A stretch of DNA of 58,692 bases, from NCBI GenBank assembly GCA_016930995.1, contig JAFGFQ010000151.1:1-58692 (forward strand), written 5' to 3'. Within the stretch, counting starts at the first letter, position 1, and each line of letters starts with the position of its first letter. The notes below the pieces were generated by a model. It had not been told where the DNA came from. It was given only the letters and a program-made list of their open reading frames with translations, and did not search any database. Position numbers and translations under genes: made by a program. The DNA is from Thermoplasmatota archaeon. Its GTDB lineage: Archaea > Thermoplasmatota > E2 > DHVEG-1. Below, piece by piece: positions 1 through 58,692 of this stretch.

Positions 1-4
1 AGGG

Positions 5-912
5 ATGGGATCACTTACACCAGAAATACGGAAACGTATAATTAAAGCTTACAAAAAAGGATACCGCATCAAAGACATCGCATCTGTCTTTGGAGTCAGC
101 CGCTGGGTTATATGGAAATGGAGAAAACGAGCATACCACCGAGGAGTAGACAGTTATCGGAGTCGCTCCCGACGACCACATCATATCCATAAGAAGGTCA
201 ACCAGGAGATAGAGAACGCCATTGTTGTCCTCCGTGACTCATTCAACTGGGGAACTCATCGGATCGCTCTGAATCTTCACCATCCACCAGGATACATCCA
301 CCACCTTCTCACCGCTATCACTGGGAGCGAATGGCATCCAGTGCGAATCAGTCGACAGACAGTGAACACGATTCTGAGGAGACATCGACGGAATGGCTCC
401 CCCTATGAAAAGAATAAAAGAGAATGGAAATATTTCCGTGCACGAAAACCAAATGGCCTCTGGCAGATCGACATCAAAGGACCATTTCTTCTAGATGGAA
501 AACGACTCTACGCTCTAATCATCGTAGATGACCATTCACGATTCATCATCTATTGCAGGCTGTACACCTCGATTCGAAAGGAGGAGGCATCGCTGCCCTC
601 CACGAGGCAGTGAAACACTACGGCCATCCCAGACGACTTCTCTGCGACAATGGATCCCAATTTAAAAGCAACGACCTCAAATGCTGGTGTAAAACACACA
701 AAGTCCTCTATGAACCAGCACCTCCACATTATCCTGAGACTAAAGGGAAAGTCGAACGAGCGATTCGCAATCTCAAAGAAGAGTACCTTATCCTAGACAA
801 GGTATTTGAAAATGCATCGCTTCTTCTGGATGAATATATAGAATGGTTCAACAACGAGCGATATTCCCTAGGGGTCGAGGGAATACCTTCATCATTCTAT
901 TACGAATGTTAG
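5..912 (+). pseudogene. IS481-like DDE transposase, frameshifted
   Basis: Two overlapping reading frames (5-613 and 553-912) together make one IS481/IS3-type transposase of about 290 residues. The first holds the N-terminal helix-turn-helix (residues about 8-45, KGYRIKDIASVFGVSR) and the first catalytic Asp (WQIDIKG). The second holds the second Asp (CDNGSQF) and the Glu (KGKVERAIRNLKEEY). The frame changes by -1 within the purine-rich stretch around 575-590, where KEE in one frame meets GIAALHEA in the other. I see no strong slippery heptamer, so decay or a sequencing error is as likely as programmed frameshifting. The left end of the element lies outside or at the edge of the window and no terminal repeats could be defined. 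Confidence 0.8.
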
Positions 913-943
913 CGATGTCTATTGACATTACATTATCGAAAGG

Positions 944-979
944 TTTAAAAACAACATCTATATTGTAATTATTACAATA
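944..979 (+). promoter_or_regulatory. TATA box and palindromic operator before small wHTH gene
   Basis: A TATA-like TTTAAAA lies at 944-950, after a purine-rich BRE-like stretch. A perfect 9-bp inverted repeat with a 1-nt centre (TATTGTAAT-T-ATTACAATA) spans 961-979. Initiation expected about 25 nt after the TATA box would fall inside the palindrome, the usual place for an archaeal repressor operator. The first gene downstream encodes a small winged-helix protein, so autoregulation is the simplest inference. Confidence 0.6.
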
Positions 980-992
980 GAGTTGTGAAAAA

Positions 993-1232
993 TTGACCAC
1001 TATACGGAAATTTACAAAGATGCTCGATATGTTACAGAAGGAATCTTACTCTCCAACAATGATAGCGAAAAAACTCAATGCGGACAAGCGGACTATAGAT
1101 AAAATGATCCAAGCTAGTATGAAAATGAATATTGTTGATTGTCGTAGCTTGAAGATTAGCGGCAAGGAATACAGAGTTTGTAGTTTATCCAACGATTATC
1201 GAAGAATACGTAACAGAAAAAGAAGGGGGTGA
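993..1232 (+). CDS. Small winged-helix DNA-binding protein
   Basis: A 79-residue basic protein. Residues about 8-60 read as a winged helix-turn-helix: the stretch SYSPTMIAKKLNADKRTIDKM has the spacing of two HTH helices, followed by a short wing (KISGKEYRVC) and a very basic tail (RIRNRKRR). The TTG at 993 is 20 nt after the likely initiation zone; ATG at 1020 (residue 10) is an alternative that still keeps the HTH. The gene ends 3 nt before the next start, so both form an operon. The palindrome at 961-979 suggests it represses itself. It lies between two insertion sequences. Family not identified beyond wHTH. Confidence 0.6.
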   Translation: MTTIRKFTKMLDMLQKESYSPTMIAKKLNADKRTIDKMIQASMKMNIVDCRSLKISGKEYRVCSLSNDYRRIRNRKRRG

Positions 1233-1235
1233 ACA

Positions 1236-1622
1236 ATGAGTAAAAGAAATACCTATCTATATACGATGAGAGACCATTATAAGGTCGTACAATACGGGAT
1301 AACAAAAAATCCTGATGCTCGAGAATTTGATCATCGACGGGATGGAAAACGATTTACTAATATCACTTTCGATATGCAACCTAGAACTCGGGACAGCGCA
1401 AAAACAGAAGAAACAAGGCGGATCAATACATACAAATCCACTCACGACGGACGAAAACCAAGATATAATAAGATATTGAGGGCTTTGAATAACGTACTTG
1501 TATTTTTCACTTACTGTTTTTATTGTGAAAACAGTCTGAAAATGACTATTTTCACTCGTTCCTGGTTCTCAGGTTTCTGTTTTTCCAACCAATTTTCGTA
1601 TTCGTTATCTGGCTACCGCTAA
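1236..1622 (+). CDS. GIY-YIG-like small protein, 3' end hit by IS5 element
   Basis: Residues 1-81 form a compact domain: YLYTMRDHYKVVQYGITKNP resembles the paired GIY and YIG strands, followed by Arg/His-rich residues (AREFDHRRDG) and a Glu (AKTEETRR) in places where GIY-YIG-type proteins carry catalytic residues. This assignment is by eye. A strong ribosome site (GGGGGTG) precedes the ATG. The IS element begins at 1478, inside codon 81. Restoring the site by joining the single TATT copy to 2680 gives Leu then TAA, so the original protein had 81 residues. The present frame keeps residues 1-80 unchanged, reads Leu again at 81, and runs on for 47 IS-encoded residues. The gene is therefore nearly intact with a foreign hydrophobic tail. 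Confidence 0.55.
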   Translation: MSKRNTYLYTMRDHYKVVQYGITKNPDAREFDHRRDGKRFTNITFDMQPRTRDSAKTEETRRINTYKSTHDGRKPRYNKILRALNNVLVFFTYCFYCENSLKMTIFTRSWFSGFCFSNQFSYSLSGYR

Positions 1623-2675
1623 CGGCTTACGATCTAACGTGACCAATTGATACATATTGTACGCGAAACATTTGAACATCTCCTTGATGTGGACTCGTTC
1701 AAGTGTTTTGACCTGTGTTCGATCGCCTTTGAACACTCGTTTGATGACGCTGAACGGGCGTTCACCGGGTGCGCGTACTCTGCTGATTGCTTTGTTTCGT
1801 CTCTGTTCTCCCCCGTTCAATTTTCGTCCTCGGACTGCACGTTTCATTGTCTTATCAACTACACCTGGTGCGGTGAGTTGTTTGCCGAAATATCCTTTAT
1901 CCCGATAGACCGCCTGGTCTCCCTCCGTGACCAAGTCGATGTCACCATCATGTCGATTCGCTGATGTCGCATCATAGTCACGGATGAAATGATGGTCGAC
2001 ATCAATCTTGATGTGTGATTTGTATCCGTAGTGGACCTGCCCGTGTTTCACGCTGTATCCACCATTTTTATCCATGTGTTGAAGCTGTTTCTTGGTGTAC
2101 TCAACTGTTTTTCCCTGACGTCGTGCTCGTTTCTCCTGTTGGATGCGTTTTTTCCCTTGGTCTGCTTCGATGAAGCAGGCGTCTTGGATGACGCCTTTTT
2201 TGATCGTGTAGCCTTTGGAGTCCAGCTGCCGTTGCAGTTCATCCCAGATCTTTTCGTCCACCTTGGCTTCTTTCAGCCGGTCCCTGATTTTCCAGATGGT
2301 GGTGAAGTCAGGGATCTGGTCAGGGAAGCCGAGGAAGTTGCGGAAGCTGAGACGGTCAAGGCATTGGAATTCCAATTCAGGGTCTGAAAGTCCGTACCAT
2401 GCTTGAAGCAGCATGGAACGGACGACGATGAGTTCATCGGTGTGCGGGCGGCCACCGATGATTTCATTGTCATGGAAGACGCTTTTGACAAGTGGGATGA
2501 ATGGTTTCCAGTCGATCTGGTGTTTCATCAGTTCTAGTCGGTCGCCTAGGCCTTTGACTTTCTGGTAGTGTTGGTTTAAAATAAATCGGTCAAAACTCAT
2601 CCGTACCACTCCTGGTAATAGGTATGGTGAAGGAGCATTTAGAGGTTTGTACGGAGGGGGTTATTCAAAACCCTC
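1478..2675 (-). mobile_element. Complete IS5-family insertion sequence
   Basis: The ends are a 16-bp inverted repeat: GAGGGCTTTGAATAAC at 1478-1493 and the complement of GAGGGTTTTGAATAAC at 2660-2675 (15 of 16 identical). They are flanked by a 4-bp direct repeat, TATT at 1474-1477 and 2676-2679, as expected for an IS5 target duplication. The 1198-bp element holds one transposase gene on the minus strand. Intact ends, intact transposase and identical target repeats indicate a recent insertion. Confidence 0.9.
1605..2600 (-). CDS. IS5-family DDE transposase
   Basis: A full-length transposase of about 331 residues. The N-terminal DUF772-like region (residues about 30-110, with RPHTDELIVVRSMLLQAWYGLSDPELE and SFRNFLGF) precedes a DDE core: Asp in QDACFIEADQG, Asp in YRDKGYFG and Glu in RVRAPGERPFSVIKRVF. 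The ATG at 2600 follows AGGAGTGG; a GTG at 2609 is also possible. The C-terminus lies about 110 bp from the left inverted repeat. The gene is uninterrupted, so the element may be active. Confidence 0.9.
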   Translation of the reverse strand: MSFDRFILNQHYQKVKGLGDRLELMKHQIDWKPFIPLVKSVFHDNEIIGGRPHTDELIVVRSMLLQAWYGLSDPELEFQCLDRLSFRNFLGFPDQIPDFTTIWKIRDRLKEAKVDEKIWDELQRQLDSKGYTIKKGVIQDACFIEADQGKKRIQQEKRARRQGKTVEYTKKQLQHMDKNGGYSVKHGQVHYGYKSHIKIDVDHHFIRDYDATSANRHDGDIDLVTEGDQAVYRDKGYFGKQLTAPGVVDKTMKRAVRGRKLNGGEQRRNKAISRVRAPGERPFSVIKRVFKGDRTQVKTLERVHIKEMFKCFAYNMYQLVTLDRKPLAVAR

Positions 2676-2705
2676 TATTATAATTCACTGATAAGTTCGT
2701 GTTCC

Positions 2706-2755
2706 TTTTCCCGCGGGACATTAAAAAGAAAAGAGAGATAGAGTCCACGGGAAAA
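2706..2755. terminator. Imperfect hairpin between convergent genes
   Basis: Arms TTTTCCCGCGGGAC (2706-2719) and GTCCACGGGAAAA (2743-2755) pair over about 12 bp with one bulge, enclosing an A-rich loop of 23 nt. The hairpin sits downstream of both the GIY-YIG-like gene (plus strand) and the methyltransferase (minus strand), so it could end transcription from both sides. It is outside the IS element. Confidence 0.4.
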
Positions 2756-2771
2756 TATTAATAATTAATAC

Positions 2772-3452
2772 TCAAGGATGAATCTCACAAAAAAGGCTTG
2801 ATTCATCCACCTCGACGATATTCGTTTTTACATTAAATCCGCGTGTTAAAGCCCTGAATCGTTCTTCGTTAACCGTTGTTGCAGTAAATCCATCTTTGCA
2901 GACGATAACGTCGTCTCCGGTTTTTTCAGAGTCTATTTCCCCGATTAATCCTGCTTCCGATTGTAATTGAAACCAGTGCATCCTGTGGTCCCAAAATTTG
3001 TCTGAATAACTTGAAAAGAGTATGGTTCCACACGATTTTGTCACCCGGATACTTTCCCGTATCAAATCAGCCTTATTTACATGAAAGGCCGAGATGCCGT
3101 TTTGGATACAGACGACGGTATCGAAAGCCTGATTGGCGAATGCAAGCCCAAGAGCATCCATCCTCGCTAGGTGACAGTTTTGAATGCCTTGAACCGTTTC
3201 TTTGGCCAGATTCAGACTTTGAAGGGATATGTCGATGCCGATTACGAGATTTGCTCTTTGGGCTAGTGATGGCAATATCCGCCCATAGCCGCAGCCAAGT
3301 TCCAAAACAAAATCCTTTTTATTGATTTTATTAAGGACATGATTCACTTCTGCTTCAAGATATTGCTGGATGCGTGGAGGAGCGATTTGGTAACAGCTTT
3401 TTAGTTTGTTTGCTGAAAGCTTTTCATTGTAATATTTTTTTTCAGGACGCAT
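2772..3452 (-). CDS. Class I SAM-dependent methyltransferase
   Basis: A 226-residue protein with the SAM fold: motif I VLELGCGYGR (residues about 48-57), the acidic end of strand 2 (VIGIDIS), motif around DALGLAF and FDTVVCIQNG, and the post-core strand TILFSSYS. It belongs to the broad methyltransf_11/25 group and no substrate can be read from the sequence. A TATA-like TTTAAAT (3493-3499, read on the minus strand) lies about 40 nt before the ATG. The gene is monocistronic, between the IS elements and the ubiquitin-like operon. A role with either neighbour is not shown. Confidence 0.8.
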   Translation of the reverse strand: MRPEKKYYNEKLSANKLKSCYQIAPPRIQQYLEAEVNHVLNKINKKDFVLELGCGYGRILPSLAQRANLVIGIDISLQSLNLAKETVQGIQNCHLARMDALGLAFANQAFDTVVCIQNGISAFHVNKADLIRESIRVTKSCGTILFSSYSDKFWDHRMHWFQLQSEAGLIGEIDSEKTGDDVIVCKDGFTATTVNEERFRALTRGFNVKTNIVEVDESSLFCEIHP

Positions 3453-3767
3453 GACTTTCTCCTGATTATATAAACATATATTCGATGGATAATTTAAATC
3501 TCACCAACCCAACCTGATGAAATGGTGCCTGTCGCCATGAACGGACGACCTTCTGTCCGTTAGCAACTCTTGTACATCATTGAACCACACACCCTGTGTG
3601 GTTACCCGCTTCACTTTTTGCAAAGAGGGAACGACAACCAATACAACCAATGCAGAGAGGGGCCAATTAATTTATTTTCCTTCCCCCCTTCAACGGCGGG
3701 AAGAAATAAGGATTTTGGAAATTAATTCGTTTTTTACAGGAGAAGTGCGAAGAAAAAGACGGGAAGA
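3453..3767. other. 315-bp gene-free stretch with two tandem hairpins
   Basis: The right-hand part lies downstream of the ATPase gene and the left-hand part is the methyltransferase promoter. Two perfect hairpins lie in tandem: AACGGAC/GTCCGTT at 3540-3546 and 3555-3561 (8-nt loop), and AACCACACA/TGTGTGGTT at 3583-3591 and 3595-3603 (3-nt loop). They could be terminator, small RNA or an element boundary. A 74-codon frame at 3580-3804 has no recognisable features and runs antisense into the ATPase gene; I do not call it. Confidence 0.5.
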
Positions 3768-6158
3768 TTATATCTTTAGAATTTCGGGGAGCAAATCGAT
3801 CTGAGTATACGTCAATACTATGATGTCCTGCGTCTTTGCACCTAGCATTTCCACGATGTCACTTTTTGCCTCTTGATCGTTGCAGATAATTACGATTCTA
3901 TCAGCCCATTTCGAATCCCGCTTTACATTGCGAAGGATCTGATTCTTGTCGTGCGACTTTCCGGTTTCAACCTCGATTGCAACCTTAACCTTCCCGTTTT
4001 CCGCCCTGACATCACAGCCTTTTTCCACTTCAACTTTCCATCCCCTCAGCACCGATGCTGCCTTGTCTTTTATAATGATGTGTTCGGTTTTCCCGTATTG
4101 CGGTGCCGTCTTCTCCGCCTCCCGGTCTACGTATCTAAAACCCCTTTCGGTTGGCCTGTAGACAATCTTTGGCCTGCCGGGTCCGTTTCTTACCTTTTCC
4201 TCTGATAATAGACCGTCTCTAACCAGTTTTTTCTTTATGTCGTAGCCTCGCCTCGTTTTTATCCCCAGAGTTTTTATCACTTCGGTCAACGGAGCGTTCG
4301 GTTTCTGAATTAATGCCTCGAGGAACTTTTTCTCGATGGGCTTTTCAAGTTCGGGGTTTACATAGGGTGCGGATTCTCCTGTGAACCGTCTCATCGTCTC
4401 TTCTATCCTGCAGTCAAGAACGAGCTTGGTGTCTGGCGGTGGTGGCATGTTTACTCTAAGCGGGAAGTTGACAGAAGGAATCTTGACGATTGCCTGCCCC
4501 GTACGCAGGTAGGACAGGGATTCAAGTTGTTCCTTTGTGAGGCCCCCCAGCGCGTCCCGGACGATTAGCTTGTCCCAAGTCTGCTCCTGCCTGAAGATTA
4601 TCTTTGTCGCCGTGTTTCGGACGACTTCCTCCCTGATACCCTGCGGAAGCTGGTAAGGACCTTGGTGAGAGCAGATAAGGCCCTGCCTGAACTTGCGTGC
4701 CTCGGAAAGCATCTTCCTTATGACCTCCAAATCCGCGTAGCGATAGAAATCGTCAAGGACGAGAACGTGCGGCGAGAGGTCGTCCATCCTGAGGCTGTCC
4801 CACCAGAGGATTAGGAACACGCAGGCAAAGAACATCCTCACCTCGGTAGGTAGCTGGTCTAGTTCAATGATGACGTTCCTTCTGCGGAGCTGCGGGAAGG
4901 AGAGGGAGGAATGGGAACGGTTGAAGATCCTGCCGTAGAAATCCTTGGTGAACTTGTCCAGCTTCAGCGTAAGCGCTTTCATGCCCTTGTCGGACATCAC
5001 CATGATTGCCTCACTGATGTTCGGGTCGTTCTTTCCAGTATAAAGCATGGCCAGCGACTGCCTGAGTCTTGCTTCCTGAATCTCACCGAGGATGAACATC
5101 TGTTTCATTAGCGATATGAAGTTTTCAATCCGTTCCCAGACGAGAACCTCCCGCGGTGCATTGGTCTCGAACAGCTCCAGCGGGTTTATGGAAAGGTTGC
5201 CCAGAAACGGGTTCAGAATGATTGTGTCGTCGCGCAGTTTCCCGTTCTGGTCGCCGGCGAGGTCCCGGTATTCGTTGTGCCAGTCAAGAATGCAGAACTT
5301 CATGCCGGTTTCCCGTATTTTGATAAGCAGGTTTTTCAGGAACGTCGTTTTTCCCGTTCCGCTGGCTCCCCAGACCGCCATGTGTTCAAGGAGTTTTTCT
5401 ACCTCGAGCCTGACGTAGTCTATTTCTCCGATCTTGAACTCCGCTGGCTCGCCCAGCTCTATGCCTGTGAATGGACCGCTGGGCATGGGAAACTTCATCT
5501 TTTTCACCTGCTCAATGCCGTAAGTCAGCGGTAACTGAAAATAAGCAATAGCGTGCTTCAGCTCGAGGAACGTGCTGTACGTTTGTTTACCTTTGAGAAG
5601 TTTTTTCAGGCCTTTTTTCGGGTTGGGATCCATGACCAAGTAAACGGAATTCTGATCGTAGATGGCTCCTATCAGTGATGTGGTTACAGCCACGTTTCTT
5701 CTTGTCTCAATATCGGAACCCCACAGGACGATTGAGAAGGACGTCTTGAACGGACAGTTGAGGTTCGGGGAATGGATCGGCTCGAACCTCGCAACCATGC
5801 AGGCTTTTATCCCCAAGTCAAGGTATTTGGAGACAAGCACGTCCACCTGGTTCTTTGCGACAAACGGGGTTCCCACGATGTGGATCAATGCGCTAGGTTT
5901 TTCGAGGTTTGGGAATTCCATCTCCTCGCATCCGCAGCCGTCAAGCATGCTTTTCATCAGCTCAATTTTTTCCCCTGCGACGTTTTTTCTGAGGAATGAC
6001 TTGTCCGAAACCGAGATGAAAACGTGCGTCTGTGCGTCGGCGATCACTGCCAGCTCTACGCCAACCGATGCCTTGTTCATCCGTCTCAGAAATTCGCTTG
6101 GGCTGAAGTCGTCGAGAGCCACAACTTTCAATGTCTTTTTCTGGAAGTTCTCTTTCAT
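3768..6158 (-). CDS. HerA/VirB4-like pump ATPase with wHTH and nuclease-like C-terminus
   Basis: A 796-residue protein of the HerA-FtsK superfamily (DUF87/VirB4/TraC-like). Residues 1-240 look like the divergent N-terminal domain of VirB4-type ATPases. Walker A is GASGTGKTT at 264-272, Walker B HVLVLDD at 464-470, and a sensor-like strand LICSHQG follows. Residues about 605-680 form a winged helix (TEVIKTLGIKTRRGYDIKKKLV, then GPGRPKIVYRPTERG). Residues about 697-790 resemble a PD-(D/E)XK domain (D716, then E729-V-E731), though the usual Lys is not obvious. The ATG at 6158 is chosen because it overlaps the preceding stop as ATGA; the frame is open further upstream without support. Last gene of the seven-gene Ubl operon. 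Inferred role: membrane-anchored DNA or protein pump. Confidence 0.8.
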   Translation of the reverse strand: MKENFQKKTLKVVALDDFSPSEFLRRMNKASVGVELAVIADAQTHVFISVSDKSFLRKNVAGEKIELMKSMLDGCGCEEMEFPNLEKPSALIHIVGTPFVAKNQVDVLVSKYLDLGIKACMVARFEPIHSPNLNCPFKTSFSIVLWGSDIETRRNVAVTTSLIGAIYDQNSVYLVMDPNPKKGLKKLLKGKQTYSTFLELKHAIAYFQLPLTYGIEQVKKMKFPMPSGPFTGIELGEPAEFKIGEIDYVRLEVEKLLEHMAVWGASGTGKTTFLKNLLIKIRETGMKFCILDWHNEYRDLAGDQNGKLRDDTIILNPFLGNLSINPLELFETNAPREVLVWERIENFISLMKQMFILGEIQEARLRQSLAMLYTGKNDPNISEAIMVMSDKGMKALTLKLDKFTKDFYGRIFNRSHSSLSFPQLRRRNVIIELDQLPTEVRMFFACVFLILWWDSLRMDDLSPHVLVLDDFYRYADLEVIRKMLSEARKFRQGLICSHQGPYQLPQGIREEVVRNTATKIIFRQEQTWDKLIVRDALGGLTKEQLESLSYLRTGQAIVKIPSVNFPLRVNMPPPPDTKLVLDCRIEETMRRFTGESAPYVNPELEKPIEKKFLEALIQKPNAPLTEVIKTLGIKTRRGYDIKKKLVRDGLLSEEKVRNGPGRPKIVYRPTERGFRYVDREAEKTAPQYGKTEHIIIKDKAASVLRGWKVEVEKGCDVRAENGKVKVAIEVETGKSHDKNQILRNVKRDSKWADRIVIICNDQEAKSDIVEMLGAKTQDIIVLTYTQIDLLPEILKI

Positions 6159-6352
6159 CTTCTCAGCCCTTTGATTGCACCGATCACCCAGATTATGAAC
6201 CCTGCACCGGCCATGCTGAAGAAAGCGGGAACGTAGGAGCGGTTCGTTGCGAACCAGATTGCCAGCATGATGAGGATGAAACATAGAACGACCGTCAGCA
6301 TCGTCGTGGCGTCCTGCATGACGCTTGGCGGCTCAATGATTCCTTGTTGCAT
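6155..6352 (-). CDS. Small two-TM membrane protein, coupled to pump ATPase
   Basis: A 65-residue protein with two predicted membrane segments, about residues 18-35 (MLTVVLCFILIMLAIWF) and 42-60 (VPAFFSMAGAGFIIWVIGA), and a basic end (KGLRR). It overlaps the upstream Ubl gene by 20 nt and the downstream ATPase gene by 4 nt (ATGA), so it is translated with both. Size, topology and position directly before a VirB4/HerA-like ATPase recall VirB3/TrbD of type IV secretion systems. That comparison rests on layout, not on sequence similarity. Confidence 0.65.
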   Translation of the reverse strand: MQQGIIEPPSVMQDATTMLTVVLCFILIMLAIWFATNRSYVPAFFSMAGAGFIIWVIGAIKGLRR

Positions 6353-6641
6353 CGTCCCACCTTTTACCGCTCAGTTTATTGAGAAAATTTTTAGATGCGA
6401 TATTTACGTGTTTTGGAACGAGAGAAAGCGTGTCGTTTTCCTTGATGCCACATTCTTTAAGCGATGCCTTGTCTCTGAGGATCATATCATCTTTAATTAG
6501 CATCGATACGTTTGAGGAGTCTGAGGGCAGAATCAGTTTCAGGAAAACCTGATTTTTTATACGTTTTATCGTGTCGTTTTCATCAGCCTCAATTTCCAAT
6601 TTTAGACCTAATCCCAAGATACTCGTTACGTATATTTTCAT
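6333..6641 (-). CDS. Stand-alone ubiquitin-like protein without Gly-Gly
   Basis: A 102-residue protein. Residues 1-77 read as a beta-grasp ubiquitin fold: MKIYVTSILGLGLKLEIEAD matches the first hairpin of ubiquitin, DTIKRIKNQV the helix, and ASLKECGIKENDTLSLVPK the last loop and strand (compare TLSDYNIQKESTLHLV of ubiquitin). A 25-residue tail follows and ends in TRNH, with no terminal Gly-Gly; the only Gly in the tail is G92 (LSGK). It could be trimmed by the operon's JAMM peptidase, or act without conjugation like YukD of type VII secretion. It lies between the two small membrane protein genes. The ATG follows an AGGAGG-like site (rc of cctcct at 6650-6655). Confidence 0.8.
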   Translation of the reverse strand: MKIYVTSILGLGLKLEIEADENDTIKRIKNQVFLKLILPSDSSNVSMLIKDDMILRDKASLKECGIKENDTLSLVPKHVNIASKNFLNKLSGKRWDDATRNH

Positions 6642-6676
6642 TTCAATACCTCCTGATTTTTAACACGTTCTTTGAA

Positions 6677-6895
6677 TTAGAAACGCCTCGTTGCATGTCC
6701 TCCTCCGTATGACCAGCATAGCACGGTTATAAGCAGGACGACTGCGAGGTAAGGGACGAAGACCGAAGCGAGAATGATGGCGGCGTAGAACAGCGGGTGG
6801 GGATAGCGGAGGATCCAGCCGCCCACCAATCCAAATGCTAAGATGGCCACCTGCAATCCCCGCCGGAACGAGTCGATGAGATTTACTTGCTGCAT
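6677..6895 (-). CDS. Small two-TM membrane protein within Ubl operon
   Basis: Starting at the ATG at 6895 gives 72 residues with two hydrophobic segments (about 13-28 VAILAFGLVGGWIL and 34-62 LFYAAIILASVFVPYLAVVLLITVLCW) and a basic tail (HATRRF). The frame is open further upstream but that part runs through the E1 gene in another frame and looks non-coding. The chosen start overlaps the E1 gene end by 13 nt, consistent with coupled translation. It starts MQQ like the 65-aa membrane protein, but otherwise the two are not clearly related. Perhaps a membrane partner of the ATPase, in the place of VirB2/TrbC; inferred from layout only. Confidence 0.65.
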   Translation of the reverse strand: MQQVNLIDSFRRGLQVAILAFGLVGGWILRYPHPLFYAAIILASVFVPYLAVVLLITVLCWSYGGGHATRRF

Positions 6896-7587
6896 AGTTT
6901 GCACCCCGGGTTGTGTTCGAGCCATACGGGTGAAGTCTTTCCCTGCTGAAGGTCGAAATAAAGCAACGGATGGGTCTCCTTCCCGAAGAGATGATTCAGG
7001 AGCTCGGCGACTTGTAGGTTCGCCGCGTATGATGCGACGAAGTAGGCGGTCGGTATCACCTGTTCGGAGCACCCGACACGCCTTTCCGTCTCTTTCATAA
7101 GCGCTGGCCAACATTCCATGCAAGAGGTTTTACCTGGCAGAACGAATCGCAGAGTTCCTGTGTAGTTCTCTATCCCCACGTCGATATACGGTTTTCCGCT
7201 GATGATTGCCTCATAGTTCAGGGCGAAACGTGCACCATGGTTGTCGAAATTGCCGAAGAATACGTCTGGGTCGAAGTAGTCGAATTCGACGTCCTGAACT
7301 TTCGCCGTTACACCGATTATGTTCGTATCGCTGAACTCAGCAATTATTTCCTTGAGGGCATTGACCTTGGTTTTCCCTATCTGGCTCCTGCGGTAGACTT
7401 GGTTGCCGATGTTGTGTTCCTCAAGAACATCCTTATCGATGACGATGATTTTTCCGACCCCGATGCGTGCGAGCGTCACAACCGCCTGGGAACCGGTGGC
7501 GCCGATGCCACCAATGAGGACTGTCGTTGCCCGCACTTTGTCCTTGTTCCAGCCATCAAGGAGCTCATGCCTGAACTGCGTCTTCAT
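6883..7587 (-). CDS. E1-like ThiF/MoeB-family activating enzyme
   Basis: A 234-residue E1-type adenylating enzyme. Nucleotide-binding loop LIGGIGATGS (24-33), acidic VIDKDVLEEHN (49-59), the NIGNQVYRR Arg-finger region (59-67), and paired zinc ligands C156-x2-C159 and C229-x2-C232 are all present. C173 (VGCSEQ) lies in the crossover region where thioester-forming E1 enzymes carry the catalytic Cys. The ATG at 7587 overlaps the JAB stop as ATGA; an upstream in-frame extension is not supported. Its substrate is inferred to be one of the two Ubl domains in the operon. A sulfur-transfer role (ThiS/MoaD-like) is the alternative, but the neighbouring E2 argues for conjugation. Confidence 0.85.
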   Translation of the reverse strand: MKTQFRHELLDGWNKDKVRATTVLIGGIGATGSQAVVTLARIGVGKIIVIDKDVLEEHNIGNQVYRRSQIGKTKVNALKEIIAEFSDTNIIGVTAKVQDVEFDYFDPDVFFGNFDNHGARFALNYEAIISGKPYIDVGIENYTGTLRFVLPGKTSCMECWPALMKETERRVGCSEQVIPTAYFVASYAANLQVAELLNHLFGKETHPLLYFDLQQGKTSPVWLEHNPGCKLCSK

Positions 7588-8123
7588 GGTTCCACCCCGA
7601 CGAGAAACCCATGCGGCAGCTGCTTGGCTTTTCCCTCCTCGATACGGTAGAATCTGAAGCATACCCCGTCCGGCATGAACGGGTTCATAACCAGAGCGAC
7701 GGCATCGGAAAAGAGCGCCTGGAAACCTTTCTGAGTCCTCTGGTCTGGCTCGGACATAAATACGGGAACGCTGCCGACGTGCGAATGTGCAAGTCCGACC
7801 ACGTAATTCCCGTCATCGATTTCCGATGCTTCGTTGAAAAACTGCGTGCCTACGGATGCACTAATCGGAGTCGCTTTTAAATCCTCGCAGCAGTGCGCGC
7901 CCTTGACTAATAGGTAAGTACCGCATATGGTTCCCCTGAGGAGGCTTGTACCTTCAACATTGCCTTTGCTCACGAAGAACTTGAACAGCTTTGCGATGAC
8001 GTCGGGGTCGACGAGGACCATGTTCGTCTTGACCTGGTTTGCCAGAGCCTTTTTCGTCACGACCTGTGGAATGAATTCCATTGTTTCGGAGAATACGTTT
8101 TTTACTAGGGTGGATACTCTCAT
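7584..8123 (-). CDS. JAB/JAMM (MPN) metalloprotease, deubiquitinase-like
   Basis: A 179-residue JAB-domain protein from the ATG at 8123, which overlaps the E2 stop as ATGA. The zinc signature is visible as AHSHVGSVPVFMSEPD: H-x-H followed by eight residues and S-x2-D, one residue more than the usual seven. The partner Glu is probably that of NVEGTSLLRG, before the strand TICGTYLL. Known JAMM proteins of this kind cleave Ubl tails or isopeptide bonds. Here it would mature or remove one of the operon's Ubl proteins. No membrane or targeting segments. Position between E2 and E1 genes makes a role in the conjugation cycle likely. Confidence 0.82.
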   Translation of the reverse strand: MRVSTLVKNVFSETMEFIPQVVTKKALANQVKTNMVLVDPDVIAKLFKFFVSKGNVEGTSLLRGTICGTYLLVKGAHCCEDLKATPISASVGTQFFNEASEIDDGNYVVGLAHSHVGSVPVFMSEPDQRTQKGFQALFSDAVALVMNPFMPDGVCFRFYRIEEGKAKQLPHGFLVGVEP

Positions 8124-8869
8124 GGAACCGGCCTCCTCAGGGAACGGATGACCCTTTCCATCCATCCTGAGCCCTGATCATCCTTGTAAAAATTCCTGCT
8201 CATCGCGGGTCGTTGCTGCCATTCGTGCCAGTGCGGGTGATCCATCACGTAGACGAGGTCGTCATAGATGCTTGCGAGCGTCCGAGTCGGCCGCCAGCTC
8301 TCGTCGTTTAGCGTGGAAAGGCACACCCAACCAGTTGTGTCAGGAAATATGTTCGGGTGGACGGGTGATAGGCTCGTGGTCCAGATGATGTGGGGCATTT
8401 TTTGCGGGTATTTTCTTGAAAGTTTTATCTCAACAGTGGAGCTCTGACCTCTCCACAAACCGGTTCCAGCCACCTTTGCGGTCCAGTTGAGTGGATCGTT
8501 GAGATCCATCGCCAGCGGCAGATGCCTGACCCGGATGATTCTTGCCTCCCATGCGAGACGCTTCTTGATATGTTCGGGCAGTTCGTTTTTCTTTCCAAAG
8601 CTGAAAGAAAAAGAGGAAGTGGGGTATGCCCCCACTATCCTGTATGAAGGAACAATCTCTAGGGTATCGGCATCCTTTATCCCTACATCCTTCACACGTT
8701 GGTTGTTTTCAAGTGGTCGACCTTTGTAACTAAGGCATAGACCGTTGGAGTCGGTTATGCCTTGGTCGGCGCACGCCTTGTTTAGCAGCGTGCCAATAGC
8801 GTCCGTCGGTTCGCAATCAATCGTTACTGGTGTTGCGAGACCAACATCTGATCTAATTATTATTTTCAT
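8120..8869 (-). CDS. Ubiquitin-like domain fused to E2 conjugating enzyme
   Basis: A 249-residue fusion. Residues 1-77 form a second ubiquitin-like domain (MKIIIRSDVG at the N-terminus, SYKGRPLENNQRVKDVGI, then DADTLEIVPS). Residues about 98-225 are a UBC/E2 domain with the full eukaryote-like active-site signature: HPNI at 171-174, GWVCLSTL at 180-187 with C183 as the expected thioester Cys, then W192-R-P and the TLASIYDDLVYVMDHP helix. This is much closer to eukaryotic E2 than to divergent bacterial versions, judging by motifs. First gene of the operon; AGGTG lies 5 nt before the ATG. The Ubl part may dock E1 or be a cis-encoded modifier; no Gly-Gly at the junction. Confidence 0.85.
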   Translation of the reverse strand: MKIIIRSDVGLATPVTIDCEPTDAIGTLLNKACADQGITDSNGLCLSYKGRPLENNQRVKDVGIKDADTLEIVPSYRIVGAYPTSSFSFSFGKKNELPEHIKKRLAWEARIIRVRHLPLAMDLNDPLNWTAKVAGTGLWRGQSSTVEIKLSRKYPQKMPHIIWTTSLSPVHPNIFPDTTGWVCLSTLNDESWRPTRTLASIYDDLVYVMDHPHWHEWQQRPAMSRNFYKDDQGSGWMERVIRSLRRPVP

Positions 8870-8938
8870 TTCACACCTGCCTATTTCCCCGCATCACCTC
8901 CGTTTTGGTGAATACGAGGATAGGAAGGTTTTAAAAAA
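8870..8938 (-). promoter_or_regulatory. Promoter and leader of the Ubl operon
   Basis: On the minus strand a TATA-like TTTTTTAAAA covers 8938-8929. Initiation about 25 nt on would give a leader of roughly 35 nt. The leader carries a strong GGAGGTGAT (8901-8893), but this is too far from the E2 ATG and lies right at the ATG of a 7-codon frame (8894-8871, M-R-G-N-R-Q-V) that ends 2 nt before the E2 start. The mini-frame may be chance. Confidence 0.5.
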
Positions 8939-9152
8939 TCGTCAGTCTGAAAAAAAGAAAAAAAGAGGGGAGAAACAGGCTTTGCAAAATCAAAAGTGGT
9001 CAAAACTGAAAACTTTCGGTGAAAATCCTTCCCGGGGACTGGGTCACATTCGGCCGGGCCCATCTTTTCATCATCTTTTCTGGAGAAAATCAGGGACGTA
9101 TGAGGAATTTTCCTCGTTAATACCTCACTTTGAGGAATCCCAAATTTTAAAA
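8939..9152 (+). promoter_or_regulatory. Intergenic region and aminotransferase promoter
   Basis: Part of a 316-bp gene-free stretch between two divergent genes. Its right end carries an inverted repeat GAGGAA-TT-TTCCTC (9102-9115), a second copy of TGAGGAAT about 20 nt on, and a TATA-like TTTTAAAATA just before 9153, some 35-40 nt before the aminotransferase ATG. An Lrp-type regulator would fit such a site, but no regulator is identified. A 97-codon minus-strand frame (9174-8881) overlaps all of this and has no protein-like features, so I do not call it. Confidence 0.4.
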
Positions 9153-9185
9153 TAAGAGAACTTATTACAGGCACAGGGCATTTTT

Positions 9186-10433
9186 ATGGTAGTTAATTAC
9201 GACCGTTTATTCTCAAATCGATCAAAAAACCTAAAATCCTCTGAGATTCGAGAGTTATTAAAACTTACCCAGAGTCCGGGTTTCATCTCTCTTGCAGGAG
9301 GGTTGCCGAATCCACAGGCGTTTCCGGTTGACGTCATCCATGAATGTATTGAGAAGGTGTTTAAGACCAACATTCATAATGCGTTGCAGTATGGGACGAC
9401 TGAGGGATTACCTCTCTTAAGGAACGTTATTGCACAGAGAATGAGGGAGAAAAAAGGTATCGATTGTGAACTTCATGATATCCTGATTACCGGGGGTGCT
9501 CAGCAGGCGTTATCTTTTATTGCCTTTAACTTATTAGACCCGGGTGATACGTATATCACCAGTGCACCAACCTACCTTGGGGCGTTGCAAGCATTTCATG
9601 CGTATCAGGGGAACTGTGAATGCATCCCGATGAACGATGAAGGCATTGATATCGATTCGCTGCGGCGGAACCTGAAAAGACTTCATAGGACCGGCATTAC
9701 CCCAAAATTCCTCTATGCTGTTGCCACATTCCAGAATCCCTCCGGTGAAAGCATCTCGCTTGAGCATCGAAAAGAACTCCTTGAGATTGCTTCGGAATAT
9801 GATTTTGTCATCGTGGAAGACGATCCCTATGGGGAGCTTGTTTTTGAAGGAAAGCCAATTCCCTCAATCAAATCACTAGACACGAAAGGTCGTGTCATCT
9901 ATATTGGAACATTCTCAAAGGTGCTTGCCCCAGGGTTCCGACTTGCCTGGGTGATCGCCTCTGAGGAGATCATCAACAGATTCTCTCTTACCAAGCAATC
10001 CAGTGACCTTTGCTCTAATATGTTTGTCCAATATATCGCCTATGAATATATCAAGGGTGGATATCTGGATATTCAGATTGAGCATATTAAAAAAATGTAT
10101 AAACACAAACGCGACGTCATGTTAAAAGCACTTAAGGAATATTTCCCTAAAGAAGCAAAATGGACGGTCCCTGGTGGTGGGATGTTCCTCTGGGTAACGT
10201 TGCCGAAAACGATTAACACGCGGCTGATGTTTAAAAGGGCAGTTGCAAAAAAGGTTGCATACGTGGTCGGTGATGCGTTCTACCCAGATAGCAGCAATTA
10301 TAATTCAATGCGTCTGAACTTCTCATATTCTGATGATGAGACGATTCGAGAGGGCGTCAAGCGTCTTGCAGAGGTTATTAAAGAAGAAATGGTGACTCCC
10401 TATGATAAAGATGAATATGTCAGTGGTGTATAA
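9186..10433 (+). CDS. PLP-dependent aminotransferase (2-aminoadipate/aromatic type)
   Basis: A 415-residue fold-type I aminotransferase of the LysN/Aro8/MocR-C-terminal group. Visible marks are SLAGGLPNPQAFP near the N-terminus, the substrate/cofactor motif YGTTEGLP, LITGGAQQAL, TFQNPSG, the Asp in VIVEDDPYGEL, and the Schiff-base Lys in IGTFSKVLAPGFRLAW. C-terminal GGGMFLWVTLP and MRLNFSYS fit the same group. Close relatives transaminate 2-aminoadipate, aromatic or branched-chain amino acids; the substrate cannot be read directly. A 2-aminoadipate role would suit the lysine catabolism operon at 34-38 kb. It is transcribed alone, divergent from the Ubl operon. Confidence 0.8.
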   Translation: MVVNYDRLFSNRSKNLKSSEIRELLKLTQSPGFISLAGGLPNPQAFPVDVIHECIEKVFKTNIHNALQYGTTEGLPLLRNVIAQRMREKKGIDCELHDILITGGAQQALSFIAFNLLDPGDTYITSAPTYLGALQAFHAYQGNCECIPMNDEGIDIDSLRRNLKRLHRTGITPKFLYAVATFQNPSGESISLEHRKELLEIASEYDFVIVEDDPYGELVFEGKPIPSIKSLDTKGRVIYIGTFSKVLAPGFRLAWVIASEEIINRFSLTKQSSDLCSNMFVQYIAYEYIKGGYLDIQIEHIKKMYKHKRDVMLKALKEYFPKEAKWTVPGGGMFLWVTLPKTINTRLMFKRAVAKKVAYVVGDAFYPDSSNYNSMRLNFSYSDDETIREGVKRLAEVIKEEMVTPYDKDEYVSGV

Positions 10434-10500
10434 TACACGTTCTTTTCCTCTTTTTTGAATAAAAAATAGACGGGGTTGACCAGAAAACCCTCTCAGTAAC

Positions 10501-10508
10501 TTTAAATA
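10501..10508 (+). promoter_or_regulatory. TATA box of rps17e-rib operon
   Basis: TTTAAATA stands 35 nt before the GTG start of rps17e, in an otherwise AT-rich spacer. The spacer upstream carries a T-rich run that may end transcription of the aminotransferase gene. Confidence 0.5.
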
Positions 10509-10542
10509 ACAAAACGCTATTCCGGAACTCTATATCTGAAGG

Positions 10543-10770
10543 GTGATTCCTCTGGGCAATATACGACAGACACATATAAAAAACGTTGCAATCGACTTAG
10601 TCAAGAAATATCCTGATCAGTTCTCTGGTGATTTCCAAAGTAATAAGGAGAAGGTCGATTCTCTTGTGACCGTTAGCAGTAAACTATTACGCAATAGGAT
10701 TGCTGGCTATATCACTCGTTATGTGATTTCTCGGAGTAAATCAAAACCAAGTCGACCCATTTCTGAGTAA
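10543..10770 (+). CDS. rps17e: 30S ribosomal protein eS17 (S17e)
   Basis: A 75-residue protein with the S17e signature GNIRQTHIKNVAIDLVKKYPDQFSGDF and SKLLRNRIAGYITRYV. The usual archaeal protein starts at about MGNIRQ; here the only standard start in frame is GTG at 10543, giving a short MIPL extension, so the GTG is chosen. This is a small-subunit component found in archaea and eukaryotes and not in bacteria. It is followed after 22 nt by ribB, so this ribosomal gene heads the riboflavin operon. Confidence 0.95.
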   Translation: MIPLGNIRQTHIKNVAIDLVKKYPDQFSGDFQSNKEKVDSLVTVSSKLLRNRIAGYITRYVISRSKSKPSRPISE

Positions 10771-10792
10771 CATCCCAATATTTATTTTTCAG

Positions 10793-11505
10793 ATGAAAAT
10801 ATGCTGCATAGGTGACTATATTAGCGTAATTCAACGTGCTATCGAATCCCTCAGGGACGGACGATTTGTCCTTATTTACGATAATGAGTCAAGAGAAAGT
10901 GAAACCGACCTTGTTATCGCCTCCCAGTTCGTGACCCCTGCATCAATCAAACAGATGCGCAAAGACGGTGGCGGACTCATCTTCTTAATGATATCCTATG
11001 AGGCCGCACAGAAACTACAACTGCCGTTCCTTGCTGATTTGTTTTCTGAGGTAAGCGCAACATATCCGGTCCTAGACGCACTCACCCCAAATGATATCCC
11101 GTATGACACAAAATCGTCTTTTTCTCTTTACATCAATCATCGAAAAACATTTACCGGTATCACCGACAACGACCGATCCCTGACCATGAAACGATTTGCT
11201 GAGCTTGTCAGTATCATACAGACCATGGACACAACACCAGCGGTTCAACAGTTTGGAAAAGAATTCCGATCCCCTGGACATGTCCCTATCTGCATCGCCT
11301 CAGAACATCTCCTTAACGAGCGAAAGGGTCATACAGAGCTAGTTATTTCGTTACTACAAATGGCAGGACTTACTCCAGCTGGAAGCGGTTGTGAAATCAT
11401 GGGCGATACAGGAAAAGCCCTACCAAAGGAAGACGCAAAGAAATACGCAGAAAAAAACAATCTTGTGTTCGTGGAAGGAAACGACATCATCAAAGCGTGG
11501 AAACA

Positions 11506-11518
<13 letters not shown>
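10793..11518 (+). CDS. ribB: 3,4-dihydroxy-2-butanone 4-phosphate synthase
   Basis: A 241-residue RibB, which converts ribulose 5-phosphate to 3,4-dihydroxy-2-butanone 4-phosphate plus formate. Diagnostic stretches are FVLIYDNESRESETDLVIASQFVTP (acidic metal-binding loop), RKDGGGLIFLMIS, and the late HTELVISLLQMAGLTPAG and CEIMGDTGKA. Stand-alone archaeal form, without a GTP cyclohydrolase II domain. Second gene of the rps17e-ribB-ribL-ribC-ribH run; its end overlaps ribL. Confidence 0.95.
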
Positions 11519-12428
<910 letters not shown>

Positions 12429-12446
12429 ATAGGAGGCAAAAGAAAC

Positions 12447-12869
12447 ATGGCAAAAGAAATAATCAAAATCGGAGCGGTTGTCTCTGATTTCAACTATGAC
12501 ATCACCATGATGATGTTCGAGCGAGCAAAAGAACACGCGGAGTTCCTCGGAGCGGAGATTACTAAAGTCGTAAAAGTCCCTGGCGTCTTCGACATGGGTC
12601 TTGCAGTGAAAAAACTGCTTTCACGCAAGGACATCGACGGTGTCATCACCATCGGAGCCGTCATCGAAGGGGAAACCGAGCATGACGACTTGGTCATTCA
12701 ACATGCGGCCCGAAAAATCGCTGATCTAGCCTTGGAATACAACAAACCAGTTGGATTAGGCATCTCTGGACCTGGGATGAGCCGACTTCAAGCAGAAGAT
12801 CGTATCGAACGAGGAAAAACAGCGGTCGAAGCGGTGGTCAAACTCCATCAACGATTACAAAAAATCTAA
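12447..12869 (+). CDS. ribH: 6,7-dimethyl-8-ribityllumazine synthase
   Basis: A 140-residue lumazine synthase with VVSDFNYDITMMM, the VKVPGVFDMGLAVKKLL substrate loop, and IGAVIEGETEHDDLV containing the catalytic His (E-H-D). It condenses dihydroxybutanone phosphate with the pyrimidine product and forms icosahedral or pentameric shells in relatives. A clear AGGAGG-like site (AATAGGAGGC) precedes the ATG. It is the last gene of the operon, converging with the CDF transporter 1 nt away. GTP cyclohydrolase and deaminase/reductase genes are not in this window. Confidence 0.96.
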   Translation: MAKEIIKIGAVVSDFNYDITMMMFERAKEHAEFLGAEITKVVKVPGVFDMGLAVKKLLSRKDIDGVITIGAVIEGETEHDDLVIQHAARKIADLALEYNKPVGLGISGPGMSRLQAEDRIERGKTAVEAVVKLHQRLQKI

Positions 12870-12870
12870 G

Positions 12871-13773
12871 TCATCCGTGTTCCCTTTCTTGTTTTTCAAA
12901 GGGAACGACGGTGATTGTTAGTCGTTCAAGCTCTGCAATTTTTTCTGTGGAGATTCGAATAATCTCGGATTGGATACTGCCAAGCTCGGAAACGGTCATC
13001 TCCCCAGGTACGGCAATCTCGAGTTCTCCTTGTATGACCGGACCGGTTCTTCGCAGTCGAACAACATGGGCTGCTTGCACCCCATTAATCCGTTCTGCAT
13101 AGGTTTTTATCAGGAGGCCATACATGAGGCAGTCGCCATCGCAAGCATCCACGAGCATATAGCCAGATTCTTTGATGGCGGCAAATCCTATCGAAAGAAT
13201 GAGACCTGCGATGATAAAACCAATGATTGAGTCTGCAATAATAAAACCATATGATGAAAGAACCAAGGCTGCCACAGTAAGAAAGGATGTCGTCCCATCT
13301 TTTATCGTGTTCACCGCATCAAGTCTCACGGATCTCATATTTGATTTTTTGTATCTTAATATTTTATAACCACCAAGAATAAGTGCTACTAGGGCAGCGA
13401 TAAACGCGACCACAGCACCAACAAAAGGAACACGGACGTCTTGAGGAGTAACCAGCTGATTATAGGAACGAAACGCAATATATCCTCCTAAAATAAACAT
13501 CACGATTGTTGCACTGATAGAAGCAACATTTTCAAGTTTATAATATCCGAAATGGAACCGCTGGTCCGCTGGTTTTTTAAAAAACCGAAGCCCTGCCCAG
13601 ACAATACCTGAGACAAATCCATCCCCGACACAGTCGATACCATTTGCTATTAAGGAAACACTTTGAGAGATTGTTTCTCCTAGGATAATTTGAATGATAC
13701 CAAGACTTACTAATGATATCGTTGTCACTATTGTTATTGTTTGAGTACGGTCCACCACAGATTCTTGGTTCAT
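12871..13773 (-). CDS. Cation diffusion facilitator family transporter
   Basis: A 300-residue CDF protein with six predicted membrane segments in residues about 14-205 and a soluble C-terminal domain (about 210-295). CDF marks are SLIANGIDCVGDGFVSG, RFHFGYYKLENVASISA, and DAVNTIKDG, with Asp pairs at the places of the transport site in TM2 and TM5. The family exports Zn2+, Fe2+, Mn2+ or Co2+ by proton exchange; the metal cannot be told here because the usual HxxxD is replaced by D-based motifs. Its own promoter lies in the 258-bp AT-rich spacer to the right. Confidence 0.85.
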   Translation of the reverse strand: MNQESVVDRTQTITIVTTISLVSLGIIQIILGETISQSVSLIANGIDCVGDGFVSGIVWAGLRFFKKPADQRFHFGYYKLENVASISATIVMFILGGYIAFRSYNQLVTPQDVRVPFVGAVVAFIAALVALILGGYKILRYKKSNMRSVRLDAVNTIKDGTTSFLTVAALVLSSYGFIIADSIIGFIIAGLILSIGFAAIKESGYMLVDACDGDCLMYGLLIKTYAERINGVQAAHVVRLRRTGPVIQGELEIAVPGEMTVSELGSIQSEIIRISTEKIAELERLTITVVPFEKQEREHG

Positions 13774-14031
13774 ACCTTCAATATGACGATAAGTACAACT
13801 TATTCTTAATAATTATTATCCTAGCTTTTTAGAACGAAAGGTAAAGTTCAGAAAAACATCTTGAGTTGTGAATTATTCTAAAAACACAATTAGTCATAAA
13901 CATTTCATTCATTCTTTCTTAAAACGACAATGAAAAAAATAGTATGAAAAAGTATTTAAGTGCTGGTTTTCATCGCAGATTGTATTTGATAATAACGGTT
14001 AAAAAAGCAAGAATAAAAAAGAGGGAATCTA

Positions 14032-14271
14032 ATGGTAAAGATTAATATCACTTTAGAAGGAGAAGATATTTCAGAGATCGTCAATGAGCTGTTACATGTG
14101 GGCATTGAATTATTAAAGGCGAATAGAAAAGAACTACGAGAGGTACTAAAGATTTTTGCGGATGAATCCTTAGAGATACTCAACGAGAAAAAGACTTTGG
14201 AACGAGGAGCAGAGCTTTATAGGAAACTGAACTCTGAGATTAACTGGACCTATAAACGGGATAAAGAGTAA
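14032..14271 (+). CDS. Small acidic/helical protein of unknown function
   Basis: 79 residues, highly charged, starting MVKINITLEGEDISEIVNEL and then mostly helical (LLHVGIELLKANRKELREVLKIFADESLEILNEKKT). No cysteines, no membrane segment. ATG follows a purine-rich AAAAAGAGGG ribosome site. It stands alone between the CDF transporter (divergent) and the M24 peptidase (convergent). I do not recognise a family; a small regulator or antitoxin-like protein is possible but not supported. Confidence 0.6.
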   Translation: MVKINITLEGEDISEIVNELLHVGIELLKANRKELREVLKIFADESLEILNEKKTLERGAELYRKLNSEINWTYKRDKE

Positions 14272-14282
14272 GAAAAAAATAT

Positions 14283-15377
14283 TTATTGTTTCAGTTCCAG
14301 GAAGACTCGCGGGCTTTTTGTTAGAAGCTCGACTCCATTTTTCTTAATGAGAATGTCGTCTTCTATCCGAACGCCTCCAACTCCAGGGAGGTACACTCCT
14401 GGTTCAACAGTGAGGACCATGTTTTCCTGTAACTCCATGGTATTATCTGGGGCAAATCCACTCCCATCATGCACTGAAAGACCAAGGGAATGACCAGTGG
14501 AATGAATGAAAGTTCCTTTGAACTGTGTTGCGTTTATAGAAGAAAGCGCTTTATGATGAATGTCACAAGCGTTCAATCCCGGTTGTATCGCATCAAATGC
14601 ACATTGCTGGGCGTGGAGCACTGTTTCGTACATCTCTCTCTGTTGCCTCGATGCTTTCCCACACATAAATGTACGGGTGATGTCGGAATTGTACTTTTTA
14701 TAACATGCACCAAAATCACAGACAATTAGATCCCCTCTCCGGAGTTGCACTTCGCCATGTCCGTAGTGGGGCTCGGCTGTGTTTTTTCCAAAAGAGGAGA
14801 TTGTATCAAAGGCAGGTTTTTCTGCACCGAAGCTTTGCAGAGAATAATTAATCTCTGCAGCAAGTTCATTCTCGGTCATCCCATCGGTGATGATATCGGG
14901 GAGTGTTGCCATCGTGTCATCAGCGATTTGACAGGCCTTTTTGATACGGTGAATTTCCTCGTCGTCTTTGATAAAGCGCGTCTTGGTAAAACCATCTGAT
15001 ACATCAACGAACTCTATTTTCGGAACTTGTTCTTTCAGCTTGGTGAATTCATGATAGGAAATACCATTTGCGTTTACACCGATGCGTTGGACTGATAAGA
15101 GAAGATTGGCAAGCGCTTTTGAATACTCGTTTTTCGTTTTATAGACAGTGAGACGCGCCGTTGCTTTCCTGGCACCTTCTGCTTCAAGCTCTGAGACCAG
15201 AATCTCACAGGAACCGTCAGGATATAACACGGCGCATGATCCTTCAAAGAGCCCTTGGTCAAGGTTGGTCACGTAAAAGAAATTATCATCGATGTACGGC
15301 AAAGAAGCGTTTTTAAGCAGGATGCAGTCGACAGTGGTATTACAATTGTGAAAAATATTTTTTATTCTCTGAGACAT
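14283..15377 (-). CDS. M24 family Xaa-Pro peptidase
   Basis: About 364 residues with a creatinase-like N-terminal domain (about 1-125) and a pita-bread M24 domain. The five metal ligands are visible: Asp in LIVCDFGACYKKYNSDITRTF (two Asp), His in STGHSLGLSVHDG, and Glu in TVEPGVYLPG and GGVRIEDD. Such enzymes release N-terminal residues before Pro or split Xaa-Pro dipeptides. ATG at 15377 is chosen over GTG at 15398, since the extra MEYGVST is not typical. Transcribed alone, 85 bp after the regulator gene that shares its strand. Confidence 0.9.
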   Translation of the reverse strand: MSQRIKNIFHNCNTTVDCILLKNASLPYIDDNFFYVTNLDQGLFEGSCAVLYPDGSCEILVSELEAEGARKATARLTVYKTKNEYSKALANLLLSVQRIGVNANGISYHEFTKLKEQVPKIEFVDVSDGFTKTRFIKDDEEIHRIKKACQIADDTMATLPDIITDGMTENELAAEINYSLQSFGAEKPAFDTISSFGKNTAEPHYGHGEVQLRRGDLIVCDFGACYKKYNSDITRTFMCGKASRQQREMYETVLHAQQCAFDAIQPGLNACDIHHKALSSINATQFKGTFIHSTGHSLGLSVHDGSGFAPDNTMELQENMVLTVEPGVYLPGVGGVRIEDDILIKKNGVELLTKSPRVFLELKQ

Positions 15378-15462
15378 CGTTGAAACACCATACTCCACCC
15401 ACTACTTTCCCTTCATCAAAAGGTTTAGAATAAGCGAGGGGGATGATTCCTGTGCAGTATGA

Positions 15463-15849
15463 TTACTTTTCTATTGAAGAAATAAGATTGTGCAATTGGC
15501 CCAAGTCTGTTCTGATATTTTCAACTTCTTGCATTTTTTCTTTTTCGAAGCTCTTCAGGATAGATGGTAGATCCGCAGTAAGTTTGTAAAGATGAACAGG
15601 TCTTCCTTTTCCTTTCTTTTTTTCATCGCGTTTCTTCGCCCACCCGCGCCTTCGGAGTTCCTGCATCGCAACACTTACTTCAGGTTGTCTGAGATCAGCG
15701 CCTTGTTCAACGTCTGCAGAGCGACATTCATCCACTTGAGAAATGTAGAGTAATGTCTTGGCAAGATTCTTAGGCATCCCAAGCTCTGAGAACAATTGGA
15801 CTGCTTTATTTTCATTATCATCCAATACAAACGACTTTTTTCGTTTCAT
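15463..15849 (-). CDS. wHTH transcriptional regulator (TrmB/MarR-like)
   Basis: 128 residues with a winged helix at about 22-95: MPKNLAKTLLYISQVDECRSADVEQGADLRQPEVSVAMQELRRRGWAKKR has the helix arrangement of the archaeal TrmB/ArsR-like group, and GKGRPVHLYKLT is the wing. The C-terminus (about 95-128, FEKEKMQEVENIRTDLGQLHNLI) is a probable coiled-coil dimerisation helix. This family is common in methanogens and Thermoplasmatota with unknown targets. No cysteine cluster or ligand domain is visible. Confidence 0.75.
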   Translation of the reverse strand: MKRKKSFVLDDNENKAVQLFSELGMPKNLAKTLLYISQVDECRSADVEQGADLRQPEVSVAMQELRRRGWAKKRDEKKKGKGRPVHLYKLTADLPSILKSFEKEKMQEVENIRTDLGQLHNLISSIEK

Positions 15850-15931
15850 ACATTCTCCTCGCGGAATAAATCAATTCTGAAGTATATATATTTTTCCAAT
15901 TTTTTCACTTGAATTTTTATATCTTATTCTA

Positions 15932-16393
15932 TTATTTAAATCTTTTTATTTTTAATTTGCTTTCCTCCATCATCTGCTTAGCAAGGTCATCAGGATAGTC
16001 TCCTGCATAGATGATTTCTGTCACTCCTGCATTAATCAACATTTTTACGCATACAACACAAGGAGTGTTGGTACAATAGAGTACAGAGCCTTTAATCGAA
16101 ACGCCAAAAACAGCAGCCTGAATAATCGCATTCTGCTCTGCATGGAGCCCACGACATAACTCATGCCGTTCCCCTGAAGGGATATTCTGATCTGCGCGAA
16201 TACATCCTGTTTCACAACAATGCCGAAGACCCTTTGGTGCTCCATTATACCCCGTGCTAAGGATATGTTTGTCTTTTACGAGAATAGCACCAACTTTTCT
16301 CCGTAAACAGGTACTTCTCTTTGCGACCACATGAGCCATTTCCATAAAATATTCATCATAGGAGGGTCGTTCTTCCATGGGTATCTCTTCCAT
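15932..16393 (-). CDS. dCMP deaminase
   Basis: 153 residues of the dCMP/ComEB cytidine deaminase family. Zinc and catalytic motif HAEQNAI plus PCVVC are present, as is the second structural zinc region typical of dCMP deaminases ([22 protein letters not shown]). [31 protein letters not shown] is the conserved N-terminus. It makes dUMP from dCMP for thymidylate synthesis. Transcribed alone from an AT-rich spacer shared with the ATPase gene. Confidence 0.92.
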
Positions 16394-16432
16394 ATGTACT
16401 AAAAAGAAGAATACCGGGAAAGCTTAATAAAA

Positions 16433-19156
16433 TTATGATTTAACAACCGTTTGTAATCTTTCCTTTCGTCGAAAGAAGAGGTGATTACCAAGCAACGCAC
16501 GAAACAAAGTCGTCAGACACGAAAAACCCAGGATAATCCCCCAAACAAGCGGATCAAAAATCGGAGCAGTCGTAAACAGAGTATTCAAACTAGGAATATA
16601 GATAATCGCAAGAATCATCAGCGCTGTGATAACAAAAAAAGATTTCAACAGCAGATTCGGTCGTCTGAATTTCTCAATGAAATTTCCCTCCCGCAGGATA
16701 AAAACATAAATCTGAGGAGAAAGCAATGTTATCGCAAATGATACCGTACCAGCGATAAGCTCTGCTTGCTGTTGTATCACCCCATGGCCCATCAGATAAT
16801 GAAATGAGAGGATATATCCTGCAGCGATGGATATACCAAAGATAATTCCATCGACAATCATAATCATACGCTGTTTCCTTGAAATGATCGGTTCAGACAT
16901 CTTCGATGGATTCCGTTTCATAATATCCTTATCAGCAGAATCAGTGCTCACCCCGATACTAGGGAATGATTCCATAATGACATTGGACCACAGCAACTGC
17001 AACGGCATGAGAGGCACCGGGTAACCAAAAAGCGGCGTAATGAGAATACCAACGACTTTACCGATATTGTTTGTAAGCAAGTATCGGATAAGCTTCTTAA
17101 GGTTCTGATACACACGTCGGCCTTCCTCCACAGCCTTGACGATAACAGAAAAATTATCATCCGTTAAGATGATGTTTGCCGCCTCCTGCGACACCTGGGT
17201 ACCCGCCCGGCCCATCGCAATACCCACATCAGCCTTTTTTAAAGCAGGGGCATCATTGACACCGTCCCCAGTCATAGCGACGATATGATTTTTCGCCCGA
17301 AGTTTTTCAACTATCTTTAACTTGTCAAGAGGTGCCACCCGAGAATACACCCGAAGATGTTCTACATTGTTTTCAAATTCCTCATCGCTCAATTCCTCAA
17401 GATCTTTTCCCTCAATTGCCTGATTTATATCAGTAGCAATGCCGACGCTCTCTGCAATCGAAAATCCGGTTTTTTTACTGTCCCCGGTGATCATTACGAC
17501 ATTGATGTTCGCCTCTTTTGTTTCCTGAATCATCTGCTTGACTTCATCCTTTGGCGGGTCATAGATTGCCGCGGTTGCAAGAAAGGTAAAACCCGAAAGA
17601 TTCTTCACATCAATCTTGTCAAGGGAATCTACATTTGATTTCTTCACAAAACCAATGAGACGGAATCCTTTTTCAGATCGTGTGGAAAGCTCTTTTAAAA
17701 TATAGTGTCGATGATGATCGTCAAGAGATTTAACATCACCATCGATATAATAGGAATCACAGAAAGCAAGAACTGTTTCTGGTGCGCCTTTTATGTATAT
17801 GGCCTGTTTTCCAGAACTGTCCTTTGTGAGGATCGCTGAAAACATTAGTTCCGAAGAAAAAGGAACGCAGTCAATGATGCCGTATGTATCGAATTGGTTT
17901 GGTTTAAAGCCATTCAAAATCGACGCCTTGATAAGAGCAATCTCAGTGGGATCACCAAGTTCCTTAATGACATTTCCATCCTCTTCGACAACCTGAGCAG
18001 TAGAACATTTCACTGATGTGAGGAACAAATCATGCAGAAGAGCGGATTTTCCTTCTGCAATCATTTTGAACACATCAGACATTACGAAAAACTTCGAACC
18101 GATGAAGAATTCTTTTACCGTCATGTCATGTTTCGTGATCGTCCCGGTTTTATCAGTGCAGATATAATCGACATTTCCGAGGGTTTCTACAGAGGAAAGT
18201 TGTTTTATAATCACCGAATTTTTCGCAAGTCGCTCCATGGCTAAGGATAGCGCGATGGTCATAGATGCAGGTAGCCCTTCAGGAAACACGGCAACAAGGA
18301 TACTAATTGCAAGTAGAATGGAAAAACCAAGGTCATCTCCTCTCAGATATCCCATTATCAAAACGAGAACAAGAGCGACGATAGCTAAGCAAACCAGGGC
18401 TTTCACTTCTTTTCCCATTTTCTTCTGAAGCGGAGTTTTTTCATCTTCTGTTTCTTGTATGTTGGTAGCGATTTTTCCAATCTCTGTGGCATTACCGGTT
18501 TTAACGACAAGTGCTTTTGCATGACCGCTGAGGACTTTACTCCCTGCGAACACGATATTTTTCATTTCATAGAGTTTGAGGTTTTTCTCAGCGATTGGCC
18601 GAGTGTCTTTTAGAACCGGTTCGCTTTCACCGGTCAGATGTGCTTCATCAACAAGAAGGTCTGTTGATTCTATCAGACGCGCATCGCTAGGGATAATGTC
18701 ACCGGATTCAAAGACGATGACATCACCAGGGACCAAGAATTTTGATGCGATGACATCGACATTCCCATTACGGATGACTTTACATTGTGGGGATAGGATT
18801 TTTTTAAGCTCTTCAGCTGCTTTTTCGGCTTTACCTTCCTGGATGAGACTAATGATCGTGTTGATAATGACGACAGCGACAATGGCTATTGCCTCAAGAG
18901 CATCCTGGATAATAAAAAATGAGAGCAGAGCTGCTATGATTAAAATGAGTGCCATTGGTTCGATGAGCGCTTCAAGTACCTTCCGAAAAATGGTTTTCTT
19001 TTTTGCTTTTGCGAATTCATTAGGTCCATAGATACCTAAGCGATCCTCTGCTACCTGTTCAGAGAGACCTTGAGGCGAGCTCTGAAACTTAGTGAATAAA
19101 TCTTCACCGGTTTGGAAAGAAAAATTTCCGGAGAGGTCGATTTTTTCAGGTTCCAT
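16433..19156 (-). CDS. P-type cation-transporting ATPase (P2-like)
   Basis: A 907-residue P2-type ATPase: N-terminal cation-ATPase domain, TGES actuator motif (HLTGESEP), phosphorylation site DKTGTIT, nucleotide-binding KGAPE, hinge TGDGVNDAPALKKADVGIAMG, and a C-terminal six-helix bundle. M4 has FPEGLP and M5 LLTNNIG, close to SERCA-like pumps. M6 reads LLWSNVIMESFPSIG, where Ca2+ pumps have NLxTDGxPA, so the Asp is Glu and the Thr is Met. The ion is therefore uncertain: Ca2+, Na+ or H+. Single gene. Confidence 0.9.
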   Translation of the reverse strand: MEPEKIDLSGNFSFQTGEDLFTKFQSSPQGLSEQVAEDRLGIYGPNEFAKAKKKTIFRKVLEALIEPMALILIIAALLSFFIIQDALEAIAIVAVVIINTIISLIQEGKAEKAAEELKKILSPQCKVIRNGNVDVIASKFLVPGDVIVFESGDIIPSDARLIESTDLLVDEAHLTGESEPVLKDTRPIAEKNLKLYEMKNIVFAGSKVLSGHAKALVVKTGNATEIGKIATNIQETEDEKTPLQKKMGKEVKALVCLAIVALVLVLIMGYLRGDDLGFSILLAISILVAVFPEGLPASMTIALSLAMERLAKNSVIIKQLSSVETLGNVDYICTDKTGTITKHDMTVKEFFIGSKFFVMSDVFKMIAEGKSALLHDLFLTSVKCSTAQVVEEDGNVIKELGDPTEIALIKASILNGFKPNQFDTYGIIDCVPFSSELMFSAILTKDSSGKQAIYIKGAPETVLAFCDSYYIDGDVKSLDDHHRHYILKELSTRSEKGFRLIGFVKKSNVDSLDKIDVKNLSGFTFLATAAIYDPPKDEVKQMIQETKEANINVVMITGDSKKTGFSIAESVGIATDINQAIEGKDLEELSDEEFENNVEHLRVYSRVAPLDKLKIVEKLRAKNHIVAMTGDGVNDAPALKKADVGIAMGRAGTQVSQEAANIILTDDNFSVIVKAVEEGRRVYQNLKKLIRYLLTNNIGKVVGILITPLFGYPVPLMPLQLLWSNVIMESFPSIGVSTDSADKDIMKRNPSKMSEPIISRKQRMIMIVDGIIFGISIAAGYILSFHYLMGHGVIQQQAELIAGTVSFAITLLSPQIYVFILREGNFIEKFRRPNLLLKSFFVITALMILAIIYIPSLNTLFTTAPIFDPLVWGIILGFSCLTTLFRALLGNHLFFRRKERLQTVVKS

Positions 19157-19308
19157 TTTTTCTGCCTTGATCGTTCACCTGAAATCAAGTCTTCTTATAT
19201 TTAGTTTTCATTCATATAAAAAAATCATTATGTATCTGTGAGAAACCACATATTATTTAAAGAGTTGAAAGATAAAGAAATTCGAAAAAATTCAACTGTT
19301 GGGATTTT

Positions 19309-20355
19309 ATGAGAAAAATCGGTATCCTTACTGGCGGTGGCGATTGTCCAGGGCTCAATGCAGTGATTCGTGCGGTCGTAAAAAAATCTTCAAAAAATAA
19401 ATGGGAGGTCATCGGAATCCTCGATGGGTGGAAAGGTCTTATCGAGGGAGATACCAAACCCTTGACCAATCATGATGTCTCTGGTATTTTACCAAAGGGT
19501 GGTACGATTCTTGGGACGTCCCGGACAAATCCCTTTAAGGACCAGAAGAACGTCGATAGAGTACTTGCGAATATCAAGAAATTCAAACTTGATGCACTGA
19601 TTGCTATAGGCGGTGAAGACACTCTCGGGGTTGCCTTGAAATTATACAAACTCGGGGTTCCTGTCGTTGGTGTTCCAAAGACCATTGATAACGATATATC
19701 TGGGACGGATTACACGTTTGGTTTTGATACTGCTGTCTCAATTGTCACTGATGCTATCGATCGGCTTCATACGACTGCAGAGTCGCATCATCGTATCATG
19801 GTGCTTGAAGTAATGGGGAGACACGCTGGATGGATTGCAACTGTCTCAGGGATCGCGGGTGGTGCAGACGAAATTCTCATCCCTGAAATTCCCTTCCATA
19901 TCGATGATGTCTGCAAGAATCTGAAAGCACGTCATGAGAGTGGAAAACGGTTCAGTATCGTCGTAGTCTCAGAGGGAGCAACACCATGCGATACGGACCG
20001 CTTTGAGACATTATCGGAAGAAAAAGACGAATTTGGTCATGTGCGCCTTGGTGGTATCGGACAGCGTCTGGCCAAAGAAATCGAGAAACGATTGGGTGTT
20101 GAGACACGATTCACGGTCCTTGGTCATGTCCAACGTGGGGGATCCCCGACTGCTTACGACCGAGTGCTTGCGACTCGATATGGTGTTGTTGCTGTTGAAC
20201 TTGTGAAAAATGAACAGTTTGGGAAGATGGTGGCGTTACGCGGGTATAAGATTGTTCCAGTTGACCTTAATGAATCAGTGACGAAACTGCGGACCGTCGA
20301 TATGGATTTGTACAACATTGCAACAACTTTTTTTGCCAAACCTCATCAGCACTAA
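19309..20355 (+). CDS. pfp: Phosphofructokinase with PPi-dependent signature
   Basis: A 348-residue PFK-A family enzyme that phosphorylates fructose 6-phosphate at C1. LTGGGDCPGLNAVIR binds the phosphoryl donor. At the two donor-specificity sites it has Asp in GGEDTLG and Lys in PKTIDND; ATP-PFKs have Gly at both (GGDGS, PGTIDND), so PPi is the predicted donor and the reaction would be reversible. Further motifs are MGRHAGWIA and the VLGHVQRGG loop. A TATA-like TATTATTTAAA lies about 45 nt upstream. Single gene; a Pgi/Pmi isomerase gene is 10 kb away. Confidence 0.92.
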   Translation: MRKIGILTGGGDCPGLNAVIRAVVKKSSKNKWEVIGILDGWKGLIEGDTKPLTNHDVSGILPKGGTILGTSRTNPFKDQKNVDRVLANIKKFKLDALIAIGGEDTLGVALKLYKLGVPVVGVPKTIDNDISGTDYTFGFDTAVSIVTDAIDRLHTTAESHHRIMVLEVMGRHAGWIATVSGIAGGADEILIPEIPFHIDDVCKNLKARHESGKRFSIVVVSEGATPCDTDRFETLSEEKDEFGHVRLGGIGQRLAKEIEKRLGVETRFTVLGHVQRGGSPTAYDRVLATRYGVVAVELVKNEQFGKMVALRGYKIVPVDLNESVTKLRTVDMDLYNIATTFFAKPHQH

Positions 20356-20480
20356 AACTGGGAGACTCACAGTATCTTTTTGTTTTTTTATCTTAGCAGT
20401 CGGATTTTCCAGTAGATATTCGTAATTCTGTACCAATAATTATTTAGGCTAGCAAGGGGTTCTATCTCTGGAGTGAAAGG

Positions 20481-20777
20481 ATGATGTGGAGTAAAAATAT
20501 CCCCATGATTGTTGGTTTAGGTGGCGGCATCATGCTCTTTTTTATCGGTATGGCCGTCAATATTATCCTTGGGCCTAGTACGGAAACCTATCTTTTACCA
20601 AAGCAGATCTCATCTGTGATAAAGCTCTCAGGTATGGGACTCGTGTGCATTTCTATGATAGTCGGTGGTTTCTTCATAGAAAAAATAGAAAAAGACACAA
20701 AAATCCTGTTACTGGTATTCGGTGTGATTCTTCTCCTGCTGAACATTTTTCTCTTCTCATCAACCCGGTATTATTAG
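20481..20777 (+). CDS. Small membrane protein (three TM)
   Basis: 98 residues with predicted segments at about 9-31, 44-64 and 72-92. The stretch around SSVIKLSGMGLVCISMIVGGFFIE resembles SSSIKLIGIGAVVSSMVVGGIYSE of the next gene, so the two are paralogs from tandem duplication. No functional motif. Operon of three small membrane proteins with 13- and 7-nt gaps. Confidence 0.65.
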   Translation: MMWSKNIPMIVGLGGGIMLFFIGMAVNIILGPSTETYLLPKQISSVIKLSGMGLVCISMIVGGFFIEKIEKDTKILLLVFGVILLLLNIFLFSSTRYY

Positions 20778-20790
20778 GAGATGATGTGTA

Positions 20791-21225
20791 ATGAAGATTA
20801 CCATAAAAAATTTCGTCATGCTTGGACTCATCATAGGAATCGCCTTCTTCTTCTTTGGCGCGATTATCAGTAATGTTTTTCCAAGTGATAGCGCTAATCT
20901 TTTATCGTATAAGGTCTCAAGCTCGATCAAATTAATCGGTATTGGTGCTGTCGTCAGTTCCATGGTTGTTGGTGGTATCTATTCGGAAGACATTGATAAA
21001 ACCTACAGACTTTTACTTTTATTGTTAGGTTTAGCTCTGCTGGTTATCTATACCGTAGGATCGCAATCTCTTGAATGGTACATATCAACATCGGTAACAC
21101 CAACCGGGAGTGAGTCTTATCAGCAACGGCCGACTGGATATGGTCTACCGGGTTTTGAGCTGATAGTTTTTGTGTGTGCACTTGTGGTTACATTAATAGT
21201 GCTGAAGAAAAGACAGTATAGGTAA
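20791..21225 (+). CDS. Membrane protein, paralog of upstream gene
   Basis: 144 residues with three N-terminal membrane segments matching those of the 98-residue neighbour, then an outside loop rich in Ser, Thr and Pro (about 104-124), and a fourth C-terminal segment ending KKRQYR. ATG follows AGGAGATGATGTG. Function unknown. Confidence 0.65.
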   Translation: MKITIKNFVMLGLIIGIAFFFFGAIISNVFPSDSANLLSYKVSSSIKLIGIGAVVSSMVVGGIYSEDIDKTYRLLLLLLGLALLVIYTVGSQSLEWYISTSVTPTGSESYQQRPTGYGLPGFELIVFVCALVVTLIVLKKRQYR

Positions 21226-21232
21226 ACAGTCA

Positions 21233-21658
21233 ATGGAAACACAAAATGTTCCTATCCTACCAACGAGTATTATCTTTATTGCCTTATTCTGGACCCTGGT
21301 AGGGGCATTCGTACTCGGGATGACCTCAGGATATTTCACAGTTCCTGATCGCTCCTACCACTCTTTATTTGGACTTATCCCCTTCATACTCGGTATAGGG
21401 CTGATCATAGTGGGATGGGGACTTCTCGTATTGAGAAAATGGGCGTATTTTAGCACATTAATTCTCTCATGTATCAGTGCAGTTGTACTGGTAATTTTTA
21501 ATGCCACATCTCTTAGTTATCAATTAGAATCCTTATGGTACTATGCGAGTATTGAAACACTTCTGCTGTCGTTTATCCCTCTGTTATTTTTATTGATGTT
21601 TTTTTGTATGATCGGATATCTTATAAAATACAAGATGTACTACGATAAGACACAATGA
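21233..21658 (+). CDS. Membrane protein of unknown function (four TM)
   Basis: 141 residues with four predicted membrane segments (about 12-34, 43-66, 75-97, 108-135). Not clearly related to the two genes before it, but it starts 7 nt after the second and is likely co-transcribed. Converges with RNase Z, ending 7 nt away. Confidence 0.65.
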   Translation: METQNVPILPTSIIFIALFWTLVGAFVLGMTSGYFTVPDRSYHSLFGLIPFILGIGLIIVGWGLLVLRKWAYFSTLILSCISAVVLVIFNATSLSYQLESLWYYASIETLLLSFIPLLFLLMFFCMIGYLIKYKMYYDKTQ

Positions 21659-21665
21659 AATATGA

Positions 21666-22586
21666 TTATTTTTTTAACTTTACTTCAATTTCCTGAAAAT
21701 CCTTTGGGACATATGAGTGCGGAAAAACAGCTCGAGCTTCATCCTCAAGCACATGATAATCAAGATAGCGAGGGCTGATATGGACCATGAATAGTTTTTC
21801 TACTCTTGCTTCTTTTGCTATCTCTGCAGCCTGGGCTGCAGTCGTATGTCCATAGTCCTTTGCGACATCCTGTAACCTTGAATCAAAAGTCGCCTCGTGA
21901 ATTAACACGTCTGCATCTTGTGAAAACGCAATCATCTGATCGCTTGGTTTGGTATCACCAGAAATCACAATTTTTCTTCCCTTTCTTGAGGGCCCTAGAA
22001 CCATGTCTGGTGTGATTTTTCTCCCAAGAGGAGTGGTTATCGTCTGTCCCTTCTGAAGTTTGCTAAATAATGGGCCCTCAGGAATCCCTAGTTTTAAAGC
22101 CTTGGACTTGTTAAACTTCCCTGGTCGTTGATGCTCAGTGAGACAATAGGAGAGTACTGGGACGTTGTGGTTTGCTTTCGCGGTAGAGAGAGTATAGTCC
22201 TCGAACTTCAATTCTTGACCCTCAAGTATCTCATGAGCGATAATTTTGTAGGATGGTCGAAAATACCCTAAGGTAAGCAGCTGATGGGTGAGTTCTTCCA
22301 TCCCCTTTGGACCATAGAGATGAAGAGGGCGGTCTCGATCATTCAACTGCATCGTCTGAATCAAACCAGGGAGTCCAAGAAAATGGTCACCATGAAAATG
22401 AGTAATAAAGATTTTTGATATCTGCATATAACTCAGGTTGGACTGCTGGAACTGCCGCTGGGTGCCCTCACCACAATCAAAGAGGAGGATTTCACTACCT
22501 CGTTTGACAGCTACGGATGAGACGTTTCGTTTCGCGGTAGGCCAACTCCCACCAGTTCCCAGGAAGATTATCCGCAGTACGGTCAT
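21666..22586 (-). CDS. rnz: Ribonuclease Z (tRNA 3' endonuclease)
   Basis: 306 residues of the metallo-beta-lactamase fold. FITHFHGDHFLGLPG is the H-x-H-x-D-H motif, IVISGDTKPS and HEATFD follow, and HTTAAQAAEIAKEA with MVHISPRY completes the ElaC/RNase Z pattern. It removes tRNA 3' trailers, fitting a genome whose tRNA-Pro gene lacks CCA. Single gene. Confidence 0.95.
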   Translation of the reverse strand: MTVLRIIFLGTGGSWPTAKRNVSSVAVKRGSEILLFDCGEGTQRQFQQSNLSYMQISKIFITHFHGDHFLGLPGLIQTMQLNDRDRPLHLYGPKGMEELTHQLLTLGYFRPSYKIIAHEILEGQELKFEDYTLSTAKANHNVPVLSYCLTEHQRPGKFNKSKALKLGIPEGPLFSKLQKGQTITTPLGRKITPDMVLGPSRKGRKIVISGDTKPSDQMIAFSQDADVLIHEATFDSRLQDVAKDYGHTTAAQAAEIAKEARVEKLFMVHISPRYLDYHVLEDEARAVFPHSYVPKDFQEIEVKLKK

Positions 22587-22687
22587 GTGTTCACTGGATA
22601 TTCCATAGCTCTAAAAGCTTTTGGTTCGTACTACCCGCAATGGAGAAGAAAAAAAAGAGAAGGAAATCTTGCTTTCTTCCTTCGCCC

Positions 22688-23725
22688 TTAAATCTTAATA
22701 AAGAACAGGAATAACTTCGCGGTTGTTTTTTCAAAGACAGGTACTACTTCAATGTTATAGACGGTGACCGTCATAACCACATCACCAAATCCAAGAATAA
22801 GATCTGATGAGATTGTCAGTTCCTCACCAATCGCCAAGGTAGGAATCGTTCCAGTTGTTTGTTTGCCAAGGAGAAGAAGACCATTTCCACTGAGGGATAT
22901 CCTCCAGGTGATGTCACTTGCACTCGCAGTCCCATTGTTCTTGATTACAGCCTTTGTACGGAACACTCCTCCTTTGATACTTGTAATCTCAAATGCTGGT
23001 ATTGTTCCGACAGTAACTGTGACTAAAAAGATGCCACATCCACCATTTGAATTGATGTGAATATCACATTGGTGGGCGGTATTGTTTTGTAAACCCTGCG
23101 TATCAATCGTCACCGTGATTGTATCGTGTTCACCAAGAGAACTACCACTCATCGGAGTCACAGCAACCCAGTTCTTGGCCAAAGATAATGAATAATTCAG
23201 AGTAGCGTTCCCACCATTCCAAATGTCAAAGGTCGTGCTTTTTGTAACATTTTCTGGTACGAAACCGAAGTTAAACTCCTGCGGATCAAAAACTAATATG
23301 GGATGGTCTGCAGAGATAACATTCAGGGTCACATTGAAAACACCATCACCACCACCATTCGTGGTAATCAAGACATCACATGCATAACAACCGAGATCTA
23401 AGCCTGTGGTATTCACTGTGACCGTAATCGGGATATGTTCACCATTGGTGACACCACTGATAGGAAAGACATTTACCCAAGTGCAATCCCAATCGAGATC
23501 AAAAATGAGTTCACAACATCCTCCACTCATCCAGATGTCAAAAACAGTATAATTGCTTTCTCCAGCATTCATGTTGCCAAAATCATGGGATTGTGGGTCG
23601 TATTCAAGTATTCCAAACAGTGGAAGAATATCATCTCCTGCAACGGTAATTGATCCGATAGTTGAACCGAAAAGCAACAGGATTATTCCAGCTCCAATAC
23701 ATGCTCTCTTACCTAGTTGACTCAT
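22688..23725 (-). CDS. Secreted protein with two Ig-like/BACON-type repeats
   Basis: About 345 residues with an N-terminal signal segment (ACIGAGIILLLFGSTIGSITVAG). Two repeats of about 95 residues follow, each going from DFG and FDIWxxG through WVxVxPxSG and GEHxxITVTVxTxGL to CDxxIxxNGG. A C-terminal CARDB-like beta domain comes after. ATG at 23725 is chosen because GGGGGTAG lies 5 nt before it; an upstream ATG at 23752 has no such site. Such repeats bind surfaces or other proteins on the outside of archaeal cells. Confidence 0.7.
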   Translation of the reverse strand: MSQLGKRACIGAGIILLLFGSTIGSITVAGDDILPLFGILEYDPQSHDFGNMNAGESNYTVFDIWMSGGCCELIFDLDWDCTWVNVFPISGVTNGEHIPITVTVNTTGLDLGCYACDVLITTNGGGDGVFNVTLNVISADHPILVFDPQEFNFGFVPENVTKSTTFDIWNGGNATLNYSLSLAKNWVAVTPMSGSSLGEHDTITVTIDTQGLQNNTAHQCDIHINSNGGCGIFLVTVTVGTIPAFEITSIKGGVFRTKAVIKNNGTASASDITWRISLSGNGLLLLGKQTTGTIPTLAIGEELTISSDLILGFGDVVMTVTVYNIEVVPVFEKTTAKLFLFFIKI

Positions 23726-23767
23726 ATGTCTACCCCCGACAATGTTTTTCAATCTTATTTATCATAT

Positions 23768-25633
23768 TTATAAGTATCTATTGCGTTCTTCAAAAGGATT
23801 CTGACTTGGTGACCAGTCGAAGTTCATCCACGTTAGCGAAAAGTTACCTATTCGTATCTTTCCAACGATGATATACGGGAGAAATCGTGTTTCCCCCCAG
23901 TAGTTCTTAAACCAATGGTGACGGCCATGAACAAGAGAGGTCCCAAAATAAAAAGCATTTATTTTAAAACTATTTAATGCATTGTAGGAGACTGTCATAT
24001 CAGTACTTGAAAACAACCGTATCCCATAGACATTCTGCTCAAACGAATTATGGGAAATTCTGAGGAAATGACATCCATTCTGGACAGATACACCGTGTAA
24101 TCCACCATCGATGTTATTCCCAGTGATATTGCCGTAGGATGAATGATTTACGAGGATGTTAAAATGACCATTTTGAATGGTGAAATCTCTGATCGTGACA
24201 TAATCGGCAACAATGGTGATAATATCTCTTGTTCCATTCCCCTCAAGAATCGTTGTTGTCTTATTCTCACCAATCAACAGAAGGGGTTTCTGTATGAGGA
24301 TTTTCTCATAGTATGTTCCATTGAATACGTAGACGGTATCATTAGATTGCGCGTCATTGATTGCTTCCTGAATGGAACTGTAATTATTCGGACCGTTCCC
24401 TCCAACATAGAGAATCGCTTGATAGCAGCTAGCTGCCTTTCCTAACAATGACTGAGGAGGGTGCCGAAGTGGCATCCAGTCGACGTTTAACCAAGACAGA
24501 GAATATTTTTCCAACTTTATTACCCCGAAGATGGGATAGGGGATGACCCGTGCTCGTTCCCAATAGTTGAACCACCATATATTTCGCCGGTGAAGAAGGG
24601 TATGGGCAACAAAGCAGGCATTCATCTTAAAATTCCTCAGATTATTGTGTTGAATACTATTACCTGAGGCGTCCTTCAGATAGATACCGTTATCATTGTT
24701 CCAAATGGTATTGTTGGTGACTCTTATATCATAGGAGGATTCAAGGAATAAACCGACATCAATGTTATCAGAAATACTGTTGCGGTCAATATCGCTAAGT
24801 GAGGTATCTTTGAACCAGAGACCGTACCAACGGTTCCATCCTATAGTGTTTTCTTTGAAGAGTATATCTGTCGAATTCACTACATACACCCCGTTTGCAT
24901 TATTGACAATCCAATTCCCTGCTACATACACGCCAAAAGTATCTTCGAGATGAAGACCAAGACCTCGGTTTACGATCGTATTGTTGAGTATATGGGACCC
25001 AAAAGATCCGATGAGATAGAGTCCTACTCCATTATCGCTTATGTTGTTTGCTACGAGAACAGCGGTCGGAGAATTCTGAACGCATACCCCATAGGAATTA
25101 TTCCGAATTCTGCTCATTTCGATGGTTATTTTTGAAGTACCTGAACCTCGTGTAGAAAGTCCAATCCCACCATTGTTCTGGATAATAGTTTCTGAAACAA
25201 CAACATTTTTAGCAGAAAAAATATCCACCCCTGCGAAGTTCACATCGTTTTTTGCGTTCTGAATAGTACATTTTTGCAGCAAGGTATTATCAGCTGCGAT
25301 CGTGATAACCGACCCATATCCACTCCCATCAATAACCACAGTGGATGCATTTTCACCAACCAGATTGATTGAGGTTTTAATAAGGATATTTTCCTTATAC
25401 AGACCACAGTAGACAAATATAGTATCGCCTGAAGATGCATTGTCAATCGCATCCTGGATTTTTGAGTAGTTCCCTGATCCTGTTCCACCGACATATAAGA
25501 GAGTTCCATGAAAAGAAAGAGGATTAATTATTGAAGATGGTTGAGGTGTTGCAGTCGAAGGTTTCGGGGCAAGGGTAAATAAGAAACATGCAATCACGCA
25601 TATGCAACTAAACTTCAAAGTACCGGGGGTCAT
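23768..25633 (-). CDS. Secreted NosD-like beta-helix protein, duplicated modules
   Basis: 621 residues with a signal peptide (FSCICVIACFLFTLAP) and two tandem parallel beta-helix modules. Each begins LYVGGxGxxNYSxIQxAI, continues with IDGSGYG- or GNGTRD-type turns and many NxI/GN rungs (PbH1 repeats, NosD/periplasmic copper-binding type), and ends with a WFxNYWxxxR then W-(L/M)-N-x-D-W closing motif (midpoint and C-terminus). The start overlaps the previous gene by ATGA. Likely a carbohydrate-active or adhesive surface protein; catalytic residues not identified. Confidence 0.8.
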   Translation of the reverse strand: MTPGTLKFSCICVIACFLFTLAPKPSTATPQPSSIINPLSFHGTLLYVGGTGSGNYSKIQDAIDNASSGDTIFVYCGLYKENILIKTSINLVGENASTVVIDGSGYGSVITIAADNTLLQKCTIQNAKNDVNFAGVDIFSAKNVVVSETIIQNNGGIGLSTRGSGTSKITIEMSRIRNNSYGVCVQNSPTAVLVANNISDNGVGLYLIGSFGSHILNNTIVNRGLGLHLEDTFGVYVAGNWIVNNANGVYVVNSTDILFKENTIGWNRWYGLWFKDTSLSDIDRNSISDNIDVGLFLESSYDIRVTNNTIWNNDNGIYLKDASGNSIQHNNLRNFKMNACFVAHTLLHRRNIWWFNYWERARVIPYPIFGVIKLEKYSLSWLNVDWMPLRHPPQSLLGKAASCYQAILYVGGNGPNNYSSIQEAINDAQSNDTVYVFNGTYYEKILIQKPLLLIGENKTTTILEGNGTRDIITIVADYVTIRDFTIQNGHFNILVNHSSYGNITGNNIDGGLHGVSVQNGCHFLRISHNSFEQNVYGIRLFSSTDMTVSYNALNSFKINAFYFGTSLVHGRHHWFKNYWGETRFLPYIIVGKIRIGNFSLTWMNFDWSPSQNPFEERNRYL

Positions 25634-26814
25634 TCCTTTTCACCTCTCAACAGCGGAATCTCATAGGGGGTCCTTGAGGGGAACCAATCAAAGTTTACCC
25701 AGCGAACAATAATGGACTTATTCCAAGGTATTCTCATCACACCCCAGATACATTTTGGCCATCTCCCTTGATGTCCATCCCAGTAGTTCTGTTTCCATCG
25801 ATTGAAAGAAGAATTCTTAAAAAACGCGCTATAGTTATTCTCAATGAAATTGTTACATTGTATCACAGTCATATTCGCCATGTCTAGATACACTCCTTCA
25901 TTACTCCCCAAAATCGTATTATGTGCAATAACGTTGTGGTGCGCCCGGGTGATAATACACCCATACAGAGAATTATTACTGAAGTAGTTATGGTGAACAT
26001 GGTTGCTATCAGCCCCAGACCAAAGACCAACCCCACTGTATTCCTGATCCTTAATCAGGTTCCAGCTAATCTCAGTGCCCAGAGAACCAGGCCAGATACT
26101 GATCCCCGCATAGTTGTTTTCTATGGTATTCTGAACAATAGTGGTATTAGAGGACATGGATACCACAATTGCACAATGTCCATTCTGTGTAAATTCATTC
26201 CCCTGGATGATGCAATCAGTCGCCCTCTGGAGGAAAATACCTTCGTTTCCATTTTCTGAAATGAAATTCCCTGTGATAAGACTCTCAGACGATCCATTAA
26301 GGAAAATACCAATCGCATATCGACCGTTCTGAATGATACGGTTCCCTGAGATGATACATCCCTTTGATTGTGATTCGATTCCTGCATCAGCCTTTGGCGC
26401 ATCTCCACTGTTCTGAATAGTAAAACCATGCAAGGAGACGTTATCAGCACTGAGAACGATAACATCCCCGGTGTTTTCCCCATCGATTATTGTCGTAGTC
26501 TTGTTTTCTCCTATCAAATGCACTGATTTATCAATAAGAACATGTTCATAATAGGGGGATGACTCATCGTACACAAACACTGTGTCTCCGTGATGGGCAT
26601 AAAAAAGTGCTTCTTGAATCGTTGTAAAATTATTCGATCCATCCCCCCCCACATAGAGGATAGTGCCATCCCAGGTCTTTGAATTGATACAGGACAGATA
26701 TCCTATCCCTACAGAGGAACATAAAATACATGCAACGAAGAAGAAGATGCTTCCAAGAATTATTGCTTTTTTTAGCAGATGGATTGCCCCCTTGCTATTA
26801 ATATAGAAATACAC
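25630..26814 (-). CDS. Secreted NosD-like beta-helix protein, single module
   Basis: 394 residues with a hydrophobic N-terminal segment (AIILGSIFFFVACILCSSVGIG) and one beta-helix module of the same kind as each half of the downstream gene: LYVGGDGSNNFTTIQEAL at the start, GENKTTTIIDGENTGD, multiple GNxI and NxI rungs, and WVNFDWFPSRTPYE at the end. The GTG at 26814 lies in what looks like a TATA element (TATATAAGG), so the true start is probably some 30 nt downstream after AAGGGGG; no standard codon stands out there. First gene of a two-gene operon. Confidence 0.8.
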   Translation of the reverse strand: MYFYINSKGAIHLLKKAIILGSIFFFVACILCSSVGIGYLSCINSKTWDGTILYVGGDGSNNFTTIQEALFYAHHGDTVFVYDESSPYYEHVLIDKSVHLIGENKTTTIIDGENTGDVIVLSADNVSLHGFTIQNSGDAPKADAGIESQSKGCIISGNRIIQNGRYAIGIFLNGSSESLITGNFISENGNEGIFLQRATDCIIQGNEFTQNGHCAIVVSMSSNTTIVQNTIENNYAGISIWPGSLGTEISWNLIKDQEYSGVGLWSGADSNHVHHNYFSNNSLYGCIITRAHHNVIAHNTILGSNEGVYLDMANMTVIQCNNFIENNYSAFFKNSSFNRWKQNYWDGHQGRWPKCIWGVMRIPWNKSIIVRWVNFDWFPSRTPYEIPLLRGEKE

Positions 26815-26899
26815 CTTATATAAAATTGTTGTTCTCTTCTAGACCTAGTATTTTGATACTATCTCTATACATTTTTTGATATAAAAAGGGAAAAACTTC

Positions 26900-27910
26900 C
26901 TAAGATTTTTTATACACAACAAAATACCGCGTCAGGCTTCGATGGGATCTTACAGGATATGTCGCGATAAGGGAGAGATACTCTTCCCCGATGCAGCGTA
27001 TAGCCTCATTTGAAAGACCGATTACAGCACAGCCGTTATCCTTGAGGACCTGCGCAATTGTCTGAAAGGCCCTCCTGTATAACTGCGTAAGGTGCTCTCC
27101 TTTTGTTGTCGTCGCTCGTGCATAGGGAAAATCTGTTACTACCGCATCAACAGATGAAATATGCTGCGAGACAGCAGCGATATCTGTACAAAATAACTGA
27201 AAATTTTTTATCTGATAAAAATCAAGGTTTTTTCGGCATCCCTCGATCATCTTTTCTTCGATATCACTCCCAAATACTCGAACCCCCAAGAGCCCTGCTT
27301 CAAGCAGAATTCCCCCAGTTCCACAGAACGGGTCAAGTAAGGTTTCCTGTTTTTTTACTATGGAAAGGTTGACGAGAGCACGCGCGATTTTCGGATGAAG
27401 GGTAATCGGGGAGAGAAACGGACGTAGATGTCCGCGTCGTTGTTGAAATTGACGAGTGTTAATACTTGTTTTTTTTAAACCGACATAGATAGTATCCTCT
27501 GCGAGAATTGCTCTTAGCTCAATGTCAGGGGTTCTGAGATCCACGAGTCGGTTTTTCGTATAGACATCTCCGAGTTTGTCGATGAGGTCCTCTGAGGAGA
27601 TAGTTGATGACCGATTGTTACATCGAATCGCAATTGATCCCTCTGCGGGTAGTGGATATTTCTTAGCATATCGGACAATATCATCCAATGTAGCTGGACA
27701 TGAGAAAAGGAACTCATCGATGATAAAGGATAACGCGAGACGCTCCGCAAGTCGCTGGATAATTGTCTTCTGGGATGGAACGTCTACAACAAGGACGTCT
27801 TCAGTGGAATGTATGATAGTCGAGATACTCCGTTCGGCATCAAGCGCAGAAAGGATTTCAGCTCTAGGAAGCGTTGTATGTTCCTTGGATAGTTCAAATA
27901 GCAGCTTCAT
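26900..27910 (-). CDS. tRNA (guanine(10)-N2)-dimethyltransferase (TrmG10 type)
   Basis: 336 residues: an N-terminal THUMP-containing region (about 1-150) and a Rossmann methyltransferase domain. Motif I is LLDPFCGTGGILLEAGLLG; the catalytic (D/N)PPY-like site is TDFPYAR. MSL terms: RRGHLRPFLSPITLHPKIARALVNLS is typical of the archaeal Trm-G10/Trm11 family, which dimethylates G10 of tRNA. Single gene with its own AT-rich spacer. Confidence 0.9.
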   Translation of the reverse strand: MKLLFELSKEHTTLPRAEILSALDAERSISTIIHSTEDVLVVDVPSQKTIIQRLAERLALSFIIDEFLFSCPATLDDIVRYAKKYPLPAEGSIAIRCNNRSSTISSEDLIDKLGDVYTKNRLVDLRTPDIELRAILAEDTIYVGLKKTSINTRQFQQRRGHLRPFLSPITLHPKIARALVNLSIVKKQETLLDPFCGTGGILLEAGLLGVRVFGSDIEEKMIEGCRKNLDFYQIKNFQLFCTDIAAVSQHISSVDAVVTDFPYARATTTKGEHLTQLYRRAFQTIAQVLKDNGCAVIGLSNEAIRCIGEEYLSLIATYPVRSHRSLTRYFVVYKKS

Positions 27911-28002
27911 AACGTATCATAACCTGAAGGCTCTAAATATTCTGTTGCTAATAAAACAATAGGTTACTCGGAAGAAAACTTTTTATAACAACGAAAAAAA
28001 CC

Positions 28003-29202
28003 TTATTTTGTTGTATCCTTATCCTCGTCAACTTTTTTCTTTTTTAAACTTTTTTTCAACGCTTCATCGACCTTATCTTGGGTGGTGTGTTCCCCCTCAA
28101 ACCATTTCCCATCTGTGCGTTGATCGATTTTACCGGTGAGTTCATCAAGTTTGTATCGCATATAGTCTTGTCCTTTGAACCATTCGTCCTGTTGCTTTTT
28201 CGGATCCTTGATTGATTCTTCAGACTCTTCTTCAGACAGACAGGTTGTCTCTTTTTTCTTGGCTTGCACAGGAATCCGTATTTCCTCAACCCGTGCCTCG
28301 CTGCGTGAAGCACTCAGGTTTCTTGTTCCTCCCTCAGGATATCGAGTGTGCTCGCTTTTCAACCGCTGGGTCTCTTTTGACGAGAGCTGTCGCTCATCTG
28401 GTGATTCATTATACATGGGTTGCTTTTGTTTGTTTTGAGACCTCCTCTGTCTAATAAAGACATAGATAATTGACAGAATAACGACAAGGAGTGCGATAAG
28501 AACGGGAAGAATCTGAAGGAATCGGGATTCAGGTATATCGAAAAAAGATGCCTCAACGTTTTCTATCCGAATTATCGTTGATCCCGGGAGATAGCCGCTT
28601 TTGATGACTTGAATTGTCAGGGTGGTGAATACCTCGATTTCAGGTGCATATGTAAAGGCTTTGCCTTGTTGGTCCGTAAGTATCGGAGAGGCTTCCTCTG
28701 TGATATACACATAAGCATCTGGAACGGGTCTATCGTCTTGGTCTGTCACTGTAACCTGGAACTGTTGTTTTTCTTCGATCATTGCTTGATTTGTGACTAT
28801 TGACAACTCACCTTTTAACACGGATAGTTCAACGGTCGCATTTTGATATCCTTCTTTTGTTGCTCGTATAACAACCGTGTCAGACTCATCAAAACCTGGG
28901 GCTTGAATGGTGATATAGCGTTCTGTGAGACTTGTTCGATAGGTGGTTCCTAAAACCGTGACGTTGGCACCAAGAATCATAGATTCATTCTCTGTGTTGA
29001 CAGCGACATCATAGGTCCGTCCCTCGTAGATGATGAACCCAGCGATTTCAATCGAGTTTTCAGAATCATAGATATCAATAATGAGAGATGGTTCGTCCTG
29101 TGCATGAACTTGAGAGGAACATCCAGTAATTACAATAAATAACGCAAACACAACACCACTACTAAAACTCAACTGAGCTTTTCGATTCACAGTAATCCTC
29201 AT
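28003..29202 (-). CDS. Surface protein with Ig-like domains, one TM, charged tail
   Basis: 399 residues. An N-terminal signal segment (VVFALFIVITGCSSQ) includes a lipobox-like I-T-G-C. Two beta-rich domains follow (about 35-130 and 135-225, the second with DQDDRPVPDAYVYI, a carboxypeptidase-regulatory/Ig-like pattern). One membrane helix lies at about 230-255 (LPVLIALLVVILSIIYVFI). The final 145 residues are very charged and probably cytoplasmic, with two related stretches, DEWFKGQDYMRYKLDEL and GKWFEGEHTTQDKVDEAL. The repeat WF-x-G could be a small binding motif. Function unknown. Confidence 0.7.
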   Translation of the reverse strand: MRITVNRKAQLSFSSGVVFALFIVITGCSSQVHAQDEPSLIIDIYDSENSIEIAGFIIYEGRTYDVAVNTENESMILGANVTVLGTTYRTSLTERYITIQAPGFDESDTVVIRATKEGYQNATVELSVLKGELSIVTNQAMIEEKQQFQVTVTDQDDRPVPDAYVYITEEASPILTDQQGKAFTYAPEIEVFTTLTIQVIKSGYLPGSTIIRIENVEASFFDIPESRFLQILPVLIALLVVILSIIYVFIRQRRSQNKQKQPMYNESPDERQLSSKETQRLKSEHTRYPEGGTRNLSASRSEARVEEIRIPVQAKKKETTCLSEEESEESIKDPKKQQDEWFKGQDYMRYKLDELTGKIDQRTDGKWFEGEHTTQDKVDEALKKSLKKKKVDEDKDTTK

Positions 29203-29288
29203 CGATATTCTTGAGTGCTATATGCGAAGATATGGTTATACATATTTATGTTTTTTGAAAAAGGATACAAAAAAAATGTATCGACACT

Positions 29289-30350
29289 TTATTTTTCTGC
29301 GAGACGTTTTTTTAACTCAGTGATAATATCAATAGGTGTTGGATCGATACCCCGTAAAACCGCAAGATAACAGCTTGTGAAATCTCCTAGACACATGAGG
29401 TATATGAGTTTTGCAAGCTGGCTTTTGCCCTTTGGTGAGATTTCAATGATAGTGCCTGCTGTATTTTTAAAGAGGTCACGCATGAAATTTAACCGTGTTG
29501 TCATATCGATTGTTTCTTCGTCTTTATCCCGCATAATAATACAAGAGAATTGTTTTGAGACATCAGGATTTGCAGACCAACCGACGATATCATTGTGGTT
29601 ACACTCAGGAACGATATCTGTGCGGGCAATTACCTTACTGTTCTCGTTGAGTTGATGACGCCACCGTATCGCTATCGGTGTGTACACGCCCCATCCATAA
29701 ATCTGAGGAATCGTGTTCAATAGTTTTTTTGCCATCTGCTTTGCAGGGTTGTTTTCTTCCGGAATCTCCTTGTTGTTTAACGCAACAAACTCCTGAGTCA
29801 CTGTAATTGCTTCTTGGATATCGGTGTCGATTGATGTCTTTAGCAAACCTATTTTTTTTAAAAAAATGATGGAAGGGAATAAGAGATACGCAGTTGCTGC
29901 GCGTGGTTGGATGCCGGCAGGGATCTTCACAAATGGGACGGTACGTTTTTCTGCTAACTCTTGAAGTTTCCCCCCTGTTGAAATGCAAATAATCTTACAT
30001 TTTTTTTGGTAAGCGATTTTAAACGAACTTAAGGTCTCATCTGTGTTTCCTGAGTAACTAATACAAATGACAAGAGTGTCCTTATTCACCCATTTCGGAA
30101 GATCATATTCCCTATTCACTACCAGGGGAACATCAAGTTTATCACGGAAGAGGCATTGCATGATATCCCCTGAAATCGCAGAGGCGCCCATCCCAGTAAT
30201 GATAATATTATCAACTTTAAGAAAATTAAATCGCTCGACAGTTTCTGCAATCGCAAGGGACTCTTTAATCTGTTCCGGAAAACGAGCGAGTCCATCAAGC
30301 ATGTTTGCTTTATCAACCACTGTGATTCTTTCATTATCATTTGCCATCAT
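29289..30350 (-). CDS. Bifunctional phosphoglucose/phosphomannose isomerase
   Basis: 353 residues of the archaeal Pgi/Pmi (SIS-domain) family. IIITGMGASAISGDIM and VICISYSGNTDETLSSF are the sugar-phosphate-binding SIS motifs of the first domain, and the conserved PAGIQPRAATAYLL and NHNDIVGW sit between domains and in the second. It interconverts fructose 6-phosphate with glucose 6-phosphate and mannose 6-phosphate. Tandem ATGATG start; the first is used here. Single gene, divergent from the amidohydrolase gene. Confidence 0.93.
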   Translation of the reverse strand: MMANDNERITVVDKANMLDGLARFPEQIKESLAIAETVERFNFLKVDNIIITGMGASAISGDIMQCLFRDKLDVPLVVNREYDLPKWVNKDTLVICISYSGNTDETLSSFKIAYQKKCKIICISTGGKLQELAEKRTVPFVKIPAGIQPRAATAYLLFPSIIFLKKIGLLKTSIDTDIQEAITVTQEFVALNNKEIPEENNPAKQMAKKLLNTIPQIYGWGVYTPIAIRWRHQLNENSKVIARTDIVPECNHNDIVGWSANPDVSKQFSCIIMRDKDEETIDMTTRLNFMRDLFKNTAGTIIEISPKGKSQLAKLIYLMCLGDFTSCYLAVLRGIDPTPIDIITELKKRLAEK

Positions 30351-30480
30351 TTTCTATCATCTCATCTCTGCTTATTTGTGAGTTTTGCACATTACGAAGT
30401 AAGCAAGCCAAATCATATGGTGTATTCAAAAATATTTCTATGCTTTTTCAAGCAACAGATTGTCTCTGATAAAAAAGAGT

Positions 30481-30487
30481 TAAAAAC
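30481..30487 (+). promoter_or_regulatory. TATA box deciding the amidohydrolase start
   Basis: TTAAAAA lies only 3 nt before the first in-frame ATG (30490) but 24 nt before the second (30511). Archaeal initiation about 25 nt past the box would make ATG 30511 a leaderless start, so the later ATG is preferred. Confidence 0.45.
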
Positions 30488-30510
30488 TCATGCGGTTTAC
30501 GTTTCCGCAT

Positions 30511-31521
30511 ATGAAGTATATTCAGGGAGATATCCTTACCCCAGATGGTTTTATCACAGGATATTTGGAATATGATGAGAACCAGCGCCTGTATGAAATT
30601 CGGAAAGGAGCCCCCGCAGTAAAACCAGACATAAAAGGATTCATCATCCCCTCATGTGTCAATGCCCATACCCATTTGGGGGATTCATTCATCAGATATC
30701 AACATCTCGACCTCCCTCACAATGTAAAAGAACTCGTGGCACCCCCGTTCGGCTTGAAACATCGTCTTTTAAAGCAAGCCTCCGAAGAAGAAATCCTGAC
30801 GGGAATCCGTCGGTCCCTTGAGGAGATGACCCGTGCAGGTACTTCATGGTTCTGTGATTTCCGAGAAGGTGGCTTAATCGGGGTATTTGACCTGAGAAAA
30901 GCGATGAAAAACCATCCTGTCAGTTCAGTGATCCTCGCCCGTCCATCCCGAATGATCTATGAAAAAGAGGAACTTGATCATCTCCTACAGAGCTCTGATG
31001 GAATCGGTTTAAGCAGCATCTCTGATTGGGAACCTGCTGAAATCGAAAAGATAGCACACCATACACGTCAAAAGAAGAAGTTGTTTGCATTACATGCAAG
31101 CGAAGTGGAACGCGAAAACATCGACCGTGTGCTTGATTTACATCCAAATCTGCTTGTGCATATGATTGCAGCGACACAGTCTGACCTTGAACGAGTCAAA
31201 GATATGAACATCCCCATTGTCCTCTGCCCCCGATCGTATATGTTTTTCCAGCTGAAATTCAATCTGGAACTTCTGAAAAAAGCAGGGGTTCCTCTGCTAC
31301 TTGGCACCGACAATGGTATGATAAACACCCCAGACGTTCTTGAGGAGGTACGGCTGTTGTATAAAACAGGTGTTTTTTCTCTTGAAGAATTGTTAACAAC
31401 CGTAACCTATACTCCAAGGAAAGCTTTAAATTTAGATGACTGCATTCAGGGTCGCGACCTATCAGAAAAAGTAATCGTTTTAGAGAGAGACTCTTTAAAA
31501 CAACTATTTGTGTCAAAGTAG
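30511..31521 (+). CDS. Amidohydrolase family metal-dependent hydrolase
   Basis: About 336 residues of the TIM-barrel amidohydrolase superfamily. Metal ligands are H-x-H in NAHTHLGDS, His in FALHASEVE, His in LVHMIAA, and Asp in LLGTDNGM. The order fits the deaminase-type subgroup (adenosine, cytosine, chlorohydrolase-like), with R-P-S and S-I-S-D between. The substrate cannot be read. A CBS-domain gene follows after 21 nt and glyS shortly after that, so all three may share a transcript. Confidence 0.8.
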   Translation: MKYIQGDILTPDGFITGYLEYDENQRLYEIRKGAPAVKPDIKGFIIPSCVNAHTHLGDSFIRYQHLDLPHNVKELVAPPFGLKHRLLKQASEEEILTGIRRSLEEMTRAGTSWFCDFREGGLIGVFDLRKAMKNHPVSSVILARPSRMIYEKEELDHLLQSSDGIGLSSISDWEPAEIEKIAHHTRQKKKLFALHASEVERENIDRVLDLHPNLLVHMIAATQSDLERVKDMNIPIVLCPRSYMFFQLKFNLELLKKAGVPLLLGTDNGMINTPDVLEEVRLLYKTGVFSLEELLTTVTYTPRKALNLDDCIQGRDLSEKVIVLERDSLKQLFVSK

Positions 31522-31542
31522 GTAGGGACGAGAGGGACAATA

Positions 31543-32397
31543 ATGATGAAAATTGAAAATGCGATGTCGAAAGAATTGGTTGTTGGCTATGTTCCAGGTA
31601 CTATCCGAGATGCTTTAAAAACTCTTGCGAAACACAATGTCTCTGGAATGCCAATTCTAAAGAAAGATACAAAAAAAGTCGCAGGCGTTCTCACTCGTTC
31701 TGATATCTTTAAAAATCCTGATGAGGAACAAATCGCCTTAATCATGAGTACCAAACCATACACGGTGTTGAAAGACGAAGACTTGCCCTCTGCAGCAAAG
31801 CTCCTCTACGAGCATCGTATCCATGGTCTGCCGGTGATCGATAAAAGGAAAAATCTGGTAGGTATCATCAGCCCCACCGACATTCTCAAAGCCTTGGACG
31901 ATTCCTACGATGATATTGTTGATAATTATTTCACACGGAATCTTGTCCCGGTATATCAAGAGACACCAATTACGATTATCATGGAAATCATCAATGTCAC
32001 CAGTGAGACCGCTCTTCCGATTCTGAACAAAGAATGTGAGCTTGGTGGTATCGTCAGTGAAGGGGACCTCTTTAAACTCAGCCATATCAAGGAAAGTGTT
32101 TCCCAGACGAATCTTGGTATGGGTGGCGACGAGGATGACTGGACCTGGGAAGGAATCAGAGATACCATCCGGTTGTATTACTCGACAACCAAAGTCGACC
32201 TCCCTGCAGTACCTGTAAAAGAAATCATGATTACGAATGTCATCAAGGCGTATAAGAACGATCCAATCTCTGAAATCGCCCGTAAGATGATAAAAAACAA
32301 GATCAGCCACGTCCCCGTGGTCAGTCCTGAGAACAAACTGCTTGGGATGGTGACCGATATCGATCTGATGGCATGCATGTTTAAATCCTCCAAATGA
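31543..32397 (+). CDS. Four-CBS-domain protein
   Basis: 284 residues made of two Bateman modules, so four CBS domains: repeats of the type VSGMPILKKDTKKVAGVLTRSDIF (about 35-58), IHGLPVIDKRKNLVGIISPTDIL, SETALPILNKECELGGIVSEGDLF and ISHVPVVSPENKLLGMVTDIDLM. No effector domain. Such proteins bind adenosyl ligands and act as energy or SAM sensors; target unknown. ATGATG start; glyS follows after 33 nt. Confidence 0.9.
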   Translation: MMKIENAMSKELVVGYVPGTIRDALKTLAKHNVSGMPILKKDTKKVAGVLTRSDIFKNPDEEQIALIMSTKPYTVLKDEDLPSAAKLLYEHRIHGLPVIDKRKNLVGIISPTDILKALDDSYDDIVDNYFTRNLVPVYQETPITIIMEIINVTSETALPILNKECELGGIVSEGDLFKLSHIKESVSQTNLGMGGDEDDWTWEGIRDTIRLYYSTTKVDLPAVPVKEIMITNVIKAYKNDPISEIARKMIKNKISHVPVVSPENKLLGMVTDIDLMACMFKSSK

Positions 32398-32430
32398 ATT
32401 TCCTTTTTCTAATACAGGAGATTTTCACTG

Positions 32431-34083
32431 ATGCCACAAGATATTTACGATAAAATCATGATGGTCGCAAAAAGGAGAGGGTTTATCTATCCGTCATTTG
32501 AAATCTATGGTGGTATCGCAGGATTCTATGATTACGGACCACTCGGCTCTCAACTGAAAAACAACGTTGAGAATCTCTGGAGACGTTTCTTTCTCCTCCA
32601 GGACAATTGCATCGAGATAAGCACTCCAACGATCACTTTATATGAGGTATTACAAGCCTCTGGGCATGTGGAGGAATTCACGGATCTCACTGTTGACTGC
32701 AGTCGTTGTAAACGGTCCTATAAGGTCGAGGACATCATTGAAAAAGGTGTTTCCCTTGAGCAAGCGGTTAAAGGTAATAAAATCATCTGTCCGACCTGCA
32801 AAACCGACTTACATGATGCCCATCCTGTAAACCTGATGTTTTCAACAACGATTGGCATCGGGGACGGAAGAAGAGCGTTCCTTCGTCCAGAGACCGCACA
32901 AGGAATTTTTACCAATTTCCATCTGCTCTATCAATACAGCCGGAAGAAACTGCCGTTCGGGGTCGTTCAAATCGGGAAAGGGTACCGCAATGAGATCTCT
33001 CCGAGACAAGGAACTCTCCGTCAACGTGAGTTCTCCATGGCCGAGGCAGAAATCTTCTTCGACCCTAAAGATAAGACCCATCCACGTTTTGATGCGATAC
33101 AGGTCAATCATCTCATCCTCTTTGATAATGAGAAAGAATGGAATATTTCGGTTGCCGATGCGGTGAAAAAAAAGATCATCAACAACCAAGCATTAGCCTA
33201 TTATATGTATCTGACCCAAGAGTTCCTCTTCACTGCAGGGGTGGACCAGAAGAAGTTCCGATTCCGTAAACATGCAGATGACGAACTTGCACACTATGCA
33301 ACCGAATGCTGGGATGCAGAACTACGTAGTGAACGGTTCGGGTGGGTGGAATGTGTCGGGATCGCCGACCGGTCCGCCTATGACCTTAATGCCCATATCG
33401 TCTCCTCTGGTGTTGATATGTACGCACTGCGTGTCTTTGAACAGCCTCAAGAAGTGACGGTTAAAAAAATCATCCCAAAGATGAACATCCTTGGACCACG
33501 GTTCGGAGGCAAAGCAGGGAAAATCAAAGACCAGCTAGAGCAGCTCAACGCAAACTCTGTTAAGACCATCACCATGACAATCGATGGGGAATCAATTGAT
33601 ATCCCAAAAGAGTGTTATGACATCGTTACGGTAAAAGAAAAGCAAATCGGGGAGAAATTCGTCCCCCATGTTATCGAACCATCCTTCGGGATTGATCGGG
33701 TTCTCTATTTCCTCCTTGAGCATAATTATGTTGAGGGAAAGAAAAAGGAGGAAGACTATACCATGCTCCAGCTCAATCCTCTGGTAGCACCTATCAAAAC
33801 CGGAATCTTCCCGCTGATTAGCGATGACGCTCTCATCGGCATCGCAAAGGAAATCAACGATGCTTTAAGGAAAGAAGGGATCGCAACCTTTTATGATGAG
33901 AGCGGGACCATTGGGCGACGTTACGCACGCATGGATGAAATTGGTACTCCTTTCTGTCTCACTGTTGATCATGATTCATTACACGACAAAAAGGTCACCA
34001 TCAGGGATCGCGATACGACCAAGCAAGAGAGAATCCAGATACAAGACGTTATCACCTATCTGAAGACGAGGATATCGTACTAA
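32431..34083 (+). CDS. glyS: Glycyl-tRNA synthetase (archaeal/eukaryotic dimer type)
   Basis: 550 residues, class IIa. Class II motif 1 is near YDYGPLGSQLKNNVENLWRRFF, motif 2 in QIGKGYRNEISPRQGTLRQREFSMAEAEIFF, and motif 3 in EPSFGIDRVLYFLLE. A zinc-binding insertion CSRCKRSYKV...CPTC occurs near residues 90-130. The C-terminal anticodon-binding domain spans about 440-550. ATG follows AGGAGATTTTCACTG. Confidence 0.97.
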   Translation: MPQDIYDKIMMVAKRRGFIYPSFEIYGGIAGFYDYGPLGSQLKNNVENLWRRFFLLQDNCIEISTPTITLYEVLQASGHVEEFTDLTVDCSRCKRSYKVEDIIEKGVSLEQAVKGNKIICPTCKTDLHDAHPVNLMFSTTIGIGDGRRAFLRPETAQGIFTNFHLLYQYSRKKLPFGVVQIGKGYRNEISPRQGTLRQREFSMAEAEIFFDPKDKTHPRFDAIQVNHLILFDNEKEWNISVADAVKKKIINNQALAYYMYLTQEFLFTAGVDQKKFRFRKHADDELAHYATECWDAELRSERFGWVECVGIADRSAYDLNAHIVSSGVDMYALRVFEQPQEVTVKKIIPKMNILGPRFGGKAGKIKDQLEQLNANSVKTITMTIDGESIDIPKECYDIVTVKEKQIGEKFVPHVIEPSFGIDRVLYFLLEHNYVEGKKKEEDYTMLQLNPLVAPIKTGIFPLISDDALIGIAKEINDALRKEGIATFYDESGTIGRRYARMDEIGTPFCLTVDHDSLHDKKVTIRDRDTTKQERIQIQDVITYLKTRISY

Positions 34084-34088
34084 TCGTA

Positions 34089-35405
34089 TCAGAATGCTTT
34101 TACTGTTTTTTCAACGATTGTAAGTGCCTCATCTATCTCCACTGCAGTGATGTTCAACGGCGGTCTGAATCGAATGGTGACAGAGCCACAGGTGAGGACC
34201 AGAAGACCATTAGAATAGATTTTCCCCTGTAAGGCATCTCGCCTCTCAGGAGTTGATACATCAAAGGCGCACATCAACCCCTTCCCACGAGCATTGGAAA
34301 TCTTCTGTGGGTACTTCTTCTCGATTGCCTCTAATCCCTGCAATAAACGTTTTCCTTGAATCTCCGCATTTTCCACGAGGTGTTCTTCTTTAATGACCTC
34401 AAGGTATTTCTGACAACGGACCATATCAATCAGGTTCCCACCCCAAGTGGAGTTTAACCTGCTTGGGACAGCAAAGACGTTTTCTTTTACCTCATCAACA
34501 CGGTCACTGACCATGATACCACAGACCTGGGTTTTCTTTCCGAATGCAACGATATCCGGCTCGAAATCAAAATGCTCATACGCCCACATCTTTCCAGTGA
34601 GCCCGACACCGCTTTGGATCTCATCGACGATGAACATCATCTCATGCGTATCACAAAGTTTCCGAAGATGCTGGAAGAACTCCTTGCGGAAATGGTTATC
34701 ACCGCCTTCTCCTTGTATGGGTTCGATGATGAGTGCAGCGATGTCATCTGGGTTTTTCGCTATTGCGCCTTCTATTTGAGTCACCGCTTGTTGCTCTCGT
34801 TCCTCCACATCCTTGATACTTGCATCGGTTAGTGGGAACCGTACCTTTGGGTTGTCAATCCTTGGCCAGTCAAACTTCGTAAAATATTTCGTCTTATTCT
34901 GATTAAAGGTATTGGTCATGGAAAGAGTATAACCAGTCCGGCCATGAAACGCATCCTTAAAATGGATAACCTGTCGTCCCTTCTTTCCAACGCCTCGATC
35001 CAGATTTTTCCGTATCTTCCAGTCAAACGCGGTTTTAATCCCATTTTCAATCGCTAGTGCACCCCCAGCCACAAAGAAGAGGTGATGGAAGTGTTTTGGC
35101 ATTGCATACCTACCGAATACGTCGACAAACTCAGCCATCTCGACAGTGTACACGTCCGAGTTCGTCGGGTTATTAATTGCGATTTCCCCCATTTTTTTTA
35201 TAACATCAGGTGTAGTCATCGCAGGATGATTGCATCCGAGTGGTGCGGTTGCAAAAAACGAGAAACCATCAAGAAAATATTTCCCGGTACGGGAATCGTA
35301 GATCCTACATCCTTTACTTTTTTTAAGGTCCAAGACGAGGTCGAACCCGTCTGCGAGCATATATTTTCCCAGCGTTGCATGGACTTCTGTTGGTTTTATC
35401 GTCAT
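34089..35405 (-). CDS. lat: L-lysine 6-aminotransferase
   Basis: A 438-residue class III aminotransferase. The L-lysine epsilon-aminotransferase signatures are LDGFSFFATAPLGCNHP, VAGGALAIENGIKTAFDWK, HFKDAFHGRTGYTLSMTN, IVDEIQSGVGLTG and the Schiff-base Lys in AFGKKTQVCGI. It moves the epsilon-amino group of lysine to 2-oxoglutarate, giving aminoadipate semialdehyde. It lies 95 bp after SDH on the same strand, so the operon encodes two routes from lysine to the same semialdehyde. Confidence 0.9.
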   Translation of the reverse strand: MTIKPTEVHATLGKYMLADGFDLVLDLKKSKGCRIYDSRTGKYFLDGFSFFATAPLGCNHPAMTTPDVIKKMGEIAINNPTNSDVYTVEMAEFVDVFGRYAMPKHFHHLFFVAGGALAIENGIKTAFDWKIRKNLDRGVGKKGRQVIHFKDAFHGRTGYTLSMTNTFNQNKTKYFTKFDWPRIDNPKVRFPLTDASIKDVEEREQQAVTQIEGAIAKNPDDIAALIIEPIQGEGGDNHFRKEFFQHLRKLCDTHEMMFIVDEIQSGVGLTGKMWAYEHFDFEPDIVAFGKKTQVCGIMVSDRVDEVKENVFAVPSRLNSTWGGNLIDMVRCQKYLEVIKEEHLVENAEIQGKRLLQGLEAIEKKYPQKISNARGKGLMCAFDVSTPERRDALQGKIYSNGLLVLTCGSVTIRFRPPLNITAVEIDEALTIVEKTVKAF

Positions 35406-35500
35406 GTGACCAATTCTCCTTTAAAAGTGGATTGTTCTCTGTTTGAGCGGTATCTTTCTGTGTTATAAAATGGTATCGGTTGTGTGTAAATGAAAAATAA

Positions 35501-36829
35501 TCATTTTAAGAGAGCTTCCGTGCTCTCCTTAAAGATAATACCTAGCTCCTCGAGTTCATCCAAGATAGGATTATAAATCTCTGGGATGACAGGAATATGG
35601 ACACCAGTGAGGTCTATCTGCTTGTTCAGAATCAACTTAACTGCGATGGCAGCAGGAAGCGCAACCGTTCGAGCAACAGAGGTATCACCATCAGGGATAC
35701 CATAATCGACTAAGGTTGAGGTCACATATTCTTTTTTAGAGGGATACTCGGCGATGAATTCATGGTGCATGACGATCATATCTCGTTCATGCAGCCCCAT
35801 CGACATCTTCTGCAAAGTCAGCACGTTGAGATAATCCAAGGGACTATTTTTATCTTTAGGGAGTGGTCCGGATCCAAACAAACCAAGCCATTCGAGTCGT
35901 TTAATAACCGCTGCATAGGGTTTGAGACCGAGATGCTGTGTTATTGTTAAACGCAGGTCATCTTGTGGTTGAGCGCCAAGAAGAGATCTTGTAAGGTCCC
36001 CGTACGTTTTCCCGGTAAAACCTTTCGGTAGTTCTTCGCTGAGCCATCCAAGGGCGGCGATCGCCCTGAGGGTCTCGCACCAACCAGTCATCCGAAACGT
36101 TCCACGATACACCGTGTGTGCATGTTTCAGGCCATAAATATCTTTGTAGGGAACCGAATTCCGGTTCGGGTAGTTCTCAAACGTACCCACTCCTTTTATA
36201 TCCTGTAAACAATAGTGTTCAAACAACTGGTCACCCGGTACTGAGATTTCTTTACTTGCCTCAAGCCACTTGGCTGCATTCCGAGACGCAAGAAGGACTC
36301 CTCGAGGCGACCAGGAGAACTTGTATCCGAACGGATTGTTGTTCGCCTCATGGGCGGGAAGCGCTCCTGTGGTTGATTTGAAGCTGACAACCTTTCCTTT
36401 CTTCTTTTCAATGTCATGGATAATTCGCATCGCGGACATATGGTCGATACCAGGGTCAAGACCACATTCGTTTAGGATAAGGATTCCAGCAGCCTTTGCT
36501 TTTTTATCAAGAGCACTCATCGCGTCACTGACATAGGACGTGGTGATCATCTGTTTCTTATGTCGTATGCAGATCTCCGCGACCTTGACATGATAGGTAT
36601 ATGGAAGAAGACTGACAACAACATCTGCCTTGGAGACGAACTCTTCGACCTTTCGGTCATCGTTAACATCCAACGAAAAAGCTTCTCCTTGCGGATGACC
36701 CTCAATCATCTGTTCTGCTTTACTGACGGTTCTGCTTGCCATGACCACATGGTAATCAGGTTGTTCTAACAAATACCGGATCATCGGTCGTGATACCATG
36801 CCTGCGCCAAGAACAAGGATTGTCTTCAT
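35501..36829 (-). CDS. Saccharopine dehydrogenase, glutamate-forming (SDH)
   Basis: 442 residues. The N-terminal Rossmann part has ILVLGAGMVSRPMIRYLLEQP and VVSLLPYTYHVKVAEICI. ILNECGLDPGIDHMSAMRII, KFSWSPRGVLLASRNAAKWL, YPNRNSVPYKDIYG and ERDMIVMHHEF match the SDH half of eukaryotic alpha-aminoadipic semialdehyde synthase from memory. Known reaction: saccharopine plus NAD+ to glutamate plus aminoadipate semialdehyde. The gene lies 50 bp downstream of LKR. The lysine-forming direction is possible in principle, but Lat nearby favours catabolism. Confidence 0.9.
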   Translation of the reverse strand: MKTILVLGAGMVSRPMIRYLLEQPDYHVVMASRTVSKAEQMIEGHPQGEAFSLDVNDDRKVEEFVSKADVVVSLLPYTYHVKVAEICIRHKKQMITTSYVSDAMSALDKKAKAAGILILNECGLDPGIDHMSAMRIIHDIEKKKGKVVSFKSTTGALPAHEANNNPFGYKFSWSPRGVLLASRNAAKWLEASKEISVPGDQLFEHYCLQDIKGVGTFENYPNRNSVPYKDIYGLKHAHTVYRGTFRMTGWCETLRAIAALGWLSEELPKGFTGKTYGDLTRSLLGAQPQDDLRLTITQHLGLKPYAAVIKRLEWLGLFGSGPLPKDKNSPLDYLNVLTLQKMSMGLHERDMIVMHHEFIAEYPSKKEYVTSTLVDYGIPDGDTSVARTVALPAAIAVKLILNKQIDLTGVHIPVIPEIYNPILDELEELGIIFKESTEALLK

Positions 36830-36879
36830 TCAAGATGCCTCCATTAAGGTGAAATCGCTAAGCAGCGTATCAAATGACC

Positions 36880-38187
36880 TTATAAATATTTGTTGATGTA
36901 ACGGTATGCTGGAGTCAGCTTCCCTTGATAGAGAATCACCGCATTTTTTATTTCAGGTGGTAATGCTACCATCGCAAAATCTTCAACAGTGAAATCCGCT
37001 TTCATGATCTCTGGGATAAACCGTAGCAAGATGTGGCTAAAGGACTCTGAGGATTCCTTAGGCAATTCACAAGGAAGATTATCCACTGCCATAACGACAA
37101 TACCTTCCCCTGCATAACCATCCTGTATCGAATCAGCAGCTGGATTATACACAAACACGGGGTTATCAGAGGAGGTTGTCTTCTCAGTGAACTCAACTGC
37201 GCCATTAACATCAGCACTGATGTCGCCAATAACCCTCAGACGAAGATTATCTTTGTTTCCCAATATTTCTCTGATATAGTGCTTTGTGAGAAGACGTGGG
37301 TATTGCTCATTCCAGAAGATACAGTTCATCAGGACCGTGAGATAAGGAATGTATCGATCAAATACAGAACGGAACCGCTCAGGATACCGATAATACTCCT
37401 GTAAATCAAAGGATCGGCCAGCAACAATCGGTTCTACCATATGTTCTTCTTTGAAGATAACCTTATAAATTACTTTGTTTGAAGTATTTTCATGAACTAA
37501 GGGAAGTTCTTCTGGTTTTATTTCTTTAACCGGGAGCATATCCAGAATTTCTTGCGCTCCAATAGATACATTGCCATAGCCAGAGAAACCCACCACCAAG
37601 GGTGCAAGCGATGAGGGAAGTCCCTTTGTTTCAATCTCTTTGCCTATCTTTTCAAGATGTTTTTTTATCTGATTAAGATCCCTATACTCGGTTGCCTGTT
37701 TTATCTTGGAAAATGGAGTAGCTACTTGCTCCCACTGCAACCGACGCCCCAACGTCCACAACGTATCAATCATACCGGCAAGGCCTGCAAACTTGCCGAA
37801 AAACACGAGTCGACGTCCTTTTTCATCGACAATACGCTCATAATCAATCAAATTACAACCCATTTCCATCATTTTTTTCAACATCGGCATGTTCTGTTTT
37901 TGTCCTTTGATGGTATGAGAAAAAAACACGTAGGTCTTTCCTTTTTCGAAATGTTGAAGGGGGATTTCCTTTACTGCAAACACGACAGAACTTGGTGATA
38001 AACTCTCCTGAACAGATGCACCAATCTTTCGATAGGAATCATCAGAGAAGACCCGAATGGAGGAAGGCTGAATAACCGTCTTTATTCCATATCGTTTTAG
38101 GATCTCGGCAGCATGTTGAGGGGTAAGCGGGACTCTTTTTTCCCAGCGGTTCTTATCTTCCCTTCGGATCCCAAGTGTTGCAGTCAT
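36880..38187 (-). CDS. Lysine-2-oxoglutarate reductase (LKR, saccharopine-forming)
   Basis: 435 residues of the AlaDH/PNT-fold family. LGIRREDKNRWEKRVPLTPQHA, VIQPSSIRVFSDDSYRKIGA, KTYVFFSHTIKGQKQNM, CNLIDYERIVDEKGRR, FGKFAGLAGMIDTL, FSGYGNVSIGAQEIL and VIGDISADVNGAVEFT correspond block by block to the LKR half of the eukaryotic bifunctional enzyme. It joins lysine and 2-oxoglutarate to saccharopine with NADPH. A palindromic TATA-like CCTATTTAATAGG (38218-38230) lies about 31 nt before the ATG. First gene of LKR-SDH-Lat. Confidence 0.9.
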   Translation of the reverse strand: MTATLGIRREDKNRWEKRVPLTPQHAAEILKRYGIKTVIQPSSIRVFSDDSYRKIGASVQESLSPSSVVFAVKEIPLQHFEKGKTYVFFSHTIKGQKQNMPMLKKMMEMGCNLIDYERIVDEKGRRLVFFGKFAGLAGMIDTLWTLGRRLQWEQVATPFSKIKQATEYRDLNQIKKHLEKIGKEIETKGLPSSLAPLVVGFSGYGNVSIGAQEILDMLPVKEIKPEELPLVHENTSNKVIYKVIFKEEHMVEPIVAGRSFDLQEYYRYPERFRSVFDRYIPYLTVLMNCIFWNEQYPRLLTKHYIREILGNKDNLRLRVIGDISADVNGAVEFTEKTTSSDNPVFVYNPAADSIQDGYAGEGIVVMAVDNLPCELPKESSESFSHILLRFIPEIMKADFTVEDFAMVALPPEIKNAVILYQGKLTPAYRYINKYL

Positions 38188-38346
38188 ACGGGTACACCCA
38201 CGACACCCTCATCTTTTCCTATTTAATAGGTTTTCTGGGCATGGTATTTTATAAAAAAAAGATTCGAAAAATAGGTGGGATGAGATGGAAGAAAGGAGAA
38301 AAGGAGGACGGGATGCGCCCCTCTCTCACCTTTGGATATGTACGAA

Positions 38347-40359
38347 CTATGTTAGTCCGATGCTGGATATCTCACTGAGATCCATAAGGTTGTTCAGTTT
38401 CACCATGGAATCTGAGATGGTATAAAGGACGTCCCCGATGAATAGGGATCGAGTAATATCGGTGTTGGAGGCACCCCAGTACCAGTAGTAGTCATCCGAG
38501 TGTTGCATCTGCTCTTGGGTCTGATGGGTGATTCGCCCCTGATATTCAAAGCCTTTCTCAAGACTGAGATGATAGACATACGCCCCTTGGAAGGCAAAGG
38601 TACCAAAGAGCGCTTCGGTGCCCTCGCTTGCGATATACCGGTCTTTGACCTCCTGGGTAATCTCATAGAGGCTGAGAGGGACGACCAGGAGCTCTTTTTC
38701 ACGGTCGAAGAGGAACGCCTTATGGTCATACAAGGCTGGGCTATCCGTGCCACGATCGCCGATGACGATTTTTGCTTGTTCCACCGGGTTGTTGATGTCG
38801 CTGACATCAAATAATGCTATCTTTAACCCGAGGATAGCTGTATAGTAGACAGCTCCTGGTGTATGAATCTTGTCATCATCGATGGTCGGATCGACTTCTT
38901 TTCCGATGCCGATGATATGGGTTTCATCATACGGATGGAGGTACTCTGAGTAACCTGGAATTTTCAGCTCACCAAGGATCTGCGGGTTGTACGGATCTGA
39001 TAAATCAATGGTGAAAAGCGGGTCCACCTGGACGAAAGTCACAAGGTACGCACGATCCCCAAGGAACCGGGCGGCATAGATGGATTCACCAGGTGCGATG
39101 TTCTCAATTTCGGAGACCTGTTTGAGGTTCTCATCAAGGATGTAGATGTTGTTGCTAGTCTGGGAGCCTTCCCCCCAATTGTTCCCTGAGGTGGTCGCGA
39201 TCCTGAAGAACCCATTATGCTCATCCATAGAGAACTGGTTTAGGATATGACCCGGAACCTCGCCTTGTGCGATATAGGCGACTGCACCGGTGTCAATGGA
39301 GATCTTATGAAGGATTGTGGCCTCCTGGGTATCTGTTGACACAGAAGTGTCCCCCTGGAACAGGGTGGAATAAAAGGGGTAATGGAGGGAGGCAAGGAAG
39401 ATGTTGTGTTTCGACACATACATGGTCTGGGAGCTACCCAGCATGAAACTTTTCTCCACTACCTCGTTAGTGTCAAGGTTCAAGGAAATCACATGTGTCA
39501 TGGTATCGGAAAGCTCCGGGACATCCACGTAATAAATATCATCCGCTGAGATGTTTTCGCTGACGTTATCGACACGGATCTTTGGGACATTCAGGGTGAA
39601 GTTCTTCTCATCAAGTGCATAGTAAATATGATAGGTATACTCGGTTGCGACCACATAGACGTATTCATCGATGAGACGGGCATCGAAGTACCCACCATCA
39701 ATCCGTATTTCCTTTACCAAGGATGGATTGAGGTGATCAGTGAGATCGTACACAGCGATAACGGTCTGCGAAACACCACCCCACCAGAGACCTGGGCGAG
39801 TCATCTCTCCACCCATATCATCCTCAAGAAGAGGATAGCCATAAAAACCACCAGAGTTGCCAAAGATGACAAGGCGATCCCCACGGATGAAGATGTTACT
39901 GACGCTGACATCCTGTATTTTAATAGTGGATAGAATTGCTGCCTCAAACACCGGGTACGCACGTAGAATATAAATGGTTTGGTTTGCGACAACATACAGA
40001 TAGGTCCCATCGGTTTTCACAATGTCAGGCTCATCAACACCTGCGACCTGCACGTTCGTCGTTGAATAGGAAGGAGGCGCCTCACCACCTAACGATCCAT
40101 CATTTGCTGCGCCTGACTCGGATTTGGAAAACAAGACAGAATATGAATCGTAATACCGTCCTTGACTCCCTGCTGATTCAAATCGTTCCTGCAGAAAGGA
40201 GAACAGTTCATCATAGGAGTCGAAGGTATTCAGCTTATACGTATAGGCTCCTTGATCAAGGGGCGAAAAAACGATGAGTGCCGCAAGGCTTGTACAAATC
40301 AGCAGAGCCACTACGATTATTCCTGTTAATTGTTTGGTTTTCTTTTCCATAACGATCAC
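38347..40359 (-). CDS. Secreted beta-propeller domain protein
   Basis: 670 residues with an N-terminal membrane anchor or signal (LTGIIVVALLICTSLAALIVFSPL) and a large beta-propeller domain of the Beta_propel (PF09826-type) family. Family marks are TTNVQVAGVDEPDIVKTDGTYLYVVANQTIYIL, DLTDHLNPSLVKEIRIDGGYFDARLIDEYVYVVAT, LGDRAYLVTFVQVDPLFTIDLSDPYNPQILGELKIPGYSEYLHPYDETHIIGIG, and a C-terminal GDVLYTISDSMVKLNNLMDL. Cell-surface protein of unknown ligand. Paralog of the next gene, with a shared promoter element. Confidence 0.85.
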   Translation of the reverse strand: MIVMEKKTKQLTGIIVVALLICTSLAALIVFSPLDQGAYTYKLNTFDSYDELFSFLQERFESAGSQGRYYDSYSVLFSKSESGAANDGSLGGEAPPSYSTTNVQVAGVDEPDIVKTDGTYLYVVANQTIYILRAYPVFEAAILSTIKIQDVSVSNIFIRGDRLVIFGNSGGFYGYPLLEDDMGGEMTRPGLWWGGVSQTVIAVYDLTDHLNPSLVKEIRIDGGYFDARLIDEYVYVVATEYTYHIYYALDEKNFTLNVPKIRVDNVSENISADDIYYVDVPELSDTMTHVISLNLDTNEVVEKSFMLGSSQTMYVSKHNIFLASLHYPFYSTLFQGDTSVSTDTQEATILHKISIDTGAVAYIAQGEVPGHILNQFSMDEHNGFFRIATTSGNNWGEGSQTSNNIYILDENLKQVSEIENIAPGESIYAARFLGDRAYLVTFVQVDPLFTIDLSDPYNPQILGELKIPGYSEYLHPYDETHIIGIGKEVDPTIDDDKIHTPGAVYYTAILGLKIALFDVSDINNPVEQAKIVIGDRGTDSPALYDHKAFLFDREKELLVVPLSLYEITQEVKDRYIASEGTEALFGTFAFQGAYVYHLSLEKGFEYQGRITHQTQEQMQHSDDYYWYWGASNTDITRSLFIGDVLYTISDSMVKLNNLMDLSEISSIGLT

Positions 40360-40398
40360 ACCATTTACAAAGATTATTTCCTGTTATATCTGTTGAAG

Positions 40399-40435
40399 TT
40401 TATATAGTGTCTGAAAACGTTTGGCAAAAACCAAA
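40399..40435 (-). promoter_or_regulatory. Promoter element shared by the two propeller genes, copy 1
   Basis: On the minus strand a TATA element (CACTATATAAA) follows an inverted repeat, GTTTGG and CCAAAC with a short spacer, 12 nt upstream. The whole 37-nt block matches the block at 42722-42758 in 36 of 37 positions. It ends about 40 nt before the gene start, so the TATA box is properly placed. The repeat may bind a common activator or repressor. Confidence 0.7.
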
Positions 40436-40580
40436 CAGCATAGAATCCTATCTGCCCACCCGTTTATGTAAGATTTGGAGATTTATCGGATAAAAAAAGA
40501 TGATAAGAGATGAGAGAGGAGGAAAGGAGGAAGAAAACGAGTATGAAATAGGTTCCTCTCTCATGGTTCTTTTCTGCTCT

Positions 40581-42683
40581 TTATGAGACAAGAAGTATGC
40601 TGTTGAGTTCGTCAAGACTCACTAGGTCGTTCATCTTCACCATGTTCTCCGAGATGGTATAAAGCACGTCATTGATGAAAACGGTCCGCTGAATCGAGTT
40701 GGCAGAGGTCCCCCAGTAATACATTGGGTCTTTCTGGGTTGATTCATAGTCATGGGTAATCACCCCTTTCAAAGAGAGACCATCTTTAAGAGAGATAGTA
40801 AAGACATACGCTGACTGTTGTGACCAGTTGCCAGCGGGGATGACCAGCAGATTTTTTTCTTTGTCAAAGAGAAACGCTTTATGCTCGTAGAGCGCAGTGG
40901 ACTCGGTCCACCAGTAGTCTTCCTTTTCTTTATTCTCAATGACGTACACGGAAAGTTCCGTAGGGGAACTCATCTCCGAAATGTCGTAAAGCGAGATTTT
41001 CACGCTGCTGTCATTTCTGCCTATTCCGATCATATGCGTCTGGTCGTACGGGTGCAGGTAGGTTGAATACCCAGGAATCTTCAACTCACCAAGCAACTGA
41101 GGTGTTGTCGGGTCGCCAAGGTCAATAACCAAGAAGGGATCGGTTTGCTTGAAGGTGACCACATAGCAGAGCGGGCCGACGAACCTTGTAGCATAGATAC
41201 TTTCTCCACTCTCCGGGGTGATGTCTTCAAGGCTGCTGATGATGGTCAACTCCATGTCCAAGACATACACGTTTGTCTCAGGGGAGAAACTTCCGAAGAT
41301 GTAACTGACTGAGCTTCCCTGCATCGTGGTTGTGACACGTAAATACCCGTTGTACTCATCAAGGGAGAACTGATTGTTGATGTACCCTGGGACGCTACCT
41401 TGCGTCATATATGTAATCTCTCCATTGTTTATCTGGAGACGGTGGATAATGGTCTGTTCAGTCTGTCTGACGAGATCGCGGAGAATCTCTTCCTTCTGAC
41501 TCTCAGACATGGATTCCGACGCATAGTTCTGCAGGATCCAGAAGGTAATTTCTTGTTTCTGGTACTCCTGCAGGTCAAAGGTTTGAACAGACTGCAGTTG
41601 CTCTCTGATACGATCTGGGAGAATCGGTATGATGATGTCATCAAGTAGCCCTTGGAGCTGGGTATAGTCATAATAGGACCAGGTCGAGTACGTGATGTAA
41701 ATATTATCCTCAGAGACATAGACGATCTGGCTGGTGCCAAGCAAATAAGTCTTCGCATGGACAAGCTCCTCGTCATTGTGGATGTTCACCGAGATGATGT
41801 TCGTCAGCGTGCTGCTTTTCTCCGGGCTGTCCACATAGTAGATGTCTGCCAAGGGGATATCCAGTGGCTGTTGATCAACAGTGACACGTGGTACGATGGA
41901 GACCGTATCATCAAGGGTCTGGGTGTTGTAGGTGTACTGGGTGGTGATGACGTAGATATAGTCTCCGATGAGCCGAGCGTTTGAGAAGTACCCACCGATG
42001 ATGATTTCCTTTATCTCTTCAGGGGTGTTGATGTTGGTAAGGTCAAAAATCTTGATGTAGGTGTCCGGGGAGCTGTACCAAGGAACGAAGGACATGTCGC
42101 CTTCTTTTTTTGTCGCATCACTGCTGTACTCGTAGAGGAGAGGATAGTTGATGAACGATTGAGCAAACACCACCAGTCGTGTCCCGTCTACGAAGATGTT
42201 CTGTATGGTCAGGTTTTCAGCAACGGTGATGGTTGTCTCGATGCTTGCGTTTACTACGGGGGTCGCCCTGATGATAATAACCTTATTAGCGGTGACGATG
42301 TACAAGAACGTCCCATCGGTTTTGACGATATCAGGTTCGTCCACCCCAGCGACCTGGATGTTTGTCTTTGAAAAATCAACGATCTGGCCACCAGAGGCAT
42401 CCTTCTCCAAGGAAGCGAGTCCATCTCCAGATGAATCGGGACCTGGTTGATTCGACGGGACGATGTTACCCCGATAGTTGCTGTTCATCATATTCTCATT
42501 GCTCGCTTGGAGGAACGAGGTGAGCGCATGGTACGAATCGAAGTTTTTTACGTCATAGGTTGTCGTTGTTATCGGACCTGCGTGCTGAAACATCACCACA
42601 TAGGATACACCAGCGATGAGGAGGAGTGACACCAGCATGATTCCTACCGCTTGATATTGTTGTTTTTTGTTCATAGTCTTCAC
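40581..42683 (-). CDS. Secreted beta-propeller domain protein, larger paralog
   Basis: 700 residues, same plan as the 670-residue neighbour: N-terminal membrane segment (AVGIMLVSLLLIAGVSYVVMF), then the propeller with TNIQVAGVDEPDIVKTDGTFLYIVTANKVIII, LLGELKIPGYSTYLHPYDQTHMIGIG and INDVLYTISENMVKMNDLV. It carries an extra insert of about 60 residues around 330-400 (helical, with many Gln and Glu) that the paralog lacks. Own promoter with the duplicated 37-nt element. Function unknown; tandem duplication clear. Confidence 0.85.
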   Translation of the reverse strand: MKTMNKKQQYQAVGIMLVSLLLIAGVSYVVMFQHAGPITTTTYDVKNFDSYHALTSFLQASNENMMNSNYRGNIVPSNQPGPDSSGDGLASLEKDASGGQIVDFSKTNIQVAGVDEPDIVKTDGTFLYIVTANKVIIIRATPVVNASIETTITVAENLTIQNIFVDGTRLVVFAQSFINYPLLYEYSSDATKKEGDMSFVPWYSSPDTYIKIFDLTNINTPEEIKEIIIGGYFSNARLIGDYIYVITTQYTYNTQTLDDTVSIVPRVTVDQQPLDIPLADIYYVDSPEKSSTLTNIISVNIHNDEELVHAKTYLLGTSQIVYVSEDNIYITYSTWSYYDYTQLQGLLDDIIIPILPDRIREQLQSVQTFDLQEYQKQEITFWILQNYASESMSESQKEEILRDLVRQTEQTIIHRLQINNGEITYMTQGSVPGYINNQFSLDEYNGYLRVTTTMQGSSVSYIFGSFSPETNVYVLDMELTIISSLEDITPESGESIYATRFVGPLCYVVTFKQTDPFLVIDLGDPTTPQLLGELKIPGYSTYLHPYDQTHMIGIGRNDSSVKISLYDISEMSSPTELSVYVIENKEKEDYWWTESTALYEHKAFLFDKEKNLLVIPAGNWSQQSAYVFTISLKDGLSLKGVITHDYESTQKDPMYYWGTSANSIQRTVFINDVLYTISENMVKMNDLVSLDELNSILLVS

Positions 42684-42721
42684 ATCACATTAATGGTTGC
42701 ATCTGGTTATATCAGAGAGAT

Positions 42722-42758
42722 TTTATATAGTGTCTGAAAACGTTTGGGAAAAACCAAA
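42722..42758 (-). promoter_or_regulatory. Promoter element shared by the two propeller genes, copy 2
   Basis: Same TATA element and upstream inverted-repeat block as at 40399-40435, with one substitution (C to G on the plus strand at 42748). The TATA box stands about 40 nt before the gene start, as in copy 1. The divergent Cas4-like gene begins about 70 nt to the right. Confidence 0.7.
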
Positions 42759-42828
42759 TGACGGAAAGACTTTGTTTCGGTAATCTCTCTTATAAGATTA
42801 TATAGAGTTATTGTATCATGGAAAACTG

Positions 42829-43634
42829 ATGGGAAGAACACGCGTACAGAAGAAGAGCGATGTGCTCAGTGCATCTGAGATAGGCCAGTACACGTATTGT
42901 TCGGTCGCCTGGTTCTTGCAACGCTGTGGGTACGAGGCGGAATCCCTGTCTCTTGAAACAGGAAAACAGGTTCATACCGACCTTGGGGAGAGAATCGATG
43001 GGTTTTCTAGGAGAATGCGGTCTGCACGATGGTCTGCACTGTTCGGTCTGTTGATATTTTTTATCGGTTTTCTTCTGTTTCTTTTCGAGGTGATTCTATA
43101 GATTTCCTTGTTCTCTGTTTTTTCCTTATGATAGCTGCGTTATTTTTCCTTGCATACGCAGCACAAGTACGGTCTGCGGTCCGAAGGGAAAAACGGTCCT
43201 ATGGGGTCCCTGATGGAATAATCCTGTATTCTGATCTGAATGTCCCTGCAGCTCCATTGTTTTCGCCGCGTCTGCGTTTAAGTGGGAAACCTGATTATAT
43301 CATACAACGACAAGACCAGTATATCCCCGTGGAGGTGAAATCAGGAAGAGGCGCCCATCCACATCATAGTCAGGTACTCCAGCTTGCAACGTACTGTCAG
43401 CTCCTTGAGGATGTGTCCGGCGTGTTCGTGCCCGAGGGTATCCTTGTGTTTAATCATACACCACACAGGATCCCCTTTGACCCGGGGTTGCGCTTCGAGC
43501 TTGAATCAGTGATCAACACGATGCGAGTGTGCTTACGAACCGGTCGGGTGCAAAGAAATCATCAGGACCCACGACGTTGTCAACGTTGTTCAATGAAACA
43601 ATACTGTACTGATATCGTTCATGATAATGTATGA
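42829..43634 (+). pseudogene. Cas4/RecB-like nuclease with TM insert, split by frame change
   Basis: Two frames are needed for one protein. The first (42829-43101) holds SASEIGQYTYCSVAWFLQRCG and GKQVHTDLGERID (first Cys and the RecB-family His), then a membrane helix (SALFGLLIFFIGFLLFLFEVIL). The second (open from 43029, useful part from about 43105 to 43634) holds a second membrane helix, the catalytic GKPDYIIQ and IPVEVKSGRG (D then E-x-K), QLATYCQLLE (Q-x3-Y), and the last three Cys of an iron-sulfur cluster (CQRCSMKQYC). A -1 change around 43070-43110 would join them. Two coupled proteins, a frameshift or an error are all possible. No CRISPR array is nearby. Confidence 0.65.
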
Positions 43635-43715
43635 TTCTCTGTCGAGCCTTTATGTGATTTCACCGGATTTGTGCTTTCAACGTAAACACAATAATATTAT
43701 ATTTTGTATAGCGGA

Positions 43716-44264
43716 CTATCCAGGGAGAAGTTCGAGAAAATACACCAATTCATGGAGCGGGTGCTCATGATACCTCATCTGAGCTAACTGGAGAACCTCT
43801 TCTTTTGCTAATCGATCTTCAACCGGTGGGCCCATTCCTGCGGTCTGATGTTTCTGCCAGTCAAGGATCATAATACGACCATGTGGTTTTAACGATGCTA
43901 CACAACTACGGAGGAACTCTTTTGGATTTTCGATTTCGTGGAGCACCATCGATAACAAGATGATATCCGCCATTACCTCCCTGAGTGTATCAGCGTGAAC
44001 TATTTTGAGATTCTTACGATTGCCAGCTCGTTTTGTGAGTTCTGAAAGCATCTCACTTGACACATCAATCGCGATGACGGTGCCCTCCTCCCCCACAAAC
44101 TCCAAGGCAGGAATGCTAAAGTATCCTATCCCACAACCGAAATCAATGAATGTATCACCTTTTTGTATGTTCATTTCTTTTAAAATATATTCAACCGGGA
44201 GTAACTTTTTTCGTTCCTGGCTTTCTAAACGAGAAAAATCACCTTTAAAGCGATGCGGCATCAT
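43716..44264 (-). CDS. Class I SAM-dependent methyltransferase
   Basis: 182 residues. Motif I FIDFGCGIGYFSIPALEFV, strand 2 VIAIDVSSEML, motif at ADTLREVMADIILLSMVLHEIEN and the RIMILDWQK strand fit the UbiE/Methyltransf_11/25 group. Starts MMPHRFKGDFSRLESQERKKLL, a leader seen in a small-methyltransferase family of archaea and bacteria. Substrate unknown. Single gene. Confidence 0.85.
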   Translation of the reverse strand: MMPHRFKGDFSRLESQERKKLLPVEYILKEMNIQKGDTFIDFGCGIGYFSIPALEFVGEEGTVIAIDVSSEMLSELTKRAGNRKNLKIVHADTLREVMADIILLSMVLHEIENPKEFLRSCVASLKPHGRIMILDWQKHQTAGMGPPVEDRLAKEEVLQLAQMRYHEHPLHELVYFLELLPG

Positions 44265-44489
44265 TTCTGTTAAACACGAAAAATCTATAAAAACATTTAC
44301 TTTGTATGATGGAAAAAATACTGAGAGACGAATTTAACAAAAAGATACAAGTGGGCTATTCCGGCAATCACCAGACTCATATTCTGTCCAACATTTCCTC
44401 GTATACTATTTCAACAGTCTTTTTTGGAAAAAATAATATACTTATCTTGTATTGTAACCAATCCATCTGAAAACGCTATGGGATAATGT

Positions 44490-45443
44490 ATGAAGAAAGG
44501 TCATGGCATTGGTTTCGGGAAGGCTATCTTATTTAATGAACACTTTGTCGTGTATGGGATTCCATCGATTGTGTCTGCTATCGGGAACTACACGGTCGCA
44601 AAAATAGAACCAGCGAACCAGCCGGGGTTCACCTTAGTTGATAAGCGACCTGCAACGCCAAAATATAAGCAGGACAAACTTGCGCAACAGAAGGAATCCT
44701 TTGAACTGATGTTTAGAAAAATGGGTCTAGATCTTACCAAGAACGGGATCAGTATCACCCTTGAGGGGAACCTGTATGCTGCAAGTGGGATTGGTGCGTC
44801 AGCTGCATCTTGTGTCGCAGTTGCACGAGCTCTTGCTGAATACTTTGACAAGACGTTAACTGACGATGAAATCAACGACGTTGCCTTTGAAGGCGAGAAA
44901 GGATACCATGGGACGCCCTCAGGGGTGGACAACACCGCGTCAACGTACGGTGGGCTTATCTGGTTCCAGAAGGGAGAAAAGAACATCATCGATAGGATAA
45001 CGCTGTCCAGCCCTGTAGAGATTGTCATCGGGAACACCGGGAAGGTGACCGATACGAAGGTGGCGGTGGAGGGAGTCAGACAGCGCAAGGAAACCAATCC
45101 GAAGAAGTACCAGGAGGTTTTCGATCGTGCTGAGAACATCGCATATCTTGCGAAACGAGCGATCCACGATGGTTCATTGCAGGATGTCGGCAAGCTGATG
45201 AACGAGAATCACAAATTGTTGCAACAGATCGAAGTGTCTTCGCGAGAACTGGATTTCCTTGTCAGTGTCGCCCGTGAGGCAGGCGCGTTTGGTGCGAAAC
45301 TCACCGGTGGGGGTCTTGGTGGGAACATGATCGCGCTTACCCCTGGTAAAGACCTTCAGAACAAGGTCGCGACTGCCATTGAGAAGGAAGGGTTCCAGAC
45401 CGTGAAAACCATCATTGGCGCATCACGTGAGGATGTGGAATAA
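44490..45443 (+). CDS. mvk: Mevalonate kinase
   Basis: 317 residues of the GHMP kinase family. GFGKAILFNEHFVVYGIPSIVSAI is the N-terminal motif, the phosphate loop is AASGIGASAASCVA (Ala where many have Ser), HGTPSGVDNTASTYGG carries the catalytic Asp region, and GAFGAKLTGGGLGGNMIAL is motif 3. Phosphorylates mevalonate at O5. Start of a mevalonate gene run; the UbiD-type gene starts 2 nt after its stop. Confidence 0.93.
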   Translation: MKKGHGIGFGKAILFNEHFVVYGIPSIVSAIGNYTVAKIEPANQPGFTLVDKRPATPKYKQDKLAQQKESFELMFRKMGLDLTKNGISITLEGNLYAASGIGASAASCVAVARALAEYFDKTLTDDEINDVAFEGEKGYHGTPSGVDNTASTYGGLIWFQKGEKNIIDRITLSSPVEIVIGNTGKVTDTKVAVEGVRQRKETNPKKYQEVFDRAENIAYLAKRAIHDGSLQDVGKLMNENHKLLQQIEVSSRELDFLVSVAREAGAFGAKLTGGGLGGNMIALTPGKDLQNKVATAIEKEGFQTVKTIIGASREDVE

Positions 45444-45445
45444 CT

Positions 45446-46756
45446 ATGAATCTTCGTCCGTTTCTAAAACAGCTGGAAGAACAAGATAAGCTCGTCCGCA
45501 TCAAGAAAGAAGTCAGCGTGGATTATGAGATTGCTAATATTATGTACACTCTTAATGAAAAACCAGTTATCTTCGAAAAGGTCAAAGGATACCCTTTCCC
45601 TGTTTTTGGGGGGATCACCTCAGATAGGGATATCATTGCACAAGGGCTTGGGACAACAAAGGAGAATCTCCTTCAAAAATTAGTAGAAGCGTTGCGTCAT
45701 CCAAAGGCCTCTGAGGTTGTGGATACAGGCCCTTGTCAGGAGGTTGTGATACAGCATCCTGATCTGAAGAAATTGCCATTGTTGTTTCATTTACCTGGGG
45801 ATGGAGGCCGGTATGCGACTGCGACGGTTGCGACGATTAAAGACCCAAAGACCGGTCGGAACGTCTCCTATCATCGGCTCATGGAACGAGGACAGAACCG
45901 GTTCACCGCTCGTTTGATTAAAGGCCGGCAGACACGGACGACCTATGACAAGACAACTGGTGATCTTGAGATGGCGGTCTGCATCGGTAATTCCGTGTCC
46001 GTGATGATTGCTGCTTCGCTTGGCCCGCCATCTGGTGTCGATGAGTTTTCCATTGCCAATGCGCTGCATCCGATGAAGATGGTGAAATGTAAGACGAAAG
46101 ACCTAGAAGTTCCTTCGGAGTCTGAATTTGTCATTGAGGGCCGTCTGACGAAGGAAGTTGATCGGGAAGGACCGTTCGTGGATCTCACCGAGACCCGTGA
46201 TTTCGAACGTAAAGAACCGGTCTTTGTCGTTGATTGTATCACGCATCGGAAGGATGCGATGTACCAGGCGTTGATCCCTGGCAGGCTAGAGCATAAGATC
46301 CTCATGGGGATGCCCAAGGAACCGACCATTTATGATCAGGTCAGTAAAGTGGCTAGCTGTAAGAACGTGCTGGTAAGCATGGGCGGTGGCTCATGGCTGC
46401 ATGGGATTGTTCAGATTTCGAAGAAGAACCCAGATGATGGAAAGAAAGCCATCGACGCTGCATTTGCCGGCCATAAAAGTATGAAACATGTCGTTGTCAT
46501 TGATGATGACGTTGACATTTATAGTCCGAATGCGGTAGAATGGGCTATAGCGACCCGGTTCCAGGCAGGAAAGGACCTAGTGGTGAAACACGATCAACCG
46601 GGCAGCTCTCTTGATCCATCCTCAAAACAGGAGGAAGGAAAAAAGGCGCTGACTGATAAGGTCGGTGTGGATGCAACAATTCCGTTTGACGTAGATAAAA
46701 GCAAATATGAGATCGTTAAATACCAAAAAGTGAAGCTTGATGAATACCTCCGGTAG
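45446..46756 (+). CDS. UbiD-family decarboxylase, probably anhydromevalonate phosphate decarboxylase
   Basis: 436 residues of the UbiD family, which uses prenylated FMN. RPFLKQLEEQDKLVRIKKEV, the central NVSYHRLMERGQNRFTARL, and VDREGPFVDLTETRDFERKEPVF, with the R-E-E-type residues, are visible, as is MYQALIPGRLEHKILMG. Family members in archaea with the aconitase-X genes convert trans-anhydromevalonate 5-phosphate to isopentenyl phosphate. Placement 2 nt after mevalonate kinase and near both aconitase-X subunits makes that role very likely here. Phenolic-acid decarboxylase is the alternative. Overlaps the LpdD-like gene by 17 nt. Confidence 0.88.
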   Translation: MNLRPFLKQLEEQDKLVRIKKEVSVDYEIANIMYTLNEKPVIFEKVKGYPFPVFGGITSDRDIIAQGLGTTKENLLQKLVEALRHPKASEVVDTGPCQEVVIQHPDLKKLPLLFHLPGDGGRYATATVATIKDPKTGRNVSYHRLMERGQNRFTARLIKGRQTRTTYDKTTGDLEMAVCIGNSVSVMIAASLGPPSGVDEFSIANALHPMKMVKCKTKDLEVPSESEFVIEGRLTKEVDREGPFVDLTETRDFERKEPVFVVDCITHRKDAMYQALIPGRLEHKILMGMPKEPTIYDQVSKVASCKNVLVSMGGGSWLHGIVQISKKNPDDGKKAIDAAFAGHKSMKHVVVIDDDVDIYSPNAVEWAIATRFQAGKDLVVKHDQPGSSLDPSSKQEEGKKALTDKVGVDATIPFDVDKSKYEIVKYQKVKLDEYLR

Positions 46757-47057
46757 AGGAAAATATAAAGTATGGGTGCAGCGTCACAAGATCGGTGAAG
46801 ATTTTGTTTTTTTTCTTGGGGGTGGAGAACGGTCCCATATCGGTGGTATCGTTATTGCTGAACCAAATAAAAAGCCGAAAGCGATACGACTCACCGGGCA
46901 TTACGATGACCTTGTTTTAATACCGATTGCAGAAGCAGCGTGTAAAAAATATCAGAGAAAGGTGGTCGTGGTCGGCGGGGTGCATGTTGATAATGCGACA
47001 AAAGAAGAAATCGTTCTTCTCGTGGAGAATTGTAAGAAACTGGTGAAGAACATCTGA
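46740..47057 (+). CDS. LpdD-like small protein, possible prenyl-FMN accessory
   Basis: 105 residues from the ATG at 46740 (a TTG one codon earlier is possible). KIGEDFVFFLGGGERSHIGGIVIAEP and a late KKYQRKVVVVGGVHVDNATKEEI are the pattern of the LpdD-like family, named after the D subunit of bacterial UbiD-type gallate decarboxylases, where it is thought to help the prenylated flavin cofactor. The 17-nt overlap with the UbiD-type gene supports a shared function. The role is an inference. Confidence 0.65.
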   Translation: MNTSGRGKYKVWVQRHKIGEDFVFFLGGGERSHIGGIVIAEPNKKPKAIRLTGHYDDLVLIPIAEAACKKYQRKVVVVGGVHVDNATKEEIVLLVENCKKLVKNI

Positions 47058-47059
47058 GG

Positions 47060-48226
47060 TTAATGTCCGAACAATCGTTTCGTAACAATCGTCGCATAGC
47101 ATCCTTTCGGTAATGAAAAGGACACCTGGATTTTGTATCGTTCTGAGCCATTTCTGCTGTTCAGTTCATCATGCTGTGGTGGTGACAGTGTAAAACCCTC
47201 TGGGAAAAGCAGGACCTCCCGTTCCCGTGTCTTAAAGAAATTCCTGGTCTCAGGTTCTATGGCAAAATCAGTCAGTTTCAGTCCTTCTTTGGCAAGGATG
47301 CGATCGATAATCATCTGCTCATCATCTGTTGTCTTCATATAATCGCTAATAGTCTGAAACGTTCGTGGTATCGTTTTACACTCCTGTTCTGAGAGGTCAG
47401 TATAGAAGAGTAATGATCCTATCGCATACTCCACTGAGTAGAGCTTGTGCTTCCCAACGGTCTTTTTTAATAATTCCTTGACACATTCGTTCCACAAGAA
47501 GCTTTGGTACGCATTCACATACATCTCTCGGAGGTGCGCTGGGATTTTCTGATACGCTTTACACCAGTCATTTGTTTTTAAAAACTCTTTTATGACCAGG
47601 GTAAAATCCTTGTTATATATCCGTACATTTGTAAGAGTACCCCACTGGGACATTATCTTTCGTTTCTCATCTTTTATCTTCTTCGGCTCTGATTTCTGAT
47701 ACGCGGTCAGATATTGTTTGACCACTCTCTCGTATTGTTTTCGTATTACTTCTTTGCCAATGAAAAGCCTGTCGATGACACTGCCGAACCTCTGTGAATC
47801 AAAATAATTCGGCACACCAGACGAAGCAAGGGTCCTGGCACGAGTTGTAATCGCTGTCAGCTCCTCGTCTTGTATGTCGCGAGCGGTAATCGTAAATCGA
47901 TTTCCAATCAGGCCCCCTATCTTTATTTTTTTTTGACGGTACCCGACCCGGGTGATCATCAAGGAATCTGTCTTCATATCCTGTATTTTGTATCTCGTTG
48001 GAATAGAGATGTACTGACGGGCTAGCGCATGCTTATCCTTCAGTCCTGCATATCCAATCTCAAAAAGCGAGATGCGGAGCTTTTGCGCGATCCGACGGAT
48101 TGCATCAAACGTATCGATCCCTTGTTTCTGAAGTATGAAGACGGTATGTTCTTCCTTCTCCGAAGACATCGGGTACTCAGGGATTTCCTCGACAACGAAA
48201 TCGGCGGGTAGCTGCTTTAGCTTCAT
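47060..48226 (-). CDS. truD: tRNA pseudouridine(13) synthase TruD
   Basis: 388 residues from MKLKQLPADFVVEEIPEYP, the usual N-terminus; an upstream ATG at 48274 would add 16 untypical residues. IGYAGLKDKHALARQYISI carries the catalytic Asp (LKDKHA), GNRFTITARDI and VPNYFDSQRFGSV are TruD signatures, and MYVNAYQSFLWN marks the inserted TRUD domain. Modifies U13 of tRNA. On the strand opposite to the two mevalonate gene blocks. Confidence 0.93.
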   Translation of the reverse strand: MKLKQLPADFVVEEIPEYPMSSEKEEHTVFILQKQGIDTFDAIRRIAQKLRISLFEIGYAGLKDKHALARQYISIPTRYKIQDMKTDSLMITRVGYRQKKIKIGGLIGNRFTITARDIQDEELTAITTRARTLASSGVPNYFDSQRFGSVIDRLFIGKEVIRKQYERVVKQYLTAYQKSEPKKIKDEKRKIMSQWGTLTNVRIYNKDFTLVIKEFLKTNDWCKAYQKIPAHLREMYVNAYQSFLWNECVKELLKKTVGKHKLYSVEYAIGSLLFYTDLSEQECKTIPRTFQTISDYMKTTDDEQMIIDRILAKEGLKLTDFAIEPETRNFFKTREREVLLFPEGFTLSPPQHDELNSRNGSERYKIQVSFSLPKGCYATIVTKRLFGH

Positions 48227-48291
48227 AGTAAAAACGCAAACACTAAAATAATCCGAGCATATAACCCTGTCCATACGGGGGTTATTAGTCT

Positions 48292-49476
48292 ATGTATTTG
48301 ACAAAAGAGGAAGAAAAAATCCTTCATGGGGAACACGGTGAAGTCCCTGAACGGATGCTACGTTTACTTGTACAGCTTGGCGACATCTACGGTGCTGACA
48401 AGATGATCCCGGTCGGATCGGTTCAAGTCGCGGGTGTCTCTTACAAATCCATCGCTGACCCTGGAACGGAGTTCCTTGAGGATCTTGCAGGGAAAGGAGC
48501 TAGAGTAAAGGTGCTGACGTTTTTGAACCCAGCAGGGATGGACCTGGAGGACTGGGAGGCCTTGAAGTTCCCAAAGGAGTTTGCGAAGAACCAATTGCGC
48601 ATCATGGACGCGTTTAAAAGCATGGGGATTGTGATTACCGCAACCTGTACACCATACCTCGCAGGAAACCTGCCACGGTTCCGCGAACACATCGCCTGGT
48701 CAGAGTCCTCAGCTATCTCATTTTCTAACTCGGTGATTGGTGCACGAACAAACCGGGAAGGGGGACCGTCTGCGCTTGCTGCTGCGATTCTTGGAAAGAC
48801 GCCGAACTACGGGTTCCATCTCTGGGAGAACAGACATCCCAGTATCAAAGTAAAAATAGAGACCGATCTAGCGTTTGATGCTGACTTCGGTGCACTAGGT
48901 TATCATGTCGGTAAACAGGTGAAAAACAAGATTCCCTACTTCACGGGGATACCAAATGCAGACACGGACCAGCTCAAATCCCTTGGTGCTGCTATGGCTG
49001 CATCAGGTGCGGTCGCCTTGTATCATGTCGAAGGGCTCACACCAGAGGCGGACCTGGTGAGAAAAGACAACCTAGAAACGATTACGGTCACTAAAAAGGA
49101 ACTGGATGAGGCCTATGCAAAACTCAATAGCGGCAAGGAACCAGACATCGTCATCCTTGGCTGCCCGCATGCATCCTTACGAGAAATCGCTACGGTCGCT
49201 GAGAAACTCAAAGGGAAGAAACTGCGCAAACCAGTTTGGGTTTGTACGTCACGGATGATGAAAGAAGCAGCAGAACGCATGGGATATTCAGAAATCATCG
49301 AAAAGGCCGGAGGTCACATCGTCGCGGACACCTGCATGGTCGTCTCACCCATCGAGGACATGGGATATAAAACCACGGGGGTGAACTCTGGGAAAGCAGG
49401 GAACTATCTCCCAGGATTCTGCAAGCAGAACGTGTGTTTCGCAAACCTTGGGAAACTCTTGGAGGCGGTCTTATGA
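48292..49476 (+). CDS. Aconitase X catalytic (large) subunit, phosphomevalonate dehydratase
   Basis: 394 residues of the AcnX (DUF521) family, which in archaea with a UbiD-type partner dehydrates phosphomevalonate to trans-anhydromevalonate 5-phosphate. SVQVAGVSYKSIADPGTEFLEDLA, TATCTPYLAGN, FSNSVIGARTNREGGPSALAAAI, LGCPHASLREI, ADTCMVVSP and TTGVNSGKAGNYLPGFCKQNVCF are the family blocks; Cys in TATCTPY, GCPHAS and ADTCM are candidate cluster ligands. Its stop overlaps the small-subunit start by ATGA. Alternative roles of AcnX (hydroxyproline pathway) are unlikely next to MVK. Confidence 0.9.
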   Translation: MYLTKEEEKILHGEHGEVPERMLRLLVQLGDIYGADKMIPVGSVQVAGVSYKSIADPGTEFLEDLAGKGARVKVLTFLNPAGMDLEDWEALKFPKEFAKNQLRIMDAFKSMGIVITATCTPYLAGNLPRFREHIAWSESSAISFSNSVIGARTNREGGPSALAAAILGKTPNYGFHLWENRHPSIKVKIETDLAFDADFGALGYHVGKQVKNKIPYFTGIPNADTDQLKSLGAAMAASGAVALYHVEGLTPEADLVRKDNLETITVTKKELDEAYAKLNSGKEPDIVILGCPHASLREIATVAEKLKGKKLRKPVWVCTSRMMKEAAERMGYSEIIEKAGGHIVADTCMVVSPIEDMGYKTTGVNSGKAGNYLPGFCKQNVCFANLGKLLEAVL

Positions 49477-49862
49477 TGAAAGGACGGACCATCTCGCCAG
49501 GGAATGTGAAAGGCACCGCACTCGTCTCGAAAGACCCGATAGGATTCTACGGGGGCATCAACATTAAGACAGGAATCGTCATTGAAAAAGGCCATCCGCT
49601 CGAGGGAAAAAATGTCAAGGATAGGATTCTGGTGTTCCCCTGCGGGAAAGGCTCCACGGTTGGTTCCTATGTCATCTACGGGCTGCAGAAGAACGGTGTC
49701 GCACCAAAGGGGATAATCAACAAGGAGACAGAGACGATTGTCGCCACCGGCGTCATCCTCGCAGGCATCCCCTGCGTGGATAAAATCGACATCGATCAAA
49801 TCAAAGATGGGGATACTGTCGTGCTTAACGCGGATAGCGCAACCGTAGAAATCTTGCATTAA
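49473..49862 (+). CDS. Aconitase X swivel (small) subunit
   Basis: 129 residues of the DUF126 swivel domain. MKGRTISPGNVKGTALVSKDPIGFYGGI, GKNVKDRILVFPCGKGSTVGSYVIYGL with the conserved serine loop, and IVATGVILAGIPCVDKID are family marks. It forms the dehydratase together with the large subunit. The ATG at 49473 overlaps the preceding stop (ATGA); the frame is open upstream inside the large subunit gene, which is not used. Confidence 0.92.
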   Translation: MMKGRTISPGNVKGTALVSKDPIGFYGGINIKTGIVIEKGHPLEGKNVKDRILVFPCGKGSTVGSYVIYGLQKNGVAPKGIINKETETIVATGVILAGIPCVDKIDIDQIKDGDTVVLNADSATVEILH

Positions 49863-49865
49863 CGT

Positions 49866-51158
49866 TTACAGCAGTGCCCGCATGTTCCATGAAACACCAA
49901 TCCCGCGAATCGGAACTTCGTAGTCATCGCTATTATCAGACCAAGTGATAGATCCTTCAATCGTGCAATACCCGATCTTCATCCCGAGATACGTGGGGAA
50001 CTTCCATATTTTATTGGTCGCATGAGTAAGAGTAAGATCCGCCTGTAGTGTCGTCTTGGTCCCATACAACAGGGATTGACTGATCACATACAAAGGATTG
50101 ATACTCAGATCCGCTTTGAGACTAAACGTAGACGGTAGCTTGACAAGCGGGAAGATGTTTTCATCTTTTTTCGTTATTCTTAGGTTCACGTCCTTAAGCT
50201 CGGTAATGGTCTCTCCTCCATCCGTCGTTATAAGAAGCGTCCCGAAGGGGTCCAAGGTGGAAACCGCACCAGAGATCGCCTGAGGATTCGGGAGATAGTT
50301 CGTTGCATAGATGTTCCATCCGTTCTCCAAGGTAAGGGAGAACCAGTCCCATCCTCCGATCGCAAGCCGGTTAATCGCATTCGGAGTCCAGGAATGTTCA
50401 TGTGAGCCAGTTCCTTTCACCGTATACACTTCATCGTTGATCGTAATCGTCCCTGAGACGTCACAGCCGAGGAGCACATAGCTTGCCAACTCACTATCAG
50501 AGATGTCCACTGCCTGTGACCCAAGAGCCCATACAGGGAGGGAGCGGGCGGTGTAGTCCAAATCAATGATAAGCGTCACTGAGGAGTCGATGTCGAGGTC
50601 TTCTGCATAGACATGCCAGTGGGGATAGGATCCTTCTGCCCAAGAGTTCTCGAACTGGACTTTGACCCCAGGTGAGCCAGCGATGAGGGTTCCTTCCTGA
50701 AGGATTCCGAGATGATGCTCTTTGTTGATCATCCCGCCGTAAGTTTGACTTGAGTTCCCAAGGACGCTAACGATAAGCAGGTCTGGTTTATTGGTCCCAA
50801 GCAGGTCGCCACGGGCCATGTGGTTGAAACTGACGGTAACAACCCAGTTCCTCAGCTGACTGGAACTATGGTTAAAAACAGCGGTAAAATACCACCATTC
50901 CCTGGAGACACGCAGTTTACTGAAATGCGCCCCTTCATCCTCGATGGAGACGTCTCGGCGAAACGCAGGAAGAAGAGACGTTGGTGGAGTGGGGAGTTTC
51001 TCTATCGGCAGAGGAGCGACCACAGTCGTATTATTCCCAGGGGGAGAAGTATGAACATCCGGGAGAATGGCGCTGATATAGTCTGCCTTGTAGAAAAAAA
51101 GCGTAGAAACTACGATGAGTGCTACGATGATAATGGTATCAATCTTTTTGAATTTCAT
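49866..51158 (-). CDS. Membrane-anchored CrtC/AttH-like protein
   Basis: 430 residues from the ATG at 51158, which precedes a basic residue run and a membrane helix (IDTIIIVALIVVSTLFFY). The remainder is a double-lipocalin type domain: SREWWYFTAVF, HWHVYAEDLDID, ADVTYTARSLPVW-like text (DLDYTARSLPVWALG) and GTGSHEHSWTPNA match the hydroxyneurosporene synthase/AttH pattern (EWWYF and H-x-W). Such proteins act on or carry lipophilic molecules, so an isoprenoid or lipid ligand is possible, next to mevalonate genes. Family members in archaea are not characterised. Confidence 0.7.
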   Translation of the reverse strand: MKFKKIDTIIIVALIVVSTLFFYKADYISAILPDVHTSPPGNNTTVVAPLPIEKLPTPPTSLLPAFRRDVSIEDEGAHFSKLRVSREWWYFTAVFNHSSSQLRNWVVTVSFNHMARGDLLGTNKPDLLIVSVLGNSSQTYGGMINKEHHLGILQEGTLIAGSPGVKVQFENSWAEGSYPHWHVYAEDLDIDSSVTLIIDLDYTARSLPVWALGSQAVDISDSELASYVLLGCDVSGTITINDEVYTVKGTGSHEHSWTPNAINRLAIGGWDWFSLTLENGWNIYATNYLPNPQAISGAVSTLDPFGTLLITTDGGETITELKDVNLRITKKDENIFPLVKLPSTFSLKADLSINPLYVISQSLLYGTKTTLQADLTLTHATNKIWKFPTYLGMKIGYCTIEGSITWSDNSDDYEVPIRGIGVSWNMRALL

Positions 51159-51301
51159 TCTCCACCAAACGATATCGCTATACCATGCGTCGCTCAGGAG
51201 GATATTAATAGTTTCTTGTACAACTGATACCGATTCATCACGCGCGCATATTTTTATTAATACTATGAACAATTACCTTCAAGTACACATGGAGGCAGTG
51301 T

Positions 51302-51817
51302 ATGATAGAGAAACAGGATATCGAGAAGTATTTTCCTGAGCTGAATTGGATCCAAGATAAGGATTTGAAGAGAAAGGTTGTTGATGTGTGGAAAAACGCT
51401 GCCGATCGAGGGGGATGGACACGGTTGCAGGATATCCCATTTACCCTTCTTTTCGAGAACTCAGGTCTGCTGGTGGATCATACGAGACGAATCACCAAAC
51501 TTGCCTGGAGCGTGGTAAACAGTAGGGAAGAGCTATTGAACAAGGATTACGTGATTGCCGGAGGACTGCTTCATGATGTCGGCAAACTTTTGGAATATGA
51601 GATGAAATCAGGTAAAATCGTCAAGAGCGCGTTTGGGGAGAAAGTCCGTCATCCTGCCGCTGGTGCGCAACTTGCCGAAGAACTCAAGCTACCAAAAGAA
51701 GTCGTCCATATCATCGCTGCCCATTCCCATGAAGGGGATACGATGAACCGTACGGCAGAAGCAATCATCATTCATCATTGTGATTTTATCGATTTTGAGA
51801 TTAAGAAAAGGAAGTGA
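51302..51817 (+). CDS. HD-domain phosphohydrolase
   Basis: 171 residues. LVDHTRRITKLAWSVV (first His), GGLLHDVGKLLEYE (HD pair), RHPAAGAQLAEEL and IIAAHSHEGD (further His) and HHCDFIDFE give the HD metal site. Members cleave phosphate esters, often of nucleotides. It starts the run HD-CitF-CCL and its stop is 4 nt before the citF start, so a regulatory or CoA-related role is possible. Confidence 0.85.
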   Translation: MIEKQDIEKYFPELNWIQDKDLKRKVVDVWKNAADRGGWTRLQDIPFTLLFENSGLLVDHTRRITKLAWSVVNSREELLNKDYVIAGGLLHDVGKLLEYEMKSGKIVKSAFGEKVRHPAAGAQLAEELKLPKEVVHIIAAHSHEGDTMNRTAEAIIIHHCDFIDFEIKKRK

Positions 51818-51821
51818 TGCT

Positions 51822-53318
51822 GTGAAGGTACAGAACGCGGCAGGTAGAATGATTGAGACAACCATCGCAGGACGCACCTATACACCGTTTTCAGGGGCGC
51901 GAAAGTACGGGTTTGCATCAAAGCTAACTAGTTTGGAGAACGCGCTACGGGACTGCCCGTTGAAAAACGGGATGACGGTTTCGTTTCACCATCAGCTTCG
52001 GAACGGGGACTACGTGGTGAACCAGACGCTGGCGGCCATCAGGAATCTCGGGGTAAGGGATATTCGTCTCGCACAGACAGCACTCTTCACAGTCCATCAG
52101 CCGGTGATTGAGTACATCAAAGAAGGAGTCATCAGTCGCATTGAAGGGAGTCTAAATGATACAGTAGGGGACTATATCTCCAAACACCCATTACAAAGCC
52201 CAGTCATCCTTCGCTCCCATGGGGGGCGATGGGGTGCGGTTAAGACCGGGGAGCTGCCGATCGATATCGCGGTGATCGCCGCGTCAGCATCTGATGAGCA
52301 TGGGAACTGCACTGGCCTGATTGGTGAGAGCGCGTTTGGTCCAATTTCATATTCACAGATCGATGCGATGAACGCGCAGCATGTGATTGTGGTGACAGAC
52401 ACCATCGTAGAATACCCTTGTAAACCACAAGAAATCCAGGAGCGTTACGTAGATCATGTGGTACAAATCGACCGGATTGGTGACCCAAGTCAGATCGTCT
52501 CAGGATCCTTGAAAATCACGGATGACTCTGAAAAACTCTCTATCGCCCGTCAATGCATTGATCTGATGGACGCTGCTGGTCTGATTAAAGATGGGATGGT
52601 GTTTCAGTCGGGAGCAGGCGGGATTTCCCTTGCCGCATTGAAATACCTGGGGGAACGGCTTGAGGAAAAAGATGTGGTGGCATCCTGTGCGACTGGAGGG
52701 CTGACGAAATTCATTATCGATATTTACAAGGCAGGCAGGGTCAAGAAAATGTACTACTCGCAGGTGTTCGACACGGAATCCATCCGTTTCATCCAAGACG
52801 ACCCAAGCTTGCCAGCGGATATCGGCCATTACGCAGACCCGACCTCGAAGGGACGGACCGCGGACAGCCTTGATGCCGTCGTCCTTGGTGCGACCGAGGT
52901 CGATGTGCATTTTAACGTCAACGTCAATACCCATAGCGATGGGCGGCTTTTGCATGGGATCGGAGGTCATCAGGATACTGCTGCTGGTGCTAATCTGACC
53001 ATCATTACTACCCCAATCTTCCGGAAAACCAACCCGATCATTCGTGAGGACGTCACTACGCTGACGACCCCGGGGTCGGTTATTGACGCTATCGCGACGA
53101 ACAGAGGGATCGCAATCAACCCGATTCGAAAAGATCTTCTGCAGAAGATTCAAGGGACGATTCCGACGGTTTCCATCGAAGAGTTAAAGACCATGGCGTA
53201 TGATGCGACAGGTGGACCACAACACCCAAACTTAGGTGATGATATCATTGGTATCATCAAATGGTTTGATGGCACAGTCCTTGATATCGTGCGGGTTGTA
53301 AAAGAGGGAAAGCCATGA
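51822..53318 (+). CDS. citF: Citrate lyase alpha subunit-like (citrate CoA-transferase)
   Basis: 498 residues from GTG 51822 (the longer frame from 51780 overlaps the HD gene). The CitF family marks are GMTVSFHHQLRNGDYVVNQTL, SHGGRWGAVKTGELPIDIAVIAASASDEHGNCTG, FQSGAGGISLAAL, SCATGGLTKFIIDIY, YSQVFDT and ADPTSKGRTADSLDAVVLGATEVDVHFNVN. CitF normally swaps acetyl for citryl on the ACP of citrate lyase. No citD or citE genes follow; a citryl-CoA lyase-like gene does, overlapping by ATGA. It may therefore work on CoA esters directly. Confidence 0.9.
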   Translation: MKVQNAAGRMIETTIAGRTYTPFSGARKYGFASKLTSLENALRDCPLKNGMTVSFHHQLRNGDYVVNQTLAAIRNLGVRDIRLAQTALFTVHQPVIEYIKEGVISRIEGSLNDTVGDYISKHPLQSPVILRSHGGRWGAVKTGELPIDIAVIAASASDEHGNCTGLIGESAFGPISYSQIDAMNAQHVIVVTDTIVEYPCKPQEIQERYVDHVVQIDRIGDPSQIVSGSLKITDDSEKLSIARQCIDLMDAAGLIKDGMVFQSGAGGISLAALKYLGERLEEKDVVASCATGGLTKFIIDIYKAGRVKKMYYSQVFDTESIRFIQDDPSLPADIGHYADPTSKGRTADSLDAVVLGATEVDVHFNVNVNTHSDGRLLHGIGGHQDTAAGANLTIITTPIFRKTNPIIREDVTTLTTPGSVIDAIATNRGIAINPIRKDLLQKIQGTIPTVSIEELKTMAYDATGGPQHPNLGDDIIGIIKWFDGTVLDIVRVVKEGKP

Positions 53319-54085
53319 GATGGAAAACCTCGATTTCAAAGATAGAGCCGAATCGTATTGTGACGAAAGGATATCGTCAGGAGGACCTCATCGGTAATGT
53401 GCCGTATGCCTCAGTGGTGTATCTGCTTCTGCGTGGCGTCCTTCCATCCAAGGAGCATGGGCGGATGATGGATGCGATTCTCACCGCCTGTATCGACCAT
53501 GGGGTTACGCCTCCCTCGTCGATTGCCTCCCGAACCGTTGCATCAGGAGGGGTGCCGTTGCCAACCGCTGTTGCTGCTGGGATCCTATCCATTGGTGATG
53601 CGCATGGGGGTGCTATCGAGAAAGGAGCACGGTTCCTGCAGGAGGGTGTTATCCGAATGAGAAAAGAAGGACACTCCGTTGATATGATGGCAGGTATCCT
53701 GGTAAAAGAAAGCAGCGAGCAGAAGAGACGGATTCCGGGGTTTGGTCATCGGATTCATACGCAGGACCCTCGTACAAAACGGTTGTTTCTCCTTGCTGAT
53801 GAGCTTGGGATCACAGGGGATCATCTTTGCGTATCAAAGGCGATCCAAACAGCACTGGAAAAATCCCAGGGAAAACCGCTTCCCATCAATGTCGATGGTG
53901 CGATCGCCGCGATTGTCTCAGATATGGGATTTGACTGGCGGTTAGGGAAAGCGTTTTTTTTACTGGGACGGGTCGCTGGGCTTACCGCACAGGTCTATGA
54001 GGAGCAGACACAGGAAAAACCGATGCGTCAAATGTTCAGCATTGACTATGATTATATCGGACCTGAGGAACACAACCTGCCGTAA
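53315..54085 (+). CDS. Citryl-CoA lyase-like (citrate synthase fold)
   Basis: 256 residues, the size of the C-terminal citryl-CoA lyase module of ATP-citrate lyase, much shorter than citrate synthase. Conserved are DHGVTPPSSIASRTVASGG, LSIGDAHGGAIEKGARFLQE, IPGFGHRIHTQDPRTKRLF and INVDGAIAAIVSDMGFDWRLGKAFFLLGRVAGL, with the His residues and Asp of the active site. It would split citryl-CoA to acetyl-CoA and oxaloacetate. The ATG overlaps the citF stop, so the two act together. A methylcitrate or malyl type substrate cannot be excluded. Confidence 0.85.
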   Translation: MRWKTSISKIEPNRIVTKGYRQEDLIGNVPYASVVYLLLRGVLPSKEHGRMMDAILTACIDHGVTPPSSIASRTVASGGVPLPTAVAAGILSIGDAHGGAIEKGARFLQEGVIRMRKEGHSVDMMAGILVKESSEQKRRIPGFGHRIHTQDPRTKRLFLLADELGITGDHLCVSKAIQTALEKSQGKPLPINVDGAIAAIVSDMGFDWRLGKAFFLLGRVAGLTAQVYEEQTQEKPMRQMFSIDYDYIGPEEHNLP

Positions 54086-54220
54086 TCCTCTTCGTATACG
54101 ATAAATGATCCTCGTGTTGACGCGATGTCCTTGTCATCAGATGGGTGTATGAAAAAAGATTATAATTCCCTGAGGGATTTCTTTAAAGGATAATGACAGG
54201 TTGTTACAAAAGGTTGCTCT

Positions 54221-55552
54221 ATGAGAACAGAAGATCCACAGAACCCTTGGACTCCAGAAGAAGAAGGGGATCATGACCCGGTGATGAGAGAATGGTGGAC
54301 CTGCGAGGTAATGTTCCAGACTCTCAAAGATAAACGTCGTTGGAATCTGGTTACGTCATTTGCATATGAAAAGGAGACACCATCGTGTTTTATCCAATAT
54401 GTGCTGTTTGATGTCACCTCAAAAAAATGTGTGGTACACAAAGAGCTTAATGATACAATTACGAACTTTTCTCATGTGAAAAACAGGGTCGATTTACATT
54501 ATAAGAATTTATATCTCGAAGGTCTCTATCCGAAATACCATCTTCATGTAGAAGACCCAAACTATGAATTCATGGCAGATGTTAAATACATTGCTCGTTC
54601 AGTCCCTCATTGGATTGCTCAGAAAGCAACAGGGGGGAATCTGCCGATTGGTTTGAATTTCTATCGGTATGGGTTTCTTCCTTATTGTGAAATCAGTGGG
54701 ACTATGAAACTAAGGAGTGAATCATATGACATCGAGGGAAAGGCGTATCTTGAGCATGCTTGGGGGAACTGGTCGTATCAAAACCCACTGCAAACCATTT
54801 CGGAGTTACCCAGGACTATCAAAACGTACGGTCATTTAACAAAATGGTGGCTGTCACATCATCGTATGAAAATTCCCAAGCGAATCAGGTTCTCCTCGGA
54901 AAATAATATTTCTGGGTATGACTGGGTCTGGGGTATCTGTGATAACGACTGGAGTTTCTTTTATGGGAATTCATTGTTTTGGCTTTCTGAGGGACCTGCA
55001 TTTGGTGCCCTGTATATCACTCCTGATGGAAAACAGTATTGGGAGTTCTGCGATGTGTGTTTTAAGTACAATAAGGTGTTTTATGTCAAAGAGTATGATA
55101 TCTATTATCCCTCTGATCTGGAATTGACAGGTCGTTTGGATGATAAGACGATACATCTCCGTTTTTGGTCAACAACCGACGGTCATGAGTATATCGACCC
55201 ATATAAAAAAAGGAAGTTCTATACTGCCTATGTTCTAGGCATCATGCCTGGTCGTATCCAAGGAACTTTTACCGAAAAAGAAAAAACAATCTCGTTACAG
55301 GGTGACTGTAAAATGATGCCGATGCGTCAATCACCGATCCTTGGACATAATGCAATCTCTTTTGAGATTCTTAAGCCACCAAAAGGAGTTGGTCTTGCTG
55401 TCGAGCTTGATTTTCATGTTCTTCGTAAGAAACTTTTTACTTCAGTTCAACTTGCTCCGCGACCTAAGTTTTTCTATCGGTTGAAACACATGGATTTATC
55501 TCAGATTCCAAAAGAGTCGAAGGTTCAGAAAGACATCAAAACAGATGACTAG
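54221..55552 (+). CDS. CrtC/AttH-like lipocalin-type protein
   Basis: 443 residues, no signal peptide. MREWWTCEVMF near the N-terminus, YPKYHLHVEDPNYEFMADVKYIARSVPHWI, GFLPYCEISGTMKL and GKAYLEHAWGNW give the same layout as the membrane-anchored protein at 49866-51158 (EWW motif, then H-x-W), so the two are distant relatives. This one is probably cytoplasmic or membrane-associated. Members of the superfamily include carotenoid 1,2-hydratase and AttH. Single gene; substrate unknown. Confidence 0.65.
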   Translation: MRTEDPQNPWTPEEEGDHDPVMREWWTCEVMFQTLKDKRRWNLVTSFAYEKETPSCFIQYVLFDVTSKKCVVHKELNDTITNFSHVKNRVDLHYKNLYLEGLYPKYHLHVEDPNYEFMADVKYIARSVPHWIAQKATGGNLPIGLNFYRYGFLPYCEISGTMKLRSESYDIEGKAYLEHAWGNWSYQNPLQTISELPRTIKTYGHLTKWWLSHHRMKIPKRIRFSSENNISGYDWVWGICDNDWSFFYGNSLFWLSEGPAFGALYITPDGKQYWEFCDVCFKYNKVFYVKEYDIYYPSDLELTGRLDDKTIHLRFWSTTDGHEYIDPYKKRKFYTAYVLGIMPGRIQGTFTEKEKTISLQGDCKMMPMRQSPILGHNAISFEILKPPKGVGLAVELDFHVLRKKLFTSVQLAPRPKFFYRLKHMDLSQIPKESKVQKDIKTDD

Positions 55553-55596
55553 GAACACATCGATGAATGGACCCGGGGTTTTGTTGTTATATGATG

Positions 55597-56136
55597 TTAC
55601 TGTTTCATGAGGAGAATCGATTCTTGGGTTAACAGCAACCTGATTTTTTTCTTGGAATATTGTTTTATAATCGAATCGATGTACGTGGATTTTACTGTCA
55701 CGGGTTTTCGAAAGAGTATTTTTGCTGTGTTTTTTAGATTTTTTAGGACGTTGTATAAAACAGCATCGATGTTTCCAACACCGTAGGATATCAAAATGAC
55801 ATCATAGTCTGAGACGTCGTAGGTCTCTCCTGCGTATTGCTCGACATGTATGTGTTTGTATTTCTGTAAAAATTTTTGTGCAAGTTGGATGCTTCTTCCC
55901 TGATTATCAATTCCTGTTAATTCCTTCTGCGTCATCTTTGAAATGATAATTAATGAATAGGGGATAGCCCCGCATCCTATCTGGAGGATCCTGTCGGACG
56001 GTGTGATCTGTGCCATTTCGATTTCTTTTTTGACGGAGGGCTCGTGGAATTTCATGTAGAAAAAGGAAAAAAAAGATATATGTGTGAATATGATTTCATA
56101 TATATTATAGAGCTGGTCGAGGAGCTTTTTAATCAT
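55597..56136 (-). CDS. Nicotianamine-synthase-like methyltransferase-fold protein
   Basis: 179 residues. An amphipathic N-terminus (IYEIIFTHISFFSFFYMKF) precedes a SAM-type fold: RILQIGCGAIPYSLIIISK, ELTGIDNQGRSIQLAQKFL, YDVILISYGVGNIDAVLYNVL. The G-x-P/I-P-Y motif after the glycine loop recalls nicotianamine synthase rather than classic methyltransferases. It resembles the gene at 57785-58414, so the two are paralogs flanking argF. Product unknown. Confidence 0.6.
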   Translation of the reverse strand: MIKKLLDQLYNIYEIIFTHISFFSFFYMKFHEPSVKKEIEMAQITPSDRILQIGCGAIPYSLIIISKMTQKELTGIDNQGRSIQLAQKFLQKYKHIHVEQYAGETYDVSDYDVILISYGVGNIDAVLYNVLKNLKNTAKILFRKPVTVKSTYIDSIIKQYSKKKIRLLLTQESILLMKQ

Positions 56137-56250
56137 AGGTCATCGCTTAGAATCGAAAGGAACATCAGATATATCCTATTTAATCCTTGATTAAAAAATA
56201 AGAGGACTTATGTAAAAGTTTTTATAATCTTGATTTCTTCTTGGCCGCCC

Positions 56251-57174
56251 ATGAAGAAAAATATCTTATCAATCCTTGATGTGAAAGATGAAATTGAAGA
56301 TTTAATCACTTTTGCTATCGCGATTAAGAATGATTGGAAAAAAGGAAAAGACATCAGATACCTCAAAGGAAAACGGCTCGCAATGATCTTCGAACGCACA
56401 TCAGTACGAACCCGTGTCAGCTTTGAGTTCGGCATTCAGATGCTCGGAGGAATCGCAATATCCCTTACCAAAGAGGACATCGGTATTGGCACACGAGAAA
56501 CTGTCGAGGACATCGCACTGGCCATGTCCAGATACGCTGATATCATCATGTACCGTGCACTTGAGAAAAAAGACCTCCATGAGTTCGCAAAACACGCGAC
56601 CATCCCTGTCATCAACGGTCTTGACATCGATGAACACCCCACACAGATTCTTGCGGACCTTACCACCATCAAAGAAAAAAAACAGAGATTGAAAGGCCTA
56701 AAATTTGTCTTCGTCGGTGATGGAGATGACAACCTCACCCATTCCTACATGCTGGGATGCACACAGGTTGGAATGGACGTCACTATTATTTCGAAGAAAA
56801 ATCATTGGCCTTCGAAATACTTCTTTGACAAAGCAACAGAGATTGCCAAAGAAAAAAATGTCAAACTCGTGGTCACCGAGGACCTTGAGGAGATACGCGA
56901 TGCTGACGTCGTGGCCACTGACACCTGGGTGTCCATCTGGTTCAAAGACCAAAAGGAACAAATCCTCAAGGATCTGAACGGCTACACCGTCACTCAAGAG
57001 CTTATGAAGAAAGCAAAACCCGATGCGCTCTTCATCCATTGCATGCCTATCTTCTATGGAGAAGAAGTCACTAGAGAGGTCGCTCATGGTCCCCAATCAG
57101 TAATCATCGACGAGGCGGAGAACCGGATGTGGGCTGAGATGGCTTTGATGGTCAAACTTCTCGGTAAACCATAA
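56251..57174 (+). CDS. argF: Ornithine carbamoyltransferase
   Basis: 307 residues from ATG 56251 (the longer TTG frame is not needed). Carbamoyl phosphate site FERTSVRTRVSFEFG (S-x-R-T-R), MYRALEKKD, HPTQILADLTTI and the ornithine site HCMPIFYG are all present. Aspartate transcarbamoylase would carry a different C-terminal loop. It makes citrulline for arginine synthesis. HCMP-type active Cys is present. Confidence 0.95.
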   Translation: MKKNILSILDVKDEIEDLITFAIAIKNDWKKGKDIRYLKGKRLAMIFERTSVRTRVSFEFGIQMLGGIAISLTKEDIGIGTRETVEDIALAMSRYADIIMYRALEKKDLHEFAKHATIPVINGLDIDEHPTQILADLTTIKEKKQRLKGLKFVFVGDGDDNLTHSYMLGCTQVGMDVTIISKKNHWPSKYFFDKATEIAKEKNVKLVVTEDLEEIRDADVVATDTWVSIWFKDQKEQILKDLNGYTVTQELMKKAKPDALFIHCMPIFYGEEVTREVAHGPQSVIIDEAENRMWAEMALMVKLLGKP

Positions 57175-57237
57175 CCAACAGGCGATATACCATAAAAACA
57201 GGTCTGTGAAAACAGCATATTTCTTTTGGTAATTCAG

Positions 57238-57310
57238 TGGGCCCGTTGAGATTTGAACTCAAGTCACTAGCACCCCAAGCTAGAAGGATACCAAGCTACC
57301 CCACGGGCCC
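57238..57310 (-). tRNA. tRNA-Pro (GGG anticodon)
   Basis: On the minus strand GGGCCCG and CGGGCCC pair as a 7-bp acceptor stem. The anticodon arm is CTAGC-TTGGGGT-GCTAG, giving anticodon GGG, the T-arm is TTGAG-TTCAAAT-CTCAA, and A is the discriminator. 73 nt, no intron, no encoded CCA. Lies between argF and the SemiSWEET gene. Confidence 0.95.
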
Positions 57311-57400
57311 AAGGTAATATTTCTTCTCTTTGTTTTTCTTGAAAATCTTATGCGTGCATACTAGAAAGCCTTAATATACTTTATTAGATGAAGGCCTCTG

Positions 57401-57661
57401 ATGAATTTTGATCTCTTCACCGTGCTTGGGTTTGCTGCTGGCGCAGTCACCTCAGTCGGTTTCATCCCACAGTTAATCAGAGGATATCGGACGAAAAAAC
57501 TCGATGATATCTCCTATTGGATGCCGTTGGTTCTTCTCTGTGGTATGTCGCTGTGGCTTCTCTATGGAATCTTGCGGGAGGATATCGCTATTATTATTGC
57601 AAATTCCTTTGGTGTCAGCTGTAATGTCCTGCTTCTCCTCATGAAGAAATGGTATTCCTAA
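57401..57661 (+). CDS. SemiSWEET/PQ-loop transporter
   Basis: 86 residues with three membrane segments (about 5-25, 38-57, 63-81). The PQ motif GFIPQLIRGYRTKKLDDIS lies at the end of the first segment. Homologs work as dimers for sugars or small solutes. Single gene after a TATA-like AT stretch. Confidence 0.88.
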   Translation: MNFDLFTVLGFAAGAVTSVGFIPQLIRGYRTKKLDDISYWMPLVLLCGMSLWLLYGILREDIAIIIANSFGVSCNVLLLLMKKWYS

Positions 57662-57784
57662 TATCGATAATGCATAAAATATCTCTAATGTATAAATTTA
57701 GAAAACAATATCTTAAATACTAGGATACTGCATACATCCTGGAAACCAGGAACAGACTGGCTTCATTTCTCAAGTGAACAAGAT

Positions 57785-58414
57785 ATGAGACAACGCTCGA
57801 CAAAAAAAACGATTCTAGATACGATTGCGATATTCTGCGTGAAACGAATAGCGAATTGCTTCTGGGATATCGCAGATAACTGGTCATACAAAAACGAGAA
57901 AATCGCGCAGCTGTATGACAAAACAATCAGTGAAGAATACCGTAAAGAGTACGAACGGTGTGATATTTCCTCTAAGAAGAATGTTGTCCATATTGGTTCA
58001 GGTTCCTATCCACTCACCGAAATCATCCTTGCTAGCTGCAGCGTGAGTCATGTCGTAGGGATTGATAAGAACCTGCAGACCGTGACAAAGGCCCAACAGG
58101 TGGTTCAGAGGAAGAAACTCGCTGACCGCATCTCGATTCAGCATGGCGATGGGTGCAATATTGCTGCAGAAGAGTTCGATGCAATCATTATCTCGAGCTG
58201 TTCTTTGCCAAAGGTGAAAATCCTACAGCACATCTTCCAACGAGTGAAACCAAATACCACGATTATCGTACGAGAAGTAGACATTGCAACAAAAGATATT
58301 TTCTCCTGTCTTGCTTCGTACCCTGAGATTACATTGGAGACGCAAATCAATCATAACCCGTTTCCGTTTATCGAGCCATTTGGCTGGACGAGCTTCTGCC
58401 TGCAAAAGAAATAA
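57785..58414 (+). CDS. Nicotianamine-synthase-like methyltransferase-fold protein
   Basis: 209 residues. VVHIGSGSYPLTEIILASCSVSHVVGIDKN is the SAM-binding region, with the G-S-x-P-L-T pattern of nicotianamine synthase and its archaeal relatives, followed by ISIQHGDGCNI, FDAIIISSC and TTIIVREVD. Paralog of the gene at 55597-56136. Known NAS makes metallophores from SAM aminopropyl groups; whether these proteins transfer methyl or aminocarboxypropyl groups is open. Confidence 0.65.
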   Translation: MRQRSTKKTILDTIAIFCVKRIANCFWDIADNWSYKNEKIAQLYDKTISEEYRKEYERCDISSKKNVVHIGSGSYPLTEIILASCSVSHVVGIDKNLQTVTKAQQVVQRKKLADRISIQHGDGCNIAAEEFDAIIISSCSLPKVKILQHIFQRVKPNTTIIVREVDIATKDIFSCLASYPEITLETQINHNPFPFIEPFGWTSFCLQKK

Positions 58415-58481
58415 AAAAAGAAGGGGACGAATGATGCGCTCTGGTGGCATCCACCCATGATTGAAATGGTGACTTTTTTAA

Positions 58482-58692
58482 TTAACATCTCCGTTCATAT
58501 TCGTCTTGTGTCTTTGATGAGCCGCCTTTTGAACAGTAGGGATCCTCTGAGACGATTGCCTCAAATGGTTCTTTGCCGGCCCGAAGCGCGTAGGTAAATG
58601 ATATCCCACGACAGCCAACACAGTAGTTTTCTCTGTATTCGCAGGACCCGCATTTGCCTTCGAGGTGTTTCCAGGCGTTTCTGGCTCGCTGG
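58482..58692 (-). CDS. Radical SAM/SPASM protein, C-terminal fragment
   Basis: The last 70 codons of a gene that runs out of the window. They read HLEGKCGSCEYRENYCVGCRG, then EAIVSEDPYCSK, which is the Cys-rich SPASM/twitch region that binds auxiliary iron-sulfur clusters in peptide- and heme-modifying radical SAM enzymes (AhbC/AhbD/NirJ-like). The radical SAM domain itself is not in the window, so the substrate cannot be assigned. Confidence 0.8.
   Translation of the reverse strand, partial: QRARNAWKHLEGKCGSCEYRENYCVGCRGISFTYALRAGKEPFEAIVSEDPYCSKGGSSKTQDEYERRC

What the first reader, a model, noticed from the sequence alone, without database searches (positions are those of the whole stretch)
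3768..8869. Seven-gene operon: complete ubiquitin-like conjugation set coupled to a HerA/VirB4-like membrane pump
On one strand, with overlaps at nearly every junction, lie Ubl-E2, JAMM peptidase, E1, two-TM protein, free Ubl, two-TM protein and pump ATPase. E1, E2, JAMM and Ubl genes alone would already match bacterial Bil-type or Caldiarchaeum-type ubiquitin-like sets. The combination with a HerA/VirB4-like motor and two small membrane proteins, including an Ubl placed between the membrane genes, suggests that modification is tied to transport, as in type VII secretion where the Ubl YukD pairs with an FtsK-type ATPase. By eye the region is richer in G and C than its flanks and adjoins IS elements, so it may be imported. 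I do not know of a described system with this exact layout.
Basis: partly seen in the sequence, partly recalled or inferred. Interest (0 to 1): 0.95.

Follow-up and report, generated by a model that had tools for sequence, protein, structure and literature searches.

The report
Ubiquitin-like switch on VirB4-type pump
In some archaea the genes of a ubiquitin-like protein-tagging pathway lie in one cluster with a VirB4-like motor gene and two small membrane-protein genes, and relatives have swapped one half for another while keeping both together, so the tagging likely controls a predicted DNA pump in the membrane.

Summary
The seven-gene operon is real: Ubl-E2 fusion, JAMM, E1, small membrane protein TM1, free Ubl, small membrane protein TM2, ATPase; five of six junctions overlap. 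The host is a Thermoplasmatota archaeon and the operon lies in a lineage-specific island. In held genomes, 6 of 6 further loci with the full-length motor have E1 and small membrane genes directly upstream. Two motor lineages and two E1 lineages occur in all four combinations; TM2 or its counterpart follows the motor. Shorter motor relatives without Ubl genes also exist. The ATPase is closer to VirB4/CedD than to HerA, though HerA models match too. The likely modifier is the Ubl fused to E2: its end reads [VI]G in 17, GG in 4 and GA, GS or GW in 4 of 25 fusions; 33 of 33 motor-less sets have a Ubl separate from E2 with GG at its end. The free Ubl lacks this. Best reading: a Ubl cascade that regulates a VirB4-type membrane DNA translocase. 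Substrate and cargo are unknown; defence is the main rival. My searches found no description in print.

The parts
8120..8869 (-). Ubl-E2 fusion (249 aa): N-terminal Ubl, residues 1-80 ending Val-Gly, flexible linker, E2 domain with HPN 171-173 and Cys183
   Evidence: Pfam UQ_con 1.5e-13, ubiquitin 1.1e-8; HPN and C183 invariant in A4 and HPN...C in 24 of 24 E2s scanned; model resembles UBC9/UbcH7 and Caldiarchaeum ubiquitin; residues 77-93 pLDDT < 50
7584..8123 (-). JAMM-type metallopeptidase (179 aa); H-S-H-x8-S-x2-D, one residue longer than the usual x7
   Evidence: weak Prok-JAB 0.07 in the window, clear in L032 and L033; E, HxH, S and D align
6883..7587 (-). E1-like adenylyltransferase (234 aa) with candidate catalytic Cys and two CxxC pairs
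   Evidence: ThiF 7.3e-32 (longer ORF); Cys in 11 of 11 aligned E1s
6677..6895 (-). TM1, small membrane protein (72 aa)
   Evidence: hydropathy; relatives at L032, L034, L084, L085, L086
6333..6641 (-). free Ubl (102 aa) without Gly-Gly or Val-Gly at the ubiquitin-end position
   Evidence: Pfam ubiquitin 5.4e-7; junction alignment
6155..6352 (-). TM2, small membrane protein (65 aa, two hydrophobic segments)
   Evidence: hydropathy; relatives at L032, L084, L085, all with motor type A
3768..6158 (-). VirB4/CedD-like motor ATPase (796 aa): N-terminal domain about 1-215, ATPase about 225-580, winged helix plus endonuclease-like region about 600-796
   Evidence: CedD 6.1e-24, VirB4_CagE 6.8e-16; AlphaFold2 mean pLDDT 86.7; fold searches; C-terminal part
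9129..9137 (.). right border of the island: DNA similarity to eight close relatives ends here
   Evidence: blastn against 8 relatives
1605..2609 (-). DDE transposase beside the operon, inside the island
   Evidence: PF05598 5.7e-19, PF01609 2e-16

Best explanation
The operon joins genes for a ubiquitin-like cascade (Ubl-E2 fusion, JAMM peptidase, E1) to genes for a VirB4/CedD-like ATPase and two small membrane proteins, and the cascade likely tags the motor or its membrane partners to switch a predicted DNA translocase. Shown: gene content; recurrence with variations at six other loci; swapping of motor and E1 lineages with the coupling kept; co-segregation of TM2/TMc with the motor; conservation of E2, E1 and JAMM active-site residues; a conserved Gly at the Ubl/E2 junction. 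Inferred, in order: JAMM cuts after that Gly and frees the Ubl (Val-Gly end in the window, Gly-Gly in some relatives) from E2; E1 adenylates it and hands it to E2 Cys183; E2 places it on a lysine of the motor complex, with JAMM as eraser; the free Ubl without Gly is a non-covalent adaptor; TM1 and TM2 anchor the motor ring to the membrane, as VirB3 or the TM segments of CedB/CedD do; the winged-helix/endonuclease-like end handles DNA. Whether the pump serves DNA exchange, spread of an element or expulsion of foreign DNA is open.
For: 6 of 6 further full-length-motor loci in held genomes have E1 and small membrane genes directly upstream. Motor lineages A (window, L084, L085) and B (L086, L033, L034), E1 lineages 1 (window, L032, L084, L033, L034) and 2 (L085, L086): all four pairings occur; TM2 goes with A, TMc with B. 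CedD is the best NCBIfam model (25 of 25 members of A2), VirB4_CagE 24 of 25; R388 TrwK/VirB4 is Foldseek's first hit (4e-19) and aligns 466-526 residues including the N-terminal domain, against 293-332 for HerA chains. Fusion junction [VI]G 17, GG 4, GA 2, GS 1, GW 1 of 25; 33 of 33 motor-less sets have GG at or within six residues of the end of a Ubl not fused to E2. Precedents seen in passages: CsRpn11 (JAMM) cuts CsUb precursor after Gly-Gly (PMC6043591); UFM1 leaves Val-Gly on its targets (PMC9638016); CedB/CedD have VirB4-like N-terminal domains and CedD is needed for DNA import (PMC11868833).
Against: No VirB6-like channel, pilin or relaxase is recognised in the operon, and the host genome is not held. 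Motor relatives without Ubl genes exist: L088-L090, and viral contig L082. HerA models match 25 of 25 motors too, with lower scores; HerA chain 4d2i is close behind TrwK in Foldseek (4e-18), and the long TrwK alignments have rmsd about 16 A. PADLOC's mad8 matches the motor at 2.6e-22 and a SIR2-like gene lies beside L033, which favour defence. The window's Ubl ends VG not GG and its JAMM spacing is unusual, so cleavage is uncertain. In L085/L086 neither the E2-position nor the JAMM-position protein has a Pfam match, and the former shows no E2 signal. TM1/TM2 have no supported Pfam match.
Confidence: 0.5

Rival explanations
1. Antiviral defence: the cascade modifies a viral protein or the motor on infection, and the membrane-bound motor with its endonuclease-like end attacks or expels invading DNA, comparable to Bil or CBASS cassettes joined to a HerA-type effector.
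For: PADLOC mad8 2.6e-22 and HerA models to 6e-12; PADLOC E1-E2 model 4e-17 with the E1; SIR2-like gene next to L033; patchy, island-borne distribution.
Against: NCBIfam scores CedD and VirB4 above HerA_antiphage; no recognised effector in the operon; PADLOC E2 models match only at 0.012; SIR2 seen at one locus only, though I did not survey all flanks.
Confidence: 0.27
2. Part of a mobile element: the motor moves the element between cells and the Ubl cascade overcomes or marks recipient or host proteins.
For: Island with transposases and a sharp border; T4SS-class motor; weak similarity of the C-terminal region of L033/L034 to Replic_Relax, and of the Ubl-less L089 motor to MobC.
Against: No integrase of the element, relaxase or replication gene recognised next to the operon, and no convincing end repeats; no plasmid match for E2 and one remote phage match for the motor. 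The island's left end is outside the window.
Confidence: 0.13
3. Protein export of the type VII kind, with the Ubl as tag or assembly factor of exported proteins, as the first reader proposed for YukD.
For: YukD is a Ubl beside an FtsK-type pump (PMC1779556 passages).
Confidence: 0.07
4. Chance neighbours: an ordinary Ubl set beside an unrelated motor.
For: 33 motor-less Ubl sets exist in the phylum and Ubl-less motors exist.
Against: Recurrence at seven loci over motor identities down to 17%, with re-paired lineages.
Confidence: 0.02

Closest known systems
Ced/Ted DNA-exchange systems of Crenarchaea (CedA, A1, A2, B, D, E)
   Same: Motor ATPase of the VirB4/CedB/CedD kind and two-TM small proteins
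   Different: No CedA-like polytopic channel recognised in the operon; TM parts are separate genes; Ubl cascade attached; extra winged-helix/endonuclease-like end
Caldiarchaeum subterraneum ubiquitin operon (CsUb, E1, E2, RING E3, CsRpn11)
   Same: Ubl, E1, E2 and JAMM; Ubl fold matches CsUb
   Different: Ubl fused to E2; no RING match; coupled to a membrane motor
Bacterial Bil (BilABCD) and CBASS type II E1-E2/JAB cassettes
   Same: E1, E2 and JAB working on a partner system
   Different: Single Ubl domain fused to E2 instead of a two-domain BilA; E1 separate from E2; partner is a VirB4-class motor
HerA-type antiphage systems (SIR2-HerA, DUF4297-HerA)
   Same: ATPase core of the same superfamily
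   Different: Longer N-terminal domain like VirB4, membrane partners and Ubl cascade; no SIR2/DUF4297 match in the operon
Type VII secretion with YukD
   Same: A Ubl gene beside a pump ATPase
   Different: YukD is reported as not conjugated (passage); here there is a full E1/E2/JAMM set; no WXG100

Membership tests
Type IV secretion / Ced-Ted system | VirB4/CedB/CedD-type ATPase with VirB4-like N-terminal domain | tested here: met
   CedD best model, 25 of 25; TrwK/VirB4 first Foldseek hit and longest alignments. All NCBIfam scores lie far below the curated cut-offs, so it is a relative, not a member of those models.
Type IV secretion / Ced-Ted system | VirB6/CedA-like channel and VirB2/CedA1-like pilin | tested here: inconclusive
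   None recognised in the operon; whole genome not held; pilins diverge beyond sequence recognition (passage)
Type IV secretion / Ced-Ted system | Transfers DNA between cells | not testable with these tools
   needs an experiment
Caldiarchaeum-type ubiquitin operon | Ubl, E1, E2 and JAMM together | tested here: met
Caldiarchaeum-type ubiquitin operon | RING E3 in the operon | tested here: not met
   no RING match in the seven proteins
Bil (BilABCD) | BilA with two Ubl domains, separate BilB E2 | tested here: not met
   one Ubl domain, fused to E2; BilA description from a passage
HerA-type antiphage systems | HerA_antiphage-type ATPase with SIR2, DUF4297 or similar effector gene | tested here: inconclusive
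   HerA_antiphage 7.6e-8, cut-off not reached; mad8 2.6e-22; no effector match in the operon, a SIR2-like gene near L033 only
Type VII secretion | WXG100 substrates in the operon | tested here: not met
   no match among the seven proteins
Type VII secretion | EccC/FtsK-type ATPase | tested here: inconclusive

The most novel reading that the evidence does not exclude
A type IV-secretion-class DNA pump governed by its own eukaryote-like ubiquitin cascade: the modifier is made as a fusion to its E2, released by JAMM with a Val-Gly or Gly-Gly end as in UFM1 or ubiquitin, and attached to the membrane-bound motor; archaea have re-paired two enzyme cassettes with two motor types in all combinations.
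Probability: 0.35. Interest if true: 0.93.

Novelty: categorically new. Interest (0 to 1): 0.82.

Why it matters
Each part belongs to a known superfamily, but no system is known to me, or was found in the searches, in which an E1/E2/JAMM cascade belongs to a VirB4-class motor. If the reading holds, ubiquitin-like modification controls membrane DNA traffic in archaea, which bears on how ubiquitin signalling arose and spread before eukaryotes. It would be a compact, testable system whose natural substrate is likely encoded in the same operon, and it would place a Val-Gly-ended modifier outside the UFM1 family.

Tried and rejected
HerA proper and FtsK/EccC identity of the motor: considered. HerA chains and models match well (Foldseek 4e-18; NCBIfam HerA models 25 of 25), but VirB4/CedD score better and align more of the chain; EccC is row 50. 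E2 nature of the L085/L086 E2-position protein: hhalign probability 0.5%, no Pfam match (L085) or NCBIfam match, and one database hit, identical to the query; left open. The JAMM-position proteins of L085/L086 have no Pfam match and no profile hit; only the motif residues align. Link between the about 290-aa protein of the Ubl-less modules and the motor's N-terminal domain: none by profile. N-terminal domains of the two motor lineages: probability 51%, E 1.5e-4, 173 columns. TM1/TM2 as VirB2, VirB3 or a holin: no supported Pfam match. Plasmids (E2): none; phages (motor): one remote match. IMG/VR: no E2 relative, two remote motor relatives from a capped list; in L082 the iterated profile also finds the motor, with no Ubl gene seen in its 21.6 kb. 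Attachment repeats: none convincing. Single origin of the coupling: not decided (2 changes, 1 not excluded; long branches).

Dropped or partial: P0018 (no Ubl part) from the junction count. Of 45 genomes with E2 hits I fetched 40 regions from 39; G006, G023, G024, G169 and G366 were not fetched, G001 is seen as L001. Loci L035, L038, L051 and L058 were left out of the 33 motor-less sets because one search showed no three Ubl-system genes there. Two short TM2 profile hits inside JAMM ORFs of L041 and L046 were taken as spurious. G226 was left out of the border comparison (its aminotransferase lies at a contig start). The motor search scored only the 7,995 best candidates and two candidates per genome, so counts there are lower bounds.
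Full report
WHAT IS THERE. The minus strand from 8869 to 3768 carries seven genes in tight order: Ubl-E2, JAMM, E1, TM1, free Ubl, TM2, motor ATPase. Five of six junctions overlap. Domains were checked with Pfam and, for Ubl-E2 and motor, with predicted structures. The E2 part resembles UBC9 and UbcH7 and the Ubl part Caldiarchaeum ubiquitin; HPN and the catalytic-type Cys occur in 24 of 24 E2s scanned, L085/L086 not included. The candidate E1 Cys is present in 11 of 11 aligned E1s; JAMM Glu and HxH align in 10 of 10 and Ser/Asp in 9 of 9 rows that reach so far, with one extra residue in the window's HxH-to-Ser spacing.

WHERE IT LIES. The glycyl-tRNA synthetase at 32431-34083 is 84% identical to those of G103, G244 and G089 (85% to G226 over 521 residues), in the class of the genome behind L001, a record named Candidatus Thermoplasmatota archaeon. 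The aminotransferase at 9186-10433 is 90-93% identical in nine close relatives. In the eight whose upstream DNA I fetched, similarity to the window stops at 9129-9137, and neither motor, E1, E2, methyltransferase nor transposase gave a tblastn hit at 1e-8 in the stretches held (for L103, L104 and L105 only 1.9, 2.6 and 3.2 kb to the left). In that class 4 of 80 genomes have an E2 hit at 1e-12, two of them partial. GC is 50.4% against 44.0%, though another stretch reaches 50.1%. The operon therefore sits in a lineage-specific, probably acquired island of at least 9.1 kb whose left end is outside the window.

THE COUPLING. The motor family is sharply bounded: 31 homologues besides the query at E <= 1e-10, of which 30 at 6e-123 or better and one at 3e-14 (only the best 7,995 candidates were scored). 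In 389 held genomes of the phylum the motor profile gave 10 places in 7 genomes at 1e-40. Six loci in four genomes are of the full-length type: L032 (cut by a contig end), L033, L034, L084 (contig begins inside the JAMM gene), L085, L086. All six have an E1 gene and small membrane genes directly upstream. A JAMM gene is found by profile in four (partly in L084); in L085/L086 only the motif residues of the gene in that place align. A recognisable Ubl-E2 fusion is present in three (L032, L033, L034), L084 is cut off before it, and L085/L086 carry an unproved E2-position protein. Against this, three genomes (G074, G188, G150; L088-L090) and the viral contig L082 have motor relatives without Ubl genes in view; in L088-L090 a small membrane protein again lies upstream. 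A further motor piece of G197 (L087) sits at a contig end with its upstream side unseen. In the protein database three E2/motor pairs share the same longest-contig length (39,231; 5,702; 6,129), which suggests linkage there too (inference).

PARTNER SWAPPING. Motors form lineage A (window, L084, L085) and lineage B (L086, L033, L034), split 100/100 and 17-21% identical across. E1s form lineage 1 (window, L032, L084, L033, L034; support 99/96) and lineage 2 (L085, L086; 49% identical to each other, 18-24% to the rest). All pairings occur: A1 window and L084, B1 L033 and L034, A2 L085, B2 L086. TM2 is found with motor A (window, L032, L084, L085) and another two-TM protein, TMc, with motor B (L033, L034, L086); TM1 is found by profile at six of seven loci, L033 having other small TM ORFs. 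Halves that are exchanged yet stay together are hard to explain unless they work together. Caveats: long branches in the E1 tree, few loci, and one or two origins of the coupling undecided.

THE MODIFIER. 33 of 33 motor-less sets have a Ubl not fused to E2 with GG at or within six residues of its end; in three of them the Ubl is the end of a protein of 355-377 aa. In the fusions the same place reads [VI]G in 17, GG in 4 (P0021, L033, L034, L086), GA in 2, GS in 1 and GW in 1 of 25, followed by a linker of low model confidence; the L085/L086 rows rest on an uncertain alignment. The three free Ubls seen keep neither GG nor VG (L033 has a single Gly). Since CsRpn11 cuts its precursor after Gly-Gly and UFM1 leaves Val-Gly, I propose that the fused Ubl is the modifier and JAMM frees it; a permanently tethered Ubl is the alternative.

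VERDICT. Observation confirmed; interpretation partly supported. Regulation of a VirB4-class DNA translocase by a Ubl cascade is my best reading (0.5); defence is the main rival (0.27). Literature: full-text searches of open-licence PubMed Central papers, of which I saw listings, starts of abstracts and, for PMC1779556, PMC9905601, PMC11354881, PMC9638016, PMC6043591 and PMC11868833, passages; none showed such a system. Subscription papers were not searched. Descriptions of Bil beyond, of CBASS cassettes and of VirB3 are partly recalled.

Noticed in passing
L036, L037, L039-L050, L052-L057, L059-L071: 33 loci of the phylum carry Ubl/E2/JAMM/E1 sets of three or four genes without a motor in view; eukaryote-like Ubl sets seem common in Thermoplasmatota. 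In L042, L043 and L045 the JAMM ORF is 629-884 aa long.
   Followed up: partly
L088:8916-11935, L089:7078-10140, L090:7204-10269: Ubl-less modules: small membrane protein, about 290-aa protein without Pfam match (L088 tested), and a TrwB/CedD-like ATPase.
   Followed up: partly
L033:7447-8589: SIR2-like gene just upstream of the Ubl-E2/motor operon (SIR2_2 1.1e-10).
   Followed up: no
L084:3584-4012; P0031 C-terminal end: A 142-aa ORF behind the L084 motor resembles, by eye, the C-terminal extension of the 888-aa motor P0031; other motors of 888-891 aa (P0028, P0030, P0037) may carry it too.
   Followed up: no
window 5-912: rve-type transposase split over two overlapping ORFs in different frames.
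   Followed up: no
window 43029-43634: Cas4/PD-(D/E)XK-type nuclease gene (PF01930 7e-10); surroundings not examined for CRISPR.
   Followed up: no
window 38347-42683: Two neighbouring proteins of 670 and 700 aa, both beta-propeller family PF09826.
   Followed up: no
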